Of a stretch of 64,000 nucleotides of DNA, positions 1 to 64,000 are shown piece by piece. The notes under the pieces were generated by a model. The model searched no databases. It saw only the letters and a list, made by a program, of their open reading frames with translations, and had not been told where the DNA came from. How positions within the stretch are numbered: position 1 is the first letter of the stretch; each line of letters begins with the position of its first letter. The DNA comes from an uncultured Paracoccaceae bacterium (GTDB taxonomy: Bacteria; Pseudomonadota; Alphaproteobacteria; Rhodobacterales; Rhodobacteraceae), in NCBI GenBank assembly GCA_938049225.1, contig CALICM010000007.1, positions 1 to 64,000 on the forward strand, in the 5' to 3' direction. Made by a program: the position numbers and the translations under genes.

Positions 1-465
1 ACCTGCTCCGCAGATCACCATACCGGCCAGCGGCTTCTGAAAACGCCGCACTTAAAGGCCTGACAGAAGACCGCACTTGATCACATGCTCATCGGAACAA
101 AATCTTCTTGCATCACGGGCGGCAACCACAGAAGACTCTAAAAGAGAGTAATACTCCAGGATTGTGGTTCCCGGGTTTGCCGGTTGAAGTCCAATTAAGT
201 TGAGTTGCGTGGACAAATCCCCACTTATGTGCTCTCTGCCCCTCCCCATGGGGTCGTTGGCGGGGTAAGGCTCGCGAACATCCGATCTAGTCACGCGACG
301 CTGCCGCTTTGTAACCGATCGGTTTGGTTTGGTTCAGGGCCGTACTTCCAAACGGCCACCGCCGCGCCATGCCACCATCATTCCTCTGCTCCAACCCCCA
401 AAATTCTCCAAAATACCCCGGGGAGTGCGAGGGCCTGGACCCTCGCGCCCGCCTTTGCCAACGGC
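1..465. other. No recognisable gene in the left edge
   Basis: I see no convincing coding sequence here. A reading frame of 80 codons on the minus strand (52-294) resembles no family I know and has no clear ribosome-binding site, so I do not call it. The stretch nearest the next gene contains a hairpin that probably ends the malyl-CoA lyase transcript. Confidence 0.5.
427..446 (-). terminator. Probable terminator hairpin after mcl1
   Basis: GCGAGGG (427-433) pairs with CCCTCGC (440-446) around a six-base loop. It lies about 20 bp beyond the stop codon of the malyl-CoA lyase gene. On the minus strand it is followed by a CCCCGGGG palindrome and T-rich sequence rather than a classic T-run, so intrinsic termination is inferred and not certain. 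Confidence 0.45.
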
Positions 466-1425
466 TCAGCCGTCGATCATCTCGGCTTGGGTGACAATCA
501 CCTGCGCCTGCCGGATCGACGCCAGATCGACCAATCGGCCCTTATAGACGGCAGCCCCCTGCCCCGCCGCCTCGGCCTCGGCCATTGCCGCCAGAATCTC
601 GCGCGCTTCGGTCACCTGCGCCTCGGACGGCGTGAATACCGCATTGGCCAGCGCCACCTGCTTGGGGTGGATCGCCCATTTCCCAACCATCCCCAAGGTC
701 GCCGCCCGCCGCGCCTGCGCCTCAAAGCCTGCGTCATCCGAGAAGTCCCCAAAGGGCCCATCCACCGGCAGCACCCCATGGGTTCGGCAGGCGGCGACAA
801 TGGCCGCTGTCACCCCATGCCAAGGGTCAGCCCAATGGCGGCTACCGTCTGGGGCCACCATGTAGTACCCCGCCTGCGTACCGCCGATCCCTGTGGTCGC
901 CATACCCATTGAGGCAGCGAAGTCCGCGGCCCCCAGGCTCATCGCCTTCAACCGGGGCGTGGCGGCGGCGATCTCCTCAACATGCGCGAACCCGGCCGCG
1001 GTTTCTATAATCACTTCAAAATCAATTGGTTTGGCGCGCCCCTTGGCCACCTCGACCGCGCTCACCAGCGCGTCCACCGCATACAGATCCGCCGCGCAGC
1101 CGACTTTGGGGATCATGATCTGGTCCAGCCGATCCCCAGCCTGCTCCAGCAGATCCACCACATCGCGGTACCAATATGGCGTGTCCAACCCGTTGATCCG
1201 GACCGAAAGCACTTTGGGACCCCAGTCAATCGCGCCGATCGCGTCGATCACATGCGCCCGTGCCGCATCCTTGTCCCCAGGCGCGACGCTGTCCTCAAGG
1301 TCCAGATTGATCACATCCGCGTCCGAGGCCGCCATCTTCTCGAAAATCGCCGGGCGCGAGCCGGGGCCGAACAGCTGGCACCGATTGGGACGGGCGGGGG
1401 CGGCGGGTTGAACAGTGAAGCTCAT
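466..1425 (-). CDS. mcl1: L-malyl-CoA / beta-methylmalyl-CoA lyase
   Basis: Cytoplasmic CitE-like lyase of the ethylmalonyl-CoA pathway. It splits beta-methylmalyl-CoA into glyoxylate and propionyl-CoA and interconverts malyl-CoA with acetyl-CoA plus glyoxylate. The 319-residue protein has the usual length for Rhodobacter Mcl1 and very similar sequence: NRCQLFGPGSRP near the N-terminus, the acidic NLDLEDSV motif that helps bind Mg2+, VRINGLDTP, and the C-terminal KWAIHPKQ segment. I chose ATG at 1425 rather than the upstream in-frame codon because GAGGAA lies just before it and the protein then begins MSF, as known Mcl1 proteins do. A palindrome and a PhaR-like site lie directly upstream (1451-1489). 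It is transcribed apart from its neighbours. Confidence 0.93.
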   Translation of the reverse strand: MSFTVQPAAPARPNRCQLFGPGSRPAIFEKMAASDADVINLDLEDSVAPGDKDAARAHVIDAIGAIDWGPKVLSVRINGLDTPYWYRDVVDLLEQAGDRLDQIMIPKVGCAADLYAVDALVSAVEVAKGRAKPIDFEVIIETAAGFAHVEEIAAATPRLKAMSLGAADFAASMGMATTGIGGTQAGYYMVAPDGSRHWADPWHGVTAAIVAACRTHGVLPVDGPFGDFSDDAGFEAQARRAATLGMVGKWAIHPKQVALANAVFTPSEAQVTEAREILAAMAEAEAAGQGAAVYKGRLVDLASIRQAQVIVTQAEMIDG

Positions 1426-1450
1426 GGAATTCCTCACGACAGGAAATTGC

Positions 1451-1467
1451 GATTATGCTGCGCTGCA
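1451..1467 (-). promoter_or_regulatory. PhaR-like operator motif upstream of mcl1
   Basis: The 17 bases here read, on the plus strand, GATTATGCTGCGCTGCA. On the minus strand they match 15 of 17 positions of a motif at 30833-30849 in front of the phasin gene. TGC/GCA-rich sites of this kind are the known binding type of PhaR, the polyhydroxybutyrate-responsive repressor. A separate perfect palindrome, ATTGCG-C-CGCAAT, lies at 1477-1489. Assignment to PhaR is inference. Confidence 0.5.
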
Positions 1468-1490
1468 CATCACAATATTGCGCCGCAATG

Positions 1491-2720
1491 TCAAGCGGCG
1501 GCCACCACCTGCTGACGCCTGATCACATAAAGCGTGGTGAAAAAGCACAGTACCGACGAGAGCAACATCATCAGCAACAGCGGCCAGGCCCCGGTTCCCG
1601 GCCCCAGCAAGGCGCCGGTGATCGCAGACAAAGCCGCCCCGCCGCCGATCGTCAAGGCCCCACCCAGCCCCGAAGCCGACCCCGCAAGATGCGGCCGCAC
1701 CGAAACCACCCCAGCATTCGCGCTTGGCAAGGTCAGGCCGTTGCCAACCCCAACCAGGCAAACCGTACCAAACAACGTTATCGGATGGGCCAGCCCCACG
1801 GCGAAGGCACCCATCCCAATCAACAATCCGGCCGAGGCAACCGCCCCGCCCAATAACATCATGGTGTTGATCCCAATACGTTCGGCATAACGGCCCGACA
1901 AAAAGTTACCGAACATGTAGCCCAGTGCGATCAAACCGAAATACAGGCCCAACTTGCCGGGCGACATGCCCAAGACATTCGTCGCCACATAGGGCCCACC
2001 GCCCAGAAACGCAAAGAACGACCCTGACGCAAAGGCGGCCGCCAGCGCATAGCCCCAAAACCGGCGCGAGGTGACCAACTCGGGATAGGCCCGGAACTGC
2101 GCACTGAAGTTGGCCGATTGATGCAAGTTCGTCTCGCCCATATCCAGCCAGACGATCACACCGACGACCAGCCCAAACAGGGCCGTAAAGACGACGCTCG
2201 CATGCCACCCCAACAACTCGTCCAGAAATCCGCCGACCATCGGTCCGACCATCGGCACCAGGGCCATCCCCATCGTGACGTAGCCAATCATCGAGGCGGC
2301 CTTATCCGGTGCTACCATATCCCGCACGATCGCCCGGCTCAGCGCCAGACCAGACGCAACCGCGGCTTGCATCATGCGAAACGCCAGGAAAACATAGACA
2401 TCCGTGGCCAACAGGGTTCCCAGGGTTGCCGCCAGAAAGATGCCCAAGCTGGCCAACATCACCGGGCGACGCCCAAAACGGTCACTCAGCGGGCCAACGA
2501 TCAACTGCAAAAGTGCCGTGACCCCCAGATAGCCCGAGATCACAAGCTGGATGACCGCATAATCCGCCTGGAAATAGGTCGCCATTGAGGGCAGCGACGG
2601 CAAAAAAATGTTCATGTTCAGCGCGCCAAGGCCCGCAATCAGCACCAGCGTAACAATGTTCGGCGCTGTCGTTCTGTCCAGCCACCGCGCCGGGGCCGCT
2701 GAACCTTCAATGTTCGCCAT
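1491..2720 (-). CDS. MFS transporter, Bcr/CflA drug-exporter type
   Basis: Inner-membrane proton-driven exporter of the DHA1 / Bcr-CflA group, 409 residues with about 12 hydrophobic segments. The loop between helices 2 and 3 carries the MFS signature GPLSDRFGRRPVML (about residues 78-91), and the helix 4/5 region has SRAIVRDMV, typical of Bcr/CflA. ATG at 2720 is preferred over the adjacent TTG. The substrate cannot be told from sequence; relatives export bicyclomycin, chloramphenicol or sulfonamides. It reads in the same direction as mcl1 and ends about 65 bp before that gene's start, but mcl1 has its own upstream signals, so I do not assume one operon. Confidence 0.85.
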   Translation of the reverse strand: MANIEGSAAPARWLDRTTAPNIVTLVLIAGLGALNMNIFLPSLPSMATYFQADYAVIQLVISGYLGVTALLQLIVGPLSDRFGRRPVMLASLGIFLAATLGTLLATDVYVFLAFRMMQAAVASGLALSRAIVRDMVAPDKAASMIGYVTMGMALVPMVGPMVGGFLDELLGWHASVVFTALFGLVVGVIVWLDMGETNLHQSANFSAQFRAYPELVTSRRFWGYALAAAFASGSFFAFLGGGPYVATNVLGMSPGKLGLYFGLIALGYMFGNFLSGRYAERIGINTMMLLGGAVASAGLLIGMGAFAVGLAHPITLFGTVCLVGVGNGLTLPSANAGVVSVRPHLAGSASGLGGALTIGGGAALSAITGALLGPGTGAWPLLLMMLLSSVLCFFTTLYVIRRQQVVAAA

Positions 2721-2807
2721 CAACGCTCTACGAATACGTAGCTCCAGAATTCAGGACGCTACATTAAGATCTAAACACCAGATACTCGGAAAAACCTGTT
2801 AAATACT

Positions 2808-3983
2808 TCACTGCAGATCCGAAAAAGCGTGCTCAATCCGCTCGAGCGCATCACTGAGCGTCGCCCGCGAAGTTCCAAAATTGAACCGCATGAACATCTC
2901 GCCGCCCTTGCCAAAGGTCGGGCCATGGTTGGCGGCGATCCGCGCGTCCTGTTCGATCCGCCTCGTGAACTCCTCGACCGACATACCGGTGCCCGAGAAG
3001 TCGACCCATGCCAGATATGTCGCCTCAAGCGGGATGCTGCGCAGGCCGGGCAGTGCGTTGACCCTGTCGTCAAACATGCGGCGGTTGCTGTCCAAATAAG
3101 CGATCAACGCCTCAAGCCAATCGACGCCATAGGCATAGGCCGCAGTGGTCATCATCGCACTGATCCGGTTCAGCCCCGTCCCCGACGCCTTGAGCACGCC
3201 TTGCATCTTCGCCCGCAGCACGGGATCGGGGATGATCGCCTGAGCGTTCTTGCTGCCTGCAATATTGAAGGTCTTTGAGGGCGCGTTCAGCATGATCGTG
3301 CGGTCCATCGCATGGGGCGCCGCATTGGGCATGACCGTATGTGTGTGGCCCGGAAAGACCAGGTCCTGGTGGATCTCGTCAGACACCAGGATCAGGTCGT
3401 AGGTTATGCAGAAATCCGCCAGATCGCGTAACTCCTCAGGCGTCCAAACACGCCCCCCCGGATTATGGGGTGAGCAAAGGATCACCATCCGTTCGCTACC
3501 GTCCATTTGGTCAGCAAGCGCCTCAAGGTCCATATGGTAACGGCCATCGACCAGTTGCATTTCCGACTGGATGCCGCGCCGCCCGTTTGCGTCGATCATC
3601 CGATGAAAGGCATGGTAGACGGGTGTGAACGTGATGACCCCATCGCCAGGCTCGGTGTAGGCCTGCAGCGCCGCGCCAACCGCATGCACCACACCGTGGG
3701 TGCTCAGGATCCACTCAGGCTGAACCTGCCAATCGTGCCGCGCGGCCATCCAATGCCGGATCGAGGCCAGATAGGCCGTTTGGTCCCCATGGTAGCCATG
3801 CACGCCATGCTCGGCCAATTTCATCAGTGTCGCATTGACCGCTGGCGGGGACGCAAAATCCATATCCGCCGTCCACATCGCCAGGCCATCTTTGGGCGAG
3901 ACACCGTAGTACCCCTCCATCTCATCCCATTTGTCGCTGTTGGTCTTGCGACGGTCGATGGTCTTGTCAAAGTCGTATGGCAT
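2808..3983 (-). CDS. PatB/MalY-family PLP-dependent C-S lyase (putative cystathionine beta-lyase)
   Basis: Fold-type I PLP enzyme of 391 residues. The MalY/PatB class cleaves the C-S bond of cystathionine or cysteine conjugates to give a thiol, pyruvate and ammonia. The N-terminal WTADMDFASPP segment is typical (usual form W.ADMDF). CSPHNPGGRVW and SDEIHQDL are the conserved PLP-binding stretches, and SKTFNIAGSKNA contains the lysine expected to form the Schiff base. ATG at 3983 has an AGGA about 6 bp upstream and gives the family-typical start MPYDF; the longer upstream frame is not needed. It stands alone, divergent from the def operon. Exact substrate is unresolved. Confidence 0.88.
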   Translation of the reverse strand: MPYDFDKTIDRRKTNSDKWDEMEGYYGVSPKDGLAMWTADMDFASPPAVNATLMKLAEHGVHGYHGDQTAYLASIRHWMAARHDWQVQPEWILSTHGVVHAVGAALQAYTEPGDGVITFTPVYHAFHRMIDANGRRGIQSEMQLVDGRYHMDLEALADQMDGSERMVILCSPHNPGGRVWTPEELRDLADFCITYDLILVSDEIHQDLVFPGHTHTVMPNAAPHAMDRTIMLNAPSKTFNIAGSKNAQAIIPDPVLRAKMQGVLKASGTGLNRISAMMTTAAYAYGVDWLEALIAYLDSNRRMFDDRVNALPGLRSIPLEATYLAWVDFSGTGMSVEEFTRRIEQDARIAANHGPTFGKGGEMFMRFNFGTSRATLSDALERIEHAFSDLQ

Positions 3984-4086
3984 GATGGGTCCTGAAACTT
4001 CGGTCGATCCGACGCAAGCTAGCGTCATGGGCGCTGGGCGCAAGGGTCTGGTTGCAGCGCGCGGTTTGATCGCCTAAGTGACGGCT

Positions 4087-4605
4087 ATGACCCGCCGTGC
4101 GATCCTGATCCATCCCGACCCCCGCCTGCGCAAAGTGGTGCCCGCCATCGAGACGGTCGATGCAGAGGTGCGCAAACTGGCGGACGACATGCTGGAAACC
4201 ATGTATGATGCGCCGGGAATTGGGCTGGCGGCACCTCAAATCGGCGTGATGGGCCGCGTGTTCGTGATGGATTGCGACCGCGATGCGCCGGGCGAACACC
4301 CGACGGTATGTATCAACCCCAAGATCACGTGGACATCGGACGCGCGTGTGACGGGCGAAGAGGGTTGCCTGTCGATCCCAGACTATTATGCCGAAGTGGA
4401 GCGCTTCGAAAAGATCCGCTTAGCATTCACGGATCTGGACGGTGCGGCGCACGAAGAGGAATACGACGGCCAATGGGCGATCTGCGCTCAGCACGAGTTG
4501 GACCATTTGGATGGCAAGCTGTTCATCGACTACTTAAGTGCGATGCGCCGCACGATGGTGACCCAAAAGATGAAAAAGCTGAAGAAAGAGCGCGCGCGCG
4601 GCTGA
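4087..4605 (+). CDS. def: Peptide deformylase
   Basis: Removes the formyl group from the N-terminal methionine of nascent proteins at the ribosome. All three motifs are intact: GIGLAAPQ (motif 1), EGCLS with the metal-binding cysteine (motif 2), and HELDH, an HExxH with two metal histidines and the catalytic glutamate (motif 3). At 172 residues it has normal length. An in-frame GTG lies 9 bp upstream at 4078; I prefer the ATG because the protein then begins MTRRAILIHPDPRL, close to relatives. First gene of def - def-like - fmt; its TGA shares one base with the next ATG, so translation is probably coupled. Confidence 0.95.
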   Translation: MTRRAILIHPDPRLRKVVPAIETVDAEVRKLADDMLETMYDAPGIGLAAPQIGVMGRVFVMDCDRDAPGEHPTVCINPKITWTSDARVTGEEGCLSIPDYYAEVERFEKIRLAFTDLDGAAHEEEYDGQWAICAQHELDHLDGKLFIDYLSAMRRTMVTQKMKKLKKERARG

Positions 4606-5120
4606 TGCCCCGTCCGTTCGTGATGTTCCCCGATCCCCGGCTGCGCCAAGTCGCCGAGCCCATTGCGGCAATCGATCAAAGCGTGCGCGACCTGTGGGAC
4701 GAGATGCTGGCGGCGATGTACGCTATGCCGGGCGTTGGGTTGGCGGCGAACCAACTGGGTGTGCTGCGACGGTTGATTGTTGTCGATGCCTCGGACAGCC
4801 GCGACCAAGCGCTGCGATTGGCAAACCCAGTGGTGCTGCATGCGAGCGGCCAGGACCGCGCCCACAGCGAAGGCAGCCCAAATCTGCCGGGCTTATGGGC
4901 CGAGGTGACCCGGCCCCGGGCCGTCACAGTGCGCTATTTGGACCAGGATGGCGCTGCGGCGGAACGTGAGTTCGTAGGGCTTTGGGCAACCTCGGTCCAG
5001 CATCAGATCGACCATTTGGACGGGCGGCTGTTCATTGATCATCTCAGCCCGACCAAGCGGCGAATGCTGGTCGCGCGGCATCTGAAGCAGATGAAGAAAA
5101 ACAACCGAAAGGGCGGCTGA
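4605..5120 (+). CDS. Degenerate peptide deformylase paralogue, probably inactive
   Basis: This 171-residue protein aligns along its whole length with deformylases and keeps motif 1 as GVGLAANQ. Motif 2 reads EGSPNLPG, so the metal-binding cysteine has become serine. Motif 3 reads HQIDH, so the catalytic glutamate of HExxH has become glutamine. Both changes fall on residues needed for metal-dependent hydrolysis, so deformylase activity is unlikely. The frame is intact and overlaps both neighbours by one base (TGATG), so the gene seems maintained. It could be a ribosome-binding regulator of the true deformylase or bind another ligand; neither is shown by sequence. Confidence 0.88.
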
Positions 5121-6049
5121 TGCGGATTATCTTCATGGGCAGTCCGGCGTTTTCGGTACCGACGCTCGATGCCCTTGTGGCAGCGGGGCACGAGGTCGTG
5201 GCGGTTTACTGCCAGCCCCCACGCCGGGCCGGGCGCGGCAAACAAGAGCGCCCAACGCCAGTACATGCGCGCGCCCTTGCATTGGGACTGCCGGTCCATT
5301 GCCCAAAGACGCTTCGCGATAGCGCGGCGCAGGAGGTTTTTGCCGCCCTCAAGGCAGATGTTGCGATTGTCATTGCTTATGGGCTGATCCTGCCGCAAGC
5401 GATTTTGGACGCGCCACGGCTGGGATGTTTGAACATCCATGCCTCGCTGCTGCCGCGCTGGCGCGGGGCCGCACCGATCCACCGCGCGATCATGGCAGGG
5501 GACGCGGAAACCGGTGTCTGTATCATGCAAATGGAAGCGGGTTTGGACACGGGCCCGGTTTTCGCGCGAAAAGCCCTGGCTATTGCGCCCAACGCCACCA
5601 CCGGCAGTGTGCACGACGCCCTCGCCGCCCTGGGGGCCGATCTGCTGACGCAGGTTCTGCCCCAATTGCCGATGCTCGCAACGCCACAACCGACGACTGG
5701 GGTGACCTATGCCCATAAAATCGAGAAATCCGAGGCGGCGATAGATTGGACCAGACCGGCGGTCGAGGTGGACCGCCAGATCCGCGGACTAAGCCCGTTT
5801 CCCGGCGCCTGGACCCAAGTGGGGGCAGAGCGTGTAAAACTGCTAACCTCAACCGTCGCGCCGGGGTCCGGACGTCCGGGCGAGGTGATCGGGCGGCCCC
5901 TAACGGTGGCCTGCGGCACCGGCGCTGTGGCCGTCGGCCAGGCGCAACGGGCGGGGCGGGCAGCGCAGTCGGTCGATGAGCTGCAGCGGGGGTTTGCGAT
6001 TGCGCTGGGTCAGATCCTTGGCCAAGCGGGTGGCGATAGGATAGACTGA
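5120..6049 (+). CDS. fmt: Methionyl-tRNA formyltransferase
   Basis: Formylates initiator Met-tRNA using 10-formyl-tetrahydrofolate, the step that deformylase later reverses. At 309 residues it has normal length. The N-terminal Rossmann-like domain begins [14 protein letters not shown], and the catalytic region contains [21 protein letters not shown], with the expected asparagine, histidine and SLLP loop. The C-terminal OB-like domain includes the [10 protein letters not shown] segment. The start codon overlaps the stop of the preceding def-like gene, placing formylation and deformylation enzymes in one operon, a common bacterial arrangement. Confidence 0.95.
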
Positions 6050-6078
6050 ACGAAATTGTGCGAGGCGGAGCATCCAGC

Positions 6079-6318
6079 ATGCAGTTTGTGTTTTTCATCA
6101 TCATCGGCGCGGCGGCGGGCTTTCTGGCCACGCGCATGATGAACATTAATTTGGGCGTGCCGCAGACCATCGCCTTGGGCGTTTTAGGGGCCATCCTGGG
6201 CAGCTTGGTGCTGCGCATTCTGATCAGCGCACTTGGCATCGCGGCAGGCTTTATTGGCGCGGTCCTGGGCGCGGTCATCCTGCTGTGGGCCTGGAAGGTG
6301 TTTCTGAAGGACCGCTGA
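6079..6318 (+). CDS. GlsB/YeaQ/YmgE-type small membrane protein
   Basis: A 79-residue, glycine/alanine-rich protein with three predicted membrane helices and a short basic C-terminus (WKVFLKDR). Size and the repeated small-residue helices match the GlsB/YeaQ/YmgE (transglycosylase-associated) family of stress-related inner-membrane proteins, whose molecular role is unknown. ATG at 6079 is preceded by GGAG; a longer frame from GTG 6058 adds no hydrophobic segment. It lies 29 bp after fmt and may be its last co-transcribed gene, since a double hairpin follows. Confidence 0.7.
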   Translation: MQFVFFIIIGAAAGFLATRMMNINLGVPQTIALGVLGAILGSLVLRILISALGIAAGFIGAVLGAVILLWAWKVFLKDR

Positions 6319-6324
6319 CCTGTT

Positions 6325-6397
6325 ACCAAAAGGCGGCCCGTTCCGGGCCAAGTCTTTCCTCCCCAGCCCTGCTTTCGCAGGGCCGGGGCCCGCCGCC
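6325..6397 (+). terminator. Double-hairpin 3'-end element, copy 1
   Basis: After the stop codon comes ACCAAAAGGCG, then hairpin 1 (GGCCCG 6335-6340 / CGGGCC 6344-6349, loop TTC), a CAAGTCTTTCC linker, and hairpin 2 (GCCCTGC 6366-6372 / GCAGGGC 6377-6383, loop TTTC). The same order recurs after the genes ending at 35378 and 60078. It probably acts as terminator or transcript stabiliser. Confidence 0.6.
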
Positions 6398-6431
6398 TGT
6401 GGTAACCACGGCGCATTACGCGAACTTACGG

Positions 6432-7361
6432 CTAATTGGGAGAGGTTAGGGCAAGAAAAACATCCTCGAGGTCTGCCTCTTCCGTAGCCACGTCGCGGAT
6501 GCGGATGTTTGCCGCGCGAACCGCATCGAGAAGGGTTTCGGCGCTGGTTGTGCCCCTGCGGTAGGTGAGCGCAAGACGCCCATCGGGCCGCAACCGGGCC
6601 TCCACGCCCTGCGGCATCACCGGTGGCTGATCCAGCGCTTTTTCAGGCGAGATGACCATGGTTTTGCCGTCTAAACGGGCCAGTAAATTGGCGGTCGCGT
6701 CATGGGCCACCAGCACGCCATTGTCGATGATGCCGATCCGGTCACACATCTCTTGCGCTTCTTCCAAATAATGCGTGGTCAAGATGATCGTTGTGCCGGC
6801 CGCGTTCAACTGACGGATATAGGCCCAGAGCATCCGGCGCAGCTCAATGTCGACACCGGCCGTCGGCTCGTCCAATACCAGCACCGGCGGCGTGTGGACC
6901 AGGGCTTTCGCGATCAGTAAGCGCCGCCGCATCCCCCCCGAAAGCGTCCGGGCATAGGCGTCGGCCTTGTCCGCCAGGCCAACGGCCGCCAGAATTTCGT
7001 CGGTGCGGCGGTGCGATTTGGGAACGCCGTAGAGGCCCGCTTGAACCTCCAACGCGGCACGGGGGCTGAAGAACGGATCGACGTTCAGCTCTTGCGGCAC
7101 AACGCCGATGGCCGCCCGCGACTGGCGCGGGTTCACATCTTGATCAAAGCCCCAGATCCGCACCGTGCCGCCGGATTTATTCACCAACCCCGCCAGGATA
7201 TTGATCGTGGTGGATTTGCCCGCACCATTTGGCCCCAGCAACCCAAAGATCGACCCCTGGGGGATCGCCAGATCCAGCGCCTTGAGCGCCTGTTTCGGCG
7301 CCGCCCCGGACCCGCCGTAGGTCTTGGTCAATCCGATCAACTCAACGGCATTCTGGGGCAT
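6432..7361 (-). CDS. ABC transporter ATP-binding protein, ABC-2 (DrrA/CcmA-like) type
   Basis: Cytoplasmic ATPase subunit of 309 residues. Walker A is GPNGAGKST, the ABC signature is LSGGMRRRL, Walker B is VLVLDEPTAGVD, and the switch histidine lies in TTHYLEEAQEMCDRIGI. The C-terminal domain resembles those of ABC-2 exporters that move drugs, polysaccharides or haem-related substrates. No permease gene is adjacent: upstream lies a divergent zinc-finger gene and downstream a convergent gene. The partner must therefore be encoded elsewhere or be absent. Start ATG 7361 gives a normal N-terminus; the longer frame is not needed. Confidence 0.88.
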   Translation of the reverse strand: MPQNAVELIGLTKTYGGSGAAPKQALKALDLAIPQGSIFGLLGPNGAGKSTTINILAGLVNKSGGTVRIWGFDQDVNPRQSRAAIGVVPQELNVDPFFSPRAALEVQAGLYGVPKSHRRTDEILAAVGLADKADAYARTLSGGMRRRLLIAKALVHTPPVLVLDEPTAGVDIELRRMLWAYIRQLNAAGTTIILTTHYLEEAQEMCDRIGIIDNGVLVAHDATANLLARLDGKTMVISPEKALDQPPVMPQGVEARLRPDGRLALTYRRGTTSAETLLDAVRAANIRIRDVATEEADLEDVFLALTSPN

Positions 7362-7470
7362 AGCGATCCTGTGCAAAAGGCGCGAGACGGACTTGTCGCC
7401 GATCAGCGGATCGCTATCATGCCGCCCAGGCGCGGTCCACCGCCGGGCCGCCAAAACGGAGCCTGCCCAG

Positions 7471-7650
7471 ATGACCCAAGCCCCCCCCGAGGTTGAGATC
7501 ACGACACAGACCCGCATCGCCTGCGATGGTGGCGCCTTGGGGCACCCCAGGGTCTGGCTGCAGATCGACCCCATGCAGGGGTTCGTGGAATGCGGCTATT
7601 GCGACAAACGCTATGTCCTGAAGGGCGGATCGGCAGACCCGGACGCGTAG
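7471..7650 (+). CDS. CHCC-type zinc-finger protein (NDUFS6-like)
   Basis: A 59-residue protein with the zf-CHCC pattern: cysteine in RIACDGG, histidine in GHPRVWL, then the CGYC pair in ECGYCDKRYVL. This domain is the core of the mitochondrial complex I accessory subunit NDUFS6; alphaproteobacterial versions are single-domain and probably associate with respiratory complex I, though that role is inferred here. GGAG lies about 10 bp before the ATG. The last 40 bp overlap, tail to tail, the 3' end of the nucleotidyltransferase gene on the other strand. Confidence 0.85.
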   Translation: MTQAPPEVEITTQTRIACDGGALGHPRVWLQIDPMQGFVECGYCDKRYVLKGGSADPDA

Positions 7651-8441
7651 TCCACGCCCAACTCGACACGCAAATGCGCCCGCGTGGCGGCCTCGAACGC
7701 TTCGGGCCACGGGATCCCGGCGTGTGCCGCGAGCCGCCGCGCGCGTGGCAGGAAAATCTGCGCCATGACCATATTAGCCGCAAGCAAGCTCTCCCGGGCT
7801 GGCGCAGCTTGCGGCAGGGTTTCCAACACAAGGCGTTGCTCTTCGGTGAGCCCCGTATCCAAGGTGAACATGCCCGTAGCCCGCTTGGGCCCATTCTCGG
7901 CCAGCATAAGATCGATCAAGAGACCGCGCAGGAGGCCAAGTCCGGTGATCGAGACTTGATACTGCGCACGCCCAAGTGCGACTGGCAGCAACCCCAGGAC
8001 GCGAAGGAACTCCTCGATCAGGTAAGGCAGCGATGCTGCCGGGTCCCGCCTTGGCGCCTCAGGCGGCAGGGTTGAATGAAGATCCCCGGGATCGTGCAAT
8101 GGTCTGAGCATGTCTTGGCCACGCCGATCTAAAGCCGCAGTGCCAGCTACATGCAAATCGGCCCGGACCCAGCTTTCGGTGATGATATTGACCAGCGGCC
8201 AACCTGCTGGCCTGCGGCGCGACAAGACCAACGGCTCGATCCCGGCCATAGCCTCGACCCATAGGGTGCCAACACTCTCTGCCGCCTCTGCCGCGCCATC
8301 CTCCACAATCACCAGAAAATCGATGTCGCTATAGCGATCCTCGGTCCCTGCGCCCCGACTACCCGCCAGGAACAGCGCCCTAACGCCGGGCGCTTGGGAC
8401 AGCTTTTGCGTGGTCAGCTCAATCATCCGGTCTTGCAACAT
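7611..8441 (-). CDS. Nucleotidyltransferase-domain protein
   Basis: A 276-residue protein with a minimal nucleotidyltransferase signature near residues 25-43: AGSRGAG followed by YSDIDFLV, that is GS...DxD, the metal- and NTP-binding core. The rest is helical and resembles the C-terminal halves of aminoglycoside- or antitoxin-like nucleotidyltransferases, but I cannot assign a substrate. It is divergent from polA and converges with the zinc-finger gene, overlapping its last 40 bp, including the region encoding that protein's C-terminal RYVL segment. An internal ATG (residue 6) is an alternative start. Confidence 0.7.
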   Translation of the reverse strand: MLQDRMIELTTQKLSQAPGVRALFLAGSRGAGTEDRYSDIDFLVIVEDGAAEAAESVGTLWVEAMAGIEPLVLSRRRPAGWPLVNIITESWVRADLHVAGTAALDRRGQDMLRPLHDPGDLHSTLPPEAPRRDPAASLPYLIEEFLRVLGLLPVALGRAQYQVSITGLGLLRGLLIDLMLAENGPKRATGMFTLDTGLTEEQRLVLETLPQAAPARESLLAANMVMAQIFLPRARRLAAHAGIPWPEAFEAATRAHLRVELGVDYASGSADPPFRT

Positions 8442-8521
8442 CGCCCTGCCCCGTCTGTGGGATGGTCAAATCGCACATGCCGCGCCATAACAGCGCTGGG
8501 AAATTGGGAAGCGAGGACGTC

Positions 8522-11317
8522 ATGACACAGTCTTTCGGCAAGGGCCACCACCTGCATCTGATCGACGGCTCGGCCTTTATCTTTCGCGCCTTCCACGCCC
8601 TGCCGCCCCTGACCCGTAAGTCCGATGGTCTGCCCATTGGCGCGGTCAGCGGCTTTTGCAACATGATTTTTAAGATGGTCGAGGATAACGCAGGTCCTGA
8701 TGCGCCGACCCATGTGGCGGTGATCTTTGACAAAGGCAGCCACACGTTTCGCAATGAAATGTACGACCAATACAAGGCCAACCGCGATGCCATGTCCGAG
8801 GATCTGCGCCCTCAGATCCCGCTGACGCGCGACGCCACCCGCGCCTTCAACATCGCCTGCATCGAGAAAGAGGGGTTCGAGGCCGACGACATCATCGCCA
8901 CCTACGCCCGCGAGGCGCGCGAGGCGGGGGGGCGGGTGACGATCATCAGTTCGGACAAGGATCTGATGCAGTTGGTCGGTGGCGGTGTCGAAATGTTCGA
9001 TGCGATGAAGAACACCCGCCTGGGCCCCGAGGAGGTAGAGGCGAAATTCGGCGTCGGGCCGGATCGGGTCATCGACGTGCAGGCCTTGGCGGGGGACTCG
9101 GTGGATAATATTCCCGGCGCACCGGGCATAGGGATCAAGACCGCCGCCCTGCTCATCCAGGAATACGGGGATCTGGACAGCCTTTTGGAACGTGCCGACG
9201 AGATCAAGCAACCCAAACGGCGCCAGACCCTGATCGACCATGCGGACCAGATCCGGCTGAGCCGCGATCTGGTGACACTGGATCAAAATACGCCTGACCT
9301 GGAACCGCTGGATGCTTTGGAGGTTCGCGAACCCATAGCCGAAGACCTGCTCGGCTTTCTGTCCGAAATGGAGTTCCGGACCCTCACCAAACGCATTGCC
9401 GAGAAGCTGGGAATCGACGTGCCCGAGATGCCCGAACCCATCGCACGGGGCGCGACCCCCAGCGTGGAATTGGGGTTCGACACCGGCGCTTATACCTGCG
9501 TGCGCGATGCCGAGGCATTGCACACTTGGGTCGCGCAAATCATGGCCCGGGGCTATGTCGCCGTGGATACCGAGACGACCGGATTGGACGAGATGCGCGC
9601 CGATCTGGTCGGGATCTCGCTGTCGGTCGAGCCGGGGCAGGCCTGTTATATTCCCTTGGCGCATGTCAGCGGCTCGGGCGACCTGCTCGGCGCGGCCGAG
9701 CGGGTCGCAGGGCAGATGACGGTCGATGCGGCCTTGGCGATCCTGAAACCGGTTCTTGAGGATGACAGTGTCCTGAAGATCGGCCAGAACATGAAATACG
9801 ACCTCAAGATCTTCGCCCGCTACGGCGTTGCGGTCGCGCCCATCGCCGATACGATGCTCATGTCCTATGCCTGCCATGCGGGCCTGCATGGGCACGGAAT
9901 GGACACACTCAGCGAGCGGTATTTGAACCACACGCCGATCCCGATCAAATCGATCCTGGGGACCGGCAAATCGCAGATCACCTTTGACCAGGTGCCCATC
10001 GAGGACGCGGTGCCTTACGCTGCTGAGGATGCGGATATCACCCTGCGGCTATGGAAGCTGCTGGCGCCCAAAATGCCCGTAGAACAAGTGACGACGGTCT
10101 ATGAGACTATGGAGCGCCCGCTGGTGCCGGTCCTCGCACAGATGGAGATGGCGGGGATCACGGTGAACCGCGACCACCTGAGCCGCATGTCCAACAGTTT
10201 TGCACAGAAAATGGGGGGCTTAGAGGCGGAAATTCATGAACTGGCCGGACGTTCATTTAATGTGGGCTCGCCCAAGCAACTGGGTGAGATCCTGTTTGAC
10301 GAGATGAGCCTGGAGGGCGGCAAAAAAGGCAAGACCGGGGCCTATGCCACCGGTGCGGATGTGCTGGAGTCGTTGGCCGCGCAAGGGCACGATCTGCCCG
10401 CACGGGTGTTGGATTGGCGGCAGCTATCCAAACTGAAAAGCACCTACACCGATGCCCTGCAGGAGCATATTCACCCCGAGACCGGGCGGGTGCATACCTC
10501 GTACTCCATCGCGGGGGCGAACACCGGGCGCCTGGCCTCCACCGACCCGAACCTGCAGAACATCCCCGTCCGCACCGAAGAGGGGCGGCGGATCCGCGAG
10601 GCCTTTGTTCCCGCGCCGGGTAAGGTCCTGCTCAGCCTTGATTACAGCCAGATCGAGTTGCGGATCCTGGCGCATATCGCCGGGATCGATGCGCTACGGC
10701 AAGCCTTTCACGATGGGCTCGACATCCACGCGATGACGGCGTCCGAGATGTTCGACGTGCCCTTGGACGAAATGACGCCAGATGTGCGCCGTCAGGCCAA
10801 GGCGATCAACTTCGGCGTGATCTATGGCATTTCGGCCTTTGGCCTGGCCAACAATCTGCGCATCCCGCGCGACCAAGCCAAGGGGTTCATCGACCGCTAT
10901 TTCGAGCGGTTTCCCGGCATCCGCGAATACATGGACGACACCGTCGCCTTCGCCAAAAAGACTGGCTATGTCCAAACCCTGTTCGGCCGCAAGATCCACA
11001 CGCCCGAGATTGGCGCCAAGGGTCCCAAAGCGGGCTTCGCCTGGCGGGCCGCAATCAACGCGCCGATCCAAGGCACGGCCGCCGATGTGATCCGTCGCGC
11101 GATGATCCGCGTGCCTAAAGCGCTGGGGGATCTTCCGGCAACCATGCTGCTGCAGGTGCATGACGAACTGCTGTTCGAAGTGGCCGAGGACGCGGTCGAC
11201 CCCACAATCGCCGCCGTGCGCGCGGTGATGGAGGGCGCCGCGGACCCTGCGGTACATCTGTCCGTCCCACTCACCGTCGACGCAGGCACTGGCGCCAATT
11301 GGGCCGAGGCGCATTGA
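8522..11317 (+). CDS. polA: DNA polymerase I
   Basis: Repair and Okazaki-fragment processing polymerase, 931 residues. Domains in order: 5'-3' exonuclease (about 1-300; LIDGSAFIFRAFHALP, GFEADDIIATYA, SSDKDLMQL), 3'-5' proofreading exonuclease (about 320-520; motif DTETTGLD, then GQNMKYDLK and YAAEDADITLRL), and the family A polymerase. Polymerase motif A is LDYSQIELRILAHIA, motif B is RRQAKAINFGVIYGIS, and motif C is LLQVHDELLFE. Because the DTET motif is present, proofreading is likely retained. ATG at 8522 follows GCGAGGACGTC and is preferred over ATGs farther upstream. Confidence 0.97.
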   Translation: MTQSFGKGHHLHLIDGSAFIFRAFHALPPLTRKSDGLPIGAVSGFCNMIFKMVEDNAGPDAPTHVAVIFDKGSHTFRNEMYDQYKANRDAMSEDLRPQIPLTRDATRAFNIACIEKEGFEADDIIATYAREAREAGGRVTIISSDKDLMQLVGGGVEMFDAMKNTRLGPEEVEAKFGVGPDRVIDVQALAGDSVDNIPGAPGIGIKTAALLIQEYGDLDSLLERADEIKQPKRRQTLIDHADQIRLSRDLVTLDQNTPDLEPLDALEVREPIAEDLLGFLSEMEFRTLTKRIAEKLGIDVPEMPEPIARGATPSVELGFDTGAYTCVRDAEALHTWVAQIMARGYVAVDTETTGLDEMRADLVGISLSVEPGQACYIPLAHVSGSGDLLGAAERVAGQMTVDAALAILKPVLEDDSVLKIGQNMKYDLKIFARYGVAVAPIADTMLMSYACHAGLHGHGMDTLSERYLNHTPIPIKSILGTGKSQITFDQVPIEDAVPYAAEDADITLRLWKLLAPKMPVEQVTTVYETMERPLVPVLAQMEMAGITVNRDHLSRMSNSFAQKMGGLEAEIHELAGRSFNVGSPKQLGEILFDEMSLEGGKKGKTGAYATGADVLESLAAQGHDLPARVLDWRQLSKLKSTYTDALQEHIHPETGRVHTSYSIAGANTGRLASTDPNLQNIPVRTEEGRRIREAFVPAPGKVLLSLDYSQIELRILAHIAGIDALRQAFHDGLDIHAMTASEMFDVPLDEMTPDVRRQAKAINFGVIYGISAFGLANNLRIPRDQAKGFIDRYFERFPGIREYMDDTVAFAKKTGYVQTLFGRKIHTPEIGAKGPKAGFAWRAAINAPIQGTAADVIRRAMIRVPKALGDLPATMLLQVHDELLFEVAEDAVDPTIAAVRAVMEGAADPAVHLSVPLTVDAGTGANWAEAH

Positions 11318-11436
11318 AACCCTGCTAGGAAATCTGGACCCTCGGCGAGCACCTACAGCAGTCAGCGACACCGCCCGCGCAGTCGTCTCCTCATCTGGAG
11401 GGACACCAAGAATTGGGCTGGAACCACGAAGGCTCG

Positions 11437-11472
11437 CCCGCCTTCGAATGTCAAGGTCAAGCCCAAACCCAC
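11437..11472. repeat. 36-bp direct repeat, left copy
   Basis: The 36 bases starting CCCGCCTTCGAAT match those at 12151-12186 at 31 positions, in the same orientation. The pair brackets the broken CutA/NIF3-like gene and the first 179-bp-type repeat, so it may mark the ends of an inserted or duplicated segment. There is no recognisable gene between polA and 11541. Confidence 0.6.
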
Positions 11473-11540
11473 CAAAAAGAGCATTGCTTGGCCGCCTGGC
11501 TATGGCGTAGAACAATAAGAGAACAAGCGCCGGGGGATGT

Positions 11541-11999
11541 ATGTCGGAGCTTTCCAATTATCGGGCGAATTCGGGAAAACTGGTGCCAGTCTTCACAATA
11601 GAAGTGCAGACTTTACCGGAAGACACGGATCGCATCCTAGATGAAGTCATGAAAGTTCATCCCTTGAGCTTTGGGCGCTACCAAAGAAATGCGAGCGTCT
11701 CAGCGCTTGGGAAGGAAACTGCTCAACCAGAGCCGAGTTCGACAACTACAACGCATGTTGACGGTTTCGAGGTTGGTTCGACAGAGACCTACCCAATGGT
11801 CGAGCTGAAAATCTCGATTGATCGTGACCTTGCAGAGCTTTAGAAGGTGATGGACGCAATAATCTACGCACACCACTACGAAGAACCAGTGATTTTTATT
11901 CGGGAGGATTGGGCGAGCCGCGCCGCCTACGATCCACAAAGTGACAATGCAAACCGTTGGTGGAACAATGGGAAGGGGCTGCCTAAGAGGATCGACTAA
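11541..11999 (+). pseudogene. CutA/NIF3-like alpha-beta domain gene broken by an in-frame TAG
   Basis: The frame opens at ATG 11541 and runs 100 codons to TAG at 11841-11843. It then continues in the same frame for 51 more codons to TAA at 11997. Joined across the stop, the product is about 152 residues and reads as one domain: beta strands around VPVFTIEV and MVELKISI and a final YAHHYEEPVIFI. The last resembles the HPYEEP signature of the CutA-like domain found in NIF3/YqfO proteins. The conserved YEEP part lies after the stop. This is either a recent nonsense pseudogene, a readthrough case, or a sequencing error. Family assignment is by motif resemblance only. Confidence 0.6.
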
Positions 12000-12020
12000 G
12001 CGAGCGACAGCAAAGTCAGC

Positions 12021-12150
12021 GCATTACAGAATACGTTGCTTATTGACGTCACCTCCAACATTTACGGGACTGACCGTCGGCCCACAATGAACATCAGGCG
12101 GTGTCCAAGCCTGCCACCAGCCCCCCCCGGTCGGCGGGACTACCGCTCGA
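12021..12150 (+). repeat. Structured intergenic repeat, copy 1 (shortened)
   Basis: Begins GCATTACAGAATAC and carries the shared GACTGACCGTCGGCCCACA and CCGGTCGGCGGGA segments. It aligns with copies at 12973-13151 and 13941-14119 but loses similarity after about 12145, where the second 36-bp direct repeat begins. The 5' arm of its central hairpin is degraded to a run of C. Confidence 0.7.
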
Positions 12151-12186
12151 CCCGCCTTCGAATATTAAGATCGAGCCCAACCCCAC
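12151..12186. repeat. 36-bp direct repeat, right copy
   Basis: Partner of 11437-11472, 31 of 36 bases identical. It replaces the right part of the 179-bp repeat in copy 1. From 12187 to 12358 I see nothing recognisable. Confidence 0.6.
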
Positions 12187-12358
12187 GCCAAAGCGCCCGC
12201 CGGCACGGAACAAAAGACGAAACAGCCAGCCGCTTTGCCGCTCACGGCTGATCTTGGCGTTTCAAAGCTCAGCGAGCCCGGTCAGATGGCGGCTCTCAGC
12301 CCATTACTCTGATCTTCCGCGATGCGGCGAGTAGCTCTTGCCGCGAGTTTAACCCGCC

Positions 12359-12775
12359 TTACCCGTTTCGTCCTGCTTCGTTCGGATCGCTGGAGAAAAG
12401 TGCGATCTTGTTGCCTTGAGGGTCGCGAAGGTAGCCAACATAGAAATGGGGTCCATAAGAGCGACGGAAGCCCGGCTGGCCCTCGTCGGAACCGCCAGCG
12501 GAGAGCGCGGAGGCGTGAAGGTCACGAACTTGCTTTTGATTCCGCGCCTCGAATGCGACCATAGAACCGTTGCCAGCCGAGGCTAGGCGTCTATCGAAGG
12601 TTGGTTTAACGTAGAAGTCAGGCAGAACGGGAGGCTGACCCGGTTGTACGGGCAGTGCGTAACTCAGGCCCTCAGGACCCTCCTCCAATTCGTAGCCAAG
12701 GACTGGCAGGAAAGCGGAATAAAACCGTTTCGCGCGCGCGATATCATCCGCACCGACTGTAACGTAGGCAATCAT
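12359..12775 (-). CDS. VOC (glyoxalase/bleomycin-resistance) superfamily protein
   Basis: A 138-residue protein of the vicinal oxygen chelate fold, with the paired beta-alpha-beta-beta-beta modules expected. The N-terminus is MIAYVTVGADDIARAKRFY, and the C-terminal module holds GPHFYVGYLRDPQGNKIALF, typical of small metal-binding VOC proteins. Members include glyoxalase I, fosfomycin-resistance enzymes and antibiotic-binding proteins; sequence alone does not choose. It lies on the opposite strand to the other small genes in this accessory patch and sits between repeat copies 1 and 2. The ribosome-binding site is weak. Confidence 0.8.
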   Translation of the reverse strand: MIAYVTVGADDIARAKRFYSAFLPVLGYELEEGPEGLSYALPVQPGQPPVLPDFYVKPTFDRRLASAGNGSMVAFEARNQKQVRDLHASALSAGGSDEGQPGFRRSYGPHFYVGYLRDPQGNKIALFSSDPNEAGRNG

Positions 12776-12972
12776 ATTTCGTGCTTCTTTATGGGAATTT
12801 GGTTATTCAATCGAAATCACTGCATTGTTGTAGGCCAAGACAAAACTAAGCTCAACAAAAGACCCTTTCTTGACCCCAAAAACGACATCAGTGCAATTGC
12901 AGCGAAAGCGCACTTTCTCCGCGCATAAACCAATTCGGCTTGCTGCGGGCGAAATCGCGTAGCTGGCGCATC

Positions 12973-13151
12973 GCATCACAGAATACATTGCTTGTTAACG
13001 TCACGTCCAACATTGATGGGACTGACCGTCGAACCACAACAAAAGTAGGGTGATGTACAAGGCCGCCATCTGGCCCCGCCGGTCGGCGGGACCGGCACTG
13101 TCGGGCTATCCCGTCAGCTGAACCATATCACCGCCTTCAACGGGTGGATTA
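12973..13151 (+). repeat. Structured intergenic repeat, copy 2 (full, 179 bp)
   Basis: Begins GCATCACAGAATAC and ends CAACGGGTGGATTA. It contains the hairpin CCCGCC-GGTC-GGCGGG, then CTGTCGGG-CTAT-CCCGTCAG, and the conserved AACCATATCACCGCCTTCAACGGGT tail. It is 179 bp like copy 3 and lies between the two VOC genes, directly before an IS3 orfA remnant. Confidence 0.8.
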
Positions 13152-13157
13152 CTCACA

Positions 13158-13329
13158 GTGACCTGGTTCGGATGCACGTCGAACTGTGTTGCCAGCACGC
13201 TCCTGTTTCGAGGAAACCCGTCCACTGGACACATTTCTATTCCCTCACACTCTTGTCACCCTTCAAAGCCGACAACGCGACTTTCGCCTTGAAAGCAGGG
13301 TTGTGATTCCATCGTGTTCGTCTTGCCAT
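13158..13329 (-). pseudogene. Remnant of an IS3-family transposase OrfA
   Basis: On the minus strand from ATG 13329 the frame reads MARRTRWNHNPAFKAK and then VALSALKGDKSVRE before a TAG at 13239. This is the N-terminus of IS3-family OrfA (HTH_Tnp_1 type). In another frame, 13199-13158 encodes VLATQFDVHPNQVT, the next conserved OrfA segment. About 40 bp of unrelated sequence and a frameshift separate the two parts, and nothing of OrfB remains. Clearly dead; it marks past IS activity in this patch. Confidence 0.8.
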
Positions 13330-13487
13330 TTTCGCTCCTTCGTCCCGGCAACGCTGCCAGATCAGGAGCGGAAAATCCACCTAACTCAACTGTTCAGATT
13401 TGTCCCGCCACCTCTCAGAGAGCCCCGCTTGACCGTTCATTGACCGACGCCTAGGGTCGTTCTCGGGCCTTTAACCTAGGAAACGTT

Positions 13488-13877
13488 ATGTTTGATCACC
13501 TAGAATTTTCCGTTGAAAACATTAATGATGCACGCCGCTTCTATGTACCAATCTGTAAGGCAATTGGTGCTCACGAGGTTTTTTTTGATGCAGATTCTGG
13601 CGAACTCGGAATAGGGTCGGACAACAGCGTCAATTTTCTACTCACAGAAGGGAAATTGACTACGCCCAAACTTCACATTTGCTTCAAGGCCTTGAGCAAG
13701 GAAAGTGTTGAAACAGCATATTTAGGTGCACTATCTGGAGGCGGAAGCTGTAATGGGAAGCCAGGTTACCGGGACCACTATGCAGCAGGCTATTTCGCTG
13801 CTTTCATCATAGATCCTGACGGGCACAACGTCGAGATTTTGTTTCGAGAGCCAAGTAACATAGCTGGGGGGGCGTAA
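13488..13877 (+). CDS. VOC superfamily protein, lower-GC, probably acquired
   Basis: A 129-residue VOC-fold protein beginning MFDHLEFSVENINDARRFY and ending with FAAFIIDPDGHNVEILFRE, where the glutamate is a usual metal ligand. TAGGAAACGTT precedes the ATG, giving a good ribosome-binding site. Codon use is clearly more A/T-rich than in the chromosomal genes around it, which supports recent acquisition. It is followed by repeat copy 3. Function beyond the fold is unknown; the other VOC protein 700 bp away is only distantly similar, so this is not a simple duplication. Confidence 0.85.
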   Translation: MFDHLEFSVENINDARRFYVPICKAIGAHEVFFDADSGELGIGSDNSVNFLLTEGKLTTPKLHICFKALSKESVETAYLGALSGGGSCNGKPGYRDHYAAGYFAAFIIDPDGHNVEILFREPSNIAGGA

Positions 13878-13940
13878 GCCGCCTCAGATTAGAGTTTGCG
13901 TTGATTTATCGGCGCCTACGCAATGATTGTGATGCCCCGC

Positions 13941-14119
13941 GCATAAAAGAATACACTGCTTGTTAACGTCACGTCCAACATTGATAGGACTGACCGTCGG
14001 CCCACAATAAACATTAGGCGGTGTCCAAGGTCGCCATCAGACCCTGCCGGTCGGCAGGATCCGCACTGTCGGGTCACCCCGTCAGCGGAACCATATCACC
14101 GCCTTCAACGGGTAGATTA
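13941..14119 (+). repeat. Structured intergenic repeat, copy 3 (full, 179 bp)
   Basis: Begins GCATAAAAGAATACACTGC and ends CAACGGGTAGATTA. The central hairpin is CCTGCC-GGTC-GGCAGG; compared with copy 2 both sides of one pair have changed together (T-A against C-G). It starts 64 bp after the VOC gene stop and runs straight into the 100-bp palindromic element. Confidence 0.8.
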
Positions 14120-14219
14120 AAGCGTTTCACCTTTACCTTGAGACATATCTCATCACCTAACGCGTTGAAATCTATGATTTCAGGCAGCGTTAGGTGATTC
14201 AAGTTTAAGGCGAAGCGCG
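14119..14219. repeat. 100-bp palindromic, MITE-like element, copy A
   Basis: An imperfect inverted repeat. Outer arms AAAGCGTTTCACCTTTACCTTGA and TCAAGTTTAAGGCGAAGCGC (reverse complement) surround a perfect 12-bp inner pair ATCACCTAACGC / GCGTTAGGTGAT and a central GAAATC-TAT-GATTTC stem. About 93% identical to 59621-59720. No coding capacity. Confidence 0.8.
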
Positions 14220-14281
14220 ATAGTCACAGGCTTTGATCATTTGAACAACAAAAACATGGTCCACATATCACGGGTGAGGAC

Positions 14282-14950
14282 CTAGGGGGCGGTTGTTAAC
14301 ATCTCTTGGCCCGATTTGATCAGCGCTTTCGTGCAGCCCAGCGCCCGCAGCGAACGCTCGGTTGTTTCATCCGCGACGCGCAGCGGTTCGGACCCGTCAG
14401 TCCGCACACCAGATTGCGCCAGATCCGCCGCGCCGTGGATTGCACTCCACAGAAAATAGATGTCCTCCATCTGAGGTGGATCCGCCAACCCACCCAAACG
14501 GTGCATATCGCGGCAGTTCTCGACCGTGCAATCCAGGACGGTGTAGCGCATTAACTCTGGATCGTGCTTCAGATCCTCGCGGCACAACACGCCGATCCTA
14601 CCGAACATCATCCGCCATAGGGTGGGGTTGCCATAGGCGAAGCACACAAAGGCGCGCCCCATTTCAAAGGCCCGCGCGACGGAATGCTCAGCGGACGAGG
14701 CCACGCACCCCTCGGCGCGGATCTTGAAGAACACTTCGCGAAGATGCAGGAAACCCTGGTGGACAACCGCCTTCAGCAACGCGTCCTTATCGCAGAAATG
14801 TCTATAGACCGCGCCCGACGACACCCCCAGATCCCGCGCCGCCGCCCGCAGGCTCATGCTGTCGATCTGTCCTTGATCCGTCGCGCGACGGGCATAGACG
14901 ACCAAAGCGTCCCGTAAATCGCCACGGCGAAGAGGAGGTATGTCATTCAT
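14282..14950 (-). CDS. TetR-family transcriptional regulator
   Basis: A 222-residue repressor-type protein. The N-terminal helix-turn-helix covers about residues 25-65, including SLRAAARDLGVSSGAVYRHFCDKDALL, the hallmark TetR segment. The C-terminal half is a helical ligand-binding and dimer domain with a FGNP-like region (FAYGNPTLWRMMF) seen in the WHG-type TetR C-terminal domain. A perfect 13-bp inverted repeat abuts the start codon, so autorepression is likely. No divergently transcribed target gene shares the operator: the gene upstream reads the same way. The ligand and other targets are unknown. Confidence 0.9.
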   Translation of the reverse strand: MNDIPPLRRGDLRDALVVYARRATDQGQIDSMSLRAAARDLGVSSGAVYRHFCDKDALLKAVVHQGFLHLREVFFKIRAEGCVASSAEHSVARAFEMGRAFVCFAYGNPTLWRMMFGRIGVLCREDLKHDPELMRYTVLDCTVENCRDMHRLGGLADPPQMEDIYFLWSAIHGAADLAQSGVRTDGSEPLRVADETTERSLRALGCTKALIKSGQEMLTTAP

Positions 14951-14985
14951 GACCCAGTTGTAAGCATTGATTACAACTGGGTCAA
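14951..14985 (-). promoter_or_regulatory. Operator and promoter of the TetR gene
   Basis: GACCCAGTTGTAA (14951-14963) and TTACAACTGGGTC (14971-14983) form a perfect 13-bp inverted repeat with a 7-bp spacer. On the minus strand TTGACC (-35, 14985-14980) and TACAAC (-10, 14962-14957) are 17 bp apart, both inside the palindrome. Only six bases separate the -10 from the ATG, so the transcript would be leaderless. Confidence 0.8.
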
Positions 14986-15037
14986 TTCACCAGGATGTGG
15001 GGCCCAAAGATACCATCGGGTCTTTGAGCCACGCGGC

Positions 15038-15265
15038 CTAGAAGTCGCTTGTGATACCCTTGCTTTCCCAGTCGCCAAAGCGGATCGGTTCTGGACCATC
15101 GCGACCGCCCAATTCCGTGGGCAGGCCCAAGGGACTGGCCGCCTTGCGCCGTGCTTCAGCCTCGGCCAACGCGCGTTTTGCCGCTGCCACCCGGCGGTCG
15201 GTCGCGCTGGCCTTTATGTCATGGTTTGGTTTTGGATCTTGGGGCACGCCCTTCTCCTTTTCCAT
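15038..15265 (-). CDS. DUF1674 protein, SDHAF4-like succinate dehydrogenase assembly factor
   Basis: A 75-residue protein ending ELGGRDGPEPIRFGDW followed by ESKGITSDF, the diagnostic C-terminal signature of DUF1674 / SDHAF4. In eukaryotes this family binds the flavinylated SdhA subunit and promotes complex II assembly; a similar role in alphaproteobacteria is inferred. The N-terminal half is lysine/alanine-rich and probably helical. It is divergent from htpX with about 50 bp between starts. Confidence 0.85.
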   Translation of the reverse strand: MEKEKGVPQDPKPNHDIKASATDRRVAAAKRALAEAEARRKAASPLGLPTELGGRDGPEPIRFGDWESKGITSDF

Positions 15266-15316
15266 CTGCCTCGTTATATGGGGCGAAAGGTGTAACGCAA
15301 CAAGGGACTGTTGGGC

Positions 15317-16240
15317 ATGAACCTGGTGCGTACCGGTGTGCTGCTGGCGATACTCACCGCTTTGATGATGGGGGTTGGCTTTTTGATTGGCGGTGGGACT
15401 GGCCTGCTGCTGGCCTTTGGTGTCGCGGTGGCCACCAATGCATATGCCTATTGGAACTCGGACAAACTGGCGTTACGGATGCACAATGCACGGCCGGTTA
15501 CAGCGATGTCGCATCGCCCGTTGATCGAAACCGTTGCCAGACTGGCGAAGGAGGCCGATCTGCCGATGCCGGGAATCTATGTCATCGATACGCCTCAGGC
15601 CAACGCCTTTGCCACCGGGCGCAACCCGGAAAACGCGGCCGTTGCGGTAACCCTAGGTCTGTTGCGGAACCTAAATCAGGCCGAAGTCGAAGGGGTCATC
15701 GCACATGAACTGGCGCATATTAAGAACCGCGATACCTTGACCATGACAATCGCCGCGACCGTGGCCGGCGCGATCACAATGCTGGCCAATATCGGCTTTT
15801 GGATGGGAGGCAATCGCAACGAGGGGCATTTCGGCCGCTTCGGAGTGCTGATCGCGGCCCTTTTGGCACCCACGGCCGCGACGCTGATTCAGATGACCGT
15901 CAGCCGCACGCGCGAGTTCGCGGCCGATCGGACCGCCGCCGAAATCACCGGGCAACCCCTGGCCCTGGCCAGCGCGCTGAAGACAATATCCAACGATGCC
16001 ACTTGGACCCGTATGGGCAGTGCCGAGGCGCATCCAACCGCCGCCCATATGTTCATCATCAACCCCCTGCAAGGTATGCGGATCGACAAGTTGTTCTCTA
16101 CCCACCCGCCAACCGCGCACCGTATTGCAGCGCTTGAAGCTATGGCGCACGAGGGGGCGTACCGGCAGCCCCGGCTCGAAACTTTCTCGGAACGTATCAA
16201 CTTGCGCCCAAGCTCAATCCCCAAAGTCCTGCGTCGATGA
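15317..16240 (+). CDS. htpX: Membrane zinc metalloprotease HtpX
   Basis: Inner-membrane M48 protease involved in quality control of membrane proteins. The 307-residue protein starts with two hydrophobic segments (about residues 5-40), has the catalytic HELAHIKNRD motif (HExxH) near residue 130, two further hydrophobic stretches, and the downstream glutamate in REFAADR that completes the zinc site. I chose ATG at 15317; the TTG two codons upstream is possible. It overlaps rsmB by four bases (ATGA), starting a long same-strand run of genes. Confidence 0.95.
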   Translation: MNLVRTGVLLAILTALMMGVGFLIGGGTGLLLAFGVAVATNAYAYWNSDKLALRMHNARPVTAMSHRPLIETVARLAKEADLPMPGIYVIDTPQANAFATGRNPENAAVAVTLGLLRNLNQAEVEGVIAHELAHIKNRDTLTMTIAATVAGAITMLANIGFWMGGNRNEGHFGRFGVLIAALLAPTAATLIQMTVSRTREFAADRTAAEITGQPLALASALKTISNDATWTRMGSAEAHPTAAHMFIINPLQGMRIDKLFSTHPPTAHRIAALEAMAHEGAYRQPRLETFSERINLRPSSIPKVLRR

Positions 16241-17535
16241 GCGGTGGCGGGCTGATCCCGCGCCGTGGGGCGGTAGCACTGCTGCGCGGTGTTCTGGACC
16301 ACGGCCGGATGCTGCGTGAGTTGACCAGCACACCCGATGGCCCGCTGGCCGCCTTGGCCCCGGACGAGGCCGCACGCGCCCAGCGCCTGGCCACGGGCAC
16401 CCTGCGTCACACGGCCCGGATCAACGCGCTGCTCGCCCCGCGTTTGCGCAAACCGCCCCCCGCCGAGGTGATGCATGTCCTGCGCCTTGCCGCGTGGGAG
16501 ATCCTGGTGGCAGGTGTCCCCGCCTATGCCGCGGGGGACAGCGCGGTGCGCCAGGTGCGTGGGCTACGGCGTCACCAGCATTTGTCCGGTCTGGTCAATG
16601 CGGTCGTGCGCGGCCTGGGTCGCGATGGGGCCGAGGCCTGGGCGGAGATGCCCGCCGCCGTCTTGCCACGCTGGCTGGACACGCCGGTGCGCGAGGCTTT
16701 TGGCGCCGAGGCTGCCGTGGCCATCGCGGCGGCGCATCAGACAGCCCCGCCTACCGACCTGACGCTGCGGGAGGCCACTGGGGCTGCTGAACTGGCTGAC
16801 ACATTGGGTGCAATATGTCTTCCAACCGGCGGTCTGCGGTTGGCCAACCCCGGCCAGATCAGCACTTTGCCCGGTTATCAGGACGGTGCCTGGTGGGTCC
16901 AGGACGCCGCCGCCGCCATGCCGGTGCGGGGCCTAGGCGATATCACCGGCCTTAACGTGATCGATCTTTGTGCGGCACCTGGCGGCAAAACGATGCAGCT
17001 TGCAGCGTTGGGGGCGCATGTGACTGCGGTGGACATCTCGGCGGATCGCCTGAAACGGTTACGCGCTAACCTGCACCGCACCGAACTGAACGCCGAGGTC
17101 GTCGTCGCAGACGCGCTGGCCTGGTCGCCCGAAAAACCGGTCGATGTGGTGGTGCTGGACGCGCCCTGTTCGGCCAGCGGCACACTGCGGCGCCACCCAG
17201 ATCTGCCCTTCGTCCGCAAAAACCCCGATCTTGCCCCCCTGCTGGCGCTGCAGGCCAAGCTGATCGACCGCGCGCTTGGCTGGCTGCGACCGGGGGGGCG
17301 GCTGCTCTATTGTACTTGCTCGCTTATACCCACCGAAGGCGAGACACAGGCCGAGGCTGCCCTACAACGCCACCCGGACATTGAACCAATCCCGGTGGAC
17401 GTCATCCCTGGTGTGCCGGATACTTGGCGCACTGACCAGGGCGGTCTGCGCCTGCGCCCCGACTTTTGGGCGGATACGGGCGGGATGGACGGTTTTTTTG
17501 CCACGATCCTGCGCAAGCGGGCCGCATCTGGATGA
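16237..17535 (+). CDS. rsmB: RsmB-family 16S rRNA (cytosine-5) methyltransferase
   Basis: SAM-dependent m5C methyltransferase of the NOL1/NOP2/Sun family, 432 residues. The first 130 or so residues form a NusB-like RNA-binding domain. The catalytic domain has the SAM-binding DLCAAPGGKT motif, VVLDAPCSASGTLRRHPD (motif IV, with the cysteine used for release) and YCTCSL (motif VI, with the catalytic cysteine). The NusB-like domain favours RsmB over RsmF. The start overlaps the htpX stop (ATGA), so the two are co-translated. Confidence 0.9.
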   Translation: MSGGGLIPRRGAVALLRGVLDHGRMLRELTSTPDGPLAALAPDEAARAQRLATGTLRHTARINALLAPRLRKPPPAEVMHVLRLAAWEILVAGVPAYAAGDSAVRQVRGLRRHQHLSGLVNAVVRGLGRDGAEAWAEMPAAVLPRWLDTPVREAFGAEAAVAIAAAHQTAPPTDLTLREATGAAELADTLGAICLPTGGLRLANPGQISTLPGYQDGAWWVQDAAAAMPVRGLGDITGLNVIDLCAAPGGKTMQLAALGAHVTAVDISADRLKRLRANLHRTELNAEVVVADALAWSPEKPVDVVVLDAPCSASGTLRRHPDLPFVRKNPDLAPLLALQAKLIDRALGWLRPGGRLLYCTCSLIPTEGETQAEAALQRHPDIEPIPVDVIPGVPDTWRTDQGGLRLRPDFWADTGGMDGFFATILRKRAASG

Positions 17536-17592
17536 CAGTCTGCCGCCCGCACGCTACAGTTCGTGGCACAGTAACCCACAGGTCCAAGATCT

Positions 17593-19389
17593 ATGTCCGG
17601 TCCGTTGTCCTCGCTTACCCAAGGTCTGACCCAGGTCGCCGCCCGTAACAACGACGCACGCCTGCGGCAGCGGCTTGTCCGTTTGGCTGGCAACAAGATG
17701 TTCACGGGCCTGGCCCATACCCCCACCCAACGTCATTTCGGGGACTTTCAGAACGCCAAACGGCTGCTTGAGGGCACCCTGCAGCTGGTGGATGCACAGG
17801 TTCCGCTTTCCCAGTTGACCCCATGGGAGGTGCGTTTAGAGGGCGCCGCCGAGGAGGTCCAACTGCATGGGTTTGCCTGGCTGGACGATTTCGCCGCCCT
17901 GGGCGGCAAGTCCGCTCGCGCCGCCGCGCAACGTTGGGTGCTGGGATGGTTGGATCGCTACGCTGGCGGCGCGGGGCCAGGCTGGCACCCAAGCACCGCA
18001 GCCCATCGCCTGCAACGGCTGCTGACGCATCTGCCGTTCCTGCAAAAGGATCTGGCTGAAGAGGCTTGGATCAAGCTGCAAGGCACGTTGCCTGTGCATT
18101 TTGCCTATGTCGGCGACGCCTGGCCCGAAGAGGGTCACGACCTGCACCGTATCCTAACCCTCAGCGGCTGGATCCATGGCGCGGCCTGCCTTGAGGGGGC
18201 GCAAGAACAGCTCCCAACCGCATTGGCCACCCTCTCGAACGACCTAGAGGTGCGGGTTGCGGATCCCAGCACGCTGGCCGACCGAAACCCCTCGGATCAA
18301 TTGGCTATCTTACAAACGTTGCTGGATATCCGTGCCCTGCTCGAGGACATCAAGGTGCACCCGCCCCATGCGTTGGAGGTGGCCGTCAAACGGATCGCGC
18401 CCGCCCTGCGCTTACTGCGCCATGGCGACGGCAGTTTGGCGCGGTTTCACGGCGGTGGCAGCGGGGCCGAGGGGGCCTTGGACCGGGCCCTGGCCGAAAG
18501 CCGGGTGCGCAGCCGCCCCACCGACGCACCCGCCCTGGGCTATGTTCGCCTGCATGGCGGACGGGTGCAACTGATCGTCGACTGCGCCCGCCCGCCTGAG
18601 CGGTCCGATACCGCCCACGCCAGCACGCTGGCGTTCGAGATGTCCTCGGGTCGTCGCCCGATCCTGGTCAACTGCGGCCCCCCCTCGTCCCGGATCGAGG
18701 TCTTGCGCCGCATGCCCCGCACCACCGCGGCGCATAACACCCTGGCCTTGGACAAAATGTCCTCGTCCCGCTTTGGCCCGCCGCGCACCGCCGGACGGCC
18801 GGGGTTCGACGCGCTGCTCACCCGCCCTTCGATGGTCACTCTGGCGCGCGCCCAAGACACCAGCGGCATGTGGATTCAATCACGTCACGACGGGTATCTC
18901 GAGGATTACGGCCTGCTGCATGAACGCCGTCTGTTCATCGACACCCAGGGGCATCAGGTCTTGGGCGAAGACGTGCTTCTTGCGCCCGATCAAAAGGCCC
19001 AGCGCCGTTTTGCCAACCGGATCAAAGGTGCCGCCAAATTGGGCGTATCGATGACCATTCATTTTCACCTTCACCCAGATGTCGAGGCCGAGGCGGTGCG
19101 CAGAGCCGAGGCCGTGCGCCTGACCCTGCGCAGTGGCGAGGTTTGGCTGTTCCGGGCCATGGGGGGCGAGGTGAGCCTGGCCACCAGCATCTACTGCGAC
19201 CCCGCCTTGCCGGAACCGCTGCCGACCCGCCAGATCATCATCAACGGGCGCTCTACCACGCATAAGGCCGAGGTCAGCTGGTCGCTGACCCACGATGGTG
19301 GCGCCGCACGCGCCACCCGGGATGTGGCCGTCACCCCATTGCACCTGCGCCAAACAGCAATTGACGCGCCCCGGACAGACGGGCAGTAA
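17593..19389 (+). CDS. Heparinase II/III-family protein
   Basis: A 598-residue protein with an N-terminal alpha-helical (alpha/alpha toroid-like) region and a C-terminal heparinase II/III beta-sandwich region (about 300-560), including [11 protein letters not shown], where an asparagine/histidine pair resembles the lyase active site. No signal peptide is visible, unlike secreted heparinases, so it may act in the cytoplasm or not be a lyase. The gene sits between rsmB and purH. A role in polysaccharide or cell-envelope metabolism is plausible but not shown. Confidence 0.8.
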
Positions 19390-19429
19390 AGCGGCGTCTT
19401 GTAACACGACTGTTTTTCGGAGTCCGCGC

Positions 19430-21022
19430 ATGTCTGACCGCCCGCTCATCCCGCAACGCGCGCTGCTGTCGGTCTCGGATAAAACCGGTTTGGTTGACCT
19501 GGGCCAAGCCTTGGCAGCGCGTGGGGTCGAGCTGGTCTCGACCGGCGGCACGGCCAAAGCATTGCGCGACGCGGGGCTAACGGTGCGCGATGTCGCCGAT
19601 CTGACCGGCTTTCCCGAGATGATGGACGGAAGGGTCAAAACCCTGCACCCGGGCGTCCACGGTGGGTTGTTGGCCCTGCGCGACAACCCCGCGCATATGG
19701 CCGCCTTGACCGACCACGACTTGGCACAGATCGACATCCTGGTCGTCAATCTCTACCCGTTCGAAGCGACCGTTGCCAAAGGGGCCGCCCCCGCCGAGGT
19801 GATCGAGAACATCGACATCGGCGGCCCCGCGATGATCCGCGCCGGGGCTAAAAACCATGGCGGTGTGGCTGTGATCACGGATGCCGAGGACTATGCGGCG
19901 CTGCTTGAAGAGCTCGACACGAACCAAGGCGGGACCACGCAAGACTTTCGCACCCTTTTGGCCGCGCGCGCCTATGCCAGGACGGGCGCCTATGACGCGG
20001 CCGTCTCGGCCTGGATGGCGCGCCACGCAAACGATCCGACGCCGCGCCACCGGGTCGTCGCAGGCCGTCTGGCGCAGCCGATGCGCTACGGCGAAAACCC
20101 GCATCAGACCGCCGCCTTTTATCATGATGGCAGCGGGCGTCCCGGGGTTGCAACGGCTCAGCAGCACCAGGGCAAGGCACTGTCTTACAACAACATCAAC
20201 GACACCGACGCTGCCATCGAATTGGTCGCCGAGTTTGACCCCGACGCGGGCCCGGCCGTCGCGATTATCAAGCACGCCAATCCTTGCGGTGTCGCACAGG
20301 CCGCGACCCTGACCGAGGCCTATGGCGCCGCATTCGACTGCGACCGCACCTCGGCCTTTGGGGGGATCGTGGCCCTCAATCACACCTTGGACGCTGAAAC
20401 AGCCCAAAGCATCGTCAAGATCCTGACCGAGGTTGTCGTGGCCCCGGATGTCACCGATGAAGCCCGGGCCGTCTTCACAGCCAAACCGAACCTCCGCCTG
20501 CTGACCACGGGCGCGCTGCCCGACCCCGCATCCCCTGGAACGGTTTGGAAGCAAGTCGCGGGCGGGTATCTGGTTCAGGACCGTGACAATGGTCAACTGG
20601 TGCCCGACGCGCTGAAAGTGGTCACCGAACGTGCCCCGACGCCGCTGGAAATGGCCGATATGCTGTTCGCCTGGCGTGTCGCGAAACACGTCAAATCCAA
20701 CGCCATTGTTTATGCCCGCGACGGGCGCACCGTTGGGATCGGTGCCGGCCAGATGAGCCGCGTTGACAGCGCCCGCATCGCCGCCCGCAAAGCCATGGAC
20801 ATGGCCGAGGTGTTGGGACTGGCCAAGCCGCCCACCGACGGCGCGGCCATGGCCTCGGACGCCTTTTTTCCCTTTGCCGACGGGTTGATGGCCGCAGTCG
20901 ATGCGGGGGCGACGGCGGTCATCCAACCCGGCGGCTCGGTCCGCGATGCCGAGGTGATTGAGGCCGCGAATAAAGCGGGCCTGGCGATGGTTTTCACCGG
21001 CATGCGCCATTTCCGGCACTAG
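19430..21022 (+). CDS. purH: Bifunctional AICAR transformylase / IMP cyclohydrolase
   Basis: Catalyses the last two steps of IMP synthesis in the cytoplasm. The 530-residue protein has the N-terminal IMP cyclohydrolase domain ([34 protein letters not shown]) and the larger AICAR formyltransferase domain ([22 protein letters not shown]; the C-terminal [10 protein letters not shown]). The ATG at 19430 follows CGGAGTCCGCGC, a good ribosome-binding site; the frame open upstream is within the heparinase gene. lspA starts two bases after its stop. Confidence 0.97.
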
Positions 21023-21023
21023 T

Positions 21024-21509
21024 ATGACACGTACCGCTGCCTTTGCCCTGACCGTGACAGCCGTGATCACCATCGCCATCGATCAGGCATCCAAGCTTTG
21101 GGCCCTGAAAGGGTTGGACCTGCCCAACCAGCCGAATGGCGTCGAGGTGCTGGCGCCCTATTTTCAGCTTCAGATGGGCTGGAACACCGGTATCAACTTT
21201 GGCCTGTTCGGCGGCGGGACCGAGTTGCAGCGCTGGATCCTGGTCGGCTTGGCTGTCGCGGTCTCTCTGGGTCTGACGATCTGGGTGCTGCGCGGGGGCA
21301 CGCGCTTTATCGCGATCGCCAGTGGGTTGATCATCGGCGGCGCGTTGGGCAACGCCTGGGACCGGGTGACGTACGGCGCGGTCGCCGATTTCCTAAACGT
21401 CAGTTGCTGCGGCATCGACAACCCATATGTCTTTAACATCGCCGATACCGCGATATTTCTGGGCGCCGCCGCCCTGATCCTCAGCCCAAACCCGGCACAG
21501 AAGGCGTGA
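21024..21509 (+). CDS. lspA: Lipoprotein signal peptidase
   Basis: Inner-membrane aspartic protease that cleaves signal peptides of prolipoproteins after diacylglyceryl attachment. The 161-residue protein has four hydrophobic segments. NTGINFGLF matches the conserved NxGxxFG motif, and the two catalytic aspartates lie in GNAWDRVTYGAVADF and FNIADTAI. It starts one base after the purH stop and overlaps the following lipoprotein frame region, so the three genes are probably one transcript. Confidence 0.95.
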   Translation: MTRTAAFALTVTAVITIAIDQASKLWALKGLDLPNQPNGVEVLAPYFQLQMGWNTGINFGLFGGGTELQRWILVGLAVAVSLGLTIWVLRGGTRFIAIASGLIIGGALGNAWDRVTYGAVADFLNVSCCGIDNPYVFNIADTAIFLGAAALILSPNPAQKA

Positions 21510-21529
21510 CGCCGCCCTTCGGCTGCGTT

Positions 21530-22069
21530 ATGAATCTCAACATGATGATGCAATCCCTTAAGCCCTTCCAATGCGTGCTGCTTATTCTTGCCGCCGTCGG
21601 CCTGTCCGCCTGCGAGGAAACGGCCGACGACCGCGATCTGTTGACCCGCGTGATGTCTGCCAACACCCAAGGCCCGGAAGAGTTCGTGGTCGTGCCCAAC
21701 AAGCCCCTCACGCTGCCGGAAGATCTGGCCAGCTTGCCCCTGCCGCAACCCGGGATCACCAGCCGGTCTGAGCAGAACCCACGCGCGGATGCCATTGCCG
21801 CGCTGGGCGGCAGACAGCAGCGCGCGGGGACCGACCGTGGTCTGTTGGCCGCTTTGGGCGTGACCCAGGTGGATCCGAACATCCGCACGACCTTGGCACG
21901 CGAGGCGCGGGAATTTCGTGAGAACAACCCTGGCTTGATCCTGGATCGAATGATGGGCCGCATGACCGATCCGGTCATCTATCGCGGTCAATTGCTGGAC
22001 CCCGCAGCCGAGGTGGAACGCCTGCGCGCCGCTGGCGTGCGCGTCCCTCAGATGGCGCCGGTGCAGTAA
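21530..22069 (+). CDS. DUF3035 lipoprotein, BamF-like beta-barrel assembly subunit
   Basis: A 179-residue predicted lipoprotein: a basic/hydrophobic signal ends in VGLSAC, a lipobox whose cysteine would be lipidated. The mature part is proline-rich at first, then has a conserved region (EEFVVVPNKPLTLPEDLASLP) typical of DUF3035. Related alphaproteobacterial proteins have been described as BamF, an accessory of the Bam outer-membrane protein assembly complex. Encoded just after lspA, which would process it. Start is uncertain among ATG 21530 and the ATG cluster at 21542-21548. Confidence 0.8.
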   Translation: MNLNMMMQSLKPFQCVLLILAAVGLSACEETADDRDLLTRVMSANTQGPEEFVVVPNKPLTLPEDLASLPLPQPGITSRSEQNPRADAIAALGGRQQRAGTDRGLLAALGVTQVDPNIRTTLAREAREFRENNPGLILDRMMGRMTDPVIYRGQLLDPAAEVERLRAAGVRVPQMAPVQ

Positions 22070-22142
22070 CGCATTTGCCATCGCCCCAACCCTTGTGTCT
22101 GACCGCAACTGCCTTAGGTTCCGCCGCAGGAGGGCCATGCTC

Positions 22143-23468
22143 ATGCGCATAATTTTGATCTTTCTCATCGTCTTGGGTTTGCCCAGCTTGGCGGCTGCTG
22201 GCACCCAGGATGGGGTGACGACCTTCCGTCTGGACAACGGGATGGACATTGTCGTGATCGAAGATCATCGCGCCCCGGTTGTCACTCATATGGTCTGGTA
22301 CCGCGTCGGCGCGGCCGACGAACCGCCCGGCAAATCCGGCATCGCCCATTTCCTTGAGCATTTGCTGTTCAAAGGCACCGACGATCTAGCGCCTGGGGAC
22401 TTTCAACGGATCATCGAGGCGAACGGCGGCAATGACAACGCCTTCACCTCGTATGACTACACAGCGTATTTTCAACGGATCGCCGCCGATCGCCTTGGCC
22501 TGATGATGGAGCTTGAGGCCGACCGGATGCGTGATCTGGTGCTGTCTGAGGCGGATGTTCTGACCGAACGCCAAGTGGTATTGGAGGAGCGCAACAGCCG
22601 CGTTGAAAACAACCCAGCGGCGATTTTTGGCGAACAGCGTACTGCCGCACTCTATTTGAATCACCCCTATGGCATCCCAATCATCGGCTGGCGGCACGAG
22701 ATGCTGGGGCTGACCCTGGACGACGCACTGTCCTTTTACCGGACCTATTACGCCCCAAACAACGCGATCTTGATTGTCGCGGGCGACGTGCGGCCCGATC
22801 AGGTGCTTGCCCTGGCGCAAGAACACTACGGCCCTCTGGCCCCCTCGGACCTGCCGCCGCGCGTCAGGCCGCAGGAACCGCCGCAGCTGGCCGAAAGACG
22901 CCTCAGCTTCCGCGATCCCCGCATCACGCAGCCTTATGTGATCCGTACCTATCTGGCGCCACAGCGGAAAGCCGGGGACCAGAATACCGCCGCCGCCCTT
23001 TCGATCCTGGCGGATCTGCTGGGCGGCGGGGTCACCTCGCATCTGCTGCAAAGCCTGCACTTTGATCAGAAGGTCGCGCTGGATGCGGGCGCGTTTTATA
23101 GCGCGACGGGCCTGGGCCCGAGGGCATTTGGCGTTTACGCAATCCCTGCGGATGGGGTGACCGTAGAGCAAGCCGAGGCGGATCTGGATGCCGCCATCGC
23201 CGCCTTTGTTCCAGATGCCGCGGCACTGGAACGGGTGAAGACCAATATCATCGCGGCGCAAGTCTATTCCCTGGATAATCAGGCCAGCCGGGCACGCCGC
23301 TATGGCGTGGCCCTGACCAGCGGACTGACGGTTGAGGATGTTCAAAGCTGGCCCGACGTGCTGCGCTCGGTCACGCTTGAGGACGTCCAGGCCGCCGCCG
23401 ATGTGGTTTTCGACCGCCGTCGTTCGGTGACCGGTTATCTGCTGGGCGAAGACGAGGTGACCCAATGA
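22143..23468 (+). CDS. M16 zinc peptidase, catalytic subunit
   Basis: Pitrilysin/PqqF-like peptidase of 441 residues, exported by an N-terminal signal (MRIILIFLIVLGLPSLAAA). It has the inverted zinc motif HFLEH (HxxEH) near residue 60, with the downstream glutamate in the EADRMRDLVL region. ATG at 22143 is nine bases from AGGAGG and is preferred over ATG 22137, only three bases away. The gene overlaps the next M16 gene by four bases. Together they resemble the two-subunit periplasmic M16B peptidases, in which one chain carries zinc and the other helps bind substrate. Confidence 0.9.
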   Translation: MRIILIFLIVLGLPSLAAAGTQDGVTTFRLDNGMDIVVIEDHRAPVVTHMVWYRVGAADEPPGKSGIAHFLEHLLFKGTDDLAPGDFQRIIEANGGNDNAFTSYDYTAYFQRIAADRLGLMMELEADRMRDLVLSEADVLTERQVVLEERNSRVENNPAAIFGEQRTAALYLNHPYGIPIIGWRHEMLGLTLDDALSFYRTYYAPNNAILIVAGDVRPDQVLALAQEHYGPLAPSDLPPRVRPQEPPQLAERRLSFRDPRITQPYVIRTYLAPQRKAGDQNTAAALSILADLLGGGVTSHLLQSLHFDQKVALDAGAFYSATGLGPRAFGVYAIPADGVTVEQAEADLDAAIAAFVPDAAALERVKTNIIAAQVYSLDNQASRARRYGVALTSGLTVEDVQSWPDVLRSVTLEDVQAAADVVFDRRRSVTGYLLGEDEVTQ

Positions 23469-24778
23469 TCCGCATCTTGACTTGGGGCTTGATAGCGCTG
23501 CTGGCCGCCCTGCCCGCCCGCGCCGCGACCGATGTGGTCGAGGTGACCTCGCCCAGTGGGATCACCGCATGGCTGGTGCAGGAAAACAGTATCCCGATGA
23601 TCGCCTTCAACTTCCATTTCGAAGGTGGCGCGGCTTTGGAGCCAGTGGATAAGCTTGGCGTCACAAACATGATGGTCGGCCTGCTTGAAGAAGGGGCGGG
23701 TGACTTGGACAGCCTGGGTTTCGCCACCCGGCGCGAGGAACTGGCAACCCGCCTGCGGTTTCGGGCCGGGCGCGATGGGATCTCGGTCTCGGCTAGGGTG
23801 CTCAGCGAATTTCGCGACGAAAGCCTGGCGCTGCTGGGTCTGGCGCTGAAGCAGCCCAACTTCCCTGAGGAGGCGATCACCCGTGTGCGGGCGCAGGTCG
23901 TCTCGAACATTCGCTCGGATCAGACAAACCCCAACACCATCGCCGGGCGCACCTTTGCCAGCCGCGCTTTTCCCGATCATCCCTACTCAAGACCGCTCAA
24001 CGGCACACTCGAAACCGTCGCCACCCTCACCCGTGAGGACCTGCTTGCCGCGCATGCCCGCAGCCTGGCACTGAACCAACTCACCGTCGGCGTTGTCGGG
24101 GATATCTCGCCCGAGGAACTGGGCCCCGTCCTTGATCGCCTTTTCAGCGGCCTGCACAAGACCGGCCCCGTGTTGCCGCCACCGACGGCCCCCATAGACG
24201 CCGCTGAAACGGTCGTAATTGATTTCGATGCGCCGCAATCGATTGTCAGCTTTGGCCACAGCGGGATCCCGCGTGACGATCCAGATTTCATCGCCGCCTA
24301 TGTCGCCAACCAGGTCCTGGGCGCCGGTGGCTATGGCTCGCGCCTGACCGAGGAGGTGCGCGAAAAGCGCGGCCTGACCTATGGCATCAGCAGCTACCTG
24401 TCTCCGGCCCGCCTTGGCTCGCTTTTTGCGGGGTCCGTGTCCAGTGCCAACAACCGCGTCGGCGAAGCGATCAAGGTTCTGCGTGCCGAATGGGCGCGGA
24501 TGGACCGCGAGGGGATCACCGAACAGGAACTGGCCGACGCCAAACGTTATCTCACCGGCGCCTATCCGCTGCGCTTTGACGGTAACGGCTCGATTGCCTC
24601 CATCCTTGTCGGCCTGCAGCGCGAAGACCTGCCCATTGACTATATCGCCAACCGCAACGGGCTGATCGAGGCGCTGACCTTGGATGACGTGAACCGCGTC
24701 GCGGCCCGCATCCTGAAGCCCGAAGCGTTGCGTGTGGTGGTGGTGGGCCGCCCCGAGGGCGTGGTTGCAACCGAATAG
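23465..24778 (+). CDS. M16 peptidase-like subunit lacking the zinc motif
   Basis: A 437-residue exported protein (signal MIRILTWGLIALLAALPARA) with the same M16 fold as its upstream partner. Where the HxxEH motif should be it reads TNMMVGLLEEGA, so zinc ligands are absent. The C-terminal half keeps the conserved EEVREKRGLTYG segment (R/Y motif) that shapes the substrate cavity. It is therefore the non-catalytic partner of a heterodimeric M16B peptidase. ATGA overlap with the catalytic subunit gives matched translation. Confidence 0.9.
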   Translation: MIRILTWGLIALLAALPARAATDVVEVTSPSGITAWLVQENSIPMIAFNFHFEGGAALEPVDKLGVTNMMVGLLEEGAGDLDSLGFATRREELATRLRFRAGRDGISVSARVLSEFRDESLALLGLALKQPNFPEEAITRVRAQVVSNIRSDQTNPNTIAGRTFASRAFPDHPYSRPLNGTLETVATLTREDLLAAHARSLALNQLTVGVVGDISPEELGPVLDRLFSGLHKTGPVLPPPTAPIDAAETVVIDFDAPQSIVSFGHSGIPRDDPDFIAAYVANQVLGAGGYGSRLTEEVREKRGLTYGISSYLSPARLGSLFAGSVSSANNRVGEAIKVLRAEWARMDREGITEQELADAKRYLTGAYPLRFDGNGSIASILVGLQREDLPIDYIANRNGLIEALTLDDVNRVAARILKPEALRVVVVGRPEGVVATE

Positions 24779-24832
24779 GCCGCCCGCAGATCCTCTGGCG
24801 GAATCATCTCGGTGCATGCTATCTATTGTGGC

Positions 24833-26650
24833 ATGAACCTTGAAACCCCCAAGATACAGCCGGATCCACCCCGCATTCGGCAACTAGACGACGCTGCCGC
24901 GAACCGTATCGCGGCGGGTGAGGTGGTCGAGCGTCCGGCCTCGGCCGTTAAGGAGCTTGTTGAAAATGCCTTGGATGCAGGCGCCAGCCGGATCGATATT
25001 GTCATCGCCGATGGTGGCAAGCGGCTGATCCGGGTGACCGACGACGGCCATGGTATTCCGGCGCAGGATCTGGCGCTCGCCCTGTCCCGTCACGCCACCT
25101 CGAAAATCGACGGTTCGGATCTTTTGGACATCCACAGTTTCGGCTTTCGGGGCGAGGCCCTGCCGTCGCTGGGTGCTGTTGCCCACCTGCGCCTGACCAG
25201 CCGTACCCAGGGCGCGCCCGAGGCCGCCGAGATCACTGTTGCCACGGGGCGCGTGGGTCCAACCCGCCCGGCCGCCCTGCGCGCGGGCACGGTGGTCGAG
25301 GTGCGGGATTTGTTTCACGCCACGCCCGCCCGCCTGAAATTCCTGCGCACTGATCGCGCCGAAACCCAAGCCATCAGCGATGTCGTCAAACGCCTCGCCC
25401 TCGCCGCGCCGCATGTGGGCTTCACCCTGTCGGATGCCAGCGATGGCACCGCGCCAAAGGTCACCTTCCGGGCCGACCCAGCGCGCGGTCCGGAGGCCAT
25501 GCGCCAACGTGCCCGCGCGATCTTGGGCGCGGATTTCGACGACAACGCCCTGGACATTGACACCACGCGCGAGGGGATCCGCCTGCACGGCCTGGCTGCC
25601 TTGCCGACATTCTCGCGCGGGGCAGCCGTCGCGCAATACTTCTTCGTCAACAACCGACCGGTGCGCGACAAGCAACTGCTGGGCGCCCTGCGCGCCGCCT
25701 ATGCGGACGTGCTGGCCCGTGATCGTCACCCGGCAGCCGTGTTGTTCATCGACATCGACCCCCAGCGCGTTGACGTGAACGTGCACCCCGCCAAGGCCGA
25801 GGTCCGGTTCCGCGACCCCGGTCTGGTGCGCGGGTTGATCGTCTCGGGCCTGCGCCACGCCTTGGCCCAGGCCGGGCACCGCGCCACTACGACCCTGACC
25901 GACCAAGCCCTGGGCGCCTTCGCCCAGCCCAGGCCGACAGCCCCGGTCTATCAAATGGATATGGCGTCGCGCCCCAACGCACAGACCCGTGGTTTTGCCG
26001 AAGACCTTGCCAGCTTCTCGGCCCGGGTCGAGCCCATCCCCGAACCAGACACCCCCGATGACCCCCAACACCTGCCCCTAGGTGCGGCGCGCGCGCAACT
26101 GCACGAAACCTTTATCCTGTCGCAGAGTGAAACCGGCATGATCCTGGTCGACGCCCATGCCGCCCACGAGCGTCTGGTCTATGAAAAACTCAAAGCCCGT
26201 CTGCGTGAGAGCACCGTTCCTGCCCAAGCGCTGCTGATCCCTGACATCGTCGAACTACCCGCCGATGACTGTAACCGGCTGGTCAATGCCGCCCCGGACC
26301 TCGCCCGCGCCGGTCTGGTGGTCGAGGCTTTCGGCCCTGGCACCATTTGCGTCCGCGAAACCCCCGCCTTGCTGGGCGAGGTCGCCTGCGCACCGCTGCT
26401 GCGCGATATCGCTGACGAATTGGCCGACCTGGGCACCACCGACACGCTGACCGCGCGCCTGGACGCGGTGCTGTCGCGCATGGCCTGCCACGGCTCAGTC
26501 CGCGCGGGTCGGCGCATGTCCGCCCCGGAAATGAACGCGCTTTTGCGCGAGATGGAGGCGACCCCGAATTCGGGTCAATGCAACCACGGTCGCCCGACCT
26601 GGATCGCCCTGTCCCTGGCGGATGTCGAAAAACTCTTCGGTCGCCGATGA
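24833..26650 (+). CDS. mutL: DNA mismatch repair protein MutL
   Basis: GHKL ATPase that couples MutS mismatch recognition to downstream repair; 605 residues. The N-terminal ATPase shows AANRIAAGEVVERPASAVKE, VENALDAGAS, TDDGHGI and GFRGEALPSL, followed by the VDVNVHPAKAEVRF transducer motif and a C-terminal dimerisation domain. The C-terminus contains ACHGSVRAGRRM, and I saw no clear DQHA(x)2E(x)4E endonuclease motif; instead VDAHAAHERLVYE fills the equivalent place, so endonuclease activity is possible and should be checked. The ATG at 24833 gives a normal N-terminus. Confidence 0.95.
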   Translation: MNLETPKIQPDPPRIRQLDDAAANRIAAGEVVERPASAVKELVENALDAGASRIDIVIADGGKRLIRVTDDGHGIPAQDLALALSRHATSKIDGSDLLDIHSFGFRGEALPSLGAVAHLRLTSRTQGAPEAAEITVATGRVGPTRPAALRAGTVVEVRDLFHATPARLKFLRTDRAETQAISDVVKRLALAAPHVGFTLSDASDGTAPKVTFRADPARGPEAMRQRARAILGADFDDNALDIDTTREGIRLHGLAALPTFSRGAAVAQYFFVNNRPVRDKQLLGALRAAYADVLARDRHPAAVLFIDIDPQRVDVNVHPAKAEVRFRDPGLVRGLIVSGLRHALAQAGHRATTTLTDQALGAFAQPRPTAPVYQMDMASRPNAQTRGFAEDLASFSARVEPIPEPDTPDDPQHLPLGAARAQLHETFILSQSETGMILVDAHAAHERLVYEKLKARLRESTVPAQALLIPDIVELPADDCNRLVNAAPDLARAGLVVEAFGPGTICVRETPALLGEVACAPLLRDIADELADLGTTDTLTARLDAVLSRMACHGSVRAGRRMSAPEMNALLREMEATPNSGQCNHGRPTWIALSLADVEKLFGRR

Positions 26651-27819
26651 TCGCCTATCTGGATAGTCTGGATTGGTCGGACCCGATGTTGCTGGCGGGT
26701 GTCGGGGCCGCTGTGGGTCTGCCGATCATCGTGTTGTTCCTGATGCTCGCCCTCGTCCTGCGCGCCTCGGGCCGCGCCGCCCGTGCCACCGGACCGCTGG
26801 CCGCCCAGGTGGGCCACCTCGATCAGACCGTTCGCGGCCTGGGCGAGGGTCAGCAACGCTTGGCTGGTGGGCTGCAAAGCGTCGCCGAAAGCCAAGCCAC
26901 CGCTCAGCTCACGATGATGCAAAATATGGAACGCCGCCTGGAAGAGGTGCAGCGTCAGATGACCGACAGCCTGCACGGCACCAGCGTGCGGACCACCCGC
27001 TCGCTGACCGAGCTGCAGGAACGGCTGGCGACCATCGACAAGGCGCAAACTAAGATCGAGAAGCTCTCGGGCGATGTTCTGGGCCTGCAGGACATCCTGT
27101 CCAACAAACAAACCCGCGGCGCGTTTGGCGAGATCCAACTCCAAGACATCGTCGCCAAGGCCCTGCCGCCCAACGCCTTCAGCTTTCAGGCCACGCTGAG
27201 CAACCACAAGCGCGCCGACTGCCTGATCGACCTGCCCAACCCGCCAGGCCCGCTGGTGATCGACAGCAAATTCCCGCTTGAGGCTTACGAGGCGCTGATC
27301 GCTGCCAATACCGACCGCGAAGCGACCGAGGCGGCGCGCGGTCTGCGCACCGCCGTGCGCACCCACATCAAACACATTGCCGAGCGCTATATCATCGAGG
27401 GCGAAACCGCCGATGGTGCGCTGATGTTTCTACCCTCCGAGGCTGTTTATGCCGAGTTGCACGCCAATTTCCCTGAAATTGTGCGCGAGGGGTTTGCCGC
27501 GCGGGTTTGGATTGTCTCCCCCACCACCTGCATGGCCACGCTCAACACACTGCGCGCTGTGTTGAAAGATGCGCAGATGCGCGAGCAGGCCGGGAATATC
27601 CGGCGCGAACTGGGGCTGCTGTTCAAGGACGTCGAGCGGCTGTCCGACAGGGTCGCGAACCTCGACAAACATTTCGGACAGGCGGCCAAGGACATTGCCG
27701 ATATCAAAATCTCGGCCGATAAGGCGGGGGGCCGCGCGCATCGGCTGGAAAGTTTCGAGTTCGACGATCCGTCTGACACGCCACCCATTGCCGCCGATGT
27801 ATTGAAACTGAATCCCTAG
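26647..27819 (+). CDS. rmuC: DNA recombination protein RmuC family
   Basis: A 390-residue protein with an N-terminal membrane helix (about residues 15-40), a long coiled-coil (about 50-150) and the RmuC nuclease-like domain. The domain includes NKQTRGAFGEIQL, FQATLSNHKRADCLID, PLVIDSKFPLEAYEAL, and LMFLPSEAVYAEL, the usual RmuC motifs. RmuC limits recombination at inverted repeats in E. coli. It overlaps mutL by four bases (ATGA), tying two DNA-maintenance proteins together. Confidence 0.92.
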   Translation: MIAYLDSLDWSDPMLLAGVGAAVGLPIIVLFLMLALVLRASGRAARATGPLAAQVGHLDQTVRGLGEGQQRLAGGLQSVAESQATAQLTMMQNMERRLEEVQRQMTDSLHGTSVRTTRSLTELQERLATIDKAQTKIEKLSGDVLGLQDILSNKQTRGAFGEIQLQDIVAKALPPNAFSFQATLSNHKRADCLIDLPNPPGPLVIDSKFPLEAYEALIAANTDREATEAARGLRTAVRTHIKHIAERYIIEGETADGALMFLPSEAVYAELHANFPEIVREGFAARVWIVSPTTCMATLNTLRAVLKDAQMREQAGNIRRELGLLFKDVERLSDRVANLDKHFGQAAKDIADIKISADKAGGRAHRLESFEFDDPSDTPPIAADVLKLNP

Positions 27820-27906
27820 ATCCGATCTTTGCGCGCAATTCGACGCAGATGACGCTACGGAACTCTGTGCTATGTGAGCGGCAGCAACACAGGACCCACG
27901 ACGTTC

Positions 27907-29217
27907 ATGGCCAGCGCCCCGCTCGAAAACTACCCCGACCGTTTCAGCCTGTCGAACGAGTTGCACGCCCGCCCGTTCCCCGAACTGTCGGCGCCGTGTC
28001 GCGCGGTCTATGTGGCGATCAAACAGGAGAAAGGCGCTGCCGAACGCGACCGGTCGTTGGACCGTGCGCATTTGATCGCGCTTTTGGACCGTTACGGCGC
28101 GCCCCATCCGGCCCCCAGCGCGAACCACCACAGCTGCAAACTGGGCCGGGGCACGCTGAAATGGGAGCAGCACACCGAGTTCGTTACCTATACGATCTTT
28201 GCCGACGGGGTGGCGCAAACCCCCTTCGACGGCAGCCTGCACGCGATGTTCCCGCAGGATTGGCTGGCCGAGGCACCGGGCAAGGTCCTGACCTCTTGTT
28301 TGGTTCGCGTCGAGGAAGTGGCGGACCAGGCTGCGGCGACCGCCCGCGCGGTCAAGATCTTCAGCAACTGGTTCGTACCCGAAAGCCTGGCCTTGGCCGC
28401 AGTCATTGATGGGGCCGCCACCATCGGCGGGGACTTTCGGATCGACGAGAACGGCCATGTCCGCTTTGCGGTGCTGGCCTGCCAGGGCACCGGCCGCCGC
28501 CGTTTGGGCCGGATCGTGCAACGGTTGCTGGAAGTTGAAACCTATAAATCCATGGCCATGCTAGCCCTGCCGCAGGCGCGTATGGTCGCGGGCAAGGTGG
28601 CCGAGTTGGACCGCGAACTGGCTGGCATCGTCGGACAAATGGCCAGCAGCCAAGACGGTGACCAGGCGACACTGGACCATCTGCTGCGGATCTCGGCCGA
28701 GGTGGAGCTGCTGTCCGCGTCAACTGCCTTCCGCTTTGGCGCCGCGGGGGCCTACGAGACGATCGTCACGCAGCGGATCCAGGTTCTGCGCGAAGAGCGC
28801 GTGCAGTCGCGCCAGACCTTTGCCGAGTTCATGGTCCGCCGATTCGACCCGGCCATGCGCACCTGCCGCTCGGCCCAGGGCCGGCTGCGCGAACTCAGCC
28901 AGCGCGCCGAACGCGCGTCGAACCTGCTCAGAACCCGGGTCGATGTCGCCTCGGGCCTGCAAAACGCCGAGGTTCTGCGCCGGATGGACGACCGCGCCGC
29001 GCTGCAATTGCGCCTGCAAGAGACGGTCGAGGGACTTTCGGTCGTCGCGATCAGCTATTACGCGGTGAACCTGGTGGCCAATTTGCTGAAGCCGGTGGGT
29101 GCTTCGCTGGGCATTGGTGAGGGTTGGGTCTATGCGGCGATCACCCTGCCGGTTCTACTGATGGTTTGGATAATGGTCCGCCGGGTGCGTAGGCGACTGG
29201 CAAAACGGGACGGCTAG
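27907..29217 (+). CDS. DUF3422 family membrane protein
   Basis: A 436-residue protein starting near LSNELHARPFPEL, the conserved opening of DUF3422. A large soluble domain with coiled-coil stretches (about 200-370) is followed by two C-terminal hydrophobic segments (VVAISYYAVNLVANLL and WVYAAITLPVLLMVWIMV). It is predicted to be anchored in the inner membrane by its C-terminus. The molecular function of the family is not known. ATG at 27907 is my choice; GTG at 27874 would add 11 residues. Confidence 0.85.
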   Translation: MASAPLENYPDRFSLSNELHARPFPELSAPCRAVYVAIKQEKGAAERDRSLDRAHLIALLDRYGAPHPAPSANHHSCKLGRGTLKWEQHTEFVTYTIFADGVAQTPFDGSLHAMFPQDWLAEAPGKVLTSCLVRVEEVADQAAATARAVKIFSNWFVPESLALAAVIDGAATIGGDFRIDENGHVRFAVLACQGTGRRRLGRIVQRLLEVETYKSMAMLALPQARMVAGKVAELDRELAGIVGQMASSQDGDQATLDHLLRISAEVELLSASTAFRFGAAGAYETIVTQRIQVLREERVQSRQTFAEFMVRRFDPAMRTCRSAQGRLRELSQRAERASNLLRTRVDVASGLQNAEVLRRMDDRAALQLRLQETVEGLSVVAISYYAVNLVANLLKPVGASLGIGEGWVYAAITLPVLLMVWIMVRRVRRRLAKRDG

Positions 29218-29236
29218 ATGTGAGCGAACCTGGCGC

Positions 29237-30670
29237 TCAGCCCCCGGACATCACCTCGCACGGGGTTTGGCGGGCCGCCAGTCGGGCACAGGCGGTTTGC
29301 GCCGCCTCCTGACTCAACCCCACAAAGCGGGCGCGGTACCAACCCGGCTGGCCTGTGGGCTGCATAACCCGTTTCGAGCCTTCCAGCGATTCCATCTCTT
29401 GCAGTGCAGTGGTCAGCAATAGGCGTTCCGCGTTGGTGCGGTTATGCTGCCCCCCCAACTGCACGATCCAAGCGCCGCGATTGTCCTGTCGGATCGACTT
29501 GACCTGAGCCGGGAAGGCACTGCCACCCGAGGCATGCGCGACACGGACCGGGGCCTGCTCCAACCCCTGCGCGCGGCTTGGGGGACGCGTGGACACCGGC
29601 ACGCGCGCCTTTGCGACGGGGACCGCAGGCGTCGTTACGATCTGTGGCAGGTCCGGTTGCTTGGCCAACGCCTTGGCGACATCCGCGACAATTGATTTCG
29701 CCGCGGGATCGGTTGCCTGCAAGGCGGCCACCAGACGCGGGCGCGTCACAGGCCGTGTGGCCGTTCTCAGTGCCACACTTGCCCGTGCCACTTGCGCAGC
29801 ACCCGTGCCCGTTGGCATCTGGAAAGCACCAGGACGCCGTATGGATTTCGAGCGCGGCATGCGGCTGAAGCCCAGGTCCATCAATTCCGCCACCTTGCGG
29901 TTGCGTTGGGCAGAACTTGCGCCGCCAAACATCGAAACAATCACCCGTTTCTGACCCCGGCGGGCCGAGGACACCAGGTTAAATCCCGCCGCCGAGGTAT
30001 ACCCGGTCTTAATCCCATCCGCCCCCGGATAGGCCGCCAGCAGCCGCCGGTTAGTGTTGTAAACTGTCTTGATCTTGGCATTGGTCGAGGTCCGGCTGAA
30101 CAGGTTGTAATATTCTGGAAAGTCGAAAAACAGCCGCCGACCCAGCAGCGCCATGTCACGCGCCGTCGACAAATGTCCCGATTGCGTCAGCCCCGAGGCA
30201 TTTTTAAACGTTGTCCGCGACATGCCCATCGCCCGTGCCGTCGCGGTCATCCGGCGCGCAAACGCAGGCTCGCTGCCCGAAACCGCCTCGGCCAAAGCCG
30301 CCGCCGCGTCATTCGCCGATTTGACCGCCGAGGCGCGGATCAAGTAGCGCAACTCGATCGACCGTCCCGCGCGCAGCCCGAGTTTCGAAGGTGGTTTAGA
30401 GGCCGCAAAGCGCGAGATCGGGATCCGTTGATCCAGCGAAAGCCGTCCCCGTTCAATCGCATCAAAGACCAGGTACAGCGTCATCATCTTGGTCAGCGAG
30501 GCCGGGTGCAGCCGCGTATCCGCATTGCGCGAATGCAGCACTTCGCCATCACGCGCATCCATGACCAGCGCCGCATATGGCGCCGCCCGTGCCGCATCGG
30601 CGCTAAAAAAGAGCGGCCCAACAAGTATAATCAACGCGAGCGTCAGCCCACGACATGCCTGAAATATCAT
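29237..30670 (-). CDS. D-alanyl-D-alanine carboxypeptidase (DacF-like) with SPOR domain
   Basis: Periplasmic low-molecular-weight penicillin-binding protein that trims peptidoglycan stem peptides. The 477-residue precursor has a signal peptide ending ADAARA, then SLTK (SxxK nucleophile), SAN (SxN) and KTG, in the order of S11 peptidases. After a proline/alanine-rich linker (about 290-390) a C-terminal SPOR domain (about 395-475; VQLGGQHNRTNAERLL) should bind denuded glycan at the septum. ATG at 30670 follows GGAGCAACCG and gives a clean signal peptide; the upstream ATG 30724 is less likely. Confidence 0.92.
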   Translation of the reverse strand: MIFQACRGLTLALIILVGPLFFSADAARAAPYAALVMDARDGEVLHSRNADTRLHPASLTKMMTLYLVFDAIERGRLSLDQRIPISRFAASKPPSKLGLRAGRSIELRYLIRASAVKSANDAAAALAEAVSGSEPAFARRMTATARAMGMSRTTFKNASGLTQSGHLSTARDMALLGRRLFFDFPEYYNLFSRTSTNAKIKTVYNTNRRLLAAYPGADGIKTGYTSAAGFNLVSSARRGQKRVIVSMFGGASSAQRNRKVAELMDLGFSRMPRSKSIRRPGAFQMPTGTGAAQVARASVALRTATRPVTRPRLVAALQATDPAAKSIVADVAKALAKQPDLPQIVTTPAVPVAKARVPVSTRPPSRAQGLEQAPVRVAHASGGSAFPAQVKSIRQDNRGAWIVQLGGQHNRTNAERLLLTTALQEMESLEGSKRVMQPTGQPGWYRARFVGLSQEAAQTACARLAARQTPCEVMSGG

Positions 30671-30832
30671 CGGTTGCTCCGACGTGAACCTTGCCTCACA
30701 GGACCCAATTTTTTGGTATCCCATTATTATTACTATACTCCTAACACGAGAACGCTTTCGAGAATAGTGTCTATTATCAAAGGTTGGTGAGGTGTTCTTA
30801 AGGCAACATATGACCGCCTCCGTCCTTTATGT

Positions 30833-30888
30833 CGCAGTGCAGCATAATCCTTGACGGCGGCCGTCACTTTCATTATGTTGCACTGCAA
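30833..30888 (+). promoter_or_regulatory. Phasin promoter with two opposed PhaR-like sites
   Basis: TTGACG (30851-30856) and TATGTT (30874-30879), 17 bp apart, form a sigma-70 type promoter. A 17-bp motif CGCAGTGCAGCATAATC (30833-30849) lies just upstream, and a reverse copy (30871-30887, containing the palindrome TTGCACTGCAA) covers the -10. This layout fits repression by PhaR, released when polyhydroxybutyrate granules form. The motif also occurs at 1451-1467. Confidence 0.65.
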
Positions 30889-30915
30889 TAGAGATCTAAA
30901 CCGATGGAGCCCAAA

Positions 30916-31359
30916 ATGGCCAAAGCCACCACCAAAGCCGCGACTGCTTCCGTTGAAGAGTTCGCCGCTGACGCCCAAAAAACCATGACTGAAGGTATGG
31001 AAAAAATGACCAAAGGCATCGAAGAGATGACATCCTTCTCGCAAGAGAACATGGACGCCGTCGTCAAATCGTCCGAGATCGCCGCGAAAGCCGCCGAAGG
31101 TATCGGTTCCGAAGTGACCGCCTTCTCGAAGAAAACCTTCGAAGACAGCGTCGCGGCCGCACAGGACATGGCGTCGGCCAAAAACCTGACCGAACTGATG
31201 GAAAAGCAAACAGCTTTTGCACAGACCGCGTTCGAAGGCTTCATGGCGCAAGCCACCAAGATGAACGAAATCTATATGTCGGCCGCGAAAGAGATCACTG
31301 CACCGCTGAACAGTCGTGTGACCGCCGCCACCGAATCGGTGAAGTCCTTCGGCGTATAA
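30916..31359 (+). CDS. Phasin family protein (PHA granule-associated)
   Basis: A 147-residue, alanine/lysine/glutamate-rich, wholly helical amphipathic protein of the phasin family (Phasin_2), which coats polyhydroxyalkanoate granules and controls their size. The central region (MTKGIEEMTSFSQENMDAVV, then a second half ending near SAAKEITAPLNSRV) is typical. ATG at 30916 is preferred over ATG 30904 because GGAG lies six bases upstream of it. No pha synthesis genes are adjacent. A strong hairpin with a T-run ends the transcript, so the gene is monocistronic, with its own promoter and PhaR-like operators. Confidence 0.88.
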   Translation: MAKATTKAATASVEEFAADAQKTMTEGMEKMTKGIEEMTSFSQENMDAVVKSSEIAAKAAEGIGSEVTAFSKKTFEDSVAAAQDMASAKNLTELMEKQTAFAQTAFEGFMAQATKMNEIYMSAAKEITAPLNSRVTAATESVKSFGV

Positions 31360-31385
31360 TTTCGCCACCAAAACATGACTAAAGG

Positions 31386-31410
31386 AAAAGGGGGGCATCT
31401 GCCCCCTTTT
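31386..31410 (+). terminator. Rho-independent terminator of the phasin gene
   Basis: GGGGGC (31391-31396) pairs with GCCCCC (31401-31406) around ATCT, flanked by AAAAG on the left and TTTT on the right, 27 bp after the phasin stop codon. This is the clearest intrinsic terminator in the window. Confidence 0.85.
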
Positions 31411-31495
31411 CTAATTGGGGTTGGTGGATATATAACCTCTGTTCGAACCCCTACCAAAGTGGCCCCAAACAGTGACAGTGACGCGCGACCTTAGA

Positions 31496-31825
31496 ATGTC
31501 CGACCCGACGGACGGCACTGAAGATGGCGAGGGTGACGTCGGCCTGGTGACGAAGACCAAGCCCAAGACGCAAAAGCCACCGCTCTACAAGGTCATGCTT
31601 CTGAACGACGACTACACGCCGATGGAATTTGTGGTGCATGTGCTTGAACGGTTTTTTGGGATCACCCACCAGCAAGCCTTCGACATCATGTTGACCGTCC
31701 ATAAAAAGGGCGTCGCGGTTGTCGGGGTTTTTTCGTTCGAAGTAGCTGAAACCAAGGTGACGCAGGTGATGGATTACGCACGGCGCAATCAGCATCCCCT
31801 GCAGTGCACGATGGAAAAAGAGTAA
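31496..31825 (+). CDS. clpS: ATP-dependent Clp protease adaptor ClpS
   Basis: Delivers N-degron substrates to ClpAP in the cytoplasm. The 109-residue protein has a flexible, charged N-terminus and the conserved core [20 protein letters not shown], including the NDDYTPM motif that binds N-terminal hydrophobic residues, then [23 protein letters not shown] 31496 is chosen over the upstream GTG. A methyltransferase frame without a standard start begins at its 3' end. clpA is not in the window nearby. Confidence 0.95.
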
Positions 31826-31895
31826 GCACATCCTTTCGCAGCGCCTTCATCTACCGTTCGATCAGGGCGGGCTGACGCCTGTCACCGATGCGCCG

Positions 31896-32840
31896 GTGGT
31901 CGTGTTTGGGCCCAGTGATGTGGTGCGTTTGCAGGGCGCCGAGGTGCTGCATGTGACGGGATTTCGGCCCGATCACGATCGCATCGTCGCCGCTGGCGGC
32001 AAGGTCGCGCTGGACGCCCCCCTGGGCCATGCCGGGCTGGCCGTGGTCTGTCTGCCCCGCAACCGTGTCGAGGGGTTGGGCCGTATCGCGCAAGCATTGG
32101 CCGCCCTTACCCCGGGCGGCATTCTCTTTGTCGATGGGCAGAAAACCGACGGCATCGATACCGCCCTGAAGAAAATGCGCAGCGCACTTGCGGTGATGGG
32201 TGTCGCATCCAAGGCGCATGGCAAAATCGCTTGGCTGCAGCGGCCCGATCCTCTGCCGCCCGTGCTGGCCGAATGGCGGGCAAACGCAGCGCCCCGCCCC
32301 AATGCAGATGGCTTTCTCACAGCCCCCGGCATGTTCAGTGCCGACGGCCTCGATCCGGCCAGCGCCCTGTTGATCGAGAATTTTCCGTCTAATGCGACCG
32401 GCTTGGCCGCCGATCTGGGCGCCGGATGGGGCGCTTTGTCGGCGGCACTTCTGACGCAGGCGCCGGGACTTACGGGCCTTGACCTGGTCGAGGCGGATCA
32501 CGCCGCCCTTCAAGCCGCACAGACAAATGTCACGGATACCCGTGCCCGGTTCCACTGGGCCGATGCCACCCGTTGGGGCGGCGGGCCTTACGACCTCATT
32601 GTTGCAAACCCGCCCTTTCACGTCGCCCGCACGGCCGAACCCAGCCTGGGCCAAGCGTTTATCCGCACCGCCGCCAATCTGCTGCGTCCAAAAGGACGGT
32701 TGCTGATGGTGGCGAACCGCCAACTGCCCTACGAAGCCAGTTTCGAGGCGGCTTTCCACAGTTGGTCACCGCTGACCACCACCACCCATTATAAGATCCT
32801 CACAGCGACCCGCCCGCGCAGTACGCGCCGCGCCGCCTGA
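31896..32840 (+). CDS. RsmC-like class I SAM-dependent methyltransferase
   Basis: Probably a 16S rRNA guanine-N2 methyltransferase of the RsmC/RlmG group. The C-terminal domain has the SAM-binding ADLGAGWGALSAAL motif and VANPPFH, the NPPF/Y catalytic motif of N-methyltransferases. The N-terminal domain is the degenerate duplicate typical of RsmC. Coordinates use the first standard start, GTG 31896 (314 residues). The same frame is open back to 31770, and the translated upstream part (RLHLPFDQGGLTP, from about 31842) looks like the family's real N-terminus, yet there is no ATG, GTG or TTG there. An ATC at 31830, seven bases after AAAGAG, is a possible unusual start. Confidence 0.8.
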   Translation: MVVFGPSDVVRLQGAEVLHVTGFRPDHDRIVAAGGKVALDAPLGHAGLAVVCLPRNRVEGLGRIAQALAALTPGGILFVDGQKTDGIDTALKKMRSALAVMGVASKAHGKIAWLQRPDPLPPVLAEWRANAAPRPNADGFLTAPGMFSADGLDPASALLIENFPSNATGLAADLGAGWGALSAALLTQAPGLTGLDLVEADHAALQAAQTNVTDTRARFHWADATRWGGGPYDLIVANPPFHVARTAEPSLGQAFIRTAANLLRPKGRLLMVANRQLPYEASFEAAFHSWSPLTTTTHYKILTATRPRSTRRAA

Positions 32841-32856
32841 GATCGGAGGCCCCGAC

Positions 32857-33669
32857 ATGCCCATCTCTCTCGACGGAAAATCAGTCATTGTGACCGGCGC
32901 CAGCCGCGGCGTCGGCTTGGCCATCGCGCGACGCTGCGCGAATTTGGGCGCGCGGGTCATGATGGCCGGCACCGACGAGCCACAGTTGGAGGAGGAATGC
33001 GAACTGCTGCGCAAATCCGGCCTTGAAGTCACGTTCTACGCCGGCGACATCCGCGAGAAACTGGCGATCACCAATTTGGTGGCCGCAACCGTCGATGCTT
33101 TTGACCGCATCGACATCCTGATCAATGCCAGCCGCGAGGTTCTGCCGTCGGACCCCCTGGATCCAGACGACAAAACCTTTGACAATTTGTTTGGGCAAAA
33201 CGTGCTGCCGACCCTGCGGCTCAGCCAAGCGGTCGCGCGACGGATGATCAAATTGTCCCAAGACCCCGCGCCGGACGACCGGGGTGGGATCGGGGCGATT
33301 GTGAACGTAACCTCGATTGCGTCGCGCCGGACCTTGCCGGAACTCATGGCCTATTCCGTGACATCAGCGGCGGTAGATCAGTTGACCCGCTCAATGGCGG
33401 TGGCCTTTGCCCAATACGGCATCCGGGTAAACGCGATTGCCCTGGGATCGGTCCTGTCAACAAGCCTGAAATCGGCCCTCAAGGATCGCGCGGGCCTGCA
33501 GTCCGACTTGACTGCTGTTACCCCTTTGGGTCGCATTGGCGAAGCGGCCGAGGCTGCCGAGGCTGCGGTGTTTCTCGCCTCGGACAATGCCAGCTTCATC
33601 ACCGGTCAAATCCTGGCGGTCGATGGGGGCCGTACAATGCTGGACCCGATGGACACGCCCGCGCATTAG
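32857..33669 (+). CDS. SDR-family protein lacking the catalytic lysine
   Basis: Classical-length (270 residues) short-chain dehydrogenase/reductase fold: TGASRGVG nucleotide-binding motif near residue 14, then LINAS in place of NNAG, and the active-site region VNVTSIASRRTLPELMAYSV. The YxxxK motif reads YSVTS, so the catalytic lysine has become serine. The C-terminal GQILAVDGGRTM segment is typical. A reductase may still bind NAD(P)H, but normal proton relay would be impaired. It follows the methyltransferase by 16 bp and may be in the same operon. Substrate unknown. Confidence 0.85.
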   Translation: MPISLDGKSVIVTGASRGVGLAIARRCANLGARVMMAGTDEPQLEEECELLRKSGLEVTFYAGDIREKLAITNLVAATVDAFDRIDILINASREVLPSDPLDPDDKTFDNLFGQNVLPTLRLSQAVARRMIKLSQDPAPDDRGGIGAIVNVTSIASRRTLPELMAYSVTSAAVDQLTRSMAVAFAQYGIRVNAIALGSVLSTSLKSALKDRAGLQSDLTAVTPLGRIGEAAEAAEAAVFLASDNASFITGQILAVDGGRTMLDPMDTPAH

Positions 33670-33694
33670 CGCGACCCGACCCTTCTCAAGCGCG

Positions 33695-34444
33695 TCAGGT
33701 TTCCGGCTGATCATCCTCGTCATCGGACGAACTGGGCAAGTTAAACAGGCTGTCCGCATCCAGTGCGTCGCCCTCCTCCTCCCCGTCTGAACCGCTCAAC
33801 GAGAAGGTCTCGAACCCGGCGATGTTCGACGGCATCCGCGGCTCGTCCTCCATCGCCAGCGACTGCTCTGTGCTGACCAGCTTCATTCGCTCGCTATCAT
33901 CCACCGCCGTTCCGTCGCGCGCAGCTTTCGCCGCCGCCTTGGCCACCGCCGCATCCAACTCCACCTGTTTGGTTAGCCCCAGCGCCACGGGATCCACCGG
34001 TTGGATATTGTTAATGTTCCAATGCGTCCGCTCTCGAATCGTCAGGATCGTCGGCTTGGTCGTGCCTACCAGCTTGGCGATTTGGCTGTCCGCCAGTTCG
34101 GGGTGGAACTTTACCAGCCAGGCAATCGCGGCTGGCCGGTCCTGCCGCTTGCTCAGCGGTGTATAGCGCGGCCCCTTGCGCTTGGTTTCGCCCTCAGCGG
34201 CCGGGTTATACATCAGTTTCAGATTCGCTTTGGGATCCGCCTCGCAGCGCTTGATCTCCTCGGCGGTGAGTTGATTGTTGGCAATCGGGTCGAACCCTTT
34301 GATCCCGATCGCCACCTCGCCGTCCGCAATCCCGGTCACTTCAAGCTCATGCAGCCCGCAAAACTCCGAGATCTGACGAAAAGTTAGCGTGGTATTGTCG
34401 ACCAACCAAACAGCGGTCGCTTTCTGCATCAAGGGCAAAGCCAT
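33695..34444 (-). CDS. trcR: DUF1013 cell-cycle transcriptional regulator TrcR
   Basis: A 249-residue protein conserved in alphaproteobacteria and described as the cell-cycle regulator TrcR. It begins MALPLMQKATAVWLVDNTTL, with a helix-turn-helix-like segment (LTFRQISEFCGLHELEVTGI). A second such region lies near the middle (SQIAKLVGTTKPTILTIRERT). The C-terminus is acidic and low in complexity. ATG 34444 has AGGA nine bases upstream and gives the conserved N-terminus. It is divergent from the RNase T2 gene. Confidence 0.88.
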   Translation of the reverse strand: MALPLMQKATAVWLVDNTTLTFRQISEFCGLHELEVTGIADGEVAIGIKGFDPIANNQLTAEEIKRCEADPKANLKLMYNPAAEGETKRKGPRYTPLSKRQDRPAAIAWLVKFHPELADSQIAKLVGTTKPTILTIRERTHWNINNIQPVDPVALGLTKQVELDAAVAKAAAKAARDGTAVDDSERMKLVSTEQSLAMEDEPRMPSNIAGFETFSLSGSDGEEEGDALDADSLFNLPSSSDDEDDQPET

Positions 34445-34576
34445 GGCGGTGGATCCTTTCGATAACACACAAGCCCTCTCCGGCTGAAACCGCTTGGCCC
34501 GGGGGCCGATTGTGCGTTTTCGGGGAGGGAATTACCGCCTATATAGACATGAACACCATAAAGGAAAAGGGGCTTC

Positions 34577-35209
34577 ATGCACCGCATCCTCGCCCTTTTG
34601 ATCGCGCTACTCCCGCTCCCGGTGCAGGCCGAAGGCGAACGCGCGGGTGATTTCGACTACTACGTCCTCGCCCTCAGTTGGACCCCAAGCTGGTGCCTAG
34701 CCGAGGGCGACGCGCGCCGGTCCAATCAATGCGATCCCGACACGGGCTTTGGCTTCACGCTGCACGGCCTTTGGCCGCAATTCGAAAGCGGCTGGCCGTC
34801 GTGGTGCCGCAGCGCCCAGCGCGACCCTTCGCGGGCCCAAACAGCCGCGATGGCCGACATCATGGGCAGCGGTGGTCTCGCCTGGCACCAATGGAAAAAA
34901 CATGGTCGCTGCGCGGATCTAAGTGCGACGGACTATTTCGCCGCCGCGCGGAATGCCTACGAGGCGATCATCCGCCCCGACCTGCTGCGCCAACTCACCG
35001 ACCCGGTGACCCTGCCACCCAGTGTGATCGAAGCCGCTTTCCTCGAGGCCAACCCAACCCACACCGCCGACAGCATTACTGTCACCTGTCGCAATGCCCA
35101 GATCGCCGAGGTCCGCTTGTGCCTTACCCGCGACCTCGCCCCCCGCACCTGCGCGCCAGATGTGCGCCGCGACTGCACCGGCACAGCCACGCTTACACCC
35201 CTGCGTTAA
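34577..35209 (+). CDS. Secreted ribonuclease T2 family protein
   Basis: A 210-residue precursor with signal peptide MHRILALLIALLPLPVQA and both RNase T2 catalytic segments: CAS I as FTLHGLWPQ and CAS II as WHQWKKHGRC, each supplying a histidine plus the glutamate/glutamine and lysine that assist. Six cysteines suggest disulfide bonds in the periplasm or outside. It would cleave single-stranded RNA non-specifically, probably for nutrient scavenging. AGGAAAAGG precedes the ATG. It is alone on its strand here. Confidence 0.93.
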   Translation: MHRILALLIALLPLPVQAEGERAGDFDYYVLALSWTPSWCLAEGDARRSNQCDPDTGFGFTLHGLWPQFESGWPSWCRSAQRDPSRAQTAAMADIMGSGGLAWHQWKKHGRCADLSATDYFAAARNAYEAIIRPDLLRQLTDPVTLPPSVIEAAFLEANPTHTADSITVTCRNAQIAEVRLCLTRDLAPRTCAPDVRRDCTGTATLTPLR

Positions 35210-35318
35210 TCCCACGATCGCTAGGGCCAAACCGGCCCCCTCAGCAGTGCGGAATACACCGCTGAAACCTGTTCAGCCTCAACGGAACAGACCGCCCCTC
35301 GCCGTGGGGCGGCGGGGC

Positions 35319-35376
35319 CCCATTCCCGCCTTGCGGGAATGGGGGATATAAACTTGCCCCGAAGGGGCGCCTTTTG
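35319..35376 (-). terminator. Double-hairpin 3'-end element, copy 2
   Basis: Reading from the quinone reductase stop on the minus strand: AAAAGGCG, hairpin 1 (GCCCC/GGGGC at 35356-35368, loop TTC), AAGTTTATATCC, then hairpin 2 with an 11-bp stem (35319-35343). Same arrangement as 6325-6397 and 60017-60074. Hairpin 1 followed by T-rich sequence would serve as terminator. Confidence 0.65.
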
Positions 35377-35377
35377 G

Positions 35378-36367
35378 TCAGACCGTTAGTACAATCTTCC
35401 CAATATGGGTCGAGGCTTCCATCCGTGCATGCGCGGTCGCCGCCTGGTCCAGCGCGAAGCTTTGATCCATCACCGGGGCAATGCGCCCCGCCGCCAGCAG
35501 GGGCCAGACCTCGTGCTCCAGTTCGGCGGCCATCGCAGCTTTGGCCGCTACGGATTGCGGGCGCAGGGTCGAGCCGGTGATGGTCAGCCGTTTGACCATC
35601 GTGGGCGCCAGGTTCAGTTCAACCTTAGGCCCCTGCAAAAAAGCGATCATGACCAACCGCCCATCCTCGTCCAGCAATTTTAGGTCCCGCGCGATGTAAT
35701 CGCCACCCACCATATTCAGGCTCAGATCGATCCCATCCGCCGCCGCGCGCAGCGCCGCGACATAGTCTTCCTCGCGATAATTCACCGCCACCTCGGCCCC
35801 CAACGCCACGCAGGCCGCGCATTTCTCGGGGCTACCTGCCGTCGTGAAAATCCGCGCGCCACGCAGGCGTGCCAATTGGATCGCCGTCGTCCCGATCCCG
35901 GACGAGCCGCCATGTACCAAGAACCGCTCACCCGCTTGCAGACCGCCACGCTGCACGACATTGCTCCAAACGGTAAAAAACGTCTCGGGCACCGCCGCCG
36001 CTTGTTCCATCGAAAGCCCATCTGGCACCGGCAACGCATGCGCCGCGGGCGTCACCGCATACTCGGCGTACCCCCCGCCTGGCAGCAAAGCACAAACCGC
36101 GTCACCAATGGCCCAACGGTTGACGCAAAGACCAACAGCCGCGACCGTGCCTGCGCATTCCAAGCCAGGCAGATCCGACGCGCCAGCGGGCGGATCATAG
36201 GCCCCCGCGCGTTGCAGCGCGTCGGGGCGGTTCACACCTGCGGCGGCAACTTTGATCAAGATCTCGTTCGGACCGGGCACCGGGACCGGACGCTGGGTGG
36301 GCCGCAAAACCTCCGGCCCCCCGGGTTTGGTGATCTCAATGGCCGTCATGTGATCGGGGATGGTCAT
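35378..36367 (-). CDS. NAD(P)H-quinone oxidoreductase, zeta-crystallin/PIG3 type
   Basis: Zinc-independent medium-chain dehydrogenase/reductase, 329 residues. N-terminal GroES-like domain with AAGVNRPDALQRAGAYDPPAGASD typical of the TP53I3/PIG3 quinone reductases, then a Rossmann domain with LVHGGSSGIGTTAIQLA for NADPH. It reduces quinones or related electrophiles by one electron; the physiological substrate is not known. The start codon overlaps the stop of the aminotransferase gene (ATGA at 36364-36367), so these two form an operon read leftwards. Confidence 0.9.
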   Translation of the reverse strand: MTIPDHMTAIEITKPGGPEVLRPTQRPVPVPGPNEILIKVAAAGVNRPDALQRAGAYDPPAGASDLPGLECAGTVAAVGLCVNRWAIGDAVCALLPGGGYAEYAVTPAAHALPVPDGLSMEQAAAVPETFFTVWSNVVQRGGLQAGERFLVHGGSSGIGTTAIQLARLRGARIFTTAGSPEKCAACVALGAEVAVNYREEDYVAALRAAADGIDLSLNMVGGDYIARDLKLLDEDGRLVMIAFLQGPKVELNLAPTMVKRLTITGSTLRPQSVAAKAAMAAELEHEVWPLLAAGRIAPVMDQSFALDQAATAHARMEASTHIGKIVLTV

Positions 36368-37239
36368 TCGGCGGCCTCCGGCATCTGATGGGCAAAATCC
36401 CAGTAAAGTGCGCGCGCCCGCTGGCTCACCAGACCATAAGGCAGGTCACGCGCCTCGAACCGGGTCACGGGCATCACTTTCGCGGCATTGCCGGTCACGA
36501 AGATCTCATCGGCCACTTCGAAATCCGCAACGGACATCGCGGTCTCAAGCACCTCCAGACCATCGCCGCGCAACAACTCGATAATCCGCGCCCGCGTGAT
36601 CCCCGCCAAAAACGTCCCGTTCGGCACCGGTGTTGTGACCACCCCGTCACGCACGGCAAAAACATTGGTCGAGGCGGTCTCGGCCACATGCCCTTCAAGA
36701 TCCAACGACAGCGCATTGTGAAACCCCCGCGCGCGGGCATCGCGCACGATGCGCGCGTTGTTGGGGTACAGACAGGCCGCCTTGGCCTCGGTCAAAGCGG
36801 TATCCTGACGGGGGCGGCGGAAGGGTGAGACGGTGAGGGCCAAGCCATTGACCGGGTCCGGCATCGGCAGGTCCTCAATGCAAATCGCCATTGCGGTCGA
36901 GCCGGGCTGCGCATCGATCAATGCCTCAGTCGCCTCGGTCGACCACATCATCGGTCGCAGGTACAGCTCCGAACCAGGTGCAAATCGACCAACACCTTCG
37001 CGGATCAGTGCCGCGATCTCGGGTCCCTGCATCACAGGGTCCATTCCCATGGATGAGGCAGATCGCACGATGCGCGCGGCATGCAACTCAAGATCGGGCA
37101 TCACCCCTTCAAAGGCCCGCGCGCCATCGAACACCATGGTGCCCTGCCAGGTGCCGTGGTCTGCCGCGCCCATGATCGGCGTATTTCCCTCGTGCCAGGC
37201 ACCTTTGAACCAAGTTACCGCACGTTTACCTAATACCAC
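36364..37239 (-). CDS. Branched-chain amino acid aminotransferase-like protein (class IV)
   Basis: Fold-type IV PLP aminotransferase, 291 residues. It has the expected catalytic lysine in ALTEAKAACLYPNN and the ETASTNVFAVRDGVV segment that binds the cofactor. DGARAFEGV is close to IlvE proteins (usual DG.. .FEG). Relatives include IlvE and D-amino acid transaminases; substrate preference cannot be fixed. No ATG is available at the right place, so GTG 37239 is used. It shares a four-base overlap with the quinone reductase gene. Confidence 0.85.
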   Translation of the reverse strand: MVLGKRAVTWFKGAWHEGNTPIMGAADHGTWQGTMVFDGARAFEGVMPDLELHAARIVRSASSMGMDPVMQGPEIAALIREGVGRFAPGSELYLRPMMWSTEATEALIDAQPGSTAMAICIEDLPMPDPVNGLALTVSPFRRPRQDTALTEAKAACLYPNNARIVRDARARGFHNALSLDLEGHVAETASTNVFAVRDGVVTTPVPNGTFLAGITRARIIELLRGDGLEVLETAMSVADFEVADEIFVTGNAAKVMPVTRFEARDLPYGLVSQRARALYWDFAHQMPEAAE

Positions 37240-37342
37240 TGCTCAGCCCCCTGACACCACCGCGTTGTCCAGCGGTAGCGCATTTTTCCAATGCTTCGCA
37301 ATCTGTATCAAGGGGCTGTGCCATCCGTCCACACGGCTTGGT

Positions 37343-38065
37343 CTAGTGCCGCCAGCGCCCCGGCATATCCTCGGGCCCCGATTGGGGGCGGCGAATACGC
37401 TCCAGCAAACGGCCTGGGCCAATGTCGAACATGCGGCCCACGGGTGTGTCCTTGAGATCGGCTTTCACCTTCTCGAATTGCATCACATTAGCGATCCGCC
37501 GGGCGATGAAGGCGCGCGTCATTTCCATATCCGGACTGTCGTCACCCAGCCAATACAAAACGGCAGCAGAATAGACGCCCGACAGCATCACCCGCTTCGT
37601 ATACCAATTCACATCATCCGAAGTGTCGCCCAGAGCATTCCAAATCGTATCGGCGGTCTGCCAAATCGCCCGAGCGCCATCGGCCGCATGGATTGGCAAC
37701 GCAAACAGCGCGGCAGCGCGGCGAACGGCTTCGCGGTGGTCCGCGATCAGTTCCAGCCGGACTTCGATCGCGCGTGCCACGCGGTCAGAATAGCGAAGCG
37801 AGGTAAGATCCTCGGCCGCCAAGCGGTCCGCAAGTGCTGCATCGTTCATCTGATGAAACGCCAACGCGAGATCGACACCTCCGCGCGGAAAGGCCAAATG
37901 CGACAGGCCTTGGCCAATGCCCGCGTCTTGAACTGCTTCGGCCAAGACATGGTCGGTCCAACCGTCAAAAACGACATTGGGTAGGGCCGCTGCAACAACT
38001 TTGATTTTGGCGTCAGCGATAAAGTCTACGCCCTCGTCAGGCGCCTCTTGGGTATTTTTCGTCAT
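37343..38065 (-). CDS. COQ9 family protein, ubiquinone biosynthesis
   Basis: A 240-residue alphaproteobacterial COQ9 homologue. The family has a TetR-like fold that binds lipids instead of DNA and assists COQ7-dependent hydroxylation in ubiquinone synthesis. The region YTKRVMLSGVYSAAVLYWLGDDSPDM is the most conserved COQ9 stretch. The C-terminus is basic. ATG 38065 has GAGAG just upstream. The gene is divergent from rpsU, with about 115 bp between starts. Confidence 0.9.
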   Translation of the reverse strand: MTKNTQEAPDEGVDFIADAKIKVVAAALPNVVFDGWTDHVLAEAVQDAGIGQGLSHLAFPRGGVDLALAFHQMNDAALADRLAAEDLTSLRYSDRVARAIEVRLELIADHREAVRRAAALFALPIHAADGARAIWQTADTIWNALGDTSDDVNWYTKRVMLSGVYSAAVLYWLGDDSPDMEMTRAFIARRIANVMQFEKVKADLKDTPVGRMFDIGPGRLLERIRRPQSGPEDMPGRWRH

Positions 38066-38180
38066 GGTCACTCTCTCATATTCCACTCTATCCGGGTGTG
38101 GACAGGGCGGCATGACGTTGCTATATAGCCCGCTCCTGCGAGATATCGAAACAAATCAACACGAAAGGTGGTGAAAACCA

Positions 38181-38387
38181 GTGCAGGTACAAGTTCGCGA
38201 CAACAATGTTGATCAGGCGCTTCGTGCGCTTAAGAAAAAACTTCAGCGCGAGGGCGTGTTCCGCGAGATGAAGCTTCGGCAACATTTCGAGAAACCCTCC
38301 GTAAAAAAGGCCCGTGAAAAGGCCGAGGCCGTGCGCCGTGCGCGTAAACTCGCGCGTAAGAAATTGCAACGCGAAGGTATGCTGTAA
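38181..38387 (+). CDS. rpsU: Ribosomal protein bS21
   Basis: A 68-residue, very basic small-subunit protein, involved in initiation through the mRNA platform. The start [20 protein letters not shown] and the helical Lys/Arg-rich C-terminus are the bS21 pattern. The start codon is GTG at 38181, set by AGGTGGT eight bases upstream. The first residue is therefore formyl-methionine despite GTG. A hairpin with T-run follows, so it is probably monocistronic. Confidence 0.95.
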
Positions 38388-38426
38388 GACCGGAACGGTC
38401 TGCGCCACCACTGTATGATGCGACGG

Positions 38427-38455
38427 GCCCCGGGTGATATGCTGCGGGGCTTTGT
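38427..38455 (+). terminator. Probable rpsU terminator
   Basis: GCCCCG (38427-38432) pairs with CGGGGC (38445-38450) across a 12-base loop, followed by TTTGT. A smaller GACCG-GAA-CGGTC hairpin lies at the stop codon of rpsU. The large loop makes this moderate. Confidence 0.5.
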
Positions 38456-38488
38456 CATGTCTGGGCAATGGGTCAAGGGGCTTGAGCG

Positions 38489-39247
38489 ATGTTGAACACC
38501 GCAGGTCGTCGAATCTATGCCATCGGCGACATTCATGGGTGCATCGACGATCTGACGGCCATGCTAACCTTAATCGACCTGGATCTGGCGGCGGATCCAA
38601 CATCCCATCCTCTGCTGATTTTCGTCGGCGACTATACCGACCGTGGCCCCAACAGCCGGGCGGTGATCGACGCTCTGATCCAGGTACAACACGGCCCCAT
38701 CCCGGCGGTGTTTTTGCTGGGCAATCACGATCAGATGTTTTTGGACTACCTTGTCGATCCGACAGCGCCAGCCACCGCCAAATATCATTGGCTCGAGGCG
38801 CCCTTGGGTGGCGGCGCGACGCTGGCCTCCTACGGGGTGCCTGGCGCAGATCCTATGAACCCGGAGGCCACTTGCAAGGCGTTTGCTGCGGCGGTCCCCT
38901 CCGGTCACCGCGCATTCCTGGAACAGGCCTCGCTGTGGTTCAGCCTGGGGAGCTATGCCTTTGTACATGCGGGGATCCGCCCCGGTGTTCCCCTTCAGCA
39001 GCAGGCCAAACAGGATCTGATTTGGATCAGGGATCCCTTCCTGCGTCACGCGAAACCGCACGACAGCATCGTCGTTCATGGCCATACGCCGGTGCGCGAA
39101 ATTGAGCATCATGACAATCGCATTAACATCGACACGGGCGTGGTTTTCGGCAGGCGTCTGTCATGCCTGGTGCTTAAGGGTGATCAGGCCTGGGATTTAC
39201 GCCCGACAGGTCTGGTCCCTGTCCACCCTAGATCTCAACAGACCTAA
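38489..39247 (+). CDS. Metallophosphoesterase, PPP-like Ser/Thr phosphatase family
   Basis: A 252-residue calcineurin-like phosphoesterase with all metal-binding motifs in order: GDIHG, GDYTDRGPNS, LLGNHDQM, FVHAG and VVHGHTP. This is the bacterial PPP/ApaH-like arrangement, so substrates could be phosphoproteins or dinucleotide polyphosphates; ApaH proper differs in length and surrounding residues. It ends by a four-base overlap with the hydrolase gene on the other strand. Confidence 0.88.
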   Translation: MLNTAGRRIYAIGDIHGCIDDLTAMLTLIDLDLAADPTSHPLLIFVGDYTDRGPNSRAVIDALIQVQHGPIPAVFLLGNHDQMFLDYLVDPTAPATAKYHWLEAPLGGGATLASYGVPGADPMNPEATCKAFAAAVPSGHRAFLEQASLWFSLGSYAFVHAGIRPGVPLQQQAKQDLIWIRDPFLRHAKPHDSIVVHGHTPVREIEHHDNRINIDTGVVFGRRLSCLVLKGDQAWDLRPTGLVPVHPRSQQT

Positions 39248-40065
39248 CGTGCGCCACGCAAGACGCGGATGAACGAAATAGCGTCATCCACCGCGCCAAA
39301 ACGGGCCAAATTCTCGTGCCCTCCGCCGGTATAGACTTCCATGAACTTTGGCTGAACAGCTGCGGTGAACACGCGTTTTCCCAACTCTAGTGGTACGCGT
39401 TCGTCGATATTGCCGTGCAAGACCAAAACCGGCGCGCCAGCCCGGCTGATCCAGCCGATCGTATCATAGCGCTGCCCCGAGAAAACCGCACAGCCAGGCG
39501 AGAACCGCAGCATACCGGCTTTGATGGCACAAAGGTCCGTATAAGGCGCTTCAAGGATCAGGGCCAATTCCTCTTGCTCGGCCGCTAGACGGGCCGCCAA
39601 TCCTGTCCCCAGCGAGAAGCCATAGATCACCCGATCCGTATCCGAAATCCGCCGCCCGAAAAGCTGATCCAACCCTGCATAGACCCGCAGGGCATCGCGA
39701 TACAGCGCTTCCTCGGACGGCTTACCGCTTTGCCCGCCCCCGCCCCGATAAGCCATGGCCACCACACCAAAGCCCGCGCGCGCAAAGCGGCGCAGCCGTG
39801 GTTCATCCACAGACAGACTGCCGCTGTGGCCCATGAAATAGATTACAACCGGTTGGCCCGGTTCCGGTTGCGTGACCCAAACGGTCAGCGCCGGATCCGC
39901 CCCAAACGCCGGAATTTGCTTCACCTCGGTCCGGGGCATATCGATGGGCCGGGCCGGTGTGGGATCAAAAACATAAATCAGGCTGATGCGGGCGATAAAC
40001 ACGCCCCCCAGCAAGACCGCAAAGCTGAGAAGAACAACTATTAAGAACCGAAAGGCGACCGACAT
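39244..40065 (-). CDS. Membrane-anchored alpha/beta hydrolase
   Basis: A 273-residue protein with an N-terminal hydrophobic anchor (about residues 5-30) and a serine-hydrolase domain. The nucleophile elbow is GFSLGTG (GxSxG); the acid is probably in HGNIDERVP and the histidine in GGGHENL near the C-terminus. It resembles the bem46/ABHD13-type hydrolases. The active site would be on the periplasmic face if the anchor is an uncleaved signal. Its ATG shares a base with the stop of the lipoprotein gene upstream. Confidence 0.82.
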   Translation of the reverse strand: MSVAFRFLIVVLLSFAVLLGGVFIARISLIYVFDPTPARPIDMPRTEVKQIPAFGADPALTVWVTQPEPGQPVVIYFMGHSGSLSVDEPRLRRFARAGFGVVAMAYRGGGGQSGKPSEEALYRDALRVYAGLDQLFGRRISDTDRVIYGFSLGTGLAARLAAEQEELALILEAPYTDLCAIKAGMLRFSPGCAVFSGQRYDTIGWISRAGAPVLVLHGNIDERVPLELGKRVFTAAVQPKFMEVYTGGGHENLARFGAVDDAISFIRVLRGAR

Positions 40066-40649
40066 CAACCGGTGGGGACCGCCTTTTCACGGTCCTCCTC
40101 GTAGCGGTAGCGGTCGATGACGCCAGGCATTTGCGCGACCCGCCGCCGCAGCGCCTCGGGGAAGAACGAGCGCCCCAAATCGACACCTGGCAAACTGTCG
40201 TTCAAAACCCCAAAGGTGTGATAGGTGCAGAACATCTTTGGCGAGGGGCCTTGCGCCTGCGTGCGACGCAACGCTGACTCGGCCACTTGCGCGGTCACCG
40301 GGATCCGCTGGATATGAACGTAATGCGAAAAACGTGCGTGATACCGCTCGTAATAGCTGACCATTCGGTTCGTGGCGCCATAGTGAATGTCGCCTCGCTC
40401 GATCAGGTCTTCGTGCTGGAACGTGCCTGCGGGATCGTAAATCACCCGCTCGGACGCATTGATGATCAGCGCTGTATGTGCCGCCCGCTCGCTTCGGCGG
40501 TCCACCATTGAGACGACTTCGACATAGGGCACCTCGGCCGAGGCGAAACGTGCGGCGGCGATACTTTCTTTGGTGGCCCCAACCTCAACCGCGCAGGCAG
40601 AAGCCAGGGTCAGACACCCTAACAGTATAGCTGCCCGAACCGCTTTCAT
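40065..40649 (-). CDS. Putative lipoprotein with possible permuted papain-like fold
   Basis: A 194-residue predicted lipoprotein; the signal ends LASACAVE, with cysteine in a lipobox-like place. I do not recognise the family firmly. The pattern RAAHTALIINASERVIYDPAGTF followed, 70 residues on, by KMFCTYHTFGVL places a conserved histidine before a cysteine. That order is found in permuted NlpC/P60 (YiiX/papain-like) enzymes, so an amidase or peptidase role is possible, but this is only a motif-level guess. It lies in a tight operon after the cytochrome oxidase subunit IV gene. Confidence 0.6.
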   Translation of the reverse strand: MKAVRAAILLGCLTLASACAVEVGATKESIAAARFASAEVPYVEVVSMVDRRSERAAHTALIINASERVIYDPAGTFQHEDLIERGDIHYGATNRMVSYYERYHARFSHYVHIQRIPVTAQVAESALRRTQAQGPSPKMFCTYHTFGVLNDSLPGVDLGRSFFPEALRRRVAQMPGVIDRYRYEEDREKAVPTG

Positions 40650-40665
40650 CGCCCCTCACGCCGTC

Positions 40666-41037
40666 TCACCCGCTGGCTGCGCGGGTGCACTGTCGTTCCG
40701 CTCGATCGTACTCTGATCCAAATTGTTCGTTAAAGGCTACAATCGTTGGATCATCGAACTCTGCGCCAGTGGATAACACGTTCATAAGGTTCATCAACGC
40801 CCGGACGCCGTTGTTGCCAAATCTGTCTTCAAAGCGTGACAAGATGCACACGGCCCGGTCGCGCTTGGCGCCGACGGGCAGACGTTGAACTTGCGAGCCT
40901 GGGAGTTGCGATTGGAACCGCTCGGACAACCGCAAGAAGCGGTCAACCGTGCCGTTGTCAACGGCAAGGGAGGCGGATGCCGTCAAAAAGAGGAAGCAAA
41001 ATGACGCAGCCATTAAGCTGCCGCGCCACCAGGTCAT
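40666..41037 (-). CDS. Small exported protein of unknown function
   Basis: A 123-residue protein with a signal peptide (MTWWRGSLMAASFCFLFLTASASLA) and a short mature part containing two cysteines (AVCILSRF and ERQCTR), which could pair in the periplasm. I do not recognise its family. The ATG overlaps the stop of the subunit IV gene by one base, and the lipoprotein gene starts 16 bp after its own stop, so it is within the same operon. Confidence 0.65.
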   Translation of the reverse strand: MTWWRGSLMAASFCFLFLTASASLAVDNGTVDRFLRLSERFQSQLPGSQVQRLPVGAKRDRAVCILSRFEDRFGNNGVRALMNLMNVLSTGAEFDDPTIVAFNEQFGSEYDRAERQCTRAASG

Positions 41038-41171
41038 CAGGAGTTGAAAATCGCCAGAAAGATCAAAATACCGGCGCTAATCCCAAAGAGCCAAATCCAG
41101 AATTTTATGAACCCTTCAAACACACGCTCTTGGTCACTGATGTCCATCTTACCATGTTCGTGTTCACTCAT
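41037..41171 (-). CDS. aa3-type cytochrome c oxidase subunit IV
   Basis: A 44-residue open frame: a histidine/glutamate-rich start (MSEHEHGKMDIS), then the conserved QERVFEGFIKF and one hydrophobic helix (WIWLFGISAGILIFLAIF). This matches the small bacterial subunit IV (COX_aa3 type) that packs against subunits I-III; it is not needed for electron transfer. AGAGGA lies 10 bases upstream of the ATG. It is the first gene of a four-gene run continuing to 39244, although the main oxidase genes are not here. Easily missed because of its size. Confidence 0.88.
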   Translation of the reverse strand: MSEHEHGKMDISDQERVFEGFIKFWIWLFGISAGILIFLAIFNS

Positions 41172-41282
41172 TGTCGGATGTCCTCTGGCGTTACGACTCT
41201 CTTACTGTTCAACTACAAAAAGGTAAACAGATTGTCACGCGCTACGCGATCACTGACAAAGGTTTGACGCCCAGTTTACCGC

Positions 41283-42323
41283 TTACACAACTGCCTGATA
41301 AACCCAAGCCCCATCGCCGCGGCGCGTGCGGGAAACCCGGTTGTGGGCCCAAAGATGGTTCAAATGTCCCACTGCCTCGGCCAAGGCCAGACCGTATTCC
41401 CCGTCGCCAATTGTGCGCTTGTAGAGCGGCGCAAAGCAGTCATGCGCTGTGCGCGGGGTGGTCAAATGCTCCAGCAAGCGCGCCAAGGCACCGTGGTGGT
41501 TTTCGGCCAATTGGTCCAGCCGCAGGGGTAGACCTGTGAAGGGCAGCTTGTGGCCCGGCAGGACCATCTGTTGCGCGGTTGCGAGACCTGCGAACCGCGT
41601 GCAGCTCTCGATCCAGTCGCCGACGCTGTCAGCCTCGGGCTCGGTCGGATAGACGCCCAGATTGGGCGAGATCCCGGGCAAAATCTGATCCCCCGCGATC
41701 ACAAGCGCCCCGTCTGTCGACCAGAGCGTCGCATGCTCGGGCGCGTGCCCGTGGCCGATGTGCACCACCCAGTCCCGGCCGCCCGCTGTCAGCCGCTCCC
41801 CTTGGACGATCCGTCGATAGCCCACCGGGATCGGATAGACGATATCCGCGAAATTCAGCGGCCTTGCCGCCACACGCGCCGCATAGACCGCCGGATCCAT
41901 CCCGGCCGAGCGATAATACGCCAGCGCTTGGTCGCTGGGCTGGTCCTGCACATCCAAAGTCAACATCCTGGCCATCAGCCAGGCCGTCCGCGTGGCCCAG
42001 ATCTCGGCCCCCCGTTCGGCCAGCCACCCGGCCATACCGACATGATCGGGGTGATGGTGGGTCAGGATCACCCGATGCACCGGGCGCCCGCCCAAGGGAC
42101 CGGCGAGCAACTGCTCCCACACCGCCTCGCCACGTTTGGAATGCATGCCGCAATCCACCAATGTCCAGCCATCGCCATCGTACAACGCAAAGGCGTTCAC
42201 ATGCTTCAGCGGCCCAGGCAACGGCAAGCGGATCCACAGGACCCCTTCGGCGACCCGCAGGGCTTGCCCATCCTCGGGCGCAACCTGGTGCGGGAAGTGC
42301 AGCCCCGCCGCATCACCGTCCAC
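41283..42323 (-). CDS. MBL-fold metallo-hydrolase
   Basis: A 346-residue metallo-beta-lactamase-fold protein. The zinc motif HHHPDH (THxHxDH type) lies at about residue 90, with further ligands in HIGHGHAPEH and AGDQILPGISP. A C-terminal helical domain of about 100 residues follows, as in the group near lactamase-like 2 and glyoxalase II-like hydrolases. The most likely start is GTG 42323, two bases after the acyl-CoA dehydrogenase stop; a longer frame would lie within that gene. Co-transcription suggests a thioester-hydrolase role in the same catabolic step, but this is inference. Confidence 0.85.
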   Translation of the reverse strand: MDGDAAGLHFPHQVAPEDGQALRVAEGVLWIRLPLPGPLKHVNAFALYDGDGWTLVDCGMHSKRGEAVWEQLLAGPLGGRPVHRVILTHHHPDHVGMAGWLAERGAEIWATRTAWLMARMLTLDVQDQPSDQALAYYRSAGMDPAVYAARVAARPLNFADIVYPIPVGYRRIVQGERLTAGGRDWVVHIGHGHAPEHATLWSTDGALVIAGDQILPGISPNLGVYPTEPEADSVGDWIESCTRFAGLATAQQMVLPGHKLPFTGLPLRLDQLAENHHGALARLLEHLTTPRTAHDCFAPLYKRTIGDGEYGLALAEAVGHLNHLWAHNRVSRTRRGDGAWVYQAVV

Positions 42324-42325
42324 GG

Positions 42326-44041
42326 CTAGGAGGCCAGCGCGTCGGCATCCAGGGCATAGAGGTCCCCCGCGCCCTCGACCGCCACCCGGCACAGCGCGGG
42401 AACCTCGGGCAGCAACTGCCGCAGCGCAAAGCGGGCCAGGGCCAGTCGGTCGGCATTGCCATCAGCCAGCGCGCCCTTCAGCAGGTAGTGCCCACCCAAG
42501 GTCAATCCAAAGGCGCGCAAATAGGGGACCGAGCCCGCGAAACGGTCGTTCATCTCGGCCGCCTCAAGCAGGCCCTTCGTGGCGTCCGACACCGCCTCAT
42601 GCGCCCGTCGCAAGTCATCGCCCAATTCGGGATGCGCCGCCTCGCCCGCGGCGACTGTGTCCCGGACCTCGTCCAACAAGGCGCGGATCCCAACGCCGCC
42701 GTCCATCATCTTGCGGCCCACCAAGTCCATCGCTTGGATCCCGTTGGTGCCCTCGTAAATCGTGGCCACCCGGACGTCGCGGTAGTACTGCGCCGCCCCC
42801 GTCTCTTCGATATAGCCCATGCCGCCATGCACCTGCACACCGGTTTCGGCGACCTCGCAGCCCACATCCGTGCCAAAAGCCTTGGCAATGGGCGTCAGAA
42901 CGGCCGCCCGAGTCGCCCAGTCATCGCCCTCGCCGGCGCGGGCCATATCCAAGCTCAGCGCGCAATCCAGGCAGATCGCGCGGACCATGCTGGTCAGGGC
43001 TTTCATGGTCATCATCATGCGGCGCACATCCGCGTGATCCAGGATCGTCCCGGTCCCCCCTTCGATCGGCACCTTGCCCTGCTTGCGCTCAAGCGCATAG
43101 GCCAGCGCCTTTTGATACGCCGCCTCAGCGATGCCCAGGCCCTGCACGCCGACGCCCAGACGCGCGTTGTTCATCATCGTGAACATCGCCGCCATCCCGC
43201 CCTGCGGCTCACCCACCAACCAGCCGGTGGCACGGTCGTATTCCATCACCGCCGTCGGGCTGCCGTGAAGGCCCATCTTATGTTCAAGGCTGATCGGGCG
43301 CAGGCTGTTGGCCACGCCCAGCTTGCCATCTTCGTTGGGGATGATTTTGGGGACCAGGAACAGACTGATCCCCCGCGTCCCTGGACCACCTTCGGACAGG
43401 CGCGCCAGGACCAGATGGCACACATTCTCGGCCATGTCGTGATCGCCCCAGCTGATATAGATCTTTTGCCCGCTGACAGCATAGGTGCCATCGCCATTGG
43501 ACTCTGCCCTGCTGCGCAGAGCGCCCACGTCGGACCCCGCTTGCGGCTCGGTCAAATTCATCGTGCCGGTCCACTCACCGCTGTTCAGCTTTGGCAGATA
43601 CAAATCCCGCAACATGTCGCTGCCATGATGCTCCAGCGCTTCGATCTGGCCCTGGGTCAGCAGCGGGTTCAACCCCAGCGCCAGGCACGACGATGACATC
43701 ATCTCGTTCACGCAGGTGTTCAGCGTGAAGGGCAGCCCCATCCCGCCCCACTGTGGATCGCCCGAGATCCCCACCCAGCCGCCCTCGGCAATTGCGCGAA
43801 AGGCGTCGACAAAACCGGGGCTCGAGCGCACAACACCGTTTTCCAGCACCGCACCCTGCTGATCCGCACCCCAATTCAGCGGCGCCATGACATCCTGGGT
43901 CAGCTTCGCGGCCTCAAGCAGAATTGCCTCGGCCGTTTCGGGGGTGGCTTCGGCGAAACGCTCGGTCTCGGCCAGGCGTGGGGCACCCAGAACTGTGTTG
44001 AGCAAGAACTGCATCTCGCCAACCGGTGCTTGATACGTCAT
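42326..44041 (-). CDS. Acyl-CoA dehydrogenase, DmdC-like
   Basis: A flavin-dependent acyl-CoA dehydrogenase of 571 residues, longer than classical ones by a C-terminal domain (about 450-571), as in 3-methylmercaptopropionyl-CoA dehydrogenase (DmdC) and its relatives. GTMNLTEPQAGSDVG and QKIYISWGDHDM are FAD- and substrate-binding regions; the catalytic glutamate is in IYEGTNGIQAMDLVGRK. A DMSP-linked role is possible, but similar paralogues act on other acyl-CoAs. GGGAGGG precedes the ATG. It is divergent from the Sua5 gene and co-directional with the MBL hydrolase. Confidence 0.9.
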   Translation of the reverse strand: MTYQAPVGEMQFLLNTVLGAPRLAETERFAEATPETAEAILLEAAKLTQDVMAPLNWGADQQGAVLENGVVRSSPGFVDAFRAIAEGGWVGISGDPQWGGMGLPFTLNTCVNEMMSSSCLALGLNPLLTQGQIEALEHHGSDMLRDLYLPKLNSGEWTGTMNLTEPQAGSDVGALRSRAESNGDGTYAVSGQKIYISWGDHDMAENVCHLVLARLSEGGPGTRGISLFLVPKIIPNEDGKLGVANSLRPISLEHKMGLHGSPTAVMEYDRATGWLVGEPQGGMAAMFTMMNNARLGVGVQGLGIAEAAYQKALAYALERKQGKVPIEGGTGTILDHADVRRMMMTMKALTSMVRAICLDCALSLDMARAGEGDDWATRAAVLTPIAKAFGTDVGCEVAETGVQVHGGMGYIEETGAAQYYRDVRVATIYEGTNGIQAMDLVGRKMMDGGVGIRALLDEVRDTVAAGEAAHPELGDDLRRAHEAVSDATKGLLEAAEMNDRFAGSVPYLRAFGLTLGGHYLLKGALADGNADRLALARFALRQLLPEVPALCRVAVEGAGDLYALDADALAS

Positions 44042-44143
44042 CTGAACCCTCCCTTCGTGCTTGTGTCGCGCGGTGTTTCATCTCATATCGCTGGGGCGAA
44101 CCCTAGGGGCGCACGACCTGCGCGGCAAGGGATACACGAGGAT

Positions 44144-45121
44144 ATGAGCCTGAGCGCCGATGACAATACCATCAGGTTAAGCGACAGTCCCCGGGGCATC
44201 CGGGCGGCCGCAGCAATGCTGGGCGCGGGTCAATTGGTCGCCTTCCCGACCGAGACGGTCTATGGCCTGGGCGCCGACGCCCGTGCATCCCGGGCCGTCG
44301 CAGGGATCTTCGCCGCGAAGGGGCGGCCGCGGTTCAACCCGTTGATCGTCCATGTCGCGGATCAGGCGGCGGCGGAGCAATTGGCCGAATTCTCGCCCCA
44401 GGCCAAGGCGCTGGCGGCCGCGTTTTGGCCTGGGGCTTTGACGCTGGTTCTGCCGCGCCGGGCGGACAGCGGTCTGGCAGACCTGGTAACCGCGGGCTTG
44501 GACAGTGTGGCGCTCAGGGTCCCGGACCACCCGCTGGCGCAAACGCTGCTGCGGGCCTTTGGCGGCCCGATTGCAGCCCCCTCGGCCAACCCATCGGGCC
44601 GGATCAGCGCGACGCTGGCGGATCATGTGATCCAAGGATTGGGTGGGCGGATCGCGGCGGTCTTGGACGGCGGGGCGACCGGGGTGGGGATCGAGTCCAC
44701 GATTGTGGGCTTGACCGAAGGCCCTGCGTGCTTGCTGCGCCCCGGTGGGCTGCCGGTCGACACCATCGAACAGGTTCTCGGGTCTTCCCTGGCCGCGCCC
44801 GAGCAAGGGGCGGTAACGGCGCCGGGACAGTTGGCCTCGCATTACGCCCCCCAGGCCTCCCTGGTTCTTGAGGCGACCGAGGGCGCACCAGACGCGCTTT
44901 GGCTGGCCTTTGGGCCGCTGGCAGGTCGACGCGGGCTTAGCCTGTCCGAAACCGGCGACCTGCGCGAGGCGGCGGCGCGATTGTTCGGGCATTTACATAC
45001 CCTGGACGAGATGGCGGCACAGGCCGGCGGCGCGCAGATCCTGGTTGATCCGGTGCCAAACCATGGGCTGGGCTTGGCCATCAACGACCGGCTGCGGCGG
45101 GCCGCGGCGCCCCGGGGCTAA
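44144..45121 (+). CDS. L-threonylcarbamoyladenylate synthase (Sua5/YwlC type)
   Basis: Makes threonylcarbamoyl-AMP, the donor for the t6A modification of tRNAs. The N-terminal YrdC domain (about 15-200) has FPTETVYGLGADA, RPRFNPLIVHV, and APSANPSGRIS; the C-terminal Sua5 domain (about 215-325) begins near GQLASHYAP. The two-domain length of 325 residues marks the Sua5 form, not the short TsaC. ATG 44144 is preceded by GAGG. It converges with yqgE, the two stops overlapping by four bases. Confidence 0.93.
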   Translation: MSLSADDNTIRLSDSPRGIRAAAAMLGAGQLVAFPTETVYGLGADARASRAVAGIFAAKGRPRFNPLIVHVADQAAAEQLAEFSPQAKALAAAFWPGALTLVLPRRADSGLADLVTAGLDSVALRVPDHPLAQTLLRAFGGPIAAPSANPSGRISATLADHVIQGLGGRIAAVLDGGATGVGIESTIVGLTEGPACLLRPGGLPVDTIEQVLGSSLAAPEQGAVTAPGQLASHYAPQASLVLEATEGAPDALWLAFGPLAGRRGLSLSETGDLREAAARLFGHLHTLDEMAAQAGGAQILVDPVPNHGLGLAINDRLRRAAAPRG

Positions 45122-45687
45122 GCGCGCCCGCCCTCGGCCGAGAGCAGGCGGGGGTCGATGCCGATGCGCTCAACGGCCCCAGTCCACAAACCCTCGGGAG
45201 CGCTGTCAAAGATTAGCGCTTCGTCCGCGTCGCAGATCAACCAACCGTTGGCTTGTAGTTCTTGCTCCAATTGGCCCGGCCCCCAGCCAGCATAGCCCAA
45301 GGTGAGGAGCGCCGCACGGGGCCCGCTGCCACGTGCGAGGTCGCGCAGAACCTCTAACGTGGCAGTCATCCCAAAGCCGCCCTCAATCTCCATCGTGGCC
45401 CCTTCCGACCGGTAATCGCCGCTGTGCAACACAAACCCCCGACCGTGTTCGACAGGGCCGCCGAAGTAAACGCGCCGCAGCTGCGGGGTGCCCTCAATTT
45501 CGATATCCAACTGCGCCAACAGCGCTTTGAAATCAAGTTCGGTGGCGGGTTTGTTGATAATCAGTCCCATGGCGCCCTCGGCCGAATGCGCACAGATGAA
45601 CACCACCGAGCGGTCGAAGCGCGGATCCTTCATGCCGGGCATCGCCACCAGCAGTTTACCATCCAAGAATGTCGCGGTTTCGTTCAT
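45118..45687 (-). CDS. YqgE/AlgH family protein
   Basis: A 189-residue protein of the YqgE/AlgH family, whose function is unknown. Typical segments are FLDGKLLVAMPGMKDPRFDRSV, GAMGLIINKP, VYFGGPVEHGRGFVLHS, and LTLGYAGWGPGQLEQEL. It often sits beside ruvX in other proteobacteria, but not here. ATG 45687 gives the conserved MNETATFLDGK start; a longer frame exists but runs into the divergent gene's promoter. Confidence 0.92.
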   Translation of the reverse strand: MNETATFLDGKLLVAMPGMKDPRFDRSVVFICAHSAEGAMGLIINKPATELDFKALLAQLDIEIEGTPQLRRVYFGGPVEHGRGFVLHSGDYRSEGATMEIEGGFGMTATLEVLRDLARGSGPRAALLTLGYAGWGPGQLEQELQANGWLICDADEALIFDSAPEGLWTGAVERIGIDPRLLSAEGGRA

Positions 45688-45783
45688 ACAACCGACAGTG
45701 ACTGTCCCATCGCTGGGGATCAACCCCGTTCTCGCCGGTTTGTGACTTCCCTTGGCTCTGCTCACACAGGTACAATCGATCAC

Positions 45784-46578
45784 ATGAAGCTGGGATATCT
45801 CCTTTTTGTCATAGCACTGTTTTCAGCCAGCCCTTTCACGGCGTTGGCACAGTCGCAGGTTAGTCTGTTGCCCGGATGGCAGGCCGAGGATGGCACGCGC
45901 TATGCAGGGGTGCGGATCACGCTTGAGCCGGGGTGGAAGACCTATTGGCGCTCGCCCGAGGGAAACGGGATCCCACCACAATTCGATTGGACCGGCTCGC
46001 AAAATCTGGTCAATGCGCGGATCCATTGGCCCGAGCCGCTGGTGTTCACCAATTTCGGGCTGCGCTCTATTGGCTATGAAAACCAGGTGATTTTCCCGGT
46101 GGAGATGACGCCCAAGGACCCGAATGCGCCTATCGATGTGCGCCTGGGGTTGTTCTACGGCGTGTGCGAGGCGGTGTGTATTCCGGCCGAAGCAGGCATC
46201 AGTGCTGCCTTCGCGCCAGGTCAGGAGGTGGCGGCGCAGGATATTCGCCTCGCCTTGGCCTCGCGCCCCCGAACCGCCTCCGAGGCGGGGATCATGACCC
46301 ATTCGTGCCGCATTCGCCCGCAGGACGAGGGGTATGCGGTGACCGCTAAGTTGTCCACCAGCGCACCATTGAACGCGGATTTTGCGGTGTTCGAGACGGG
46401 CAACGAAGATCTGTGGATCAGCATGAAGGCGATCCAAAGCCACGCGGATGGACTGACGATCAGCGCCCAGATGGACTACTATGGCAGCGGCGCCTTTGCC
46501 TTTGATCGCAGCGCCTTGCGGCTGACCCTCTTCGGTCCCCAAGGAGCGGTCGAGGTACGCGGTTGTCCGGCGGCTTAA
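45784..46578 (+). CDS. Exported DsbD-alpha-like (thiol-disulfide interchange) domain protein
   Basis: A 264-residue exported protein (signal MKLGYLLFVIALFSASPFTALA). The body matches the DsbD/ScsB N-terminal immunoglobulin-like domain: GWKTYWRSPEGNGIPPQFDW and FYGVCEAVCIPAEA, where the CxxxC pair would exchange disulfides. The membrane and thioredoxin-like domains of DsbD are absent, so it could pass electrons to or from a separate membrane reductase. It converges with the RND pump gene (stops overlap by four bases). Confidence 0.85.
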   Translation: MKLGYLLFVIALFSASPFTALAQSQVSLLPGWQAEDGTRYAGVRITLEPGWKTYWRSPEGNGIPPQFDWTGSQNLVNARIHWPEPLVFTNFGLRSIGYENQVIFPVEMTPKDPNAPIDVRLGLFYGVCEAVCIPAEAGISAAFAPGQEVAAQDIRLALASRPRTASEAGIMTHSCRIRPQDEGYAVTAKLSTSAPLNADFAVFETGNEDLWISMKAIQSHADGLTISAQMDYYGSGAFAFDRSALRLTLFGPQGAVEVRGCPAA

Positions 46579-49500
46579 CGCCGCCGCACAACGCTGGCAC
46601 CCAGTGCCAGCCCTGCCACGAAGATCGCTAACAGGCATAGAAACATTGTGAAAACAACCGCCACACCATCGGGCAGAGCCGGGAGTTGCCCCTGGACCCA
46701 GCGTACCATCCCCGAGGTTTCGCCATTGCGGATCCACACGCCCACCGTACCAGCCACCACGATCAGACTGGCTAAACTGGCCGTAACAACCCCTGATCGC
46801 AGCGCCAGCGACCGCCCTCCCAGCACCGCGCGCCGGGTCGCCCGACCAATGCGGCCCACGTCCTGCTGCATCGCGATCACCGCCGGTACGACCAGCAACA
46901 CCAGGATCATGCCGACGCCGAGGCCATAGACCAGCGTAATCACCGTGGGCTTTAGAAACTGCGCTTGCTGACTGCTTTCATACAGCAGCGGCGTCAGGCC
47001 CAGAACGGTGGTTAGGGTGGTCAGCAGGATCGGCCGCAGGCGATGGGCTGCGGCATCGATCAGCGCGGGCCCAATTCCACGTCGCTCGGCGTAATCGTCG
47101 ACTGTGGTGATCAACACGATGCTGTCGTTGATGATGATCCCGGTCATCCCGATCATCCCGACCACGCTGAACATCGACAGCGGGACATCCCAGGCCCAAT
47201 GTCCCCAAATGACGCCGATAAACCCAAAGGGGATGACCGACATGACCACCAAGGGTCGCGCCCAGCTGGCGAAAATCCAGGCCAGGGTCAGATAGATCCC
47301 CAGCAGGCATAAAGCGAAACCCAACGCTGCATCTGACAGGAAGTCCTGCTCCTGCTCGGCCAGCCCGGCCAATTGCCAGTCCACACCGTATCGCGCCGCG
47401 ATATCGGGCAGGATTTGATCCCGCAGGTCGTCCATCACCGCCGTGGCGCGCACCGGGTCATCCTCGGAGATATCGCCCGTGACCGTCACCACCCGCAGAC
47501 CGTTCTCGCGCCGCACGGTCGAAAAGCCCAGCGCACTTTCGACCGTGACGATATCGGCCAGTTGCACATAGGCGCCCTCAGGCGCGCGCAGCCGGGCGGT
47601 GGTCAAGAAATCCGCGGTAAGCGCGCCTTCGGGCAGCGTCACCTCGACCTTGGCGCTGCGCAGGCCCACCGGGAATTCCGCCGCTTCGATCCCGCCCAAG
47701 CGATCGCGCAGCTCGCGGCCCACGGCATCAATTGTGAAGCCCAGGTTGCGGCCCAAGGGCGTAAGCTCTAGCACCAGGTCGGTTTTGTCATAGGCCAGGT
47801 TATCCTCGACCGCGCTCACCTCGGGGAAGGGCATGACGGCAGTTTTTAGTGCTTCGGCCGCCGCCTTTAGCGTCGTCGCCTCTGCACCAAAGAAGCGCAC
47901 GTTCAGCGCATCGCCCCCCGGCCCCGAGCGCCAGCCCCGAAAGCTGAGCGTTTCCAGTTTAGGGTGATTGACCACCTCGCCCTGCAAGGCCTCAAGAAAG
48001 GCAAAAGAAGAATATGGACGCAGATCCGCGTCGATCAGCTCAATGGCGATGGAGCCCAGTTGATCCGGCTCTTTGGTATCTGACCCAGCCAGCCCCCGCC
48101 CTGTGGTCCCGCCAACCTCGGCCAGGGCAAAGGTAACCGGGTTTGTCCCATGCTCGGCCTCGTATTGCGCGGCCACCGCATCGACGGCACGCTGCACCTC
48201 GCGGACCATTTCCAACGTGTCGACGCGGGTGGCGCCCGGCAACATCGCAAAATTCCCCGAGATCGAGCCACGCTCGGGCGCGTTGAAAAAGCGCCACGTG
48301 ACGTCACCTTTCAAGAACAGGCCAGCGGACAGCGACAGGACGACCAACGCCCCCGCCAGGACCGGACAGCGCAGGGCGATAACCCAGCCGATGAAGGGGC
48401 GGAACAGACGTTCACGGATCCAGCGAAAGCCGATGTTCACCACCCTGCTGGGCCAATCGTACCACCGCTCTTTGGCCTGGGCGGCCAGCGCGTGGGACAT
48501 ATGGTTGGGCAAGATCAGGAAGCATTCGACCAGCGAGGCGATCAAGACCGCGATCACCGTTAGCGGAATATCCGCGATCAGCGACCCAAAGCGCCCGCCA
48601 ATGCTGGTCAGCGCGGCAAAGGCCAAAACGGTTGTTACCGTGGCGCTGAACACCGGCAGCGCCATGCGCCGGGCGGCATTCTCGGCCGCTACAACCGGTG
48701 GCTCGCCCATGTTGCGGTTGCGGAAATCGGCGTGTTCACCCACCACAATCGCATCATCCACCACGATCCCAAGACATATAATCAACGCAAAAAGCGAGAC
48801 CATGTTCAGCGTCAGCCCGCTGGCATACATGAACCCCACAGCGGCAAACATCGCGACCGGGATGCCCGCCGCGACCCAGAAGGCGGTCCGGGCAGATAGG
48901 AACAAAAACAGCAACAGAACGACCAGGCCCAACCCCATCAGCCCGTTGTCAAACAGGATATCTAACCGCTGGGTGATCGCCTCGGCCCGTGTGCGGATCA
49001 ATTCGATCTCGACACCCTGGGGCAACAATGGCTCCAACTCGGCCGCGACCCGTTCGACCGTCTCCTGCATGGCGATCGCATCGCCACGCGCATCGCGGTC
49101 TACGCGAACGGAAACGGCAGGGTTGTCCCCCTTGAAATACGACCGGCCGCTGTCCGCGCCCTCGACAATAACGCGCGCCACATCCGCGACCCGCAGTTTC
49201 GAGCCATCTGGATTGGCGCGCACCACCACATCCGCGATTTGATCGGCGCTGCGTTTTTCAACCCCTGCCCGTACCCGCGCGCTGCCGCCCGCGACATCAC
49301 CTGCGGGGTTCGCATCCGCCTCGGCCCCGATGGCGTCGGATATATCGCGCAAGCTGATGTTGTGTTGGATCAGCGCGGCCTCGGTCGCTTCGACCCGGAT
49401 CACCGGGGCCGCCACACCGCGCACAGTCGTTCGGGTGATGCCCGCGCGAAACAGGCGGGCGGTGAACTCGTCCGCGAAACGGCCCAACTGCTCGGGGCTG

Positions 49501-49937
49501 ACCGGCCCCGAGATCACAACATCCGTCACCCGATCCCGCCAAGCCGAGCGGCGTACCTCGGGGGTCTCGACGTCCTCGGGCAGGTTGTTCACACCCTCGA
49601 CCGCGGCCGAAACATCCTCGGCCGCGCGGGCCATGTCCCAGTTTGGCTCAAATGCGATATCGATCCGCGCCGACCCCTCGCGCGCGTTCGAGGTTGTGCT
49701 TTCGATCCCTTCGACGCTGAGAAGCGCCGGTTCCAACAGGGCGATAACCCCATTGTCGACATCTTCGGGCCCGGCGCCATCCCAGGTGACCGAGACATTT
49801 ACGCTGTCCAAGATGACATCCGGGAAAAACTGGCTGCGGATCTGCGTCGCGGCCGCGGCCCCAAGCACCACCATCAGCACCAACAGCAGGTTGGCCGCTG
49901 TCCGGTGCCGGGTGAAATAGCTGAGCAGCCACGCCAT
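46575..49937 (-). CDS. RND efflux pump, inner-membrane subunit (AcrB/HAE-like)
   Basis: A 1120-residue proton-driven exporter with the AcrB layout: helix 1 at the N-terminus, a large periplasmic loop, helices 2-6, a second periplasmic loop, and helices 7-12. CLGIVVDDAIVVGEH carries the helix 4 aspartates of the proton relay. IRSQFFPDVILDSVNVSV is the usual start of loop 1. Slightly longer than AcrB at the C-terminus, where two extra hydrophobic segments occur (GVVTASLASLIVVAGTVGVWI and VVFTMFLCLLAIFVAGLAL). The adaptor gene ends four bases upstream, forming a two-gene operon. No outer-membrane TolC gene is adjacent. Substrates unknown. Confidence 0.93.
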   Translation of the reverse strand: MAWLLSYFTRHRTAANLLLVLMVVLGAAAATQIRSQFFPDVILDSVNVSVTWDGAGPEDVDNGVIALLEPALLSVEGIESTTSNAREGSARIDIAFEPNWDMARAAEDVSAAVEGVNNLPEDVETPEVRRSAWRDRVTDVVISGPVSPEQLGRFADEFTARLFRAGITRTTVRGVAAPVIRVEATEAALIQHNISLRDISDAIGAEADANPAGDVAGGSARVRAGVEKRSADQIADVVVRANPDGSKLRVADVARVIVEGADSGRSYFKGDNPAVSVRVDRDARGDAIAMQETVERVAAELEPLLPQGVEIELIRTRAEAITQRLDILFDNGLMGLGLVVLLLFLFLSARTAFWVAAGIPVAMFAAVGFMYASGLTLNMVSLFALIICLGIVVDDAIVVGEHADFRNRNMGEPPVVAAENAARRMALPVFSATVTTVLAFAALTSIGGRFGSLIADIPLTVIAVLIASLVECFLILPNHMSHALAAQAKERWYDWPSRVVNIGFRWIRERLFRPFIGWVIALRCPVLAGALVVLSLSAGLFLKGDVTWRFFNAPERGSISGNFAMLPGATRVDTLEMVREVQRAVDAVAAQYEAEHGTNPVTFALAEVGGTTGRGLAGSDTKEPDQLGSIAIELIDADLRPYSSFAFLEALQGEVVNHPKLETLSFRGWRSGPGGDALNVRFFGAEATTLKAAAEALKTAVMPFPEVSAVEDNLAYDKTDLVLELTPLGRNLGFTIDAVGRELRDRLGGIEAAEFPVGLRSAKVEVTLPEGALTADFLTTARLRAPEGAYVQLADIVTVESALGFSTVRRENGLRVVTVTGDISEDDPVRATAVMDDLRDQILPDIAARYGVDWQLAGLAEQEQDFLSDAALGFALCLLGIYLTLAWIFASWARPLVVMSVIPFGFIGVIWGHWAWDVPLSMFSVVGMIGMTGIIINDSIVLITTVDDYAERRGIGPALIDAAAHRLRPILLTTLTTVLGLTPLLYESSQQAQFLKPTVITLVYGLGVGMILVLLVVPAVIAMQQDVGRIGRATRRAVLGGRSLALRSGVVTASLASLIVVAGTVGVWIRNGETSGMVRWVQGQLPALPDGVAVVFTMFLCLLAIFVAGLALGASVVRRR

Positions 49938-49941
49938 GCGC

Positions 49942-51396
49942 TTAGCCCCCCATCCGGCGTTCCAACCGCTCGACGACCTGCGCCGGAACGCGATCCTCGC
50001 CCAATTGGGCCAACAGCCGCGCTTTCACCTCGGCGGGCATGCGGGTGTTCCCCTGAACAAAGGCGATCAGCTTGGCGCGGCGTTCAGGATCCAGGTCCAA
50101 TGCGGCCGTCTCGGCCTGGGGCGTGGGTTCCTCCCCCGGTCGCAAAGGCCGGACCAAAACGCCCGCACCCAGCTGCGGGCTACGTTCGCGCACGAACTCC
50201 CGCCCCGCAGGCACATCCGTGACAATCACCTCGTCGCCCTGTCGCCGCAGGACCGTGACCCGCGCAGCCTCCAGACGATCTTCGCCGCCCAGCACCAACA
50301 TCTCGCCCGCCGCATTCACCGCCGCCGCCGGAATTACCGCGACATTCCGCAGCGCGGGCTCGGCAATCGTGACCGTCATGAAATCCCCAGGCCGAAGGGC
50401 CGCGATGCCGGGGCCATCCAGCCGGGCATAGAGGATCCGGCCCGTTTGCCCATCGCCAACCTCGGCGCCCGCGCGCTCAACAGTACCGGCGACCGAGATC
50501 GGGATGTCGTCCAACGCCAGTACCGCTTCGATCCGTGTCCCGCGCAGGGTGTCGCGCAACCGTGCGTATTGCGCGTTCGACATCCGAAACGCCACTTCCA
50601 AAGCGCGCATGTCCGTCAGCGTGCCAATCGCCTCGTTGCTGCCCATCATGGCCCCCGGCACCGCCGCAGCCGCGCTGAGGAAACCGTCGAACGGGGCGGT
50701 CACCACCGTCTCGGTCAAGGTCCGCTCGGCCTCGCGCACCGCAATGGCGCGCCGTTCAACGAGGATCGCCGCCAGATCGCGCGCGGCCTCGGCCTGGGCC
50801 AGGGCCTGCCGCCGCCCGACGACCGCCTGATCGGCGGCCGCCAAGGCAATCTCGGCCTCCTCAACGGCAGCCGCCGTGCCAGCACCCCGGGCCTGGATAT
50901 CCGTCTGACGGTCCAGCGCGCGTGCGCGCAGCAATCGTGATTGTTGCGCGGCGTCCAGATCCGCCGCCGCCAACTCCAGGCTGGTCTCGGCCTCAACCTG
51001 CTGCGCTTCCGCCTCGGCCCGCTCGGCACGTGCCAGGTCCAAGGTCGCCTGAGCATCCGCCGGGTCGATCCGCAACAGCACCTCGCCTGCGGTCACCTCG
51101 CCGCCATCGCGAAAGGCTTCCGCCAGTTCCAAGACGCGCCCAGGCGCCTCGGCCCGGATCTCGAGGCTGCGCCGACTTGCCACCTCGCCATAGGCCAGGA
51201 TCACCGGCACAGCGGTGCCGGGTGCCAGGGTCTCGACCGTCACCGCGAACACACGCTCACGCGCCGGGCGCACCCGCTCTGCCTCCGCATCCCGGACCTG
51301 CAATGCCTGATAGAAACTGTTCACCGCCAGGGCCAACAAGCCCAGGGTCAACGAAAATATCAGCACCCCGGCCAGGGACCTGGTCAAAAACCGCAT
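49942..51396 (-). CDS. RND efflux periplasmic adaptor (HlyD/MFP family)
   Basis: A 484-residue membrane fusion protein with an N-terminal anchor (about 5-27), a lipoyl/barrel-sandwich region (IRAEAPGRVLELAEAFRDGG), a long helical hairpin rich in Ala/Glu (about 115-210), the second lipoyl half (TAPFDGFLSAAAAVPG), beta-barrel and membrane-proximal domains. After a proline-rich linker the last 45 residues form an extra helical, basic tail. Two ATGs (51402 and 51396) are available; I chose 51396 since AAAGG is then at proper distance. It connects the RND pump to an outer-membrane channel. Confidence 0.9.
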   Translation of the reverse strand: MRFLTRSLAGVLIFSLTLGLLALAVNSFYQALQVRDAEAERVRPARERVFAVTVETLAPGTAVPVILAYGEVASRRSLEIRAEAPGRVLELAEAFRDGGEVTAGEVLLRIDPADAQATLDLARAERAEAEAQQVEAETSLELAAADLDAAQQSRLLRARALDRQTDIQARGAGTAAAVEEAEIALAAADQAVVGRRQALAQAEAARDLAAILVERRAIAVREAERTLTETVVTAPFDGFLSAAAAVPGAMMGSNEAIGTLTDMRALEVAFRMSNAQYARLRDTLRGTRIEAVLALDDIPISVAGTVERAGAEVGDGQTGRILYARLDGPGIAALRPGDFMTVTIAEPALRNVAVIPAAAVNAAGEMLVLGGEDRLEAARVTVLRRQGDEVIVTDVPAGREFVRERSPQLGAGVLVRPLRPGEEPTPQAETAALDLDPERRAKLIAFVQGNTRMPAEVKARLLAQLGEDRVPAQVVERLERRMGG

Positions 51397-51551
51397 ATGC
51401 ATATGCCTTTTGTTCGCGTGGCCCAAAGGACCGCACTGACTATCTAACGCGTCTTTGCACGACTTCCGTCGGTTTATTTTACATCTTTGTAGATAGATAG
51501 TCGGCAATCACGGGTTTCAAAACCGCTGGCATCGCCAATTGCAGGACTTGA

Positions 51552-51932
51552 TCAGGGGGTGAAAAACCCAAAACCTGCCCCCTCACCCAGACGTAAGGTG
51601 GCGGGGGGGACATCGATTTCAGCCGTAAAGATGTAAAGCCGCCCCCGCCGCGGCCCGTCCGAGACGACCCAAGCGAAAGGGGTCAACGCTTCGGGGTTAA
51701 ACGCTACCCCGATCTCCTCTTGCACCTCGCGCACTGCAGCCTCGACCAGCGTCTCGCCCAATTCGACCCCGCCGCCAAACAGGCTCCACAATCCGCCATG
51801 CGACAGATCTGGGTTGTTGTCGCGCAAATGCAGTAACAAGCGCCCCCGGGGGTCCCGCATTAGAACCAACGCGCCGCGCCGCTGCCCATAGCCGGTGCTC
51901 GGGCCGAACAGTCGAAACACCTCGGCACTCAT
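51552..51932 (-). CDS. NUDIX hydrolase, C-terminus lost by frameshift
   Basis: A 126-residue protein with an intact NUDIX box, [18 protein letters not shown] then QEEIG (Gx5Ex7REUxEExGU), so the metal-dependent pyrophosphatase core is complete. The frame ends at TGA just after GFGFFTP. If one C is removed from the run of five in that codon stretch (about 51555-51559), translation continues [20 protein letters not shown] plus LSTKM to TAA at 51479, a plausible NUDIX C-terminus. This is either a real +1 frameshift or a sequence error. The start overlaps the moaB stop (ATGA). Substrate unknown. Confidence 0.85.
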
Positions 51933-52471
51933 TTGCGGCGCTGGTGCTCGTTCAGCCGTGGCATGATCTCGACGAAATTGCAGGGCCGGTGGCGATAATC
52001 CAACTGCTTGGCCAGGATCTCGTCCCAGCCGTCCTTACACGCCCCGGGCGAACCTGGCAGCGCAAACAGATAGGTGCCGCCCGCGACCCCGCCGCAGGCC
52101 CGGCTTTGGACCGCGCTGGTGCCGATCTTGGCCATCGAGATATGCGTAAAGACGGTGCCGAAGGCGTCGATTTCCTTCTCGTACACATCGCGATGCGCCT
52201 CGACCGTCACATCGCGGCCCGTCAAGCCGGTGCCGCCGGTCGAGATCACCACATCCACACCAGGGTCGGCGATCCAGACCCGCAGTAGATCGGCGATCTC
52301 GGCGCGTTCGTCGCGCAGGATCTGCCGGTCGGCCAGGATATGCCCGGCGGCCTGCAATCGGTCGACCAGCACTTGGCCGGACTTATCGTCCCCGACCGCT
52401 CGCGTATCCGAGACGGTCAGCACCGCGATCCGCACCGGAATAAAATCAAGGCTTTCGTCAATCCGGCTCAT
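51929..52471 (-). CDS. moaB: Molybdenum cofactor biosynthesis protein MoaB
   Basis: MogA/MoaB-fold protein (180 residues) that acts on molybdopterin, probably its adenylylation. The conserved [13 protein letters not shown] and [17 protein letters not shown] motifs are present and the length is normal for MoaB. Other moa genes are not close by. It is in a leftward run: phosphoesterase (ends upstream by 9 bp), moaB, then the NUDIX gene with ATGA overlap. Confidence 0.92.
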
Positions 52472-52480
52472 GCCCGCCTC

Positions 52481-53077
52481 TCATAATTCAAACCAATTTA
52501 CCATAGGGCCTAGGTTGACCACCCGACTGTCGCCGATCGGCCCCTCGACGCCCCAACTGTCGTGAATATGTCCGCACAGCACGAGGCGTGGCTGGATCCG
52601 CTCGACCGCCGCCCGTATTGCCGTTGAGCCCACCGAAACCCCGCGCGAGGTTACATCCGCAACACCCTTGGGCGGCGAATGCACCACCAGAATATCGGCA
52701 GCATCGCAGTCATTTAGCATGCGCTCCGCTGTCGTCTCGTCCAGATCGCAAGACCAAGCGCCAAAGGGCGTGACCGGCACCCCATATCCCAGGCCGAACA
52801 GCCGCAGCCCTGCCAATTCAGCACCAGATCCATGCAGCACGGTCCAGCCCGCGTGGGCGGCCTCTTGCAACTCTTCAAAACTCTCGGCGTTGCCGGGTAC
52901 CAAAGCAAAGGGCGCGGTAATACCTGACAGCAGGTTCATAGCGCCAGGCAGGGCTGTGCGCATGTTGCAGAAATCCCCCGCGCCAATCACCAGATCGGCC
53001 GAAGCGCTGGCCGCAACCAATGCCTCGGCCCGGTCGCGGGCATGGTGCAGATCGGAAAAGGCAAGGATGCGGGTCAC
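52481..53077 (-). CDS. Calcineurin-like metallophosphoesterase
   Basis: A 198-residue small metallophosphoesterase. Motifs: FSDLHHARD (DxH), GAGDFCN (GD), VPGNAES, where the usual GNHD/E histidine is alanine, VVHSPP and CGHIHDSWG (GHxH). Loss of the GNHE histidine is common in the YfcE/MPE-like sub-family but may alter catalysis. It overlaps the UDG gene stop by four bases (ATGA). Substrate unknown; one of several co-transcribed housekeeping genes. Confidence 0.85.
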
Positions 53078-53844
53078 AGCCGGGCCTTCAGCGCCAGCAG
53101 ATCCGCCCAGGCCTGTCGTTTTTTCAGCGGATCGCGCAGCAGCGCGGCGGGGTGGAACATCGGCAGCAACGGCACCGCATCAAACGCGTGCCACTGGCCC
53201 CTGAGCCGGGTGATCCCGGTCGAGGTTTGCAACAGTGATTTCGTCGCCGCATTGCCCATCGTCACCAGAACCTGGGGGGCTGCCAATGCGATATGACGTT
53301 TCAAAAACGGCATCATCATCGCCAGCTCATCGCTTGAGGGATCGCGATTCTGCGGCGGCCGCCAAGGCAACGCATTGGTGATATACAGCGCCTGCGCGGG
53401 ATCCTCGGCGGTCCGGCTGAGGCCGATTGCCTGAAACATCCGATCCAACAACTGCCCCGAGCGGCCCACGAAAGGTCGCCCCTGCGAATCCTCGTCCCGC
53501 CCCGGCGCCTCGCCCACGATCATGACCCGCGCGCCTGGGTGACCATCGGCGAAGACCAAGTTTCGTGCGCCTTTCTTAAGCGCGCAGCCTTCAAAAACAT
53601 CGATGGCCGCGCGTAACTGGTCCAAATCGGCGGCGGCCGCCGCCAAAGCCTCGGTCCCCGCCTCCACCGGCGGGGGCGCGATGGCTACAGGGGCGGGTTT
53701 GGTGGCCGGTTTCCGCGCGGCCGCCGCTTCCGCATAGCGATCCAAGGGCGCTTCGAGGATCGCTTCGTCCGCGCCCAGCTCTAGCTGCCAGGTCAGCGCG
53801 GCAAGCGCCTCTTCATGGGTCATATGATCCAACGGTTCGGCCAT
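53074..53844 (-). CDS. Uracil-DNA glycosylase, family 4-like, without Fe-S cysteines
   Basis: Removes uracil from DNA to start base excision repair. The 256-residue protein has [28 protein letters not shown] (residues span motif 1, water-activating region), [14 protein letters not shown] and [11 protein letters not shown] (motif 2, the HP/xL loop). Canonical family 4 enzymes bind a [4Fe-4S] cluster through four cysteines; this one has a single cysteine (FEGCALKK), so it cannot hold the cluster. Other alphaproteobacterial members look similar. An alanine/proline-rich N-terminal tail of about 70 residues precedes the fold. Confidence 0.88.
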
Positions 53845-53973
53845 GCGCGGATCCTAGCGACATCTGCTTGCCGCATCCAGCCACAAGCTGCGCACGAAGG
53901 GCGGACACCCCATTGCTGACCTGACGCCCCGCCGTTAAAACGCCCTCATCGATCCCTTGCCAAAGGCCCGCCC

Positions 53974-54930
53974 ATGTTCCCCCACCGCCATCTTCTTGGG
54001 ATCGAAGGCCTCAGCCCCGCTGATATCACCACGTTGTTGGATTTGGCCGAGCGCTATGCCCAGGCGAACCGATCTGGCGTCAAATCTGATCCGGTCCTCA
54101 AAGGCCTAACTCAGATCAATATGTTCTTCGAAAACTCGACCCGCACCCAATCCAGTTTCGAGATCGCGGGCAAGCGCCTGGGCGCGGATGTGATGAACAT
54201 GGCGATGCAGGCCAGCTCCATCGCCAAAGGCGAAACGCTGATCGACACCGCGCTGACCCTAAACGCCATGCACCCCGATCTGTTGGTCGTTCGCCACCCC
54301 CACTCAGGCGCCGTGAACTTGCTGGCATCCAAGGTGAATTGCGCCGTGCTCAACGCCGGTGACGGCCGCCATGAGCACCCCACCCAAGCGCTGCTCGACG
54401 CCCTGACCATTCGCCGCCGCAAGGGCCGCCTGCACCGTCTGACCATCGCCATTTGTGGTGACATCGCGCATTCGCGCGTCGCCCGATCCAACATGATCCT
54501 GCTGGGCCTGATGGAGAATCGCGTCCGCCTGGTCGGCCCGCGCACCCTGATGCCCGCAGGCGTCGACCATATGGTCGCCGAGATGACGGATGATATGGCC
54601 GAAGGCCTAAAGGATGCCGATGTGGTGATGATGCTGCGCCTGCAGCGCGAGCGCATGGATGGCGGCTTCATCCCCTCGGAACGCGAATATTATCATAGGT
54701 TTGGGCTGGACGCCGAGAAACTTAAACACGCCAAACTCGACGCCATCGTCATGCACCCCGGCCCGATGAACCGAGGCGTAGAGATCGACGGCTTGCTGGC
54801 CGATGACATCAACGTCAGCGTGATCCAGGAACAGGTTGAGATGGGGGTGGCAGTCAGAATGGCCGCGATGGAACTGTTGGCGAGAAATCTGAAGACTGGG
54901 CCGGCAGTTGCTGATGCAAATGCCCCTTGA
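53974..54930 (+). CDS. pyrB: Aspartate carbamoyltransferase catalytic subunit
   Basis: Forms carbamoyl-aspartate, the second step of pyrimidine synthesis. The 318-residue protein has the carbamoyl-phosphate motif [29 protein letters not shown], and the C-terminal [13 protein letters not shown] loop. No pyrI regulatory gene is nearby. Instead a non-catalytic PyrC' follows at 55554, the arrangement of Pseudomonas-type class A ATCases, where PyrC' stabilises the dodecamer. The next gene begins inside the last 17 bp. Confidence 0.96.
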
Positions 54931-55447
54931 GAGCCTGCTGAGCCCCGGTGAAAAACTTTTGTGGTTTGGGCTGCCAGCACCCGAAAGCAGATTTGCCCGT
55001 TTCGAAAGGAACTTCTTTGTTGGCGGCTGGGCTATGCTGGCCGTAGGCGTTTTCTTGACGCTTCAGTTTTGGGTAGTGAGCAACCCCAGTTATTGGGGTG
55101 GTAATCGCGCAGGTCTGGCAGCAGTGACAGCCCCGATGATCGTTGTTGTAGTGGGCCTAACGTGCTTGTTCCCCAGGTCTTTTAGGTGGAAGCTCCTCAA
55201 AGACCGCGCCTATGCAATCACAGATCGACGGGCGGTTGTCGTTGATCTTAAAACCGGACAAATCTCGCAATTTTGGCGCCTGGCCGGTATCCCCAGCCCC
55301 AAGGTCGAGCCCTCGGCAATTCTGTTCGAACCCCGAACAGCCGGACGGCTTCACACCGCACCAGGGTTCGTCGGCCTCCTAGACAGCACCGAACCGGCCG
55401 AAATAATAGCCCAGGTACAAAATGACGCGGGAGAAACGAACACATGA
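54914..55447 (+). CDS. PH-domain-like membrane protein of unknown function
   Basis: A 177-residue protein with a short N-terminus ([16 protein letters not shown]), two hydrophobic helices (about 40-60 and 75-95) and a soluble C-terminus containing [12 protein letters not shown], a motif common in bacterial PH-like/YdbS-type domains. It has a lower GC content than pyrB. The frame starts inside pyrB and is separated from pyrC' by 106 bp. It has no evident link to pyrimidine metabolism. An alternative ATG is at 54920. Confidence 0.7.
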
Positions 55448-55553
55448 TTTTATCGGGAAAACTGGTATCGATGTCACAAAAATCAATCGGCATCCACTGT
55501 CGCGGTAACAAGGTTTGTCCCCGGGCCGGTAACCTGCCATTTGTAAGCTTGTT

Positions 55554-56822
55554 ATGACAACGACACTCATCAACGCAAAACTCGTCAACCCCGACAGTTG
55601 CACCGAAAACTTGGGCTGGGTCAGCTTCGATAACGGTACCATCACCGCCACCGGCACAGATACCCCCCCTGCTGGCCCCAGCATCGATGCGCAGGGCAAG
55701 TGCCTTGCCCCGGGCATTATCGACATTGGCGTCAAGATCGGTGAGCCGGGGGAGCGGCATAAGGAGAGCTATAAGACCGCGGCTGCGGCCGCAGCCGCCG
55801 GAGGTGTAACCACCATGGTCACGCGCCCGGACACCACGCCGGTCACCGACACGCCCGAGACGTTGACCTTTGCGATGCGCCGGGCGGCCGAGGCTTCGCC
55901 TGTGCATGTCCTGCCCATGGCGGCCCTGACCAAAGGCTTCGAAGGGCGCGAGATGACCGAGATCGGGTTTTTGCGGGACGCGGGCGCCGTCGCCTTTTCA
56001 GATGCTGACCGCCCGGTACAGAACCCCAAGGTACTGAGCCGCGCGATGCAATACGCCGCCGGGCTGGACGCGCTGATCGTCGCCCACCCACAGGAGCCGA
56101 CGCTGTCCAAGGGGGCAGCGATGACCTCCGGTCCTTTCGCGGCCAAACTGGGCCTGCCCACAGTAAGCCCGATGGCCGAGCGGATGCAGCTTGAGCGCGA
56201 CCTGGCCCTGGTCGAGATGACGGGTGTCCGCTACCACGCGGATCAGCTGACCTGCGGGGTCGCGCTGGAGGTGCTGAAGCTTGCCAAGGCACAGGGCTTG
56301 CCCGTGACCGCGGGCACTTCGGTCCATCACCTGACGCTGAACACCTTTGACACCGACGACTATCGTACCTTCTTCAAAGTAAAGCCGCCGCTGCGATCCG
56401 AGGAGGATCGGATGGCCACGGTCGAGGCACTGGCCGAAGGGCTGATCGATGTCGTCAGCTCCATGCACACGCCGCAAGACGAAGAAAGCAAACGCTTGCC
56501 GTTCGAGGAAGCCGCCTCGGGCGCTGTCGCCTTGGAAACCCTGCTACCGGCCTGCCTGCAATTGGTGCACGCGGGCCATCTGGATCTGCCCACGCTGTTC
56601 CGCGCCCTGTCACTGAACCCCGCACGCCTACTGGGTCTGCCTGCTGGGCGCCTGACCCCCGGCGCGCCAGCCGATCTGATCCTGTTCGACCCCGATGCGC
56701 CTTTTGTGCTGGACCGCAGCACCCTGCGCTCAAAATCCAAAAACACCCCCTATGACGGGCGCCGGATGCAGGGGCGCGTGCTGCGCACCTTTGTGTCGGG
56801 CGTGGAGGTATTTGCCCGATGA
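55554..56822 (+). CDS. Non-catalytic dihydroorotase-like protein (PyrC')
   Basis: An amidohydrolase-fold protein of 422 residues related to dihydroorotase. The metal-binding HxH motif, normally in PG.IDxHVHxREPG, reads PGIIDIGVKIGEPGE, so both histidines are gone. Other ligands are partly kept: a histidine in VAHPQEP, and SSMHTPQDEE late in the protein. It is thus very probably inactive as dihydroorotase. Next to pyrB, it is best seen as PyrC', a structural partner of ATCase. A real pyrC must exist elsewhere. plsY overlaps its stop (ATGA). Confidence 0.88.
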   Translation: MTTTLINAKLVNPDSCTENLGWVSFDNGTITATGTDTPPAGPSIDAQGKCLAPGIIDIGVKIGEPGERHKESYKTAAAAAAAGGVTTMVTRPDTTPVTDTPETLTFAMRRAAEASPVHVLPMAALTKGFEGREMTEIGFLRDAGAVAFSDADRPVQNPKVLSRAMQYAAGLDALIVAHPQEPTLSKGAAMTSGPFAAKLGLPTVSPMAERMQLERDLALVEMTGVRYHADQLTCGVALEVLKLAKAQGLPVTAGTSVHHLTLNTFDTDDYRTFFKVKPPLRSEEDRMATVEALAEGLIDVVSSMHTPQDEESKRLPFEEAASGAVALETLLPACLQLVHAGHLDLPTLFRALSLNPARLLGLPAGRLTPGAPADLILFDPDAPFVLDRSTLRSKSKNTPYDGRRMQGRVLRTFVSGVEVFAR

Positions 56823-57436
56823 CCCTGATCTTGGCCCTGCTGGGCGGTTATCTGCTGGGCTCGGTCCCCTTCGGCCTGGTGATCGCACGTACTTTGGGGC
56901 TGGGGGATCTGCGCCAAATCGGCTCAGGCAATATCGGCGCCACGAATGTTCTGCGCACAGGACACAAAGGGGCAGCGCTGGCTACCCTGTTGCTGGACAG
57001 TGGCAAGGGCGCCATCGCCGTGCTGCTGGCCCTTTGGGTGCTGGGGCCGGGAACCGCCTCTGCGCTGGCCGGGCTGGGCGCTTTCCTGGGGCATCTCTAT
57101 CCGGTTTGGCTGCGATTTCAAGGTGGTAAGGGGGTGGCAACCTATCTGGGTATTCTGCTGGCCATCGCCCCGGTGGCGGGCGTGCTGACCTGCGGCACAT
57201 GGCTGGTCGCGGCGGTTATCGGGCGCATGTCTTCGCTGGCGGCTTTGGTGGCGGCCCTCGCTGCTCCGGTCTGGCTGCTGATCACAGATGCGGGTCAAGC
57301 GGTCCTGCCGACATTTGTCATGACCCTGCTGATCTTCTGGAAACATCGCGAAAATATCGTCCGTATCCGCACGGGAACCGAATCACGGATTAATCTTACT
57401 GGGCGGAAAGACCCCGATGACATAACAAAGCCTTAA
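56819..57436 (+). CDS. plsY: Glycerol-3-phosphate acyltransferase PlsY
   Basis: Inner-membrane enzyme that moves an acyl group from acyl-phosphate to glycerol-3-phosphate, the first step in phospholipid synthesis. The 205-residue protein has five to six hydrophobic segments and all three motifs: GSGNIGATNVLRT (motif 1), FQGGKGVATYLG (motif 2) and FWKHRENI (motif 3). The start overlaps the PyrC' gene stop by four bases. Confidence 0.95.
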   Translation: MTLILALLGGYLLGSVPFGLVIARTLGLGDLRQIGSGNIGATNVLRTGHKGAALATLLLDSGKGAIAVLLALWVLGPGTASALAGLGAFLGHLYPVWLRFQGGKGVATYLGILLAIAPVAGVLTCGTWLVAAVIGRMSSLAALVAALAAPVWLLITDAGQAVLPTFVMTLLIFWKHRENIVRIRTGTESRINLTGRKDPDDITKP

Positions 57437-57483
57437 TCTTTTGGCCTGTGTAATGCGTTGCAGCATAAGGAACAGATTGCGTC

Positions 57484-57903
57484 ATGGGATTCGGCACTGC
57501 AGTCATGACCTGCATCGAAAAATTCATGATCTTCCAAGGCCGCGCGGGCCGGGGGGAGTTCTGGTGGTTTTTCCTGTTTACCCTCATTGCAGGGATCGCC
57601 ACCGTACCGCTGGAAATCCTGCTCAAGACCACAATGATATCGACCGGTGTCAACGTCGCCTTCCTATTGCCCACCTTGGCCGCGGGCACCCGGCGTCTGC
57701 ACGATACAGGGCGCGGCGCGTTTTATTTGCTGACGCCACTGCTGTCGCTGCCCCTCTATTTCTTCGGGCCGCAGATTGGCGGGATCGCAACGCTTCTGAC
57801 GATCACTTTGTTGCTGCTGCTGCTCTGCCTGCCCGGCAACCGCGGGCCCAACCGCTTTGGCGCCGACCCGCGGGTCACGGCCGATGCGGGCGTGTTCGAG
57901 TGA
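57484..57903 (+). CDS. DUF805 membrane protein
   Basis: A 139-residue protein with three to four hydrophobic segments. FQGRAGRGEFWWFFLF (usual F.GRA.R.EFW.F) and LAAGTRRLHDTGRGAF are the defining DUF805 signatures, and the C-terminus GNRGPNRFGADP is also typical. Family function is unknown; it is probably an inner-membrane protein. It lies 47 bp after plsY and could be in the same transcript. Confidence 0.88.
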   Translation: MGFGTAVMTCIEKFMIFQGRAGRGEFWWFFLFTLIAGIATVPLEILLKTTMISTGVNVAFLLPTLAAGTRRLHDTGRGAFYLLTPLLSLPLYFFGPQIGGIATLLTITLLLLLLCLPGNRGPNRFGADPRVTADAGVFE

Positions 57904-57981
57904 CGGTTTCTCGGGCTTAACCACTCCCAAAGGGTTTTGCGGGCACACTGTTGCGTTCACGATGAGCGGAGCATTGAGGCT

Positions 57982-58476
57982 ATGATCGGCCTGCAGATCC
58001 TGACCCTTGTGCTGATCGCACTGTCCGCAAGCCTTGCGGCCATTGTGACCTGGCTGCTGGTCCCAAAGCCCCCGCGTAGCGGCATATCGGGTGCCGCCGA
58101 AGCGCCGCGGCCCGTTCAGCCGCAGCTCTCGTCGGCGGCCGAAATCGCCACCTTGAAGCACGACATCGCTGCCCTGATCGACGGACAGGCCGAACGTGAC
58201 AGTCGCCTGTTGATGGAGATCCGCGCCACCGCCCTAACCAAAGACCCCGCCGTGATCGACACGCTGCAGCGGATCGAAACAGCCTTGGGTATCGCCACCC
58301 AAGACAGGCCGCAGGACAAAGCTGGGGAGGAAGGTAGCAAAACCGACCCGACCGAGGATCCACCACCAGATCTTGTCACCAACCTGGACCCACCCGCCGA
58401 CCCAGACGCCGCTCCGGCCAAGGTAGCCGAGGACGCTGAACCCGCAGCCCCCGTGCGCAATATTCGAATGGGCTAG
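57982..58476 (+). CDS. Anchored protein with proline/acid-rich tail, unknown
   Basis: A 164-residue protein with one N-terminal hydrophobic anchor (LQILTLVLIALSASLAAIVTWLLV), a short helical part (ATLKHDIAALIDGQAERDSRLL), and a low-complexity tail rich in D, P, A and E, ending VRNIRMG. I recognise no family. The start is uncertain: ATG 57982 is preceded only by TTGAGGC. It lies between DUF805 and the IS5 element, and the tail composition differs from its neighbours. Confidence 0.55.
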   Translation: MIGLQILTLVLIALSASLAAIVTWLLVPKPPRSGISGAAEAPRPVQPQLSSAAEIATLKHDIAALIDGQAERDSRLLMEIRATALTKDPAVIDTLQRIETALGIATQDRPQDKAGEEGSKTDPTEDPPPDLVTNLDPPADPDAAPAKVAEDAEPAAPVRNIRMG

Positions 58477-58579
58477 CTTGGGGTCATCTGCGGATAGTGG
58501 CGAAATCCTTTGCTGAGAAAAACGGAGGCACCTGTGCCAGTCGACCTTACTCAGAAAATCATCATGCAAGTTCTTGATA

Positions 58580-59622
58580 AGACCTCTGCATAACGGCGGG
58601 ATTTCGTGATTTGGTTGGATTTGGTATGGTTTTATCAGGTTTTCGCAGGCGGTTTGATGGGCCTGTTTTTGCGCGAAGCGGTGGATCGGATTGGCGATGA
58701 CGATGTGCTGGCAAAGATCGATGCCTTGATGGATTGGCGTGCCTTTTCGCCGATCCTGACGCGCGGTTTGGGTCGGTCCGGGAATGGGCCTCCGGGTTAT
58801 GAGCCGCTGGTTCTTTTCAAGTGCCTGTTGATCGGCCAGTGGCACGGGCTGAGCGCCCCGAAGTTGGAGCGCGCCTTGAAAGTGCGGCTGGATTTTATGA
58901 TCTTTTGCGGGCTCGACCTACACGCGCCCGTGCCGGATGAAACCAGCCATTGCCGGTTCCGCACTGCGCTGGTTCGGGGCGGGGTTTACGATGACCTGCT
59001 GGGTGAGGTCTGTCGCCAGATCGAAGCCCACGGGCTGAAGCTGCAAGAGGCCGCCATTATCGACGCCACTTTGGTGGACAGCGCGGCCCGGCCCGGCCCC
59101 CATATCGAGGCGCCGCAGGACCGGGCCGCGGGCGCAGCCCCCGACGATCTGGAGTTACATTTCAGCGCCGATCCAGACGCTCGCTGGGTCAAAAAAGGGT
59201 CCAAATCGACACTCGGTTACAAGGCGTTTGCCCGCGCTGACGAGGAAGGGTTTGTTGATAAGGTTCACACCACGCCCGCCAACCGCGCCGAAAGCCCGGA
59301 GTTCGGGCATATGATCGAAGGCTCCAGCGCACAGCGCGTTCTGGCCGACAAGGCCTATGCGGCCCGTGCCAACCGGGAGATGCTGCGCGGCAAGCATCAG
59401 GACGGGATCATGCGCAAGGCCGCGCGGGGCCGCCCCCTGCGCGCCTCCGAGAAACGCTTCAACCGCCTGATCTCGAAACGCCGGTTCCGCGTCGAACAAT
59501 GCTTCGGCACGATGAAACGGCTCTTCGGTCTGCACCGCGCCCGTTATTTCGGGCTGGCCAAAACCCACGCCCAACTGGCGCTTGCGGCCATCGGGCAGAA
59601 CCTCCTGAAAGCCGCCAACTAA
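58580..59622 (+). mobile_element. IS5-family insertion sequence, right end missing
   Basis: The left end starts near AAGACCTCTGCATAACGG (58579-58596), which resembles terminal repeats of IS5-family elements. No matching inverted copy is present after the transposase; instead, a 100-bp palindromic element begins at the transposase stop codon. The IS therefore seems truncated or displaced at its right end. It lies between the pyrB-plsY region and the photosynthesis cluster flank. Confidence 0.7.
58657..59622 (+). CDS. IS5-family transposase
   Basis: A DDE transposase of 321 residues. The first aspartate is in AAIIDATLVDSAARP, the second in RVLADKAYAARANRE, and the glutamate in RRFRVEQCFGTMKRLFG, the IS4/IS5-type DDE arrangement. 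ATG 58657 has an AGG seven bases upstream; GTG 58606 is an alternative. The frame is full up to IGQNLLKAAN, after which the stop TAA is made by the first bases of the adjoining palindrome, so a few C-terminal residues may be missing. It may still be active but could not move without its right terminal repeat. Confidence 0.88.
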   Translation: MGLFLREAVDRIGDDDVLAKIDALMDWRAFSPILTRGLGRSGNGPPGYEPLVLFKCLLIGQWHGLSAPKLERALKVRLDFMIFCGLDLHAPVPDETSHCRFRTALVRGGVYDDLLGEVCRQIEAHGLKLQEAAIIDATLVDSAARPGPHIEAPQDRAAGAAPDDLELHFSADPDARWVKKGSKSTLGYKAFARADEEGFVDKVHTTPANRAESPEFGHMIEGSSAQRVLADKAYAARANREMLRGKHQDGIMRKAARGRPLRASEKRFNRLISKRRFRVEQCFGTMKRLFGLHRARYFGLAKTHAQLALAAIGQNLLKAAN

Positions 59623-59720
59623 AACGTTTCGACTTTACTTTGAGACATGTCTCATCACCTAAAGCGTTGAAATCTATGATTTCAGGCAGCGTTAGGTGAT
59701 TCAAGTTAAAGGCGAAGCGC
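59621..59720. repeat. 100-bp palindromic, MITE-like element, copy B
   Basis: Starts AAAACGTTTCGACTTTAC and ends GGCGAAGCGC, with the same nested inverted repeats as copy A at 14119-14219 and about seven mismatches in 100. Its first bases form the stop codon of the IS5 transposase. Confidence 0.8.
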
Positions 59721-60016
59721 TGTAGATCACCCTAAAAACGCAAACACCGGCAATCGCATAAACCAAACCGACAAGACCGATCTGCCCGCTGAAATGCCAG
59801 CGGGCAAAGCAGAACCGCCAAATCAAATCTGCAACTGAAAATCACGCCGCCGCGCAGTGGTCTTAGTTAATCTGAGACTGAAGACACTCGTGGTCTCGAA
59901 TTAAGCGCCCTACCGTTCAAGAACCACCGCTGTCTTACAATTAAGTGCCAAGTGACAGCGGGGCCAAAGATTGACGTGGTTCAAGGCCAACGCACAGGCC
60001 AAAGAAAGCGCCACAG
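59721..60016. other. Intergenic, no gene seen; one hairpin
   Basis: Between the palindromic element and the tspO 3' end I see no coding frame worth reporting. A perfect hairpin, GCCCGCTG (59784-59791) with CAGCGGGC (59798-59805) and loop AAATGC, is present without a T-run. Base composition is lower in GC than the genes around it. Confidence 0.5.
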
Positions 60017-60074
60017 CTCCGCTTCCGCCCCGCGGAAGCGGAGAGAGTAAACTTGGCGCGGCACGCGCCTCATT
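60017..60074 (-). terminator. Double-hairpin 3'-end element, copy 3
   Basis: Directly after the tspO stop on the minus strand: CAAAATGAGGC, hairpin 1 (GGCGCG/CGCGCC, 60055-60069), AAGTTTACTCT, then hairpin 2 with a perfect 12-bp stem (CTCCGCTTCCGC 60017-60028 / GCGGAAGCGGAG 60032-60043). Same order and spacing as the elements at 6325 and 35319. Confidence 0.65.
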
Positions 60075-60077
60075 TTG

Positions 60078-60548
60078 CTAAGCGGCCAAGGCCTTAGAAT
60101 TGCTGCGCCAAATCGCGGCATTCAAAGCACCCGCAAAGCTGACCCAGACCACATAGGGCGCGAACAGCAGCCCCGCGATCAGATCCGCCCGCCAAAACAA
60201 GACGGTGGTCATGACCACGCAGACCCACAGGCCAATCAACACCACCAGGGCCACACCCAGTTTGCGCAGCCCGAAAAACACCGGCGACCATAGCGCGTTG
60301 AACACAATCTGCGCGGCCCAGAACGCAAGCCCGGGCGCAGCCACGTCAAGGGGCGTTTGTGCGACGCGATAGGCGGCCCAGACCATCGCGGCGTAAAGCG
60401 CCGTCCAAGCCAAGGGAAACAGCCAATTGGGGGGGGTCCAAGCAGGCTTGCGCAGCGCTTCATACCACGGCCCGGGCGAGAACATCGCACCGGTCGAGGC
60501 CGCACCAACCGCCGCCGCGCTCAAACCCACCAAAGTCAGCCAATCCAT
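60078..60548 (-). CDS. tspO: Tryptophan-rich sensory protein TspO
   Basis: Outer-membrane TspO/MBR protein, 156 residues with five hydrophobic helices and many tryptophans (KPAWTPPNWLFPLAWTALY is the conserved W.PP...F...W region; FNALWSPVFFG is also typical). In Rhodobacter it binds porphyrins and dampens expression of photosynthesis genes under oxygen. Located right after crtB, the same order as in Rhodobacter photosynthesis clusters. ATG 60548 has GAGG five bases upstream; it starts 79 bp after the crtB stop. Confidence 0.94.
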   Translation of the reverse strand: MDWLTLVGLSAAAVGAASTGAMFSPGPWYEALRKPAWTPPNWLFPLAWTALYAAMVWAAYRVAQTPLDVAAPGLAFWAAQIVFNALWSPVFFGLRKLGVALVVLIGLWVCVVMTTVLFWRADLIAGLLFAPYVVWVSFAGALNAAIWRSNSKALAA

Positions 60549-60627
60549 CGCCGCCTCATTCTTCACCCATCACTCTCATATGAACCGCCTTCAGGCCCCC
60601 GCTCAAGTAAAACAGCGGTCAGCCCCG

Positions 60628-61647
60628 TTACGCGCGGTCGCGGGCTTCAAGCTCCAAAAGCAGATCGGCGAGGTTGGTCAGCTTGTCGTCCAAGCGGAAC
60701 CGCACGCTCTGGCGTTGCGGCGCACGCTGCGCCGCTTCGACCAGAAAGGCGGTCTCGGGCAGCGCCGCACCATAGAGCACGGCCGAACGGGGCATCACAG
60801 CCGTCGCCCCAGCGGCCAGCATCGACACCCCCACCAGCCGCAGCTTTTCCGCCGTGCCGGTATGGGCGCGATAGGTGACGCTGTCATAGTCGCGCGCGCG
60901 CACCTTATGCCCAATCGCACCATAGATATGCCGCGCCGCGAAAATCGCCGGACGACATCCCAGGGGCAGCGCACCGATACCCGCCTCGGACCGCCAATAC
61001 AGCCGTTGCGCCTCGCCCAACAGGCGGTGCAGCACCTGCGCCAGGGGACGGCTAGGTTGGGGGTTGGCCAGAAAGGCCTCGGGATCCATACCCGCTTCGC
61101 GCATCCAATCCTGAGGCAAGTACAGCCGCCCCTCGCGCGCATCCTCGCCCACATCGCGGGCGATATTGGTCAGTTGCATTGCCACGCCCAGGTCGCAGGC
61201 GCGCGCCAGTGCATCGCCATCGCGCACACCCATCAGCACGGTCATCATCGCGCCCACGGCTGCAGCGACGCGGGCGGAATAGGCGCGCACCTCGCCGACG
61301 CTGTCATAGCGCCGCTCCATCGCATCCCAAGCAAAGCCCTCAAGCAGCGCTTCGGGCAACGCGCGGGGCATATCGTAGTCGCGTATCATTTGCGCAAAGG
61401 CTCGATCTGCCGGATTATCATGCGGAGCACCGGCGTAAGCGGCCTCCAACCGATCCCTTAGCCGCAGCACGGCAGCGGATTTCTGGTCCACCAGATCCAC
61501 AGCGTCATCGGCCAGACGGCAGAACGCATACAGGGCCAATGCCGGTTCCCGCACCCGGCTCGGCAGTAATTTCGAAGCTGCGTGAAAGCTTTTCGAGCCA
61601 TGACGGATCGCGACCCGACAGGCCTCCATATCGCCAGGATGCATCAT
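60628..61647 (-). CDS. crtB: Phytoene synthase
   Basis: Joins two geranylgeranyl diphosphates head to head to form phytoene, the first step of carotenoid synthesis. The 339-residue protein has the two aspartate-rich substrate motifs: FCRLADDAVDLVD (about residues 42-54) and QLTNIARDVGEDAREGRLYLP (about 157-177). SKSFHAASKLLP is the usual N-terminal region. Its ATG overlaps the crtI stop, so crtIB is one operon. Confidence 0.96.
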   Translation of the reverse strand: MMHPGDMEACRVAIRHGSKSFHAASKLLPSRVREPALALYAFCRLADDAVDLVDQKSAAVLRLRDRLEAAYAGAPHDNPADRAFAQMIRDYDMPRALPEALLEGFAWDAMERRYDSVGEVRAYSARVAAAVGAMMTVLMGVRDGDALARACDLGVAMQLTNIARDVGEDAREGRLYLPQDWMREAGMDPEAFLANPQPSRPLAQVLHRLLGEAQRLYWRSEAGIGALPLGCRPAIFAARHIYGAIGHKVRARDYDSVTYRAHTGTAEKLRLVGVSMLAAGATAVMPRSAVLYGAALPETAFLVEAAQRAPQRQSVRFRLDDKLTNLADLLLELEARDRA

Positions 61648-63218
61648 TCGGCGGCCCTCAAAACGGTGTTTCGCGCGGGCATCGCCGGGGCGTCAGGGAC
61701 CAATTTCGCCAGCACCTCGGCGCTCGACAAAACCCCTGGCACGCCGGCGCCGGGGTGGGTGCCAGCGCCCACCAGAAACAGGCCTTTCGCCTCCTCGCTT
61801 ATGTTGTGCGGCCGGAACCACGCGCTTTGCAGGATACGCGGTTCGATCGAGAAACCGGCGCCATAGGGGCTGAGATACCGGTCGCGGAACGTCTCGGGGG
61901 TGAAAACCTCCTCGGTGACGATATGCTGCTCGAAGCCTGGAATGGTGCCTTGCAGAACTTTTGTCATCTTGGCTTTGTAGCGGTCGCGCTCGGCGGTCCA
62001 ATCGACCGGGTTAGCATGGCCCAAGTGCGGCACGACCGAGAGCACATAAAAGGCATCGTCGCCTTCGGGCGCCGCGGTCGGGTCGTTGACTGTGGGGCGA
62101 TGGATATAGAGGCTCATGTCCTCGGCCAGCCGCCCGTTGATGAAAATATCCTGCAGCAACCCCTCATAGCGCGGCCCCGAGAGGATCGTATGTTGACCCA
62201 CATCCCCCCATTTGTCGCGCGTAGCTTTGGTGCCAAAATACCAAACGAACAGCCCTGAGGACCAGCTGCGGCTGCGCAGCTTCTTCGACGTCCAGCGGCG
62301 CTTGCGATGGTTGCGCAGCAGACGCTCGTAGGTATGGCCAGCATCGGCGTTGCTGATCACCAGATCAGCGGCAAGCGTGGTGGTATCGGCCAGACGCACG
62401 CCCTGGGCGCGGCCATTTTCGATAAGGATCTCGTCGACCTCGACGCCCAGCTGAGCCTTGCCACCCTGATCCTCGACTATGTCACGCATGGCATTCGCAA
62501 TTGCCTGCACACCGCCCACGGCGCAATGCACGCCATAGGTTTTCTCAAGATGGGCAACCAGACCGTACATCGAGGTCACCTTCATCGGATCGCCGCCTAT
62601 GAACAGCGGGTGGAACGATAGGGCCATGCGCAGGCGCTCGTCTTTCACGCGGCGTCGGGCCAAACCTAGGATCGATTTGTCAGCGCGCAACAAGGCGAAT
62701 AGCGGCAGCACTTTGATCGTGTCCCACAACCGGTGCATCGGAATATTGACCATGCCCTCGAAACCAACGACGAAACGTTTGCGACTGTCCTCAAGGAAGC
62801 GTTTATAGCCAGGGACGTCCGCAGGGCTGATCTTGGCGACCTCGGCGATCATGCGGTCGGTGTCGCCAGTGGCCGAGAAGATAGTGCCGTCCGTCCATCG
62901 AATTTCGTAGAACGGGTCCAGTGGTCGCAAGTCTATGTCCGCGCGAAAATCGCGGCCGCAATCGGCCCAAAGGGCCTCGAACACCTGCGGGACTGTGATG
63001 ATCGTCGGCCCCAGATCGAAGCGATAGCCGTCCCTTTCGATCGAGGAGCCGCGCCCGCCGACCCGGTCCAGCTTGTCGAGCACGGTCACCGCATAGCCCT
63101 TGGCGCCCAGGCGCATGGCCGCTGCCAACCCCCCCAGACCCGCACCGATCACCAGCGCCTTGGGCCGCGGGTCAGCGGAATCGGCAATCGCGGCCTGGGG
63201 CTTTGCTTGTGTTAACAT
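61644..63218 (-). CDS. crtI: Phytoene desaturase (neurosporene-forming, CrtI type)
   Basis: FAD-dependent, membrane-associated desaturase that turns phytoene into neurosporene or lycopene; in Rhodobacter-type pathways three steps are usual. The 524-residue protein has the dinucleotide fold VIGAGLGGLAAAMRLGAKGY at about residue 23, RVGGRGSSIERDGYRFDLGPTI, and the C-terminal bacterial CrtI signature FLVGAGTHPGAGVPGVLSSA. It heads a leftward crtI-crtB-tspO operon from the promoter region shared with crtA. Confidence 0.96.
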   Translation of the reverse strand: MLTQAKPQAAIADSADPRPKALVIGAGLGGLAAAMRLGAKGYAVTVLDKLDRVGGRGSSIERDGYRFDLGPTIITVPQVFEALWADCGRDFRADIDLRPLDPFYEIRWTDGTIFSATGDTDRMIAEVAKISPADVPGYKRFLEDSRKRFVVGFEGMVNIPMHRLWDTIKVLPLFALLRADKSILGLARRRVKDERLRMALSFHPLFIGGDPMKVTSMYGLVAHLEKTYGVHCAVGGVQAIANAMRDIVEDQGGKAQLGVEVDEILIENGRAQGVRLADTTTLAADLVISNADAGHTYERLLRNHRKRRWTSKKLRSRSWSSGLFVWYFGTKATRDKWGDVGQHTILSGPRYEGLLQDIFINGRLAEDMSLYIHRPTVNDPTAAPEGDDAFYVLSVVPHLGHANPVDWTAERDRYKAKMTKVLQGTIPGFEQHIVTEEVFTPETFRDRYLSPYGAGFSIEPRILQSAWFRPHNISEEAKGLFLVGAGTHPGAGVPGVLSSAEVLAKLVPDAPAMPARNTVLRAAE

Positions 63219-63234
63219 AGAGCGACGCTAGCAG

Positions 63235-63252
63235 TGTCTAATTTAATTTACA
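63235..63252. promoter_or_regulatory. PpsR/CrtJ box between crtI and crtA
   Basis: TGT (63235-63237), 12 bases of AT-rich spacer, ACA (63250-63252): an exact TGT-N12-ACA box, the known binding site of the aerobic repressor PpsR/CrtJ. It lies 17 bp upstream of crtI and about 50-75 bp upstream of crtA, so one box could control both. A near match (TGT-N12-ACG) starts at 63210. Confidence 0.8.
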
Positions 63253-63325
63253 ATCGAGGATGGAATCTCTTTTAACATGCGCCATTCCTCGGCATATTAA
63301 TTCTATGACAGTGCAAGAACCGCCC

Positions 63326-64000
63326 ATGTCGACCCAGGTCGTCACCCTGTCTTTCTTTCGCTTCGCGCGATGGCGTGATCGGTTGTGGGCTTTCGCGCAA
63401 ATGGGCTTGGCACGGCCAGCCCTGGCCCGGATCCCTGAGCTGCGGTTCTTCAAGCTAATGGGGGCCGGAACCGGCGAGGGGTTCACGCCGATCCCCGATA
63501 CCTCGGCCGTCGCGATCCTGACCACCTGGCCCGATCTGGAAACCGCCCGTCGGCGGACCCACGAGACTGCCGTGTTCGCACGGTATCATGCCCGCGCGAC
63601 CGAGGCTTGGAGTATCCATCTGATGCCCCGCTCGGCCTGGGGGGCTTGGGCGCGGCGGATGCCCTTCCACCCGACCAAGGGTGACTATGGCGATGCGGTC
63701 GTGGCCCTGACCCGGGCGACGATAAAACCCACGGTCTTGCTGAAGTTCTGGCGCCGGGTGCCCGATATCTCGCGGGCGATCGGGGATGATCCTAACGTGA
63801 TATTCAAGCAAGGTGTGGGCGAAGTGCCCTGGCTGCACCAAATGACCTTTTCGATTTGGCCGGACGAGGCCACGATGGCCCGTTTCGCCCGCGCCGATGG
63901 CCCGCATGCCCGCGCCATTCGGGCGGTGCGGGCGGGCAACTGGTTCGCCGAAGAGCTGTACGCTCGCTTCGCAATTCTGGCCAGCGAGGGGCAATGGAAC
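63326..64000 (+). CDS. crtA: Spheroidene monooxygenase (partial, runs off the window)
   Basis: Inserts the keto group that turns spheroidene into spheroidenone, needing oxygen. The first 225 codons are open to the last base of the window with no stop. Typical CrtA segments: VVTLSFFRFARWRDRLWAF, LARPALARIPELRFFKLMG with GTGEGFTPIPD, TTWPDLETAR, and KQGVGEVPWLHQMTFSIWPD. ATG 63326 is used; in-frame ATG 63305 and GTG 63311 are alternatives. Divergent from crtI, as in Rhodobacter. A -10-like TATTAA at about 63294 may serve as its promoter. Confidence 0.93.
   Translation, partial: MSTQVVTLSFFRFARWRDRLWAFAQMGLARPALARIPELRFFKLMGAGTGEGFTPIPDTSAVAILTTWPDLETARRRTHETAVFARYHARATEAWSIHLMPRSAWGAWARRMPFHPTKGDYGDAVVALTRATIKPTVLLKFWRRVPDISRAIGDDPNVIFKQGVGEVPWLHQMTFSIWPDEATMARFARADGPHARAIRAVRAGNWFAEELYARFAILASEGQWN

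Follow-up and report, generated by a model that had tools for sequence, protein, structure and literature searches.

Genes and repeats between polA and tetR

The window analysed here is a stretch of 64,000 nucleotides from the genome of a Rhodobacterales-like bacterium (4.0 Mb in 101 contigs, 99% complete). The gene order polA-tetR-htpX-rsmB is conserved in this species and in two congeners, and the cargo at the polA-tetR spot differs among the three: the spot measures 3.0 kb in the window's species, 0.6 kb in congener G001 and 2.1 kb in congener G002, where it holds a retron-type reverse transcriptase and a PAS gene. The patch that fills it in the window has the lower GC content that had been predicted (47–60% vs. 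57–73% elsewhere in the 8–18 kb region, in 500-bp windows) and comprises the following features:

11416–11482, plus strand: R0, a tail fragment (tail A only), found as a 64–67-bp match to the end of R1
11541–11999, plus strand: conserved gene of CutA/NIF3-like fold with an in-frame TAG at 11841–11843 (reading frame, homologs)
12020–12196, plus strand: R1, a core (12020–12141) running into tail A (12133–12196) (self-comparison)
12359–12775, minus strand: VOC1, a glyoxalase-fold gene (Pfam, plasmid homolog)
12972–13158, plus strand: R2, the full repeat, core and tail B (self-comparison)
~13159–13415, minus strand: insertion-sequence remnant, IS3-type, the 5' end and fragments of orfA (DNA matches, orfA frames)
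13488–13877, plus strand: VOC2, a glyoxalase-fold gene (Pfam Glyoxalase, over the cut-off)
13940–14117, with its last bases at 14224–14229, plus strand: R3, core and tail B, interrupted by a palindrome (self-comparison)
14118–14223, no strand assigned: MITE-like palindrome with terminal TA, inside R3 (genome copies, alignment, hairpin)

The three small genes of the original prediction, a broken CutA/NIF3-like gene, a VOC gene on the minus strand and a VOC gene on the plus strand, are all present, and each is flanked on both sides by repeat pieces (R0, R1, R2 and R3). Over 134 alignment columns, the CutA-like product shares 78% of its amino acids with the product of a gene on a Roseibium plasmid, and relatives with 62–86% identity occur under very different host labels, many of them those of metagenome-assembled genomes (MAGs) that are possibly misbinned. 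The homologs that we scanned matched no Pfam or NCBIfam family. The structural model of one homolog (AlphaFold/Foldseek, pLDDT 89) had the NIF3-related 2gx8 as its top match (E = 4.6 × 10−6, TM 0.55 on the query), followed by PII and CutA1 chains at E = 1.8 × 10−4 or weaker, and the predicted fold is thus ferredoxin-like, of the CutA/PII/NIF3-insert kind. VOC1 matches Pfam Glyoxalase_6 and Glyoxalase, both slightly under the curated cut-off, and is 76% identical in amino acids to a VOC protein of a Tateyamaria plasmid. VOC2 is probably foreign: at E ≤ 10−20 it occurs in only two genomes (its own and one other) of the 388 in the family sample, and an IMG/VR contig encodes a protein with 65% identity to it. 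The two VOC genes lie in opposite orientation and share 33% amino acid identity over 64 residues. The three small genes are unrelated to each other and were probably imported, and we read the patch as a variable polA-tetR spot occupied by foreign genes in decay.

The ~187-bp repeat

A 122-bp core is present in three direct copies, predicted to begin at 12021, 12973 and 13941 and located by us at 12020, 12972 and 13940, far above chance: comparison of the patch with itself yields a top score of 208 bits, and the highest score among 100 dinucleotide shuffles is 26.5 bits. Over 121 core positions, R1 and R2 differ at 24, R1 and R3 at 21, and R2 and R3 at 20, with 11, 10 and 7 private changes, so that the copies are nearly equidistant. 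R2 (12972–13151) and R3 (13940–14119) align with 86% identity over 180 bp, in keeping with the predicted 179 bp; however, homology picks up again for the bases TCACAG beyond the palindrome inserted in R3, and the full unit is therefore ~187 bp long. What had been described as a 36-bp direct repeat pair is real but extends over 64–67 bp (11416–11482 and 12133–12196), a match equalled in none of 1000 shuffles; this tail A occurs in the genome only in these two places, R0 and the end of R1, at E ≤ 0.01. R1 is thus a mosaic that has its core in common with R2 and R3 and its tail in common with R0. Homology of tail A with tail B of R2 and R3, hinted at by the common CCGCCTTC and adjacent bases, is not claimed, as its score was equalled by 88–470 of 1000 shuffles.

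The spacer sequences are unrelated to one another: when the patch is compared with itself, only the repeat and the tail are found. The start-to-start spacings of the copies are nearly equal (952 and 968 bp). R1 lies 20 bp 3' of the CutA-like gene and R3 62 bp 3' of VOC2, whereas R2 is located 196 bp upstream of the start of the reversed VOC1; the claim that a repeat follows each gene accordingly holds, in transcription order, for the CutA-like gene and VOC2 but not for VOC1. The repeat cores differ from each other by 16.5–20%, compared to 40% and 51% between polA of the window's species and of the two congeners at four-fold degenerate sites; if the repeats evolve neutrally, a clock that we assume, the copies would have diverged from each other after the species split.

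The repeat as coding DNA was considered and rejected: in the best frame, on the minus strand, differences fall 12/5/15 by codon position (chi-square ~4.9), which is not significant even before correction for the choice of frame. Peptides derived from the repeat matched nothing in Pfam or PHROGs and, among plasmids, only two weak Azospirillum sequences (E = 0.8 and 2), and Rfam yielded no match at E ≤ 1 within 8000–18000. The description of the repeat as structured is at most weakly true: DNA-fold z-scores range from −0.2 to −2.1, and mild stability is seen only for R2, whose fold is matched by 4 of 200 shuffles on one strand and by 6 on the other, compared to 12 to 85 of 200 for the other repeats.

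Insertion-sequence remnant and palindromic element

The insertion-sequence remnant is 85% identical to unannotated Phaeobacter plasmid DNA and 73% identical to two records annotated 'Transposase', and a 30-residue piece of it matched no Pfam family. The predicted remnant is thus present; it is probably of the IS3 type, as judged from its resemblance to orfA of an annotated IS3 element in one comparison locus (L071). The palindromic element, also predicted, is inserted near the right end of R3 and belongs to a genome-wide family. This family (104–106 bp) occupies 31 distinct places in the genome (35 match rows minus 4 readings of the same place on the other strand), 25 of them with at least 89% identity over at least 94 bases. 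All 9 aligned copies have TA at or adjoining their ends, the inverted ends are imperfect, and the hairpin has a z-score of −6.7; with terminal inverted repeats, TA ends and many dispersed copies, the element is MITE-like. A pattern search with the end of the palindrome, aimed at a parent insertion sequence sharing these ends, gave 78 matches vs. 24 for the reversed control pattern, and one of the solo matches, at 54226, shows no element in the sequence there.

Confinement of the repeat to the patch

We found three copies of the repeat in the 4.0-Mb genome, all in the patch and all in the same direction, so that it accompanies only these small genes and is not scattered without relation to them. 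No credible copy was detected in the two congeners, whose intergenic DNA at the polA-tetR spot has no stretch similar to the repeat (E ≤ 10−3), nor in the family and class samples; no donor was found among 72,556 plasmid and 50,697 phage records, and the repeat did not turn up when viral contigs and GTDB genomes were scanned for exact patterns. In the family sample of 394 genomes, blastn produced 8 short non-self matches (24–65 bp, E = 2 × 10−4 to 10−3), seven of them within repeat positions 78–144, a stretch that we judged GC-rich, and one at 47–76. Because these 8 matches exceed the 0.4 expected from E = 0.001 over 394 genomes, we preferred a sequence model, which gave 4 matches at E = 0.003–0.009 in the same sample, with ~4 expected. 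Laxer filters on 24 relatives gave 7 matches outside the own genome (E = 0.045 to 0.44; 12 expected at 0.5), and 26 plasmid records matched at E ≤ 10, the best at E = 0.5. All of these weak matches are treated as chance, with the proviso that the first look of the search in the large samples was restricted to 2 to 9 candidates for each genome, so that weak homologs could be missed.

As a control for local repeats, we compared 149 sequences (931,386 bases; selected by homology and not randomly, with some overlap among them, and excluding 10 loci from the patch itself). The other families with at least three copies (L143, L153 and possibly L086) overlap long ORFs; pairs wholly or partly outside ORFs of 100 amino acids occur in L086, L093 and L109, and a pair in L149 falls within mechanical ORFs. 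This control is rough, since long ORFs are frequent by chance in GC-rich DNA.

Comparison with integron cassette arrays and other systems

Like an integron cassette array or a cluster of attC sites without an integrase (CALIN), the patch consists of small unrelated genes alternating with direct copies of one repeat, and in a gammaproteobacterial MAG contig (L109), one of its genes, the CutA-like gene, has attC-like sites on both sides. This is the case in 1 of 68 loci with the gene outside the window, and in 10 more of the 68 a relaxed attC-like match lies on one side of it. We nevertheless consider it very improbable that the repeats are decayed attC sites, the relic of a cassette array. A strict R''/R' scan of the patch found no pair, although it also missed the L109 sites and is too strict. 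A relaxed finder, which recovered the likely attC sites of L109, placed none within R1, R2 or R3; a weak match at 12924–13000 enters the first 29 bases of R2, and the match at 14243–14298, the best in tile 12001–15000 and equal in score to the best L109 site, is outside the repeats. Tile 12001–15000 holds 9 relaxed matches, the second highest count of 21 3-kb tiles (range 0–10), but the finder is unspecific, with 11 matches in L109, of which 3 were taken for attC, and 9 in the patch (11301–14300, both strands), several within VOC1. Folding of the DNA is uninformative here, since the L109 sites (z = −0.2 to −1.5) fold no better than the window's repeats.

No integron integrase was found above the cut-off in the genome: TIGR02249 gave 13 loose matches, the best at 80.9 bits vs. 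a cut-off of 265, none of them on the window's contig (C7), and loose matches also occur in 14 of 14 control genomes. An integrase is not required for a CALIN. However, the repeat is ~187 bp long with no attC site found inside, the genes face both ways, and R2 lies upstream of the reversed VOC1. With the relaxed attC scan empty within R1–R3 and no integrase over the cut-off, the integron reading is rejected for the repeats, and the patch does not appear to be an integron. The doubt about attC sites and an integrase already expressed in the original prediction was thus justified; of its likeness to cassette arrays, the gene-repeat-gene layout and the confinement of the repeat to small genes stand, whereas attC sites inside the repeats and an integron integrase are not supported. 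The gene-repeat layout by itself does not identify an integron.

The repeat is also similar to MITEs and small intergenic repeat families such as RUP in being intergenic and shorter than 200 bp. Unlike these, it is not dispersed, occurring at three places in one patch and in one direction, and the ends of R2 and R3, compared by eye, have no evident terminal inverted repeats or TA. The polA-tetR spot resembles accessory-gene hotspots at conserved gene borders in its different cargo in each species, but among the three species compared, only the window's has an internal repeat array.

Origin of the patch

Because all copies face one direction and the intervening DNA is unrelated, the arrangement is at odds both with a scattered element and with whole units having been duplicated in tandem. 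The explanation that we favour, tentatively, is that the patch was built stepwise by gene-plus-repeat additions at the repeat, in a variable polA-tetR spot, and has been decaying. In each step, recombination at the repeat or within it would have placed a segment of a gene and one repeat copy beside a copy already present, either as a Campbell-type integration, with a small circle or a fragment as substrate, or by means of a putative trans-acting recombinase; additions of this kind would force the same direction on all copies and permit chimeric ones. This proposal draws on the three direct copies, all within the patch, the unrelated DNA between them and their near-equidistance; on the chimeric R1, with a core as in R2 and R3 and a tail as in R0; on cores less diverged than polA four-fold sites; on the different cargo of the two congeners and the rarity of VOC2 in the family sample; and on the relatives of the CutA-like gene in different hosts, with attC-like sites around it in L109. 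Against it, the repeat revealed no recombination site, and none of the 13 loose integrase-profile matches lies on the window's contig; R2 is upstream of VOC1, which is itself reversed, no strain is known with one unit more or fewer, and no clean gain or loss was seen. Furthermore, a divergence of 16–20% is poor for RecA-type recombination now.

Arrival of the whole patch in a single event, the donor being a genome or plasmid where the repeat is an ordinary intergenic sequence, would require no recombination at the copies, which would have diverged beforehand; the lower GC content, the rare VOC2, the absence of the repeat from both congeners and the similar divergence of all copies agree with this. 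We regard it as somewhat unlikely, since the plasmid, phage, viral, GTDB, family and class searches revealed no donor, three copies in 2.1 kb would be a very high density for a dispersed repeat, and the shared direction of the copies has a chance of 1/4 if directions are random. More doubtful still is duplication in place of an original intergenic piece by illegitimate recombination or repair, with the foreign genes and the insertion sequence landing independently between the copies. The restriction of the copies to the patch, their direct orientation and their nearly equal spacings are compatible with such local copying, but the two spacers have only the repeat in common, the oppositely directed VOC genes are far more diverged than the repeats, and the intergenic DNA of neither congener contains a similar stretch.

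A stronger form of stepwise addition is improbable: in this reading, Rhodobacterales-like bacteria would possess a so far unrecognised gene-cassette system that recombines at the repeat and, without an integron integrase or attC, adds small genes one at a time beside polA, each in a direct unit bounded by repeats. If the repeats do mark junctions of single-gene addition, the patch would represent the collection of small genes beside a core gene in a cassette-like manner, with neither attC sites nor an integron integrase involved. Even without cassette-like addition, the patch is a clear example of the accretion of foreign genes and their decay, through a stop codon, an insertion-sequence remnant and a MITE insertion.

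Layout of the patch between polA and tetR

The patch lies in the 2,964-base interval from polA to the TetR gene, and the lower GC ascribed to it in the original prediction is borne out in 500-bp windows (47-60%, vs. 57-73% in the remainder of 8-18 kb). As also predicted, copies of one intergenic repeat stand among its small genes; the three (R1, R2 and R3) are all on the plus strand and share a 122-bp core.

8462-11317, polA
11541-11999, plus strand, CutA-like gene
12020-12141, plus strand, R1 core (122 bp)
12359-12775, minus strand, glyoxalase-fold gene VOC1
12972-13093, plus strand, R2 core (122 bp)
13488-13877, plus strand, glyoxalase-fold gene VOC2
13940-14061, plus strand, R3 core (122 bp)
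14282-14950, minus strand, TetR gene

R2 and R3 are 86% identical across 180 bp, which agrees with the predicted length of 179 bp for the common stretch but not for the full unit: R3 is interrupted by a palindrome, and once this is removed the homology picks up again for TCACAG, so that the unit measures ~187 bp. R1 departs from the common sequence at ~122 bp and has its own tail (12133-12196), which recurs at 11416-11482, before the first gene (0 of 1000 shuffles equalled this match). With this tail-only fragment (R0), the order becomes R0 tail, CutA-like gene, R1, VOC1 (minus strand), R2, insertion-sequence remnant, VOC2, and R3 with the palindrome. The top self-match within the patch scored 208 bits (maximum over 100 shuffles, 26.5).

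Distribution of the repeat

Within its own genome (3,998,068 bases, 101 contigs), blastn located the repeat at 3 places, all among the small genes, and a sequence model (E up to 0.5) returned the identical 3; the tail occurs at 2 places. We found no credible copy in the two congeners, in 393 other genomes of the family sample (blastn and sequence model), in 384 other genomes of the class sample (E ≤ 1e-4), in 72,556 plasmid records, or in an exact-pattern scan of viral contigs and GTDB genomes, collections that may omit records of this genome or very close ones. The 50,697 phage records, queried with the whole patch, matched the insertion-sequence remnant only, the 71 outside comparison loci (L079-L149) gave no blastn match to the repeat at E up to 0.05, and the repeat is absent from Rfam. 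The family sample yielded 8 short blastn matches and 4 weak model matches, which we read as chance; the blastn matches outnumber the E-value expectation and fall mostly on repeat stretch 78-144, judged GC-rich. The repeat is private to this patch.

Integron, MITE and duplication readings

attC sites are described by R''/R' and L''/L' boxes. None of the repeats contains an attC-like site, though the relaxed finder detects such sites in L109, a gammaproteobacterial MAG contig; no integron integrase in the genome exceeds the cut-off; and one gene (VOC1) is reversed. The patch is thus, by the tests made, not an integron, and the earlier remark that no integrase is in view and the earlier doubt about attC sites hold. 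Loose integrase matches occur in all 14 control genomes too, and none is on the window's contig. Some results lean the other way: the relaxed attC finder lacks specificity, the tile 12001-15000 (3 kb) carries 9 matches and ranks second of 21 (range 0-10), and one weak match (12924-13000) extends into the start of R2. A palindrome at 14243-14298, outside the repeats and spanning the tetR gene end, has attC-like geometry and scores about as high as the best L109 site; ten or so sites score similarly across the 64-kb window, and it may be chance. The term CALIN, a cluster of attC sites lacking integrase, and its role follow PMC9668308.

A scattering MITE was rejected for the repeat, which occupies three places only, in a single direction, as was tandem duplication of whole units, whose spacers have nothing but the repeat in common. 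The predicted structure of the repeats is at most weak: on the two strands of R2, 4/200 and 6/200 shuffles folded as stably, with 12 to 85 for the other repeats.

Palindrome and insertion-sequence remnant

A truncated insertion sequence, which we take to be IS3, adjoins R2. The palindromic element noted originally is MITE-like, 104-106 bp long and TA-flanked, and its family has 31 genome places (25 at ≥89% identity over ≥94 bases), two of them in the window:

14118-14223, palindromic element (in R3)
59620-59725, palindromic element

Among MITEs it is similar to RUP of pneumococcus, which PMC2229807 describes as 107 bp long, with TA targets, and present in regions with IS elements. We infer kinship to IS630; a partial search by end sequence found no parent element.

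The VOC genes

VOC1 shares 76% identity with a plasmid protein of Tateyamaria. VOC2 occurs in 2 of 388 family genomes, its own included (E ≤ 1e-20), and shares 65% identity with a protein encoded on an IMG/VR contig. On the IMG/VR contig L149, the VOC2 relative stands behind one of the two copies of an 85-bp direct repeat (1060-1144 / 3859-3943). Unannotated DNA on plasmids of Thioclava, Labrenzia, Paracoccus and Roseovarius holds weaker relatives of that repeat stretch (11 records, E ≤ 0.01).

The CutA-like gene and its homologues

The gene is broken, as predicted, by an in-frame TAG (11841-11843), beyond which the reading continues to 11999. Over 134 columns its product shares 78% identity with a plasmid protein of Roseibium aggregatum; the gene for that protein is interrupted by an IS3 element and has a VOC gene immediately upstream. 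A GTDB genome scan gave 70 loci, 65 with full reading frames. The homologues scanned have no match in Pfam or NCBIfam; despite this, a structure model built from 35 of the 65 (pLDDT 89) matches NIF3-related, PII and CutA1 structures, and therefore the CutA/NIF3 name suits the predicted fold.

Among 68 loci, L109 is the only one in which attC-like sites flank the gene on both sides; 10 of the other 67 have a loose match on one side only. L109 has a third such site farther along.

3855-3933, attC-like site
4421-4499, attC-like site
5859-5914, attC-like site

We read these as probable true attC sites, and this CutA/NIF3-fold gene, of a family without a Pfam match, is likely an integron cassette there.

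In L093 (Pseudovibrio ascidiaceicola), the 3' end of the gene is duplicated (4364-4427 / 5390-5453, 64 bp, 91%), the second copy standing behind a small gene that we take to be pyridoxamine-oxidase-like, an arrangement suggestive of a segment inserted at the end of the CutA-like gene. This small gene is also present in L099; in the other Pseudovibrio loci (L086, L094, L095, L104, L108, L145) the match stops at about the gene's end. A pyridoxamine 5'-phosphate oxidase family relative lies directly downstream in 6 of the 71 loci (L125, L127, L131, L134, L136, L138) and upstream on the Roseibium plasmid L071 (239-790), a recurrence hinting at a functional link.

Variation at the locus, age and origin of the array

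Both congeners conserve the order polA, tetR, small gene, htpX, rsmB. The polA-tetR gap is ~0.6 kb in G001 and ~2.1 kb in G002, where it holds a retron-type reverse transcriptase gene, its frame apparently broken, and a PAS-domain gene (L054 1877-3995). Patch DNA matches neither at E ≤ 1e-3; therefore, comparing one genome per species, cargo at this spot varies between species. The nearest matches come from Tateyamaria, Paracoccus, Sulfitobacter and Phaeobacter, which points to a Rhodobacterales-like host, in line with the original prediction.

Four-fold sites of polA differ at 40% (116/290) from G002 and at 51% (138/272) from G001, and repeat cores at 20 to 24 of 121 positions; if repeats evolve neutrally, the copies would have parted later than the species split. 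The three copies stand at nearly equal distances from one another (11, 10 and 7 private changes, all three differing at 3 sites), and therefore none is a recent duplicate of another.

The array most likely grew by stepwise addition of gene-plus-repeat segments through recombination at a resident repeat copy, a reading compatible with the direct orientation of all copies, the unrelated DNA between them and the chimeric R1. The main rival is import of the patch as one block from a donor; the second rival is local copying of the repeat with independent insertions. Under stepwise addition, for which we infer the recombination step itself, decay would have come afterwards: the stop codon in the first gene, truncation of the insertion sequence beside R2, and insertion of the TA-flanked palindrome into R3.
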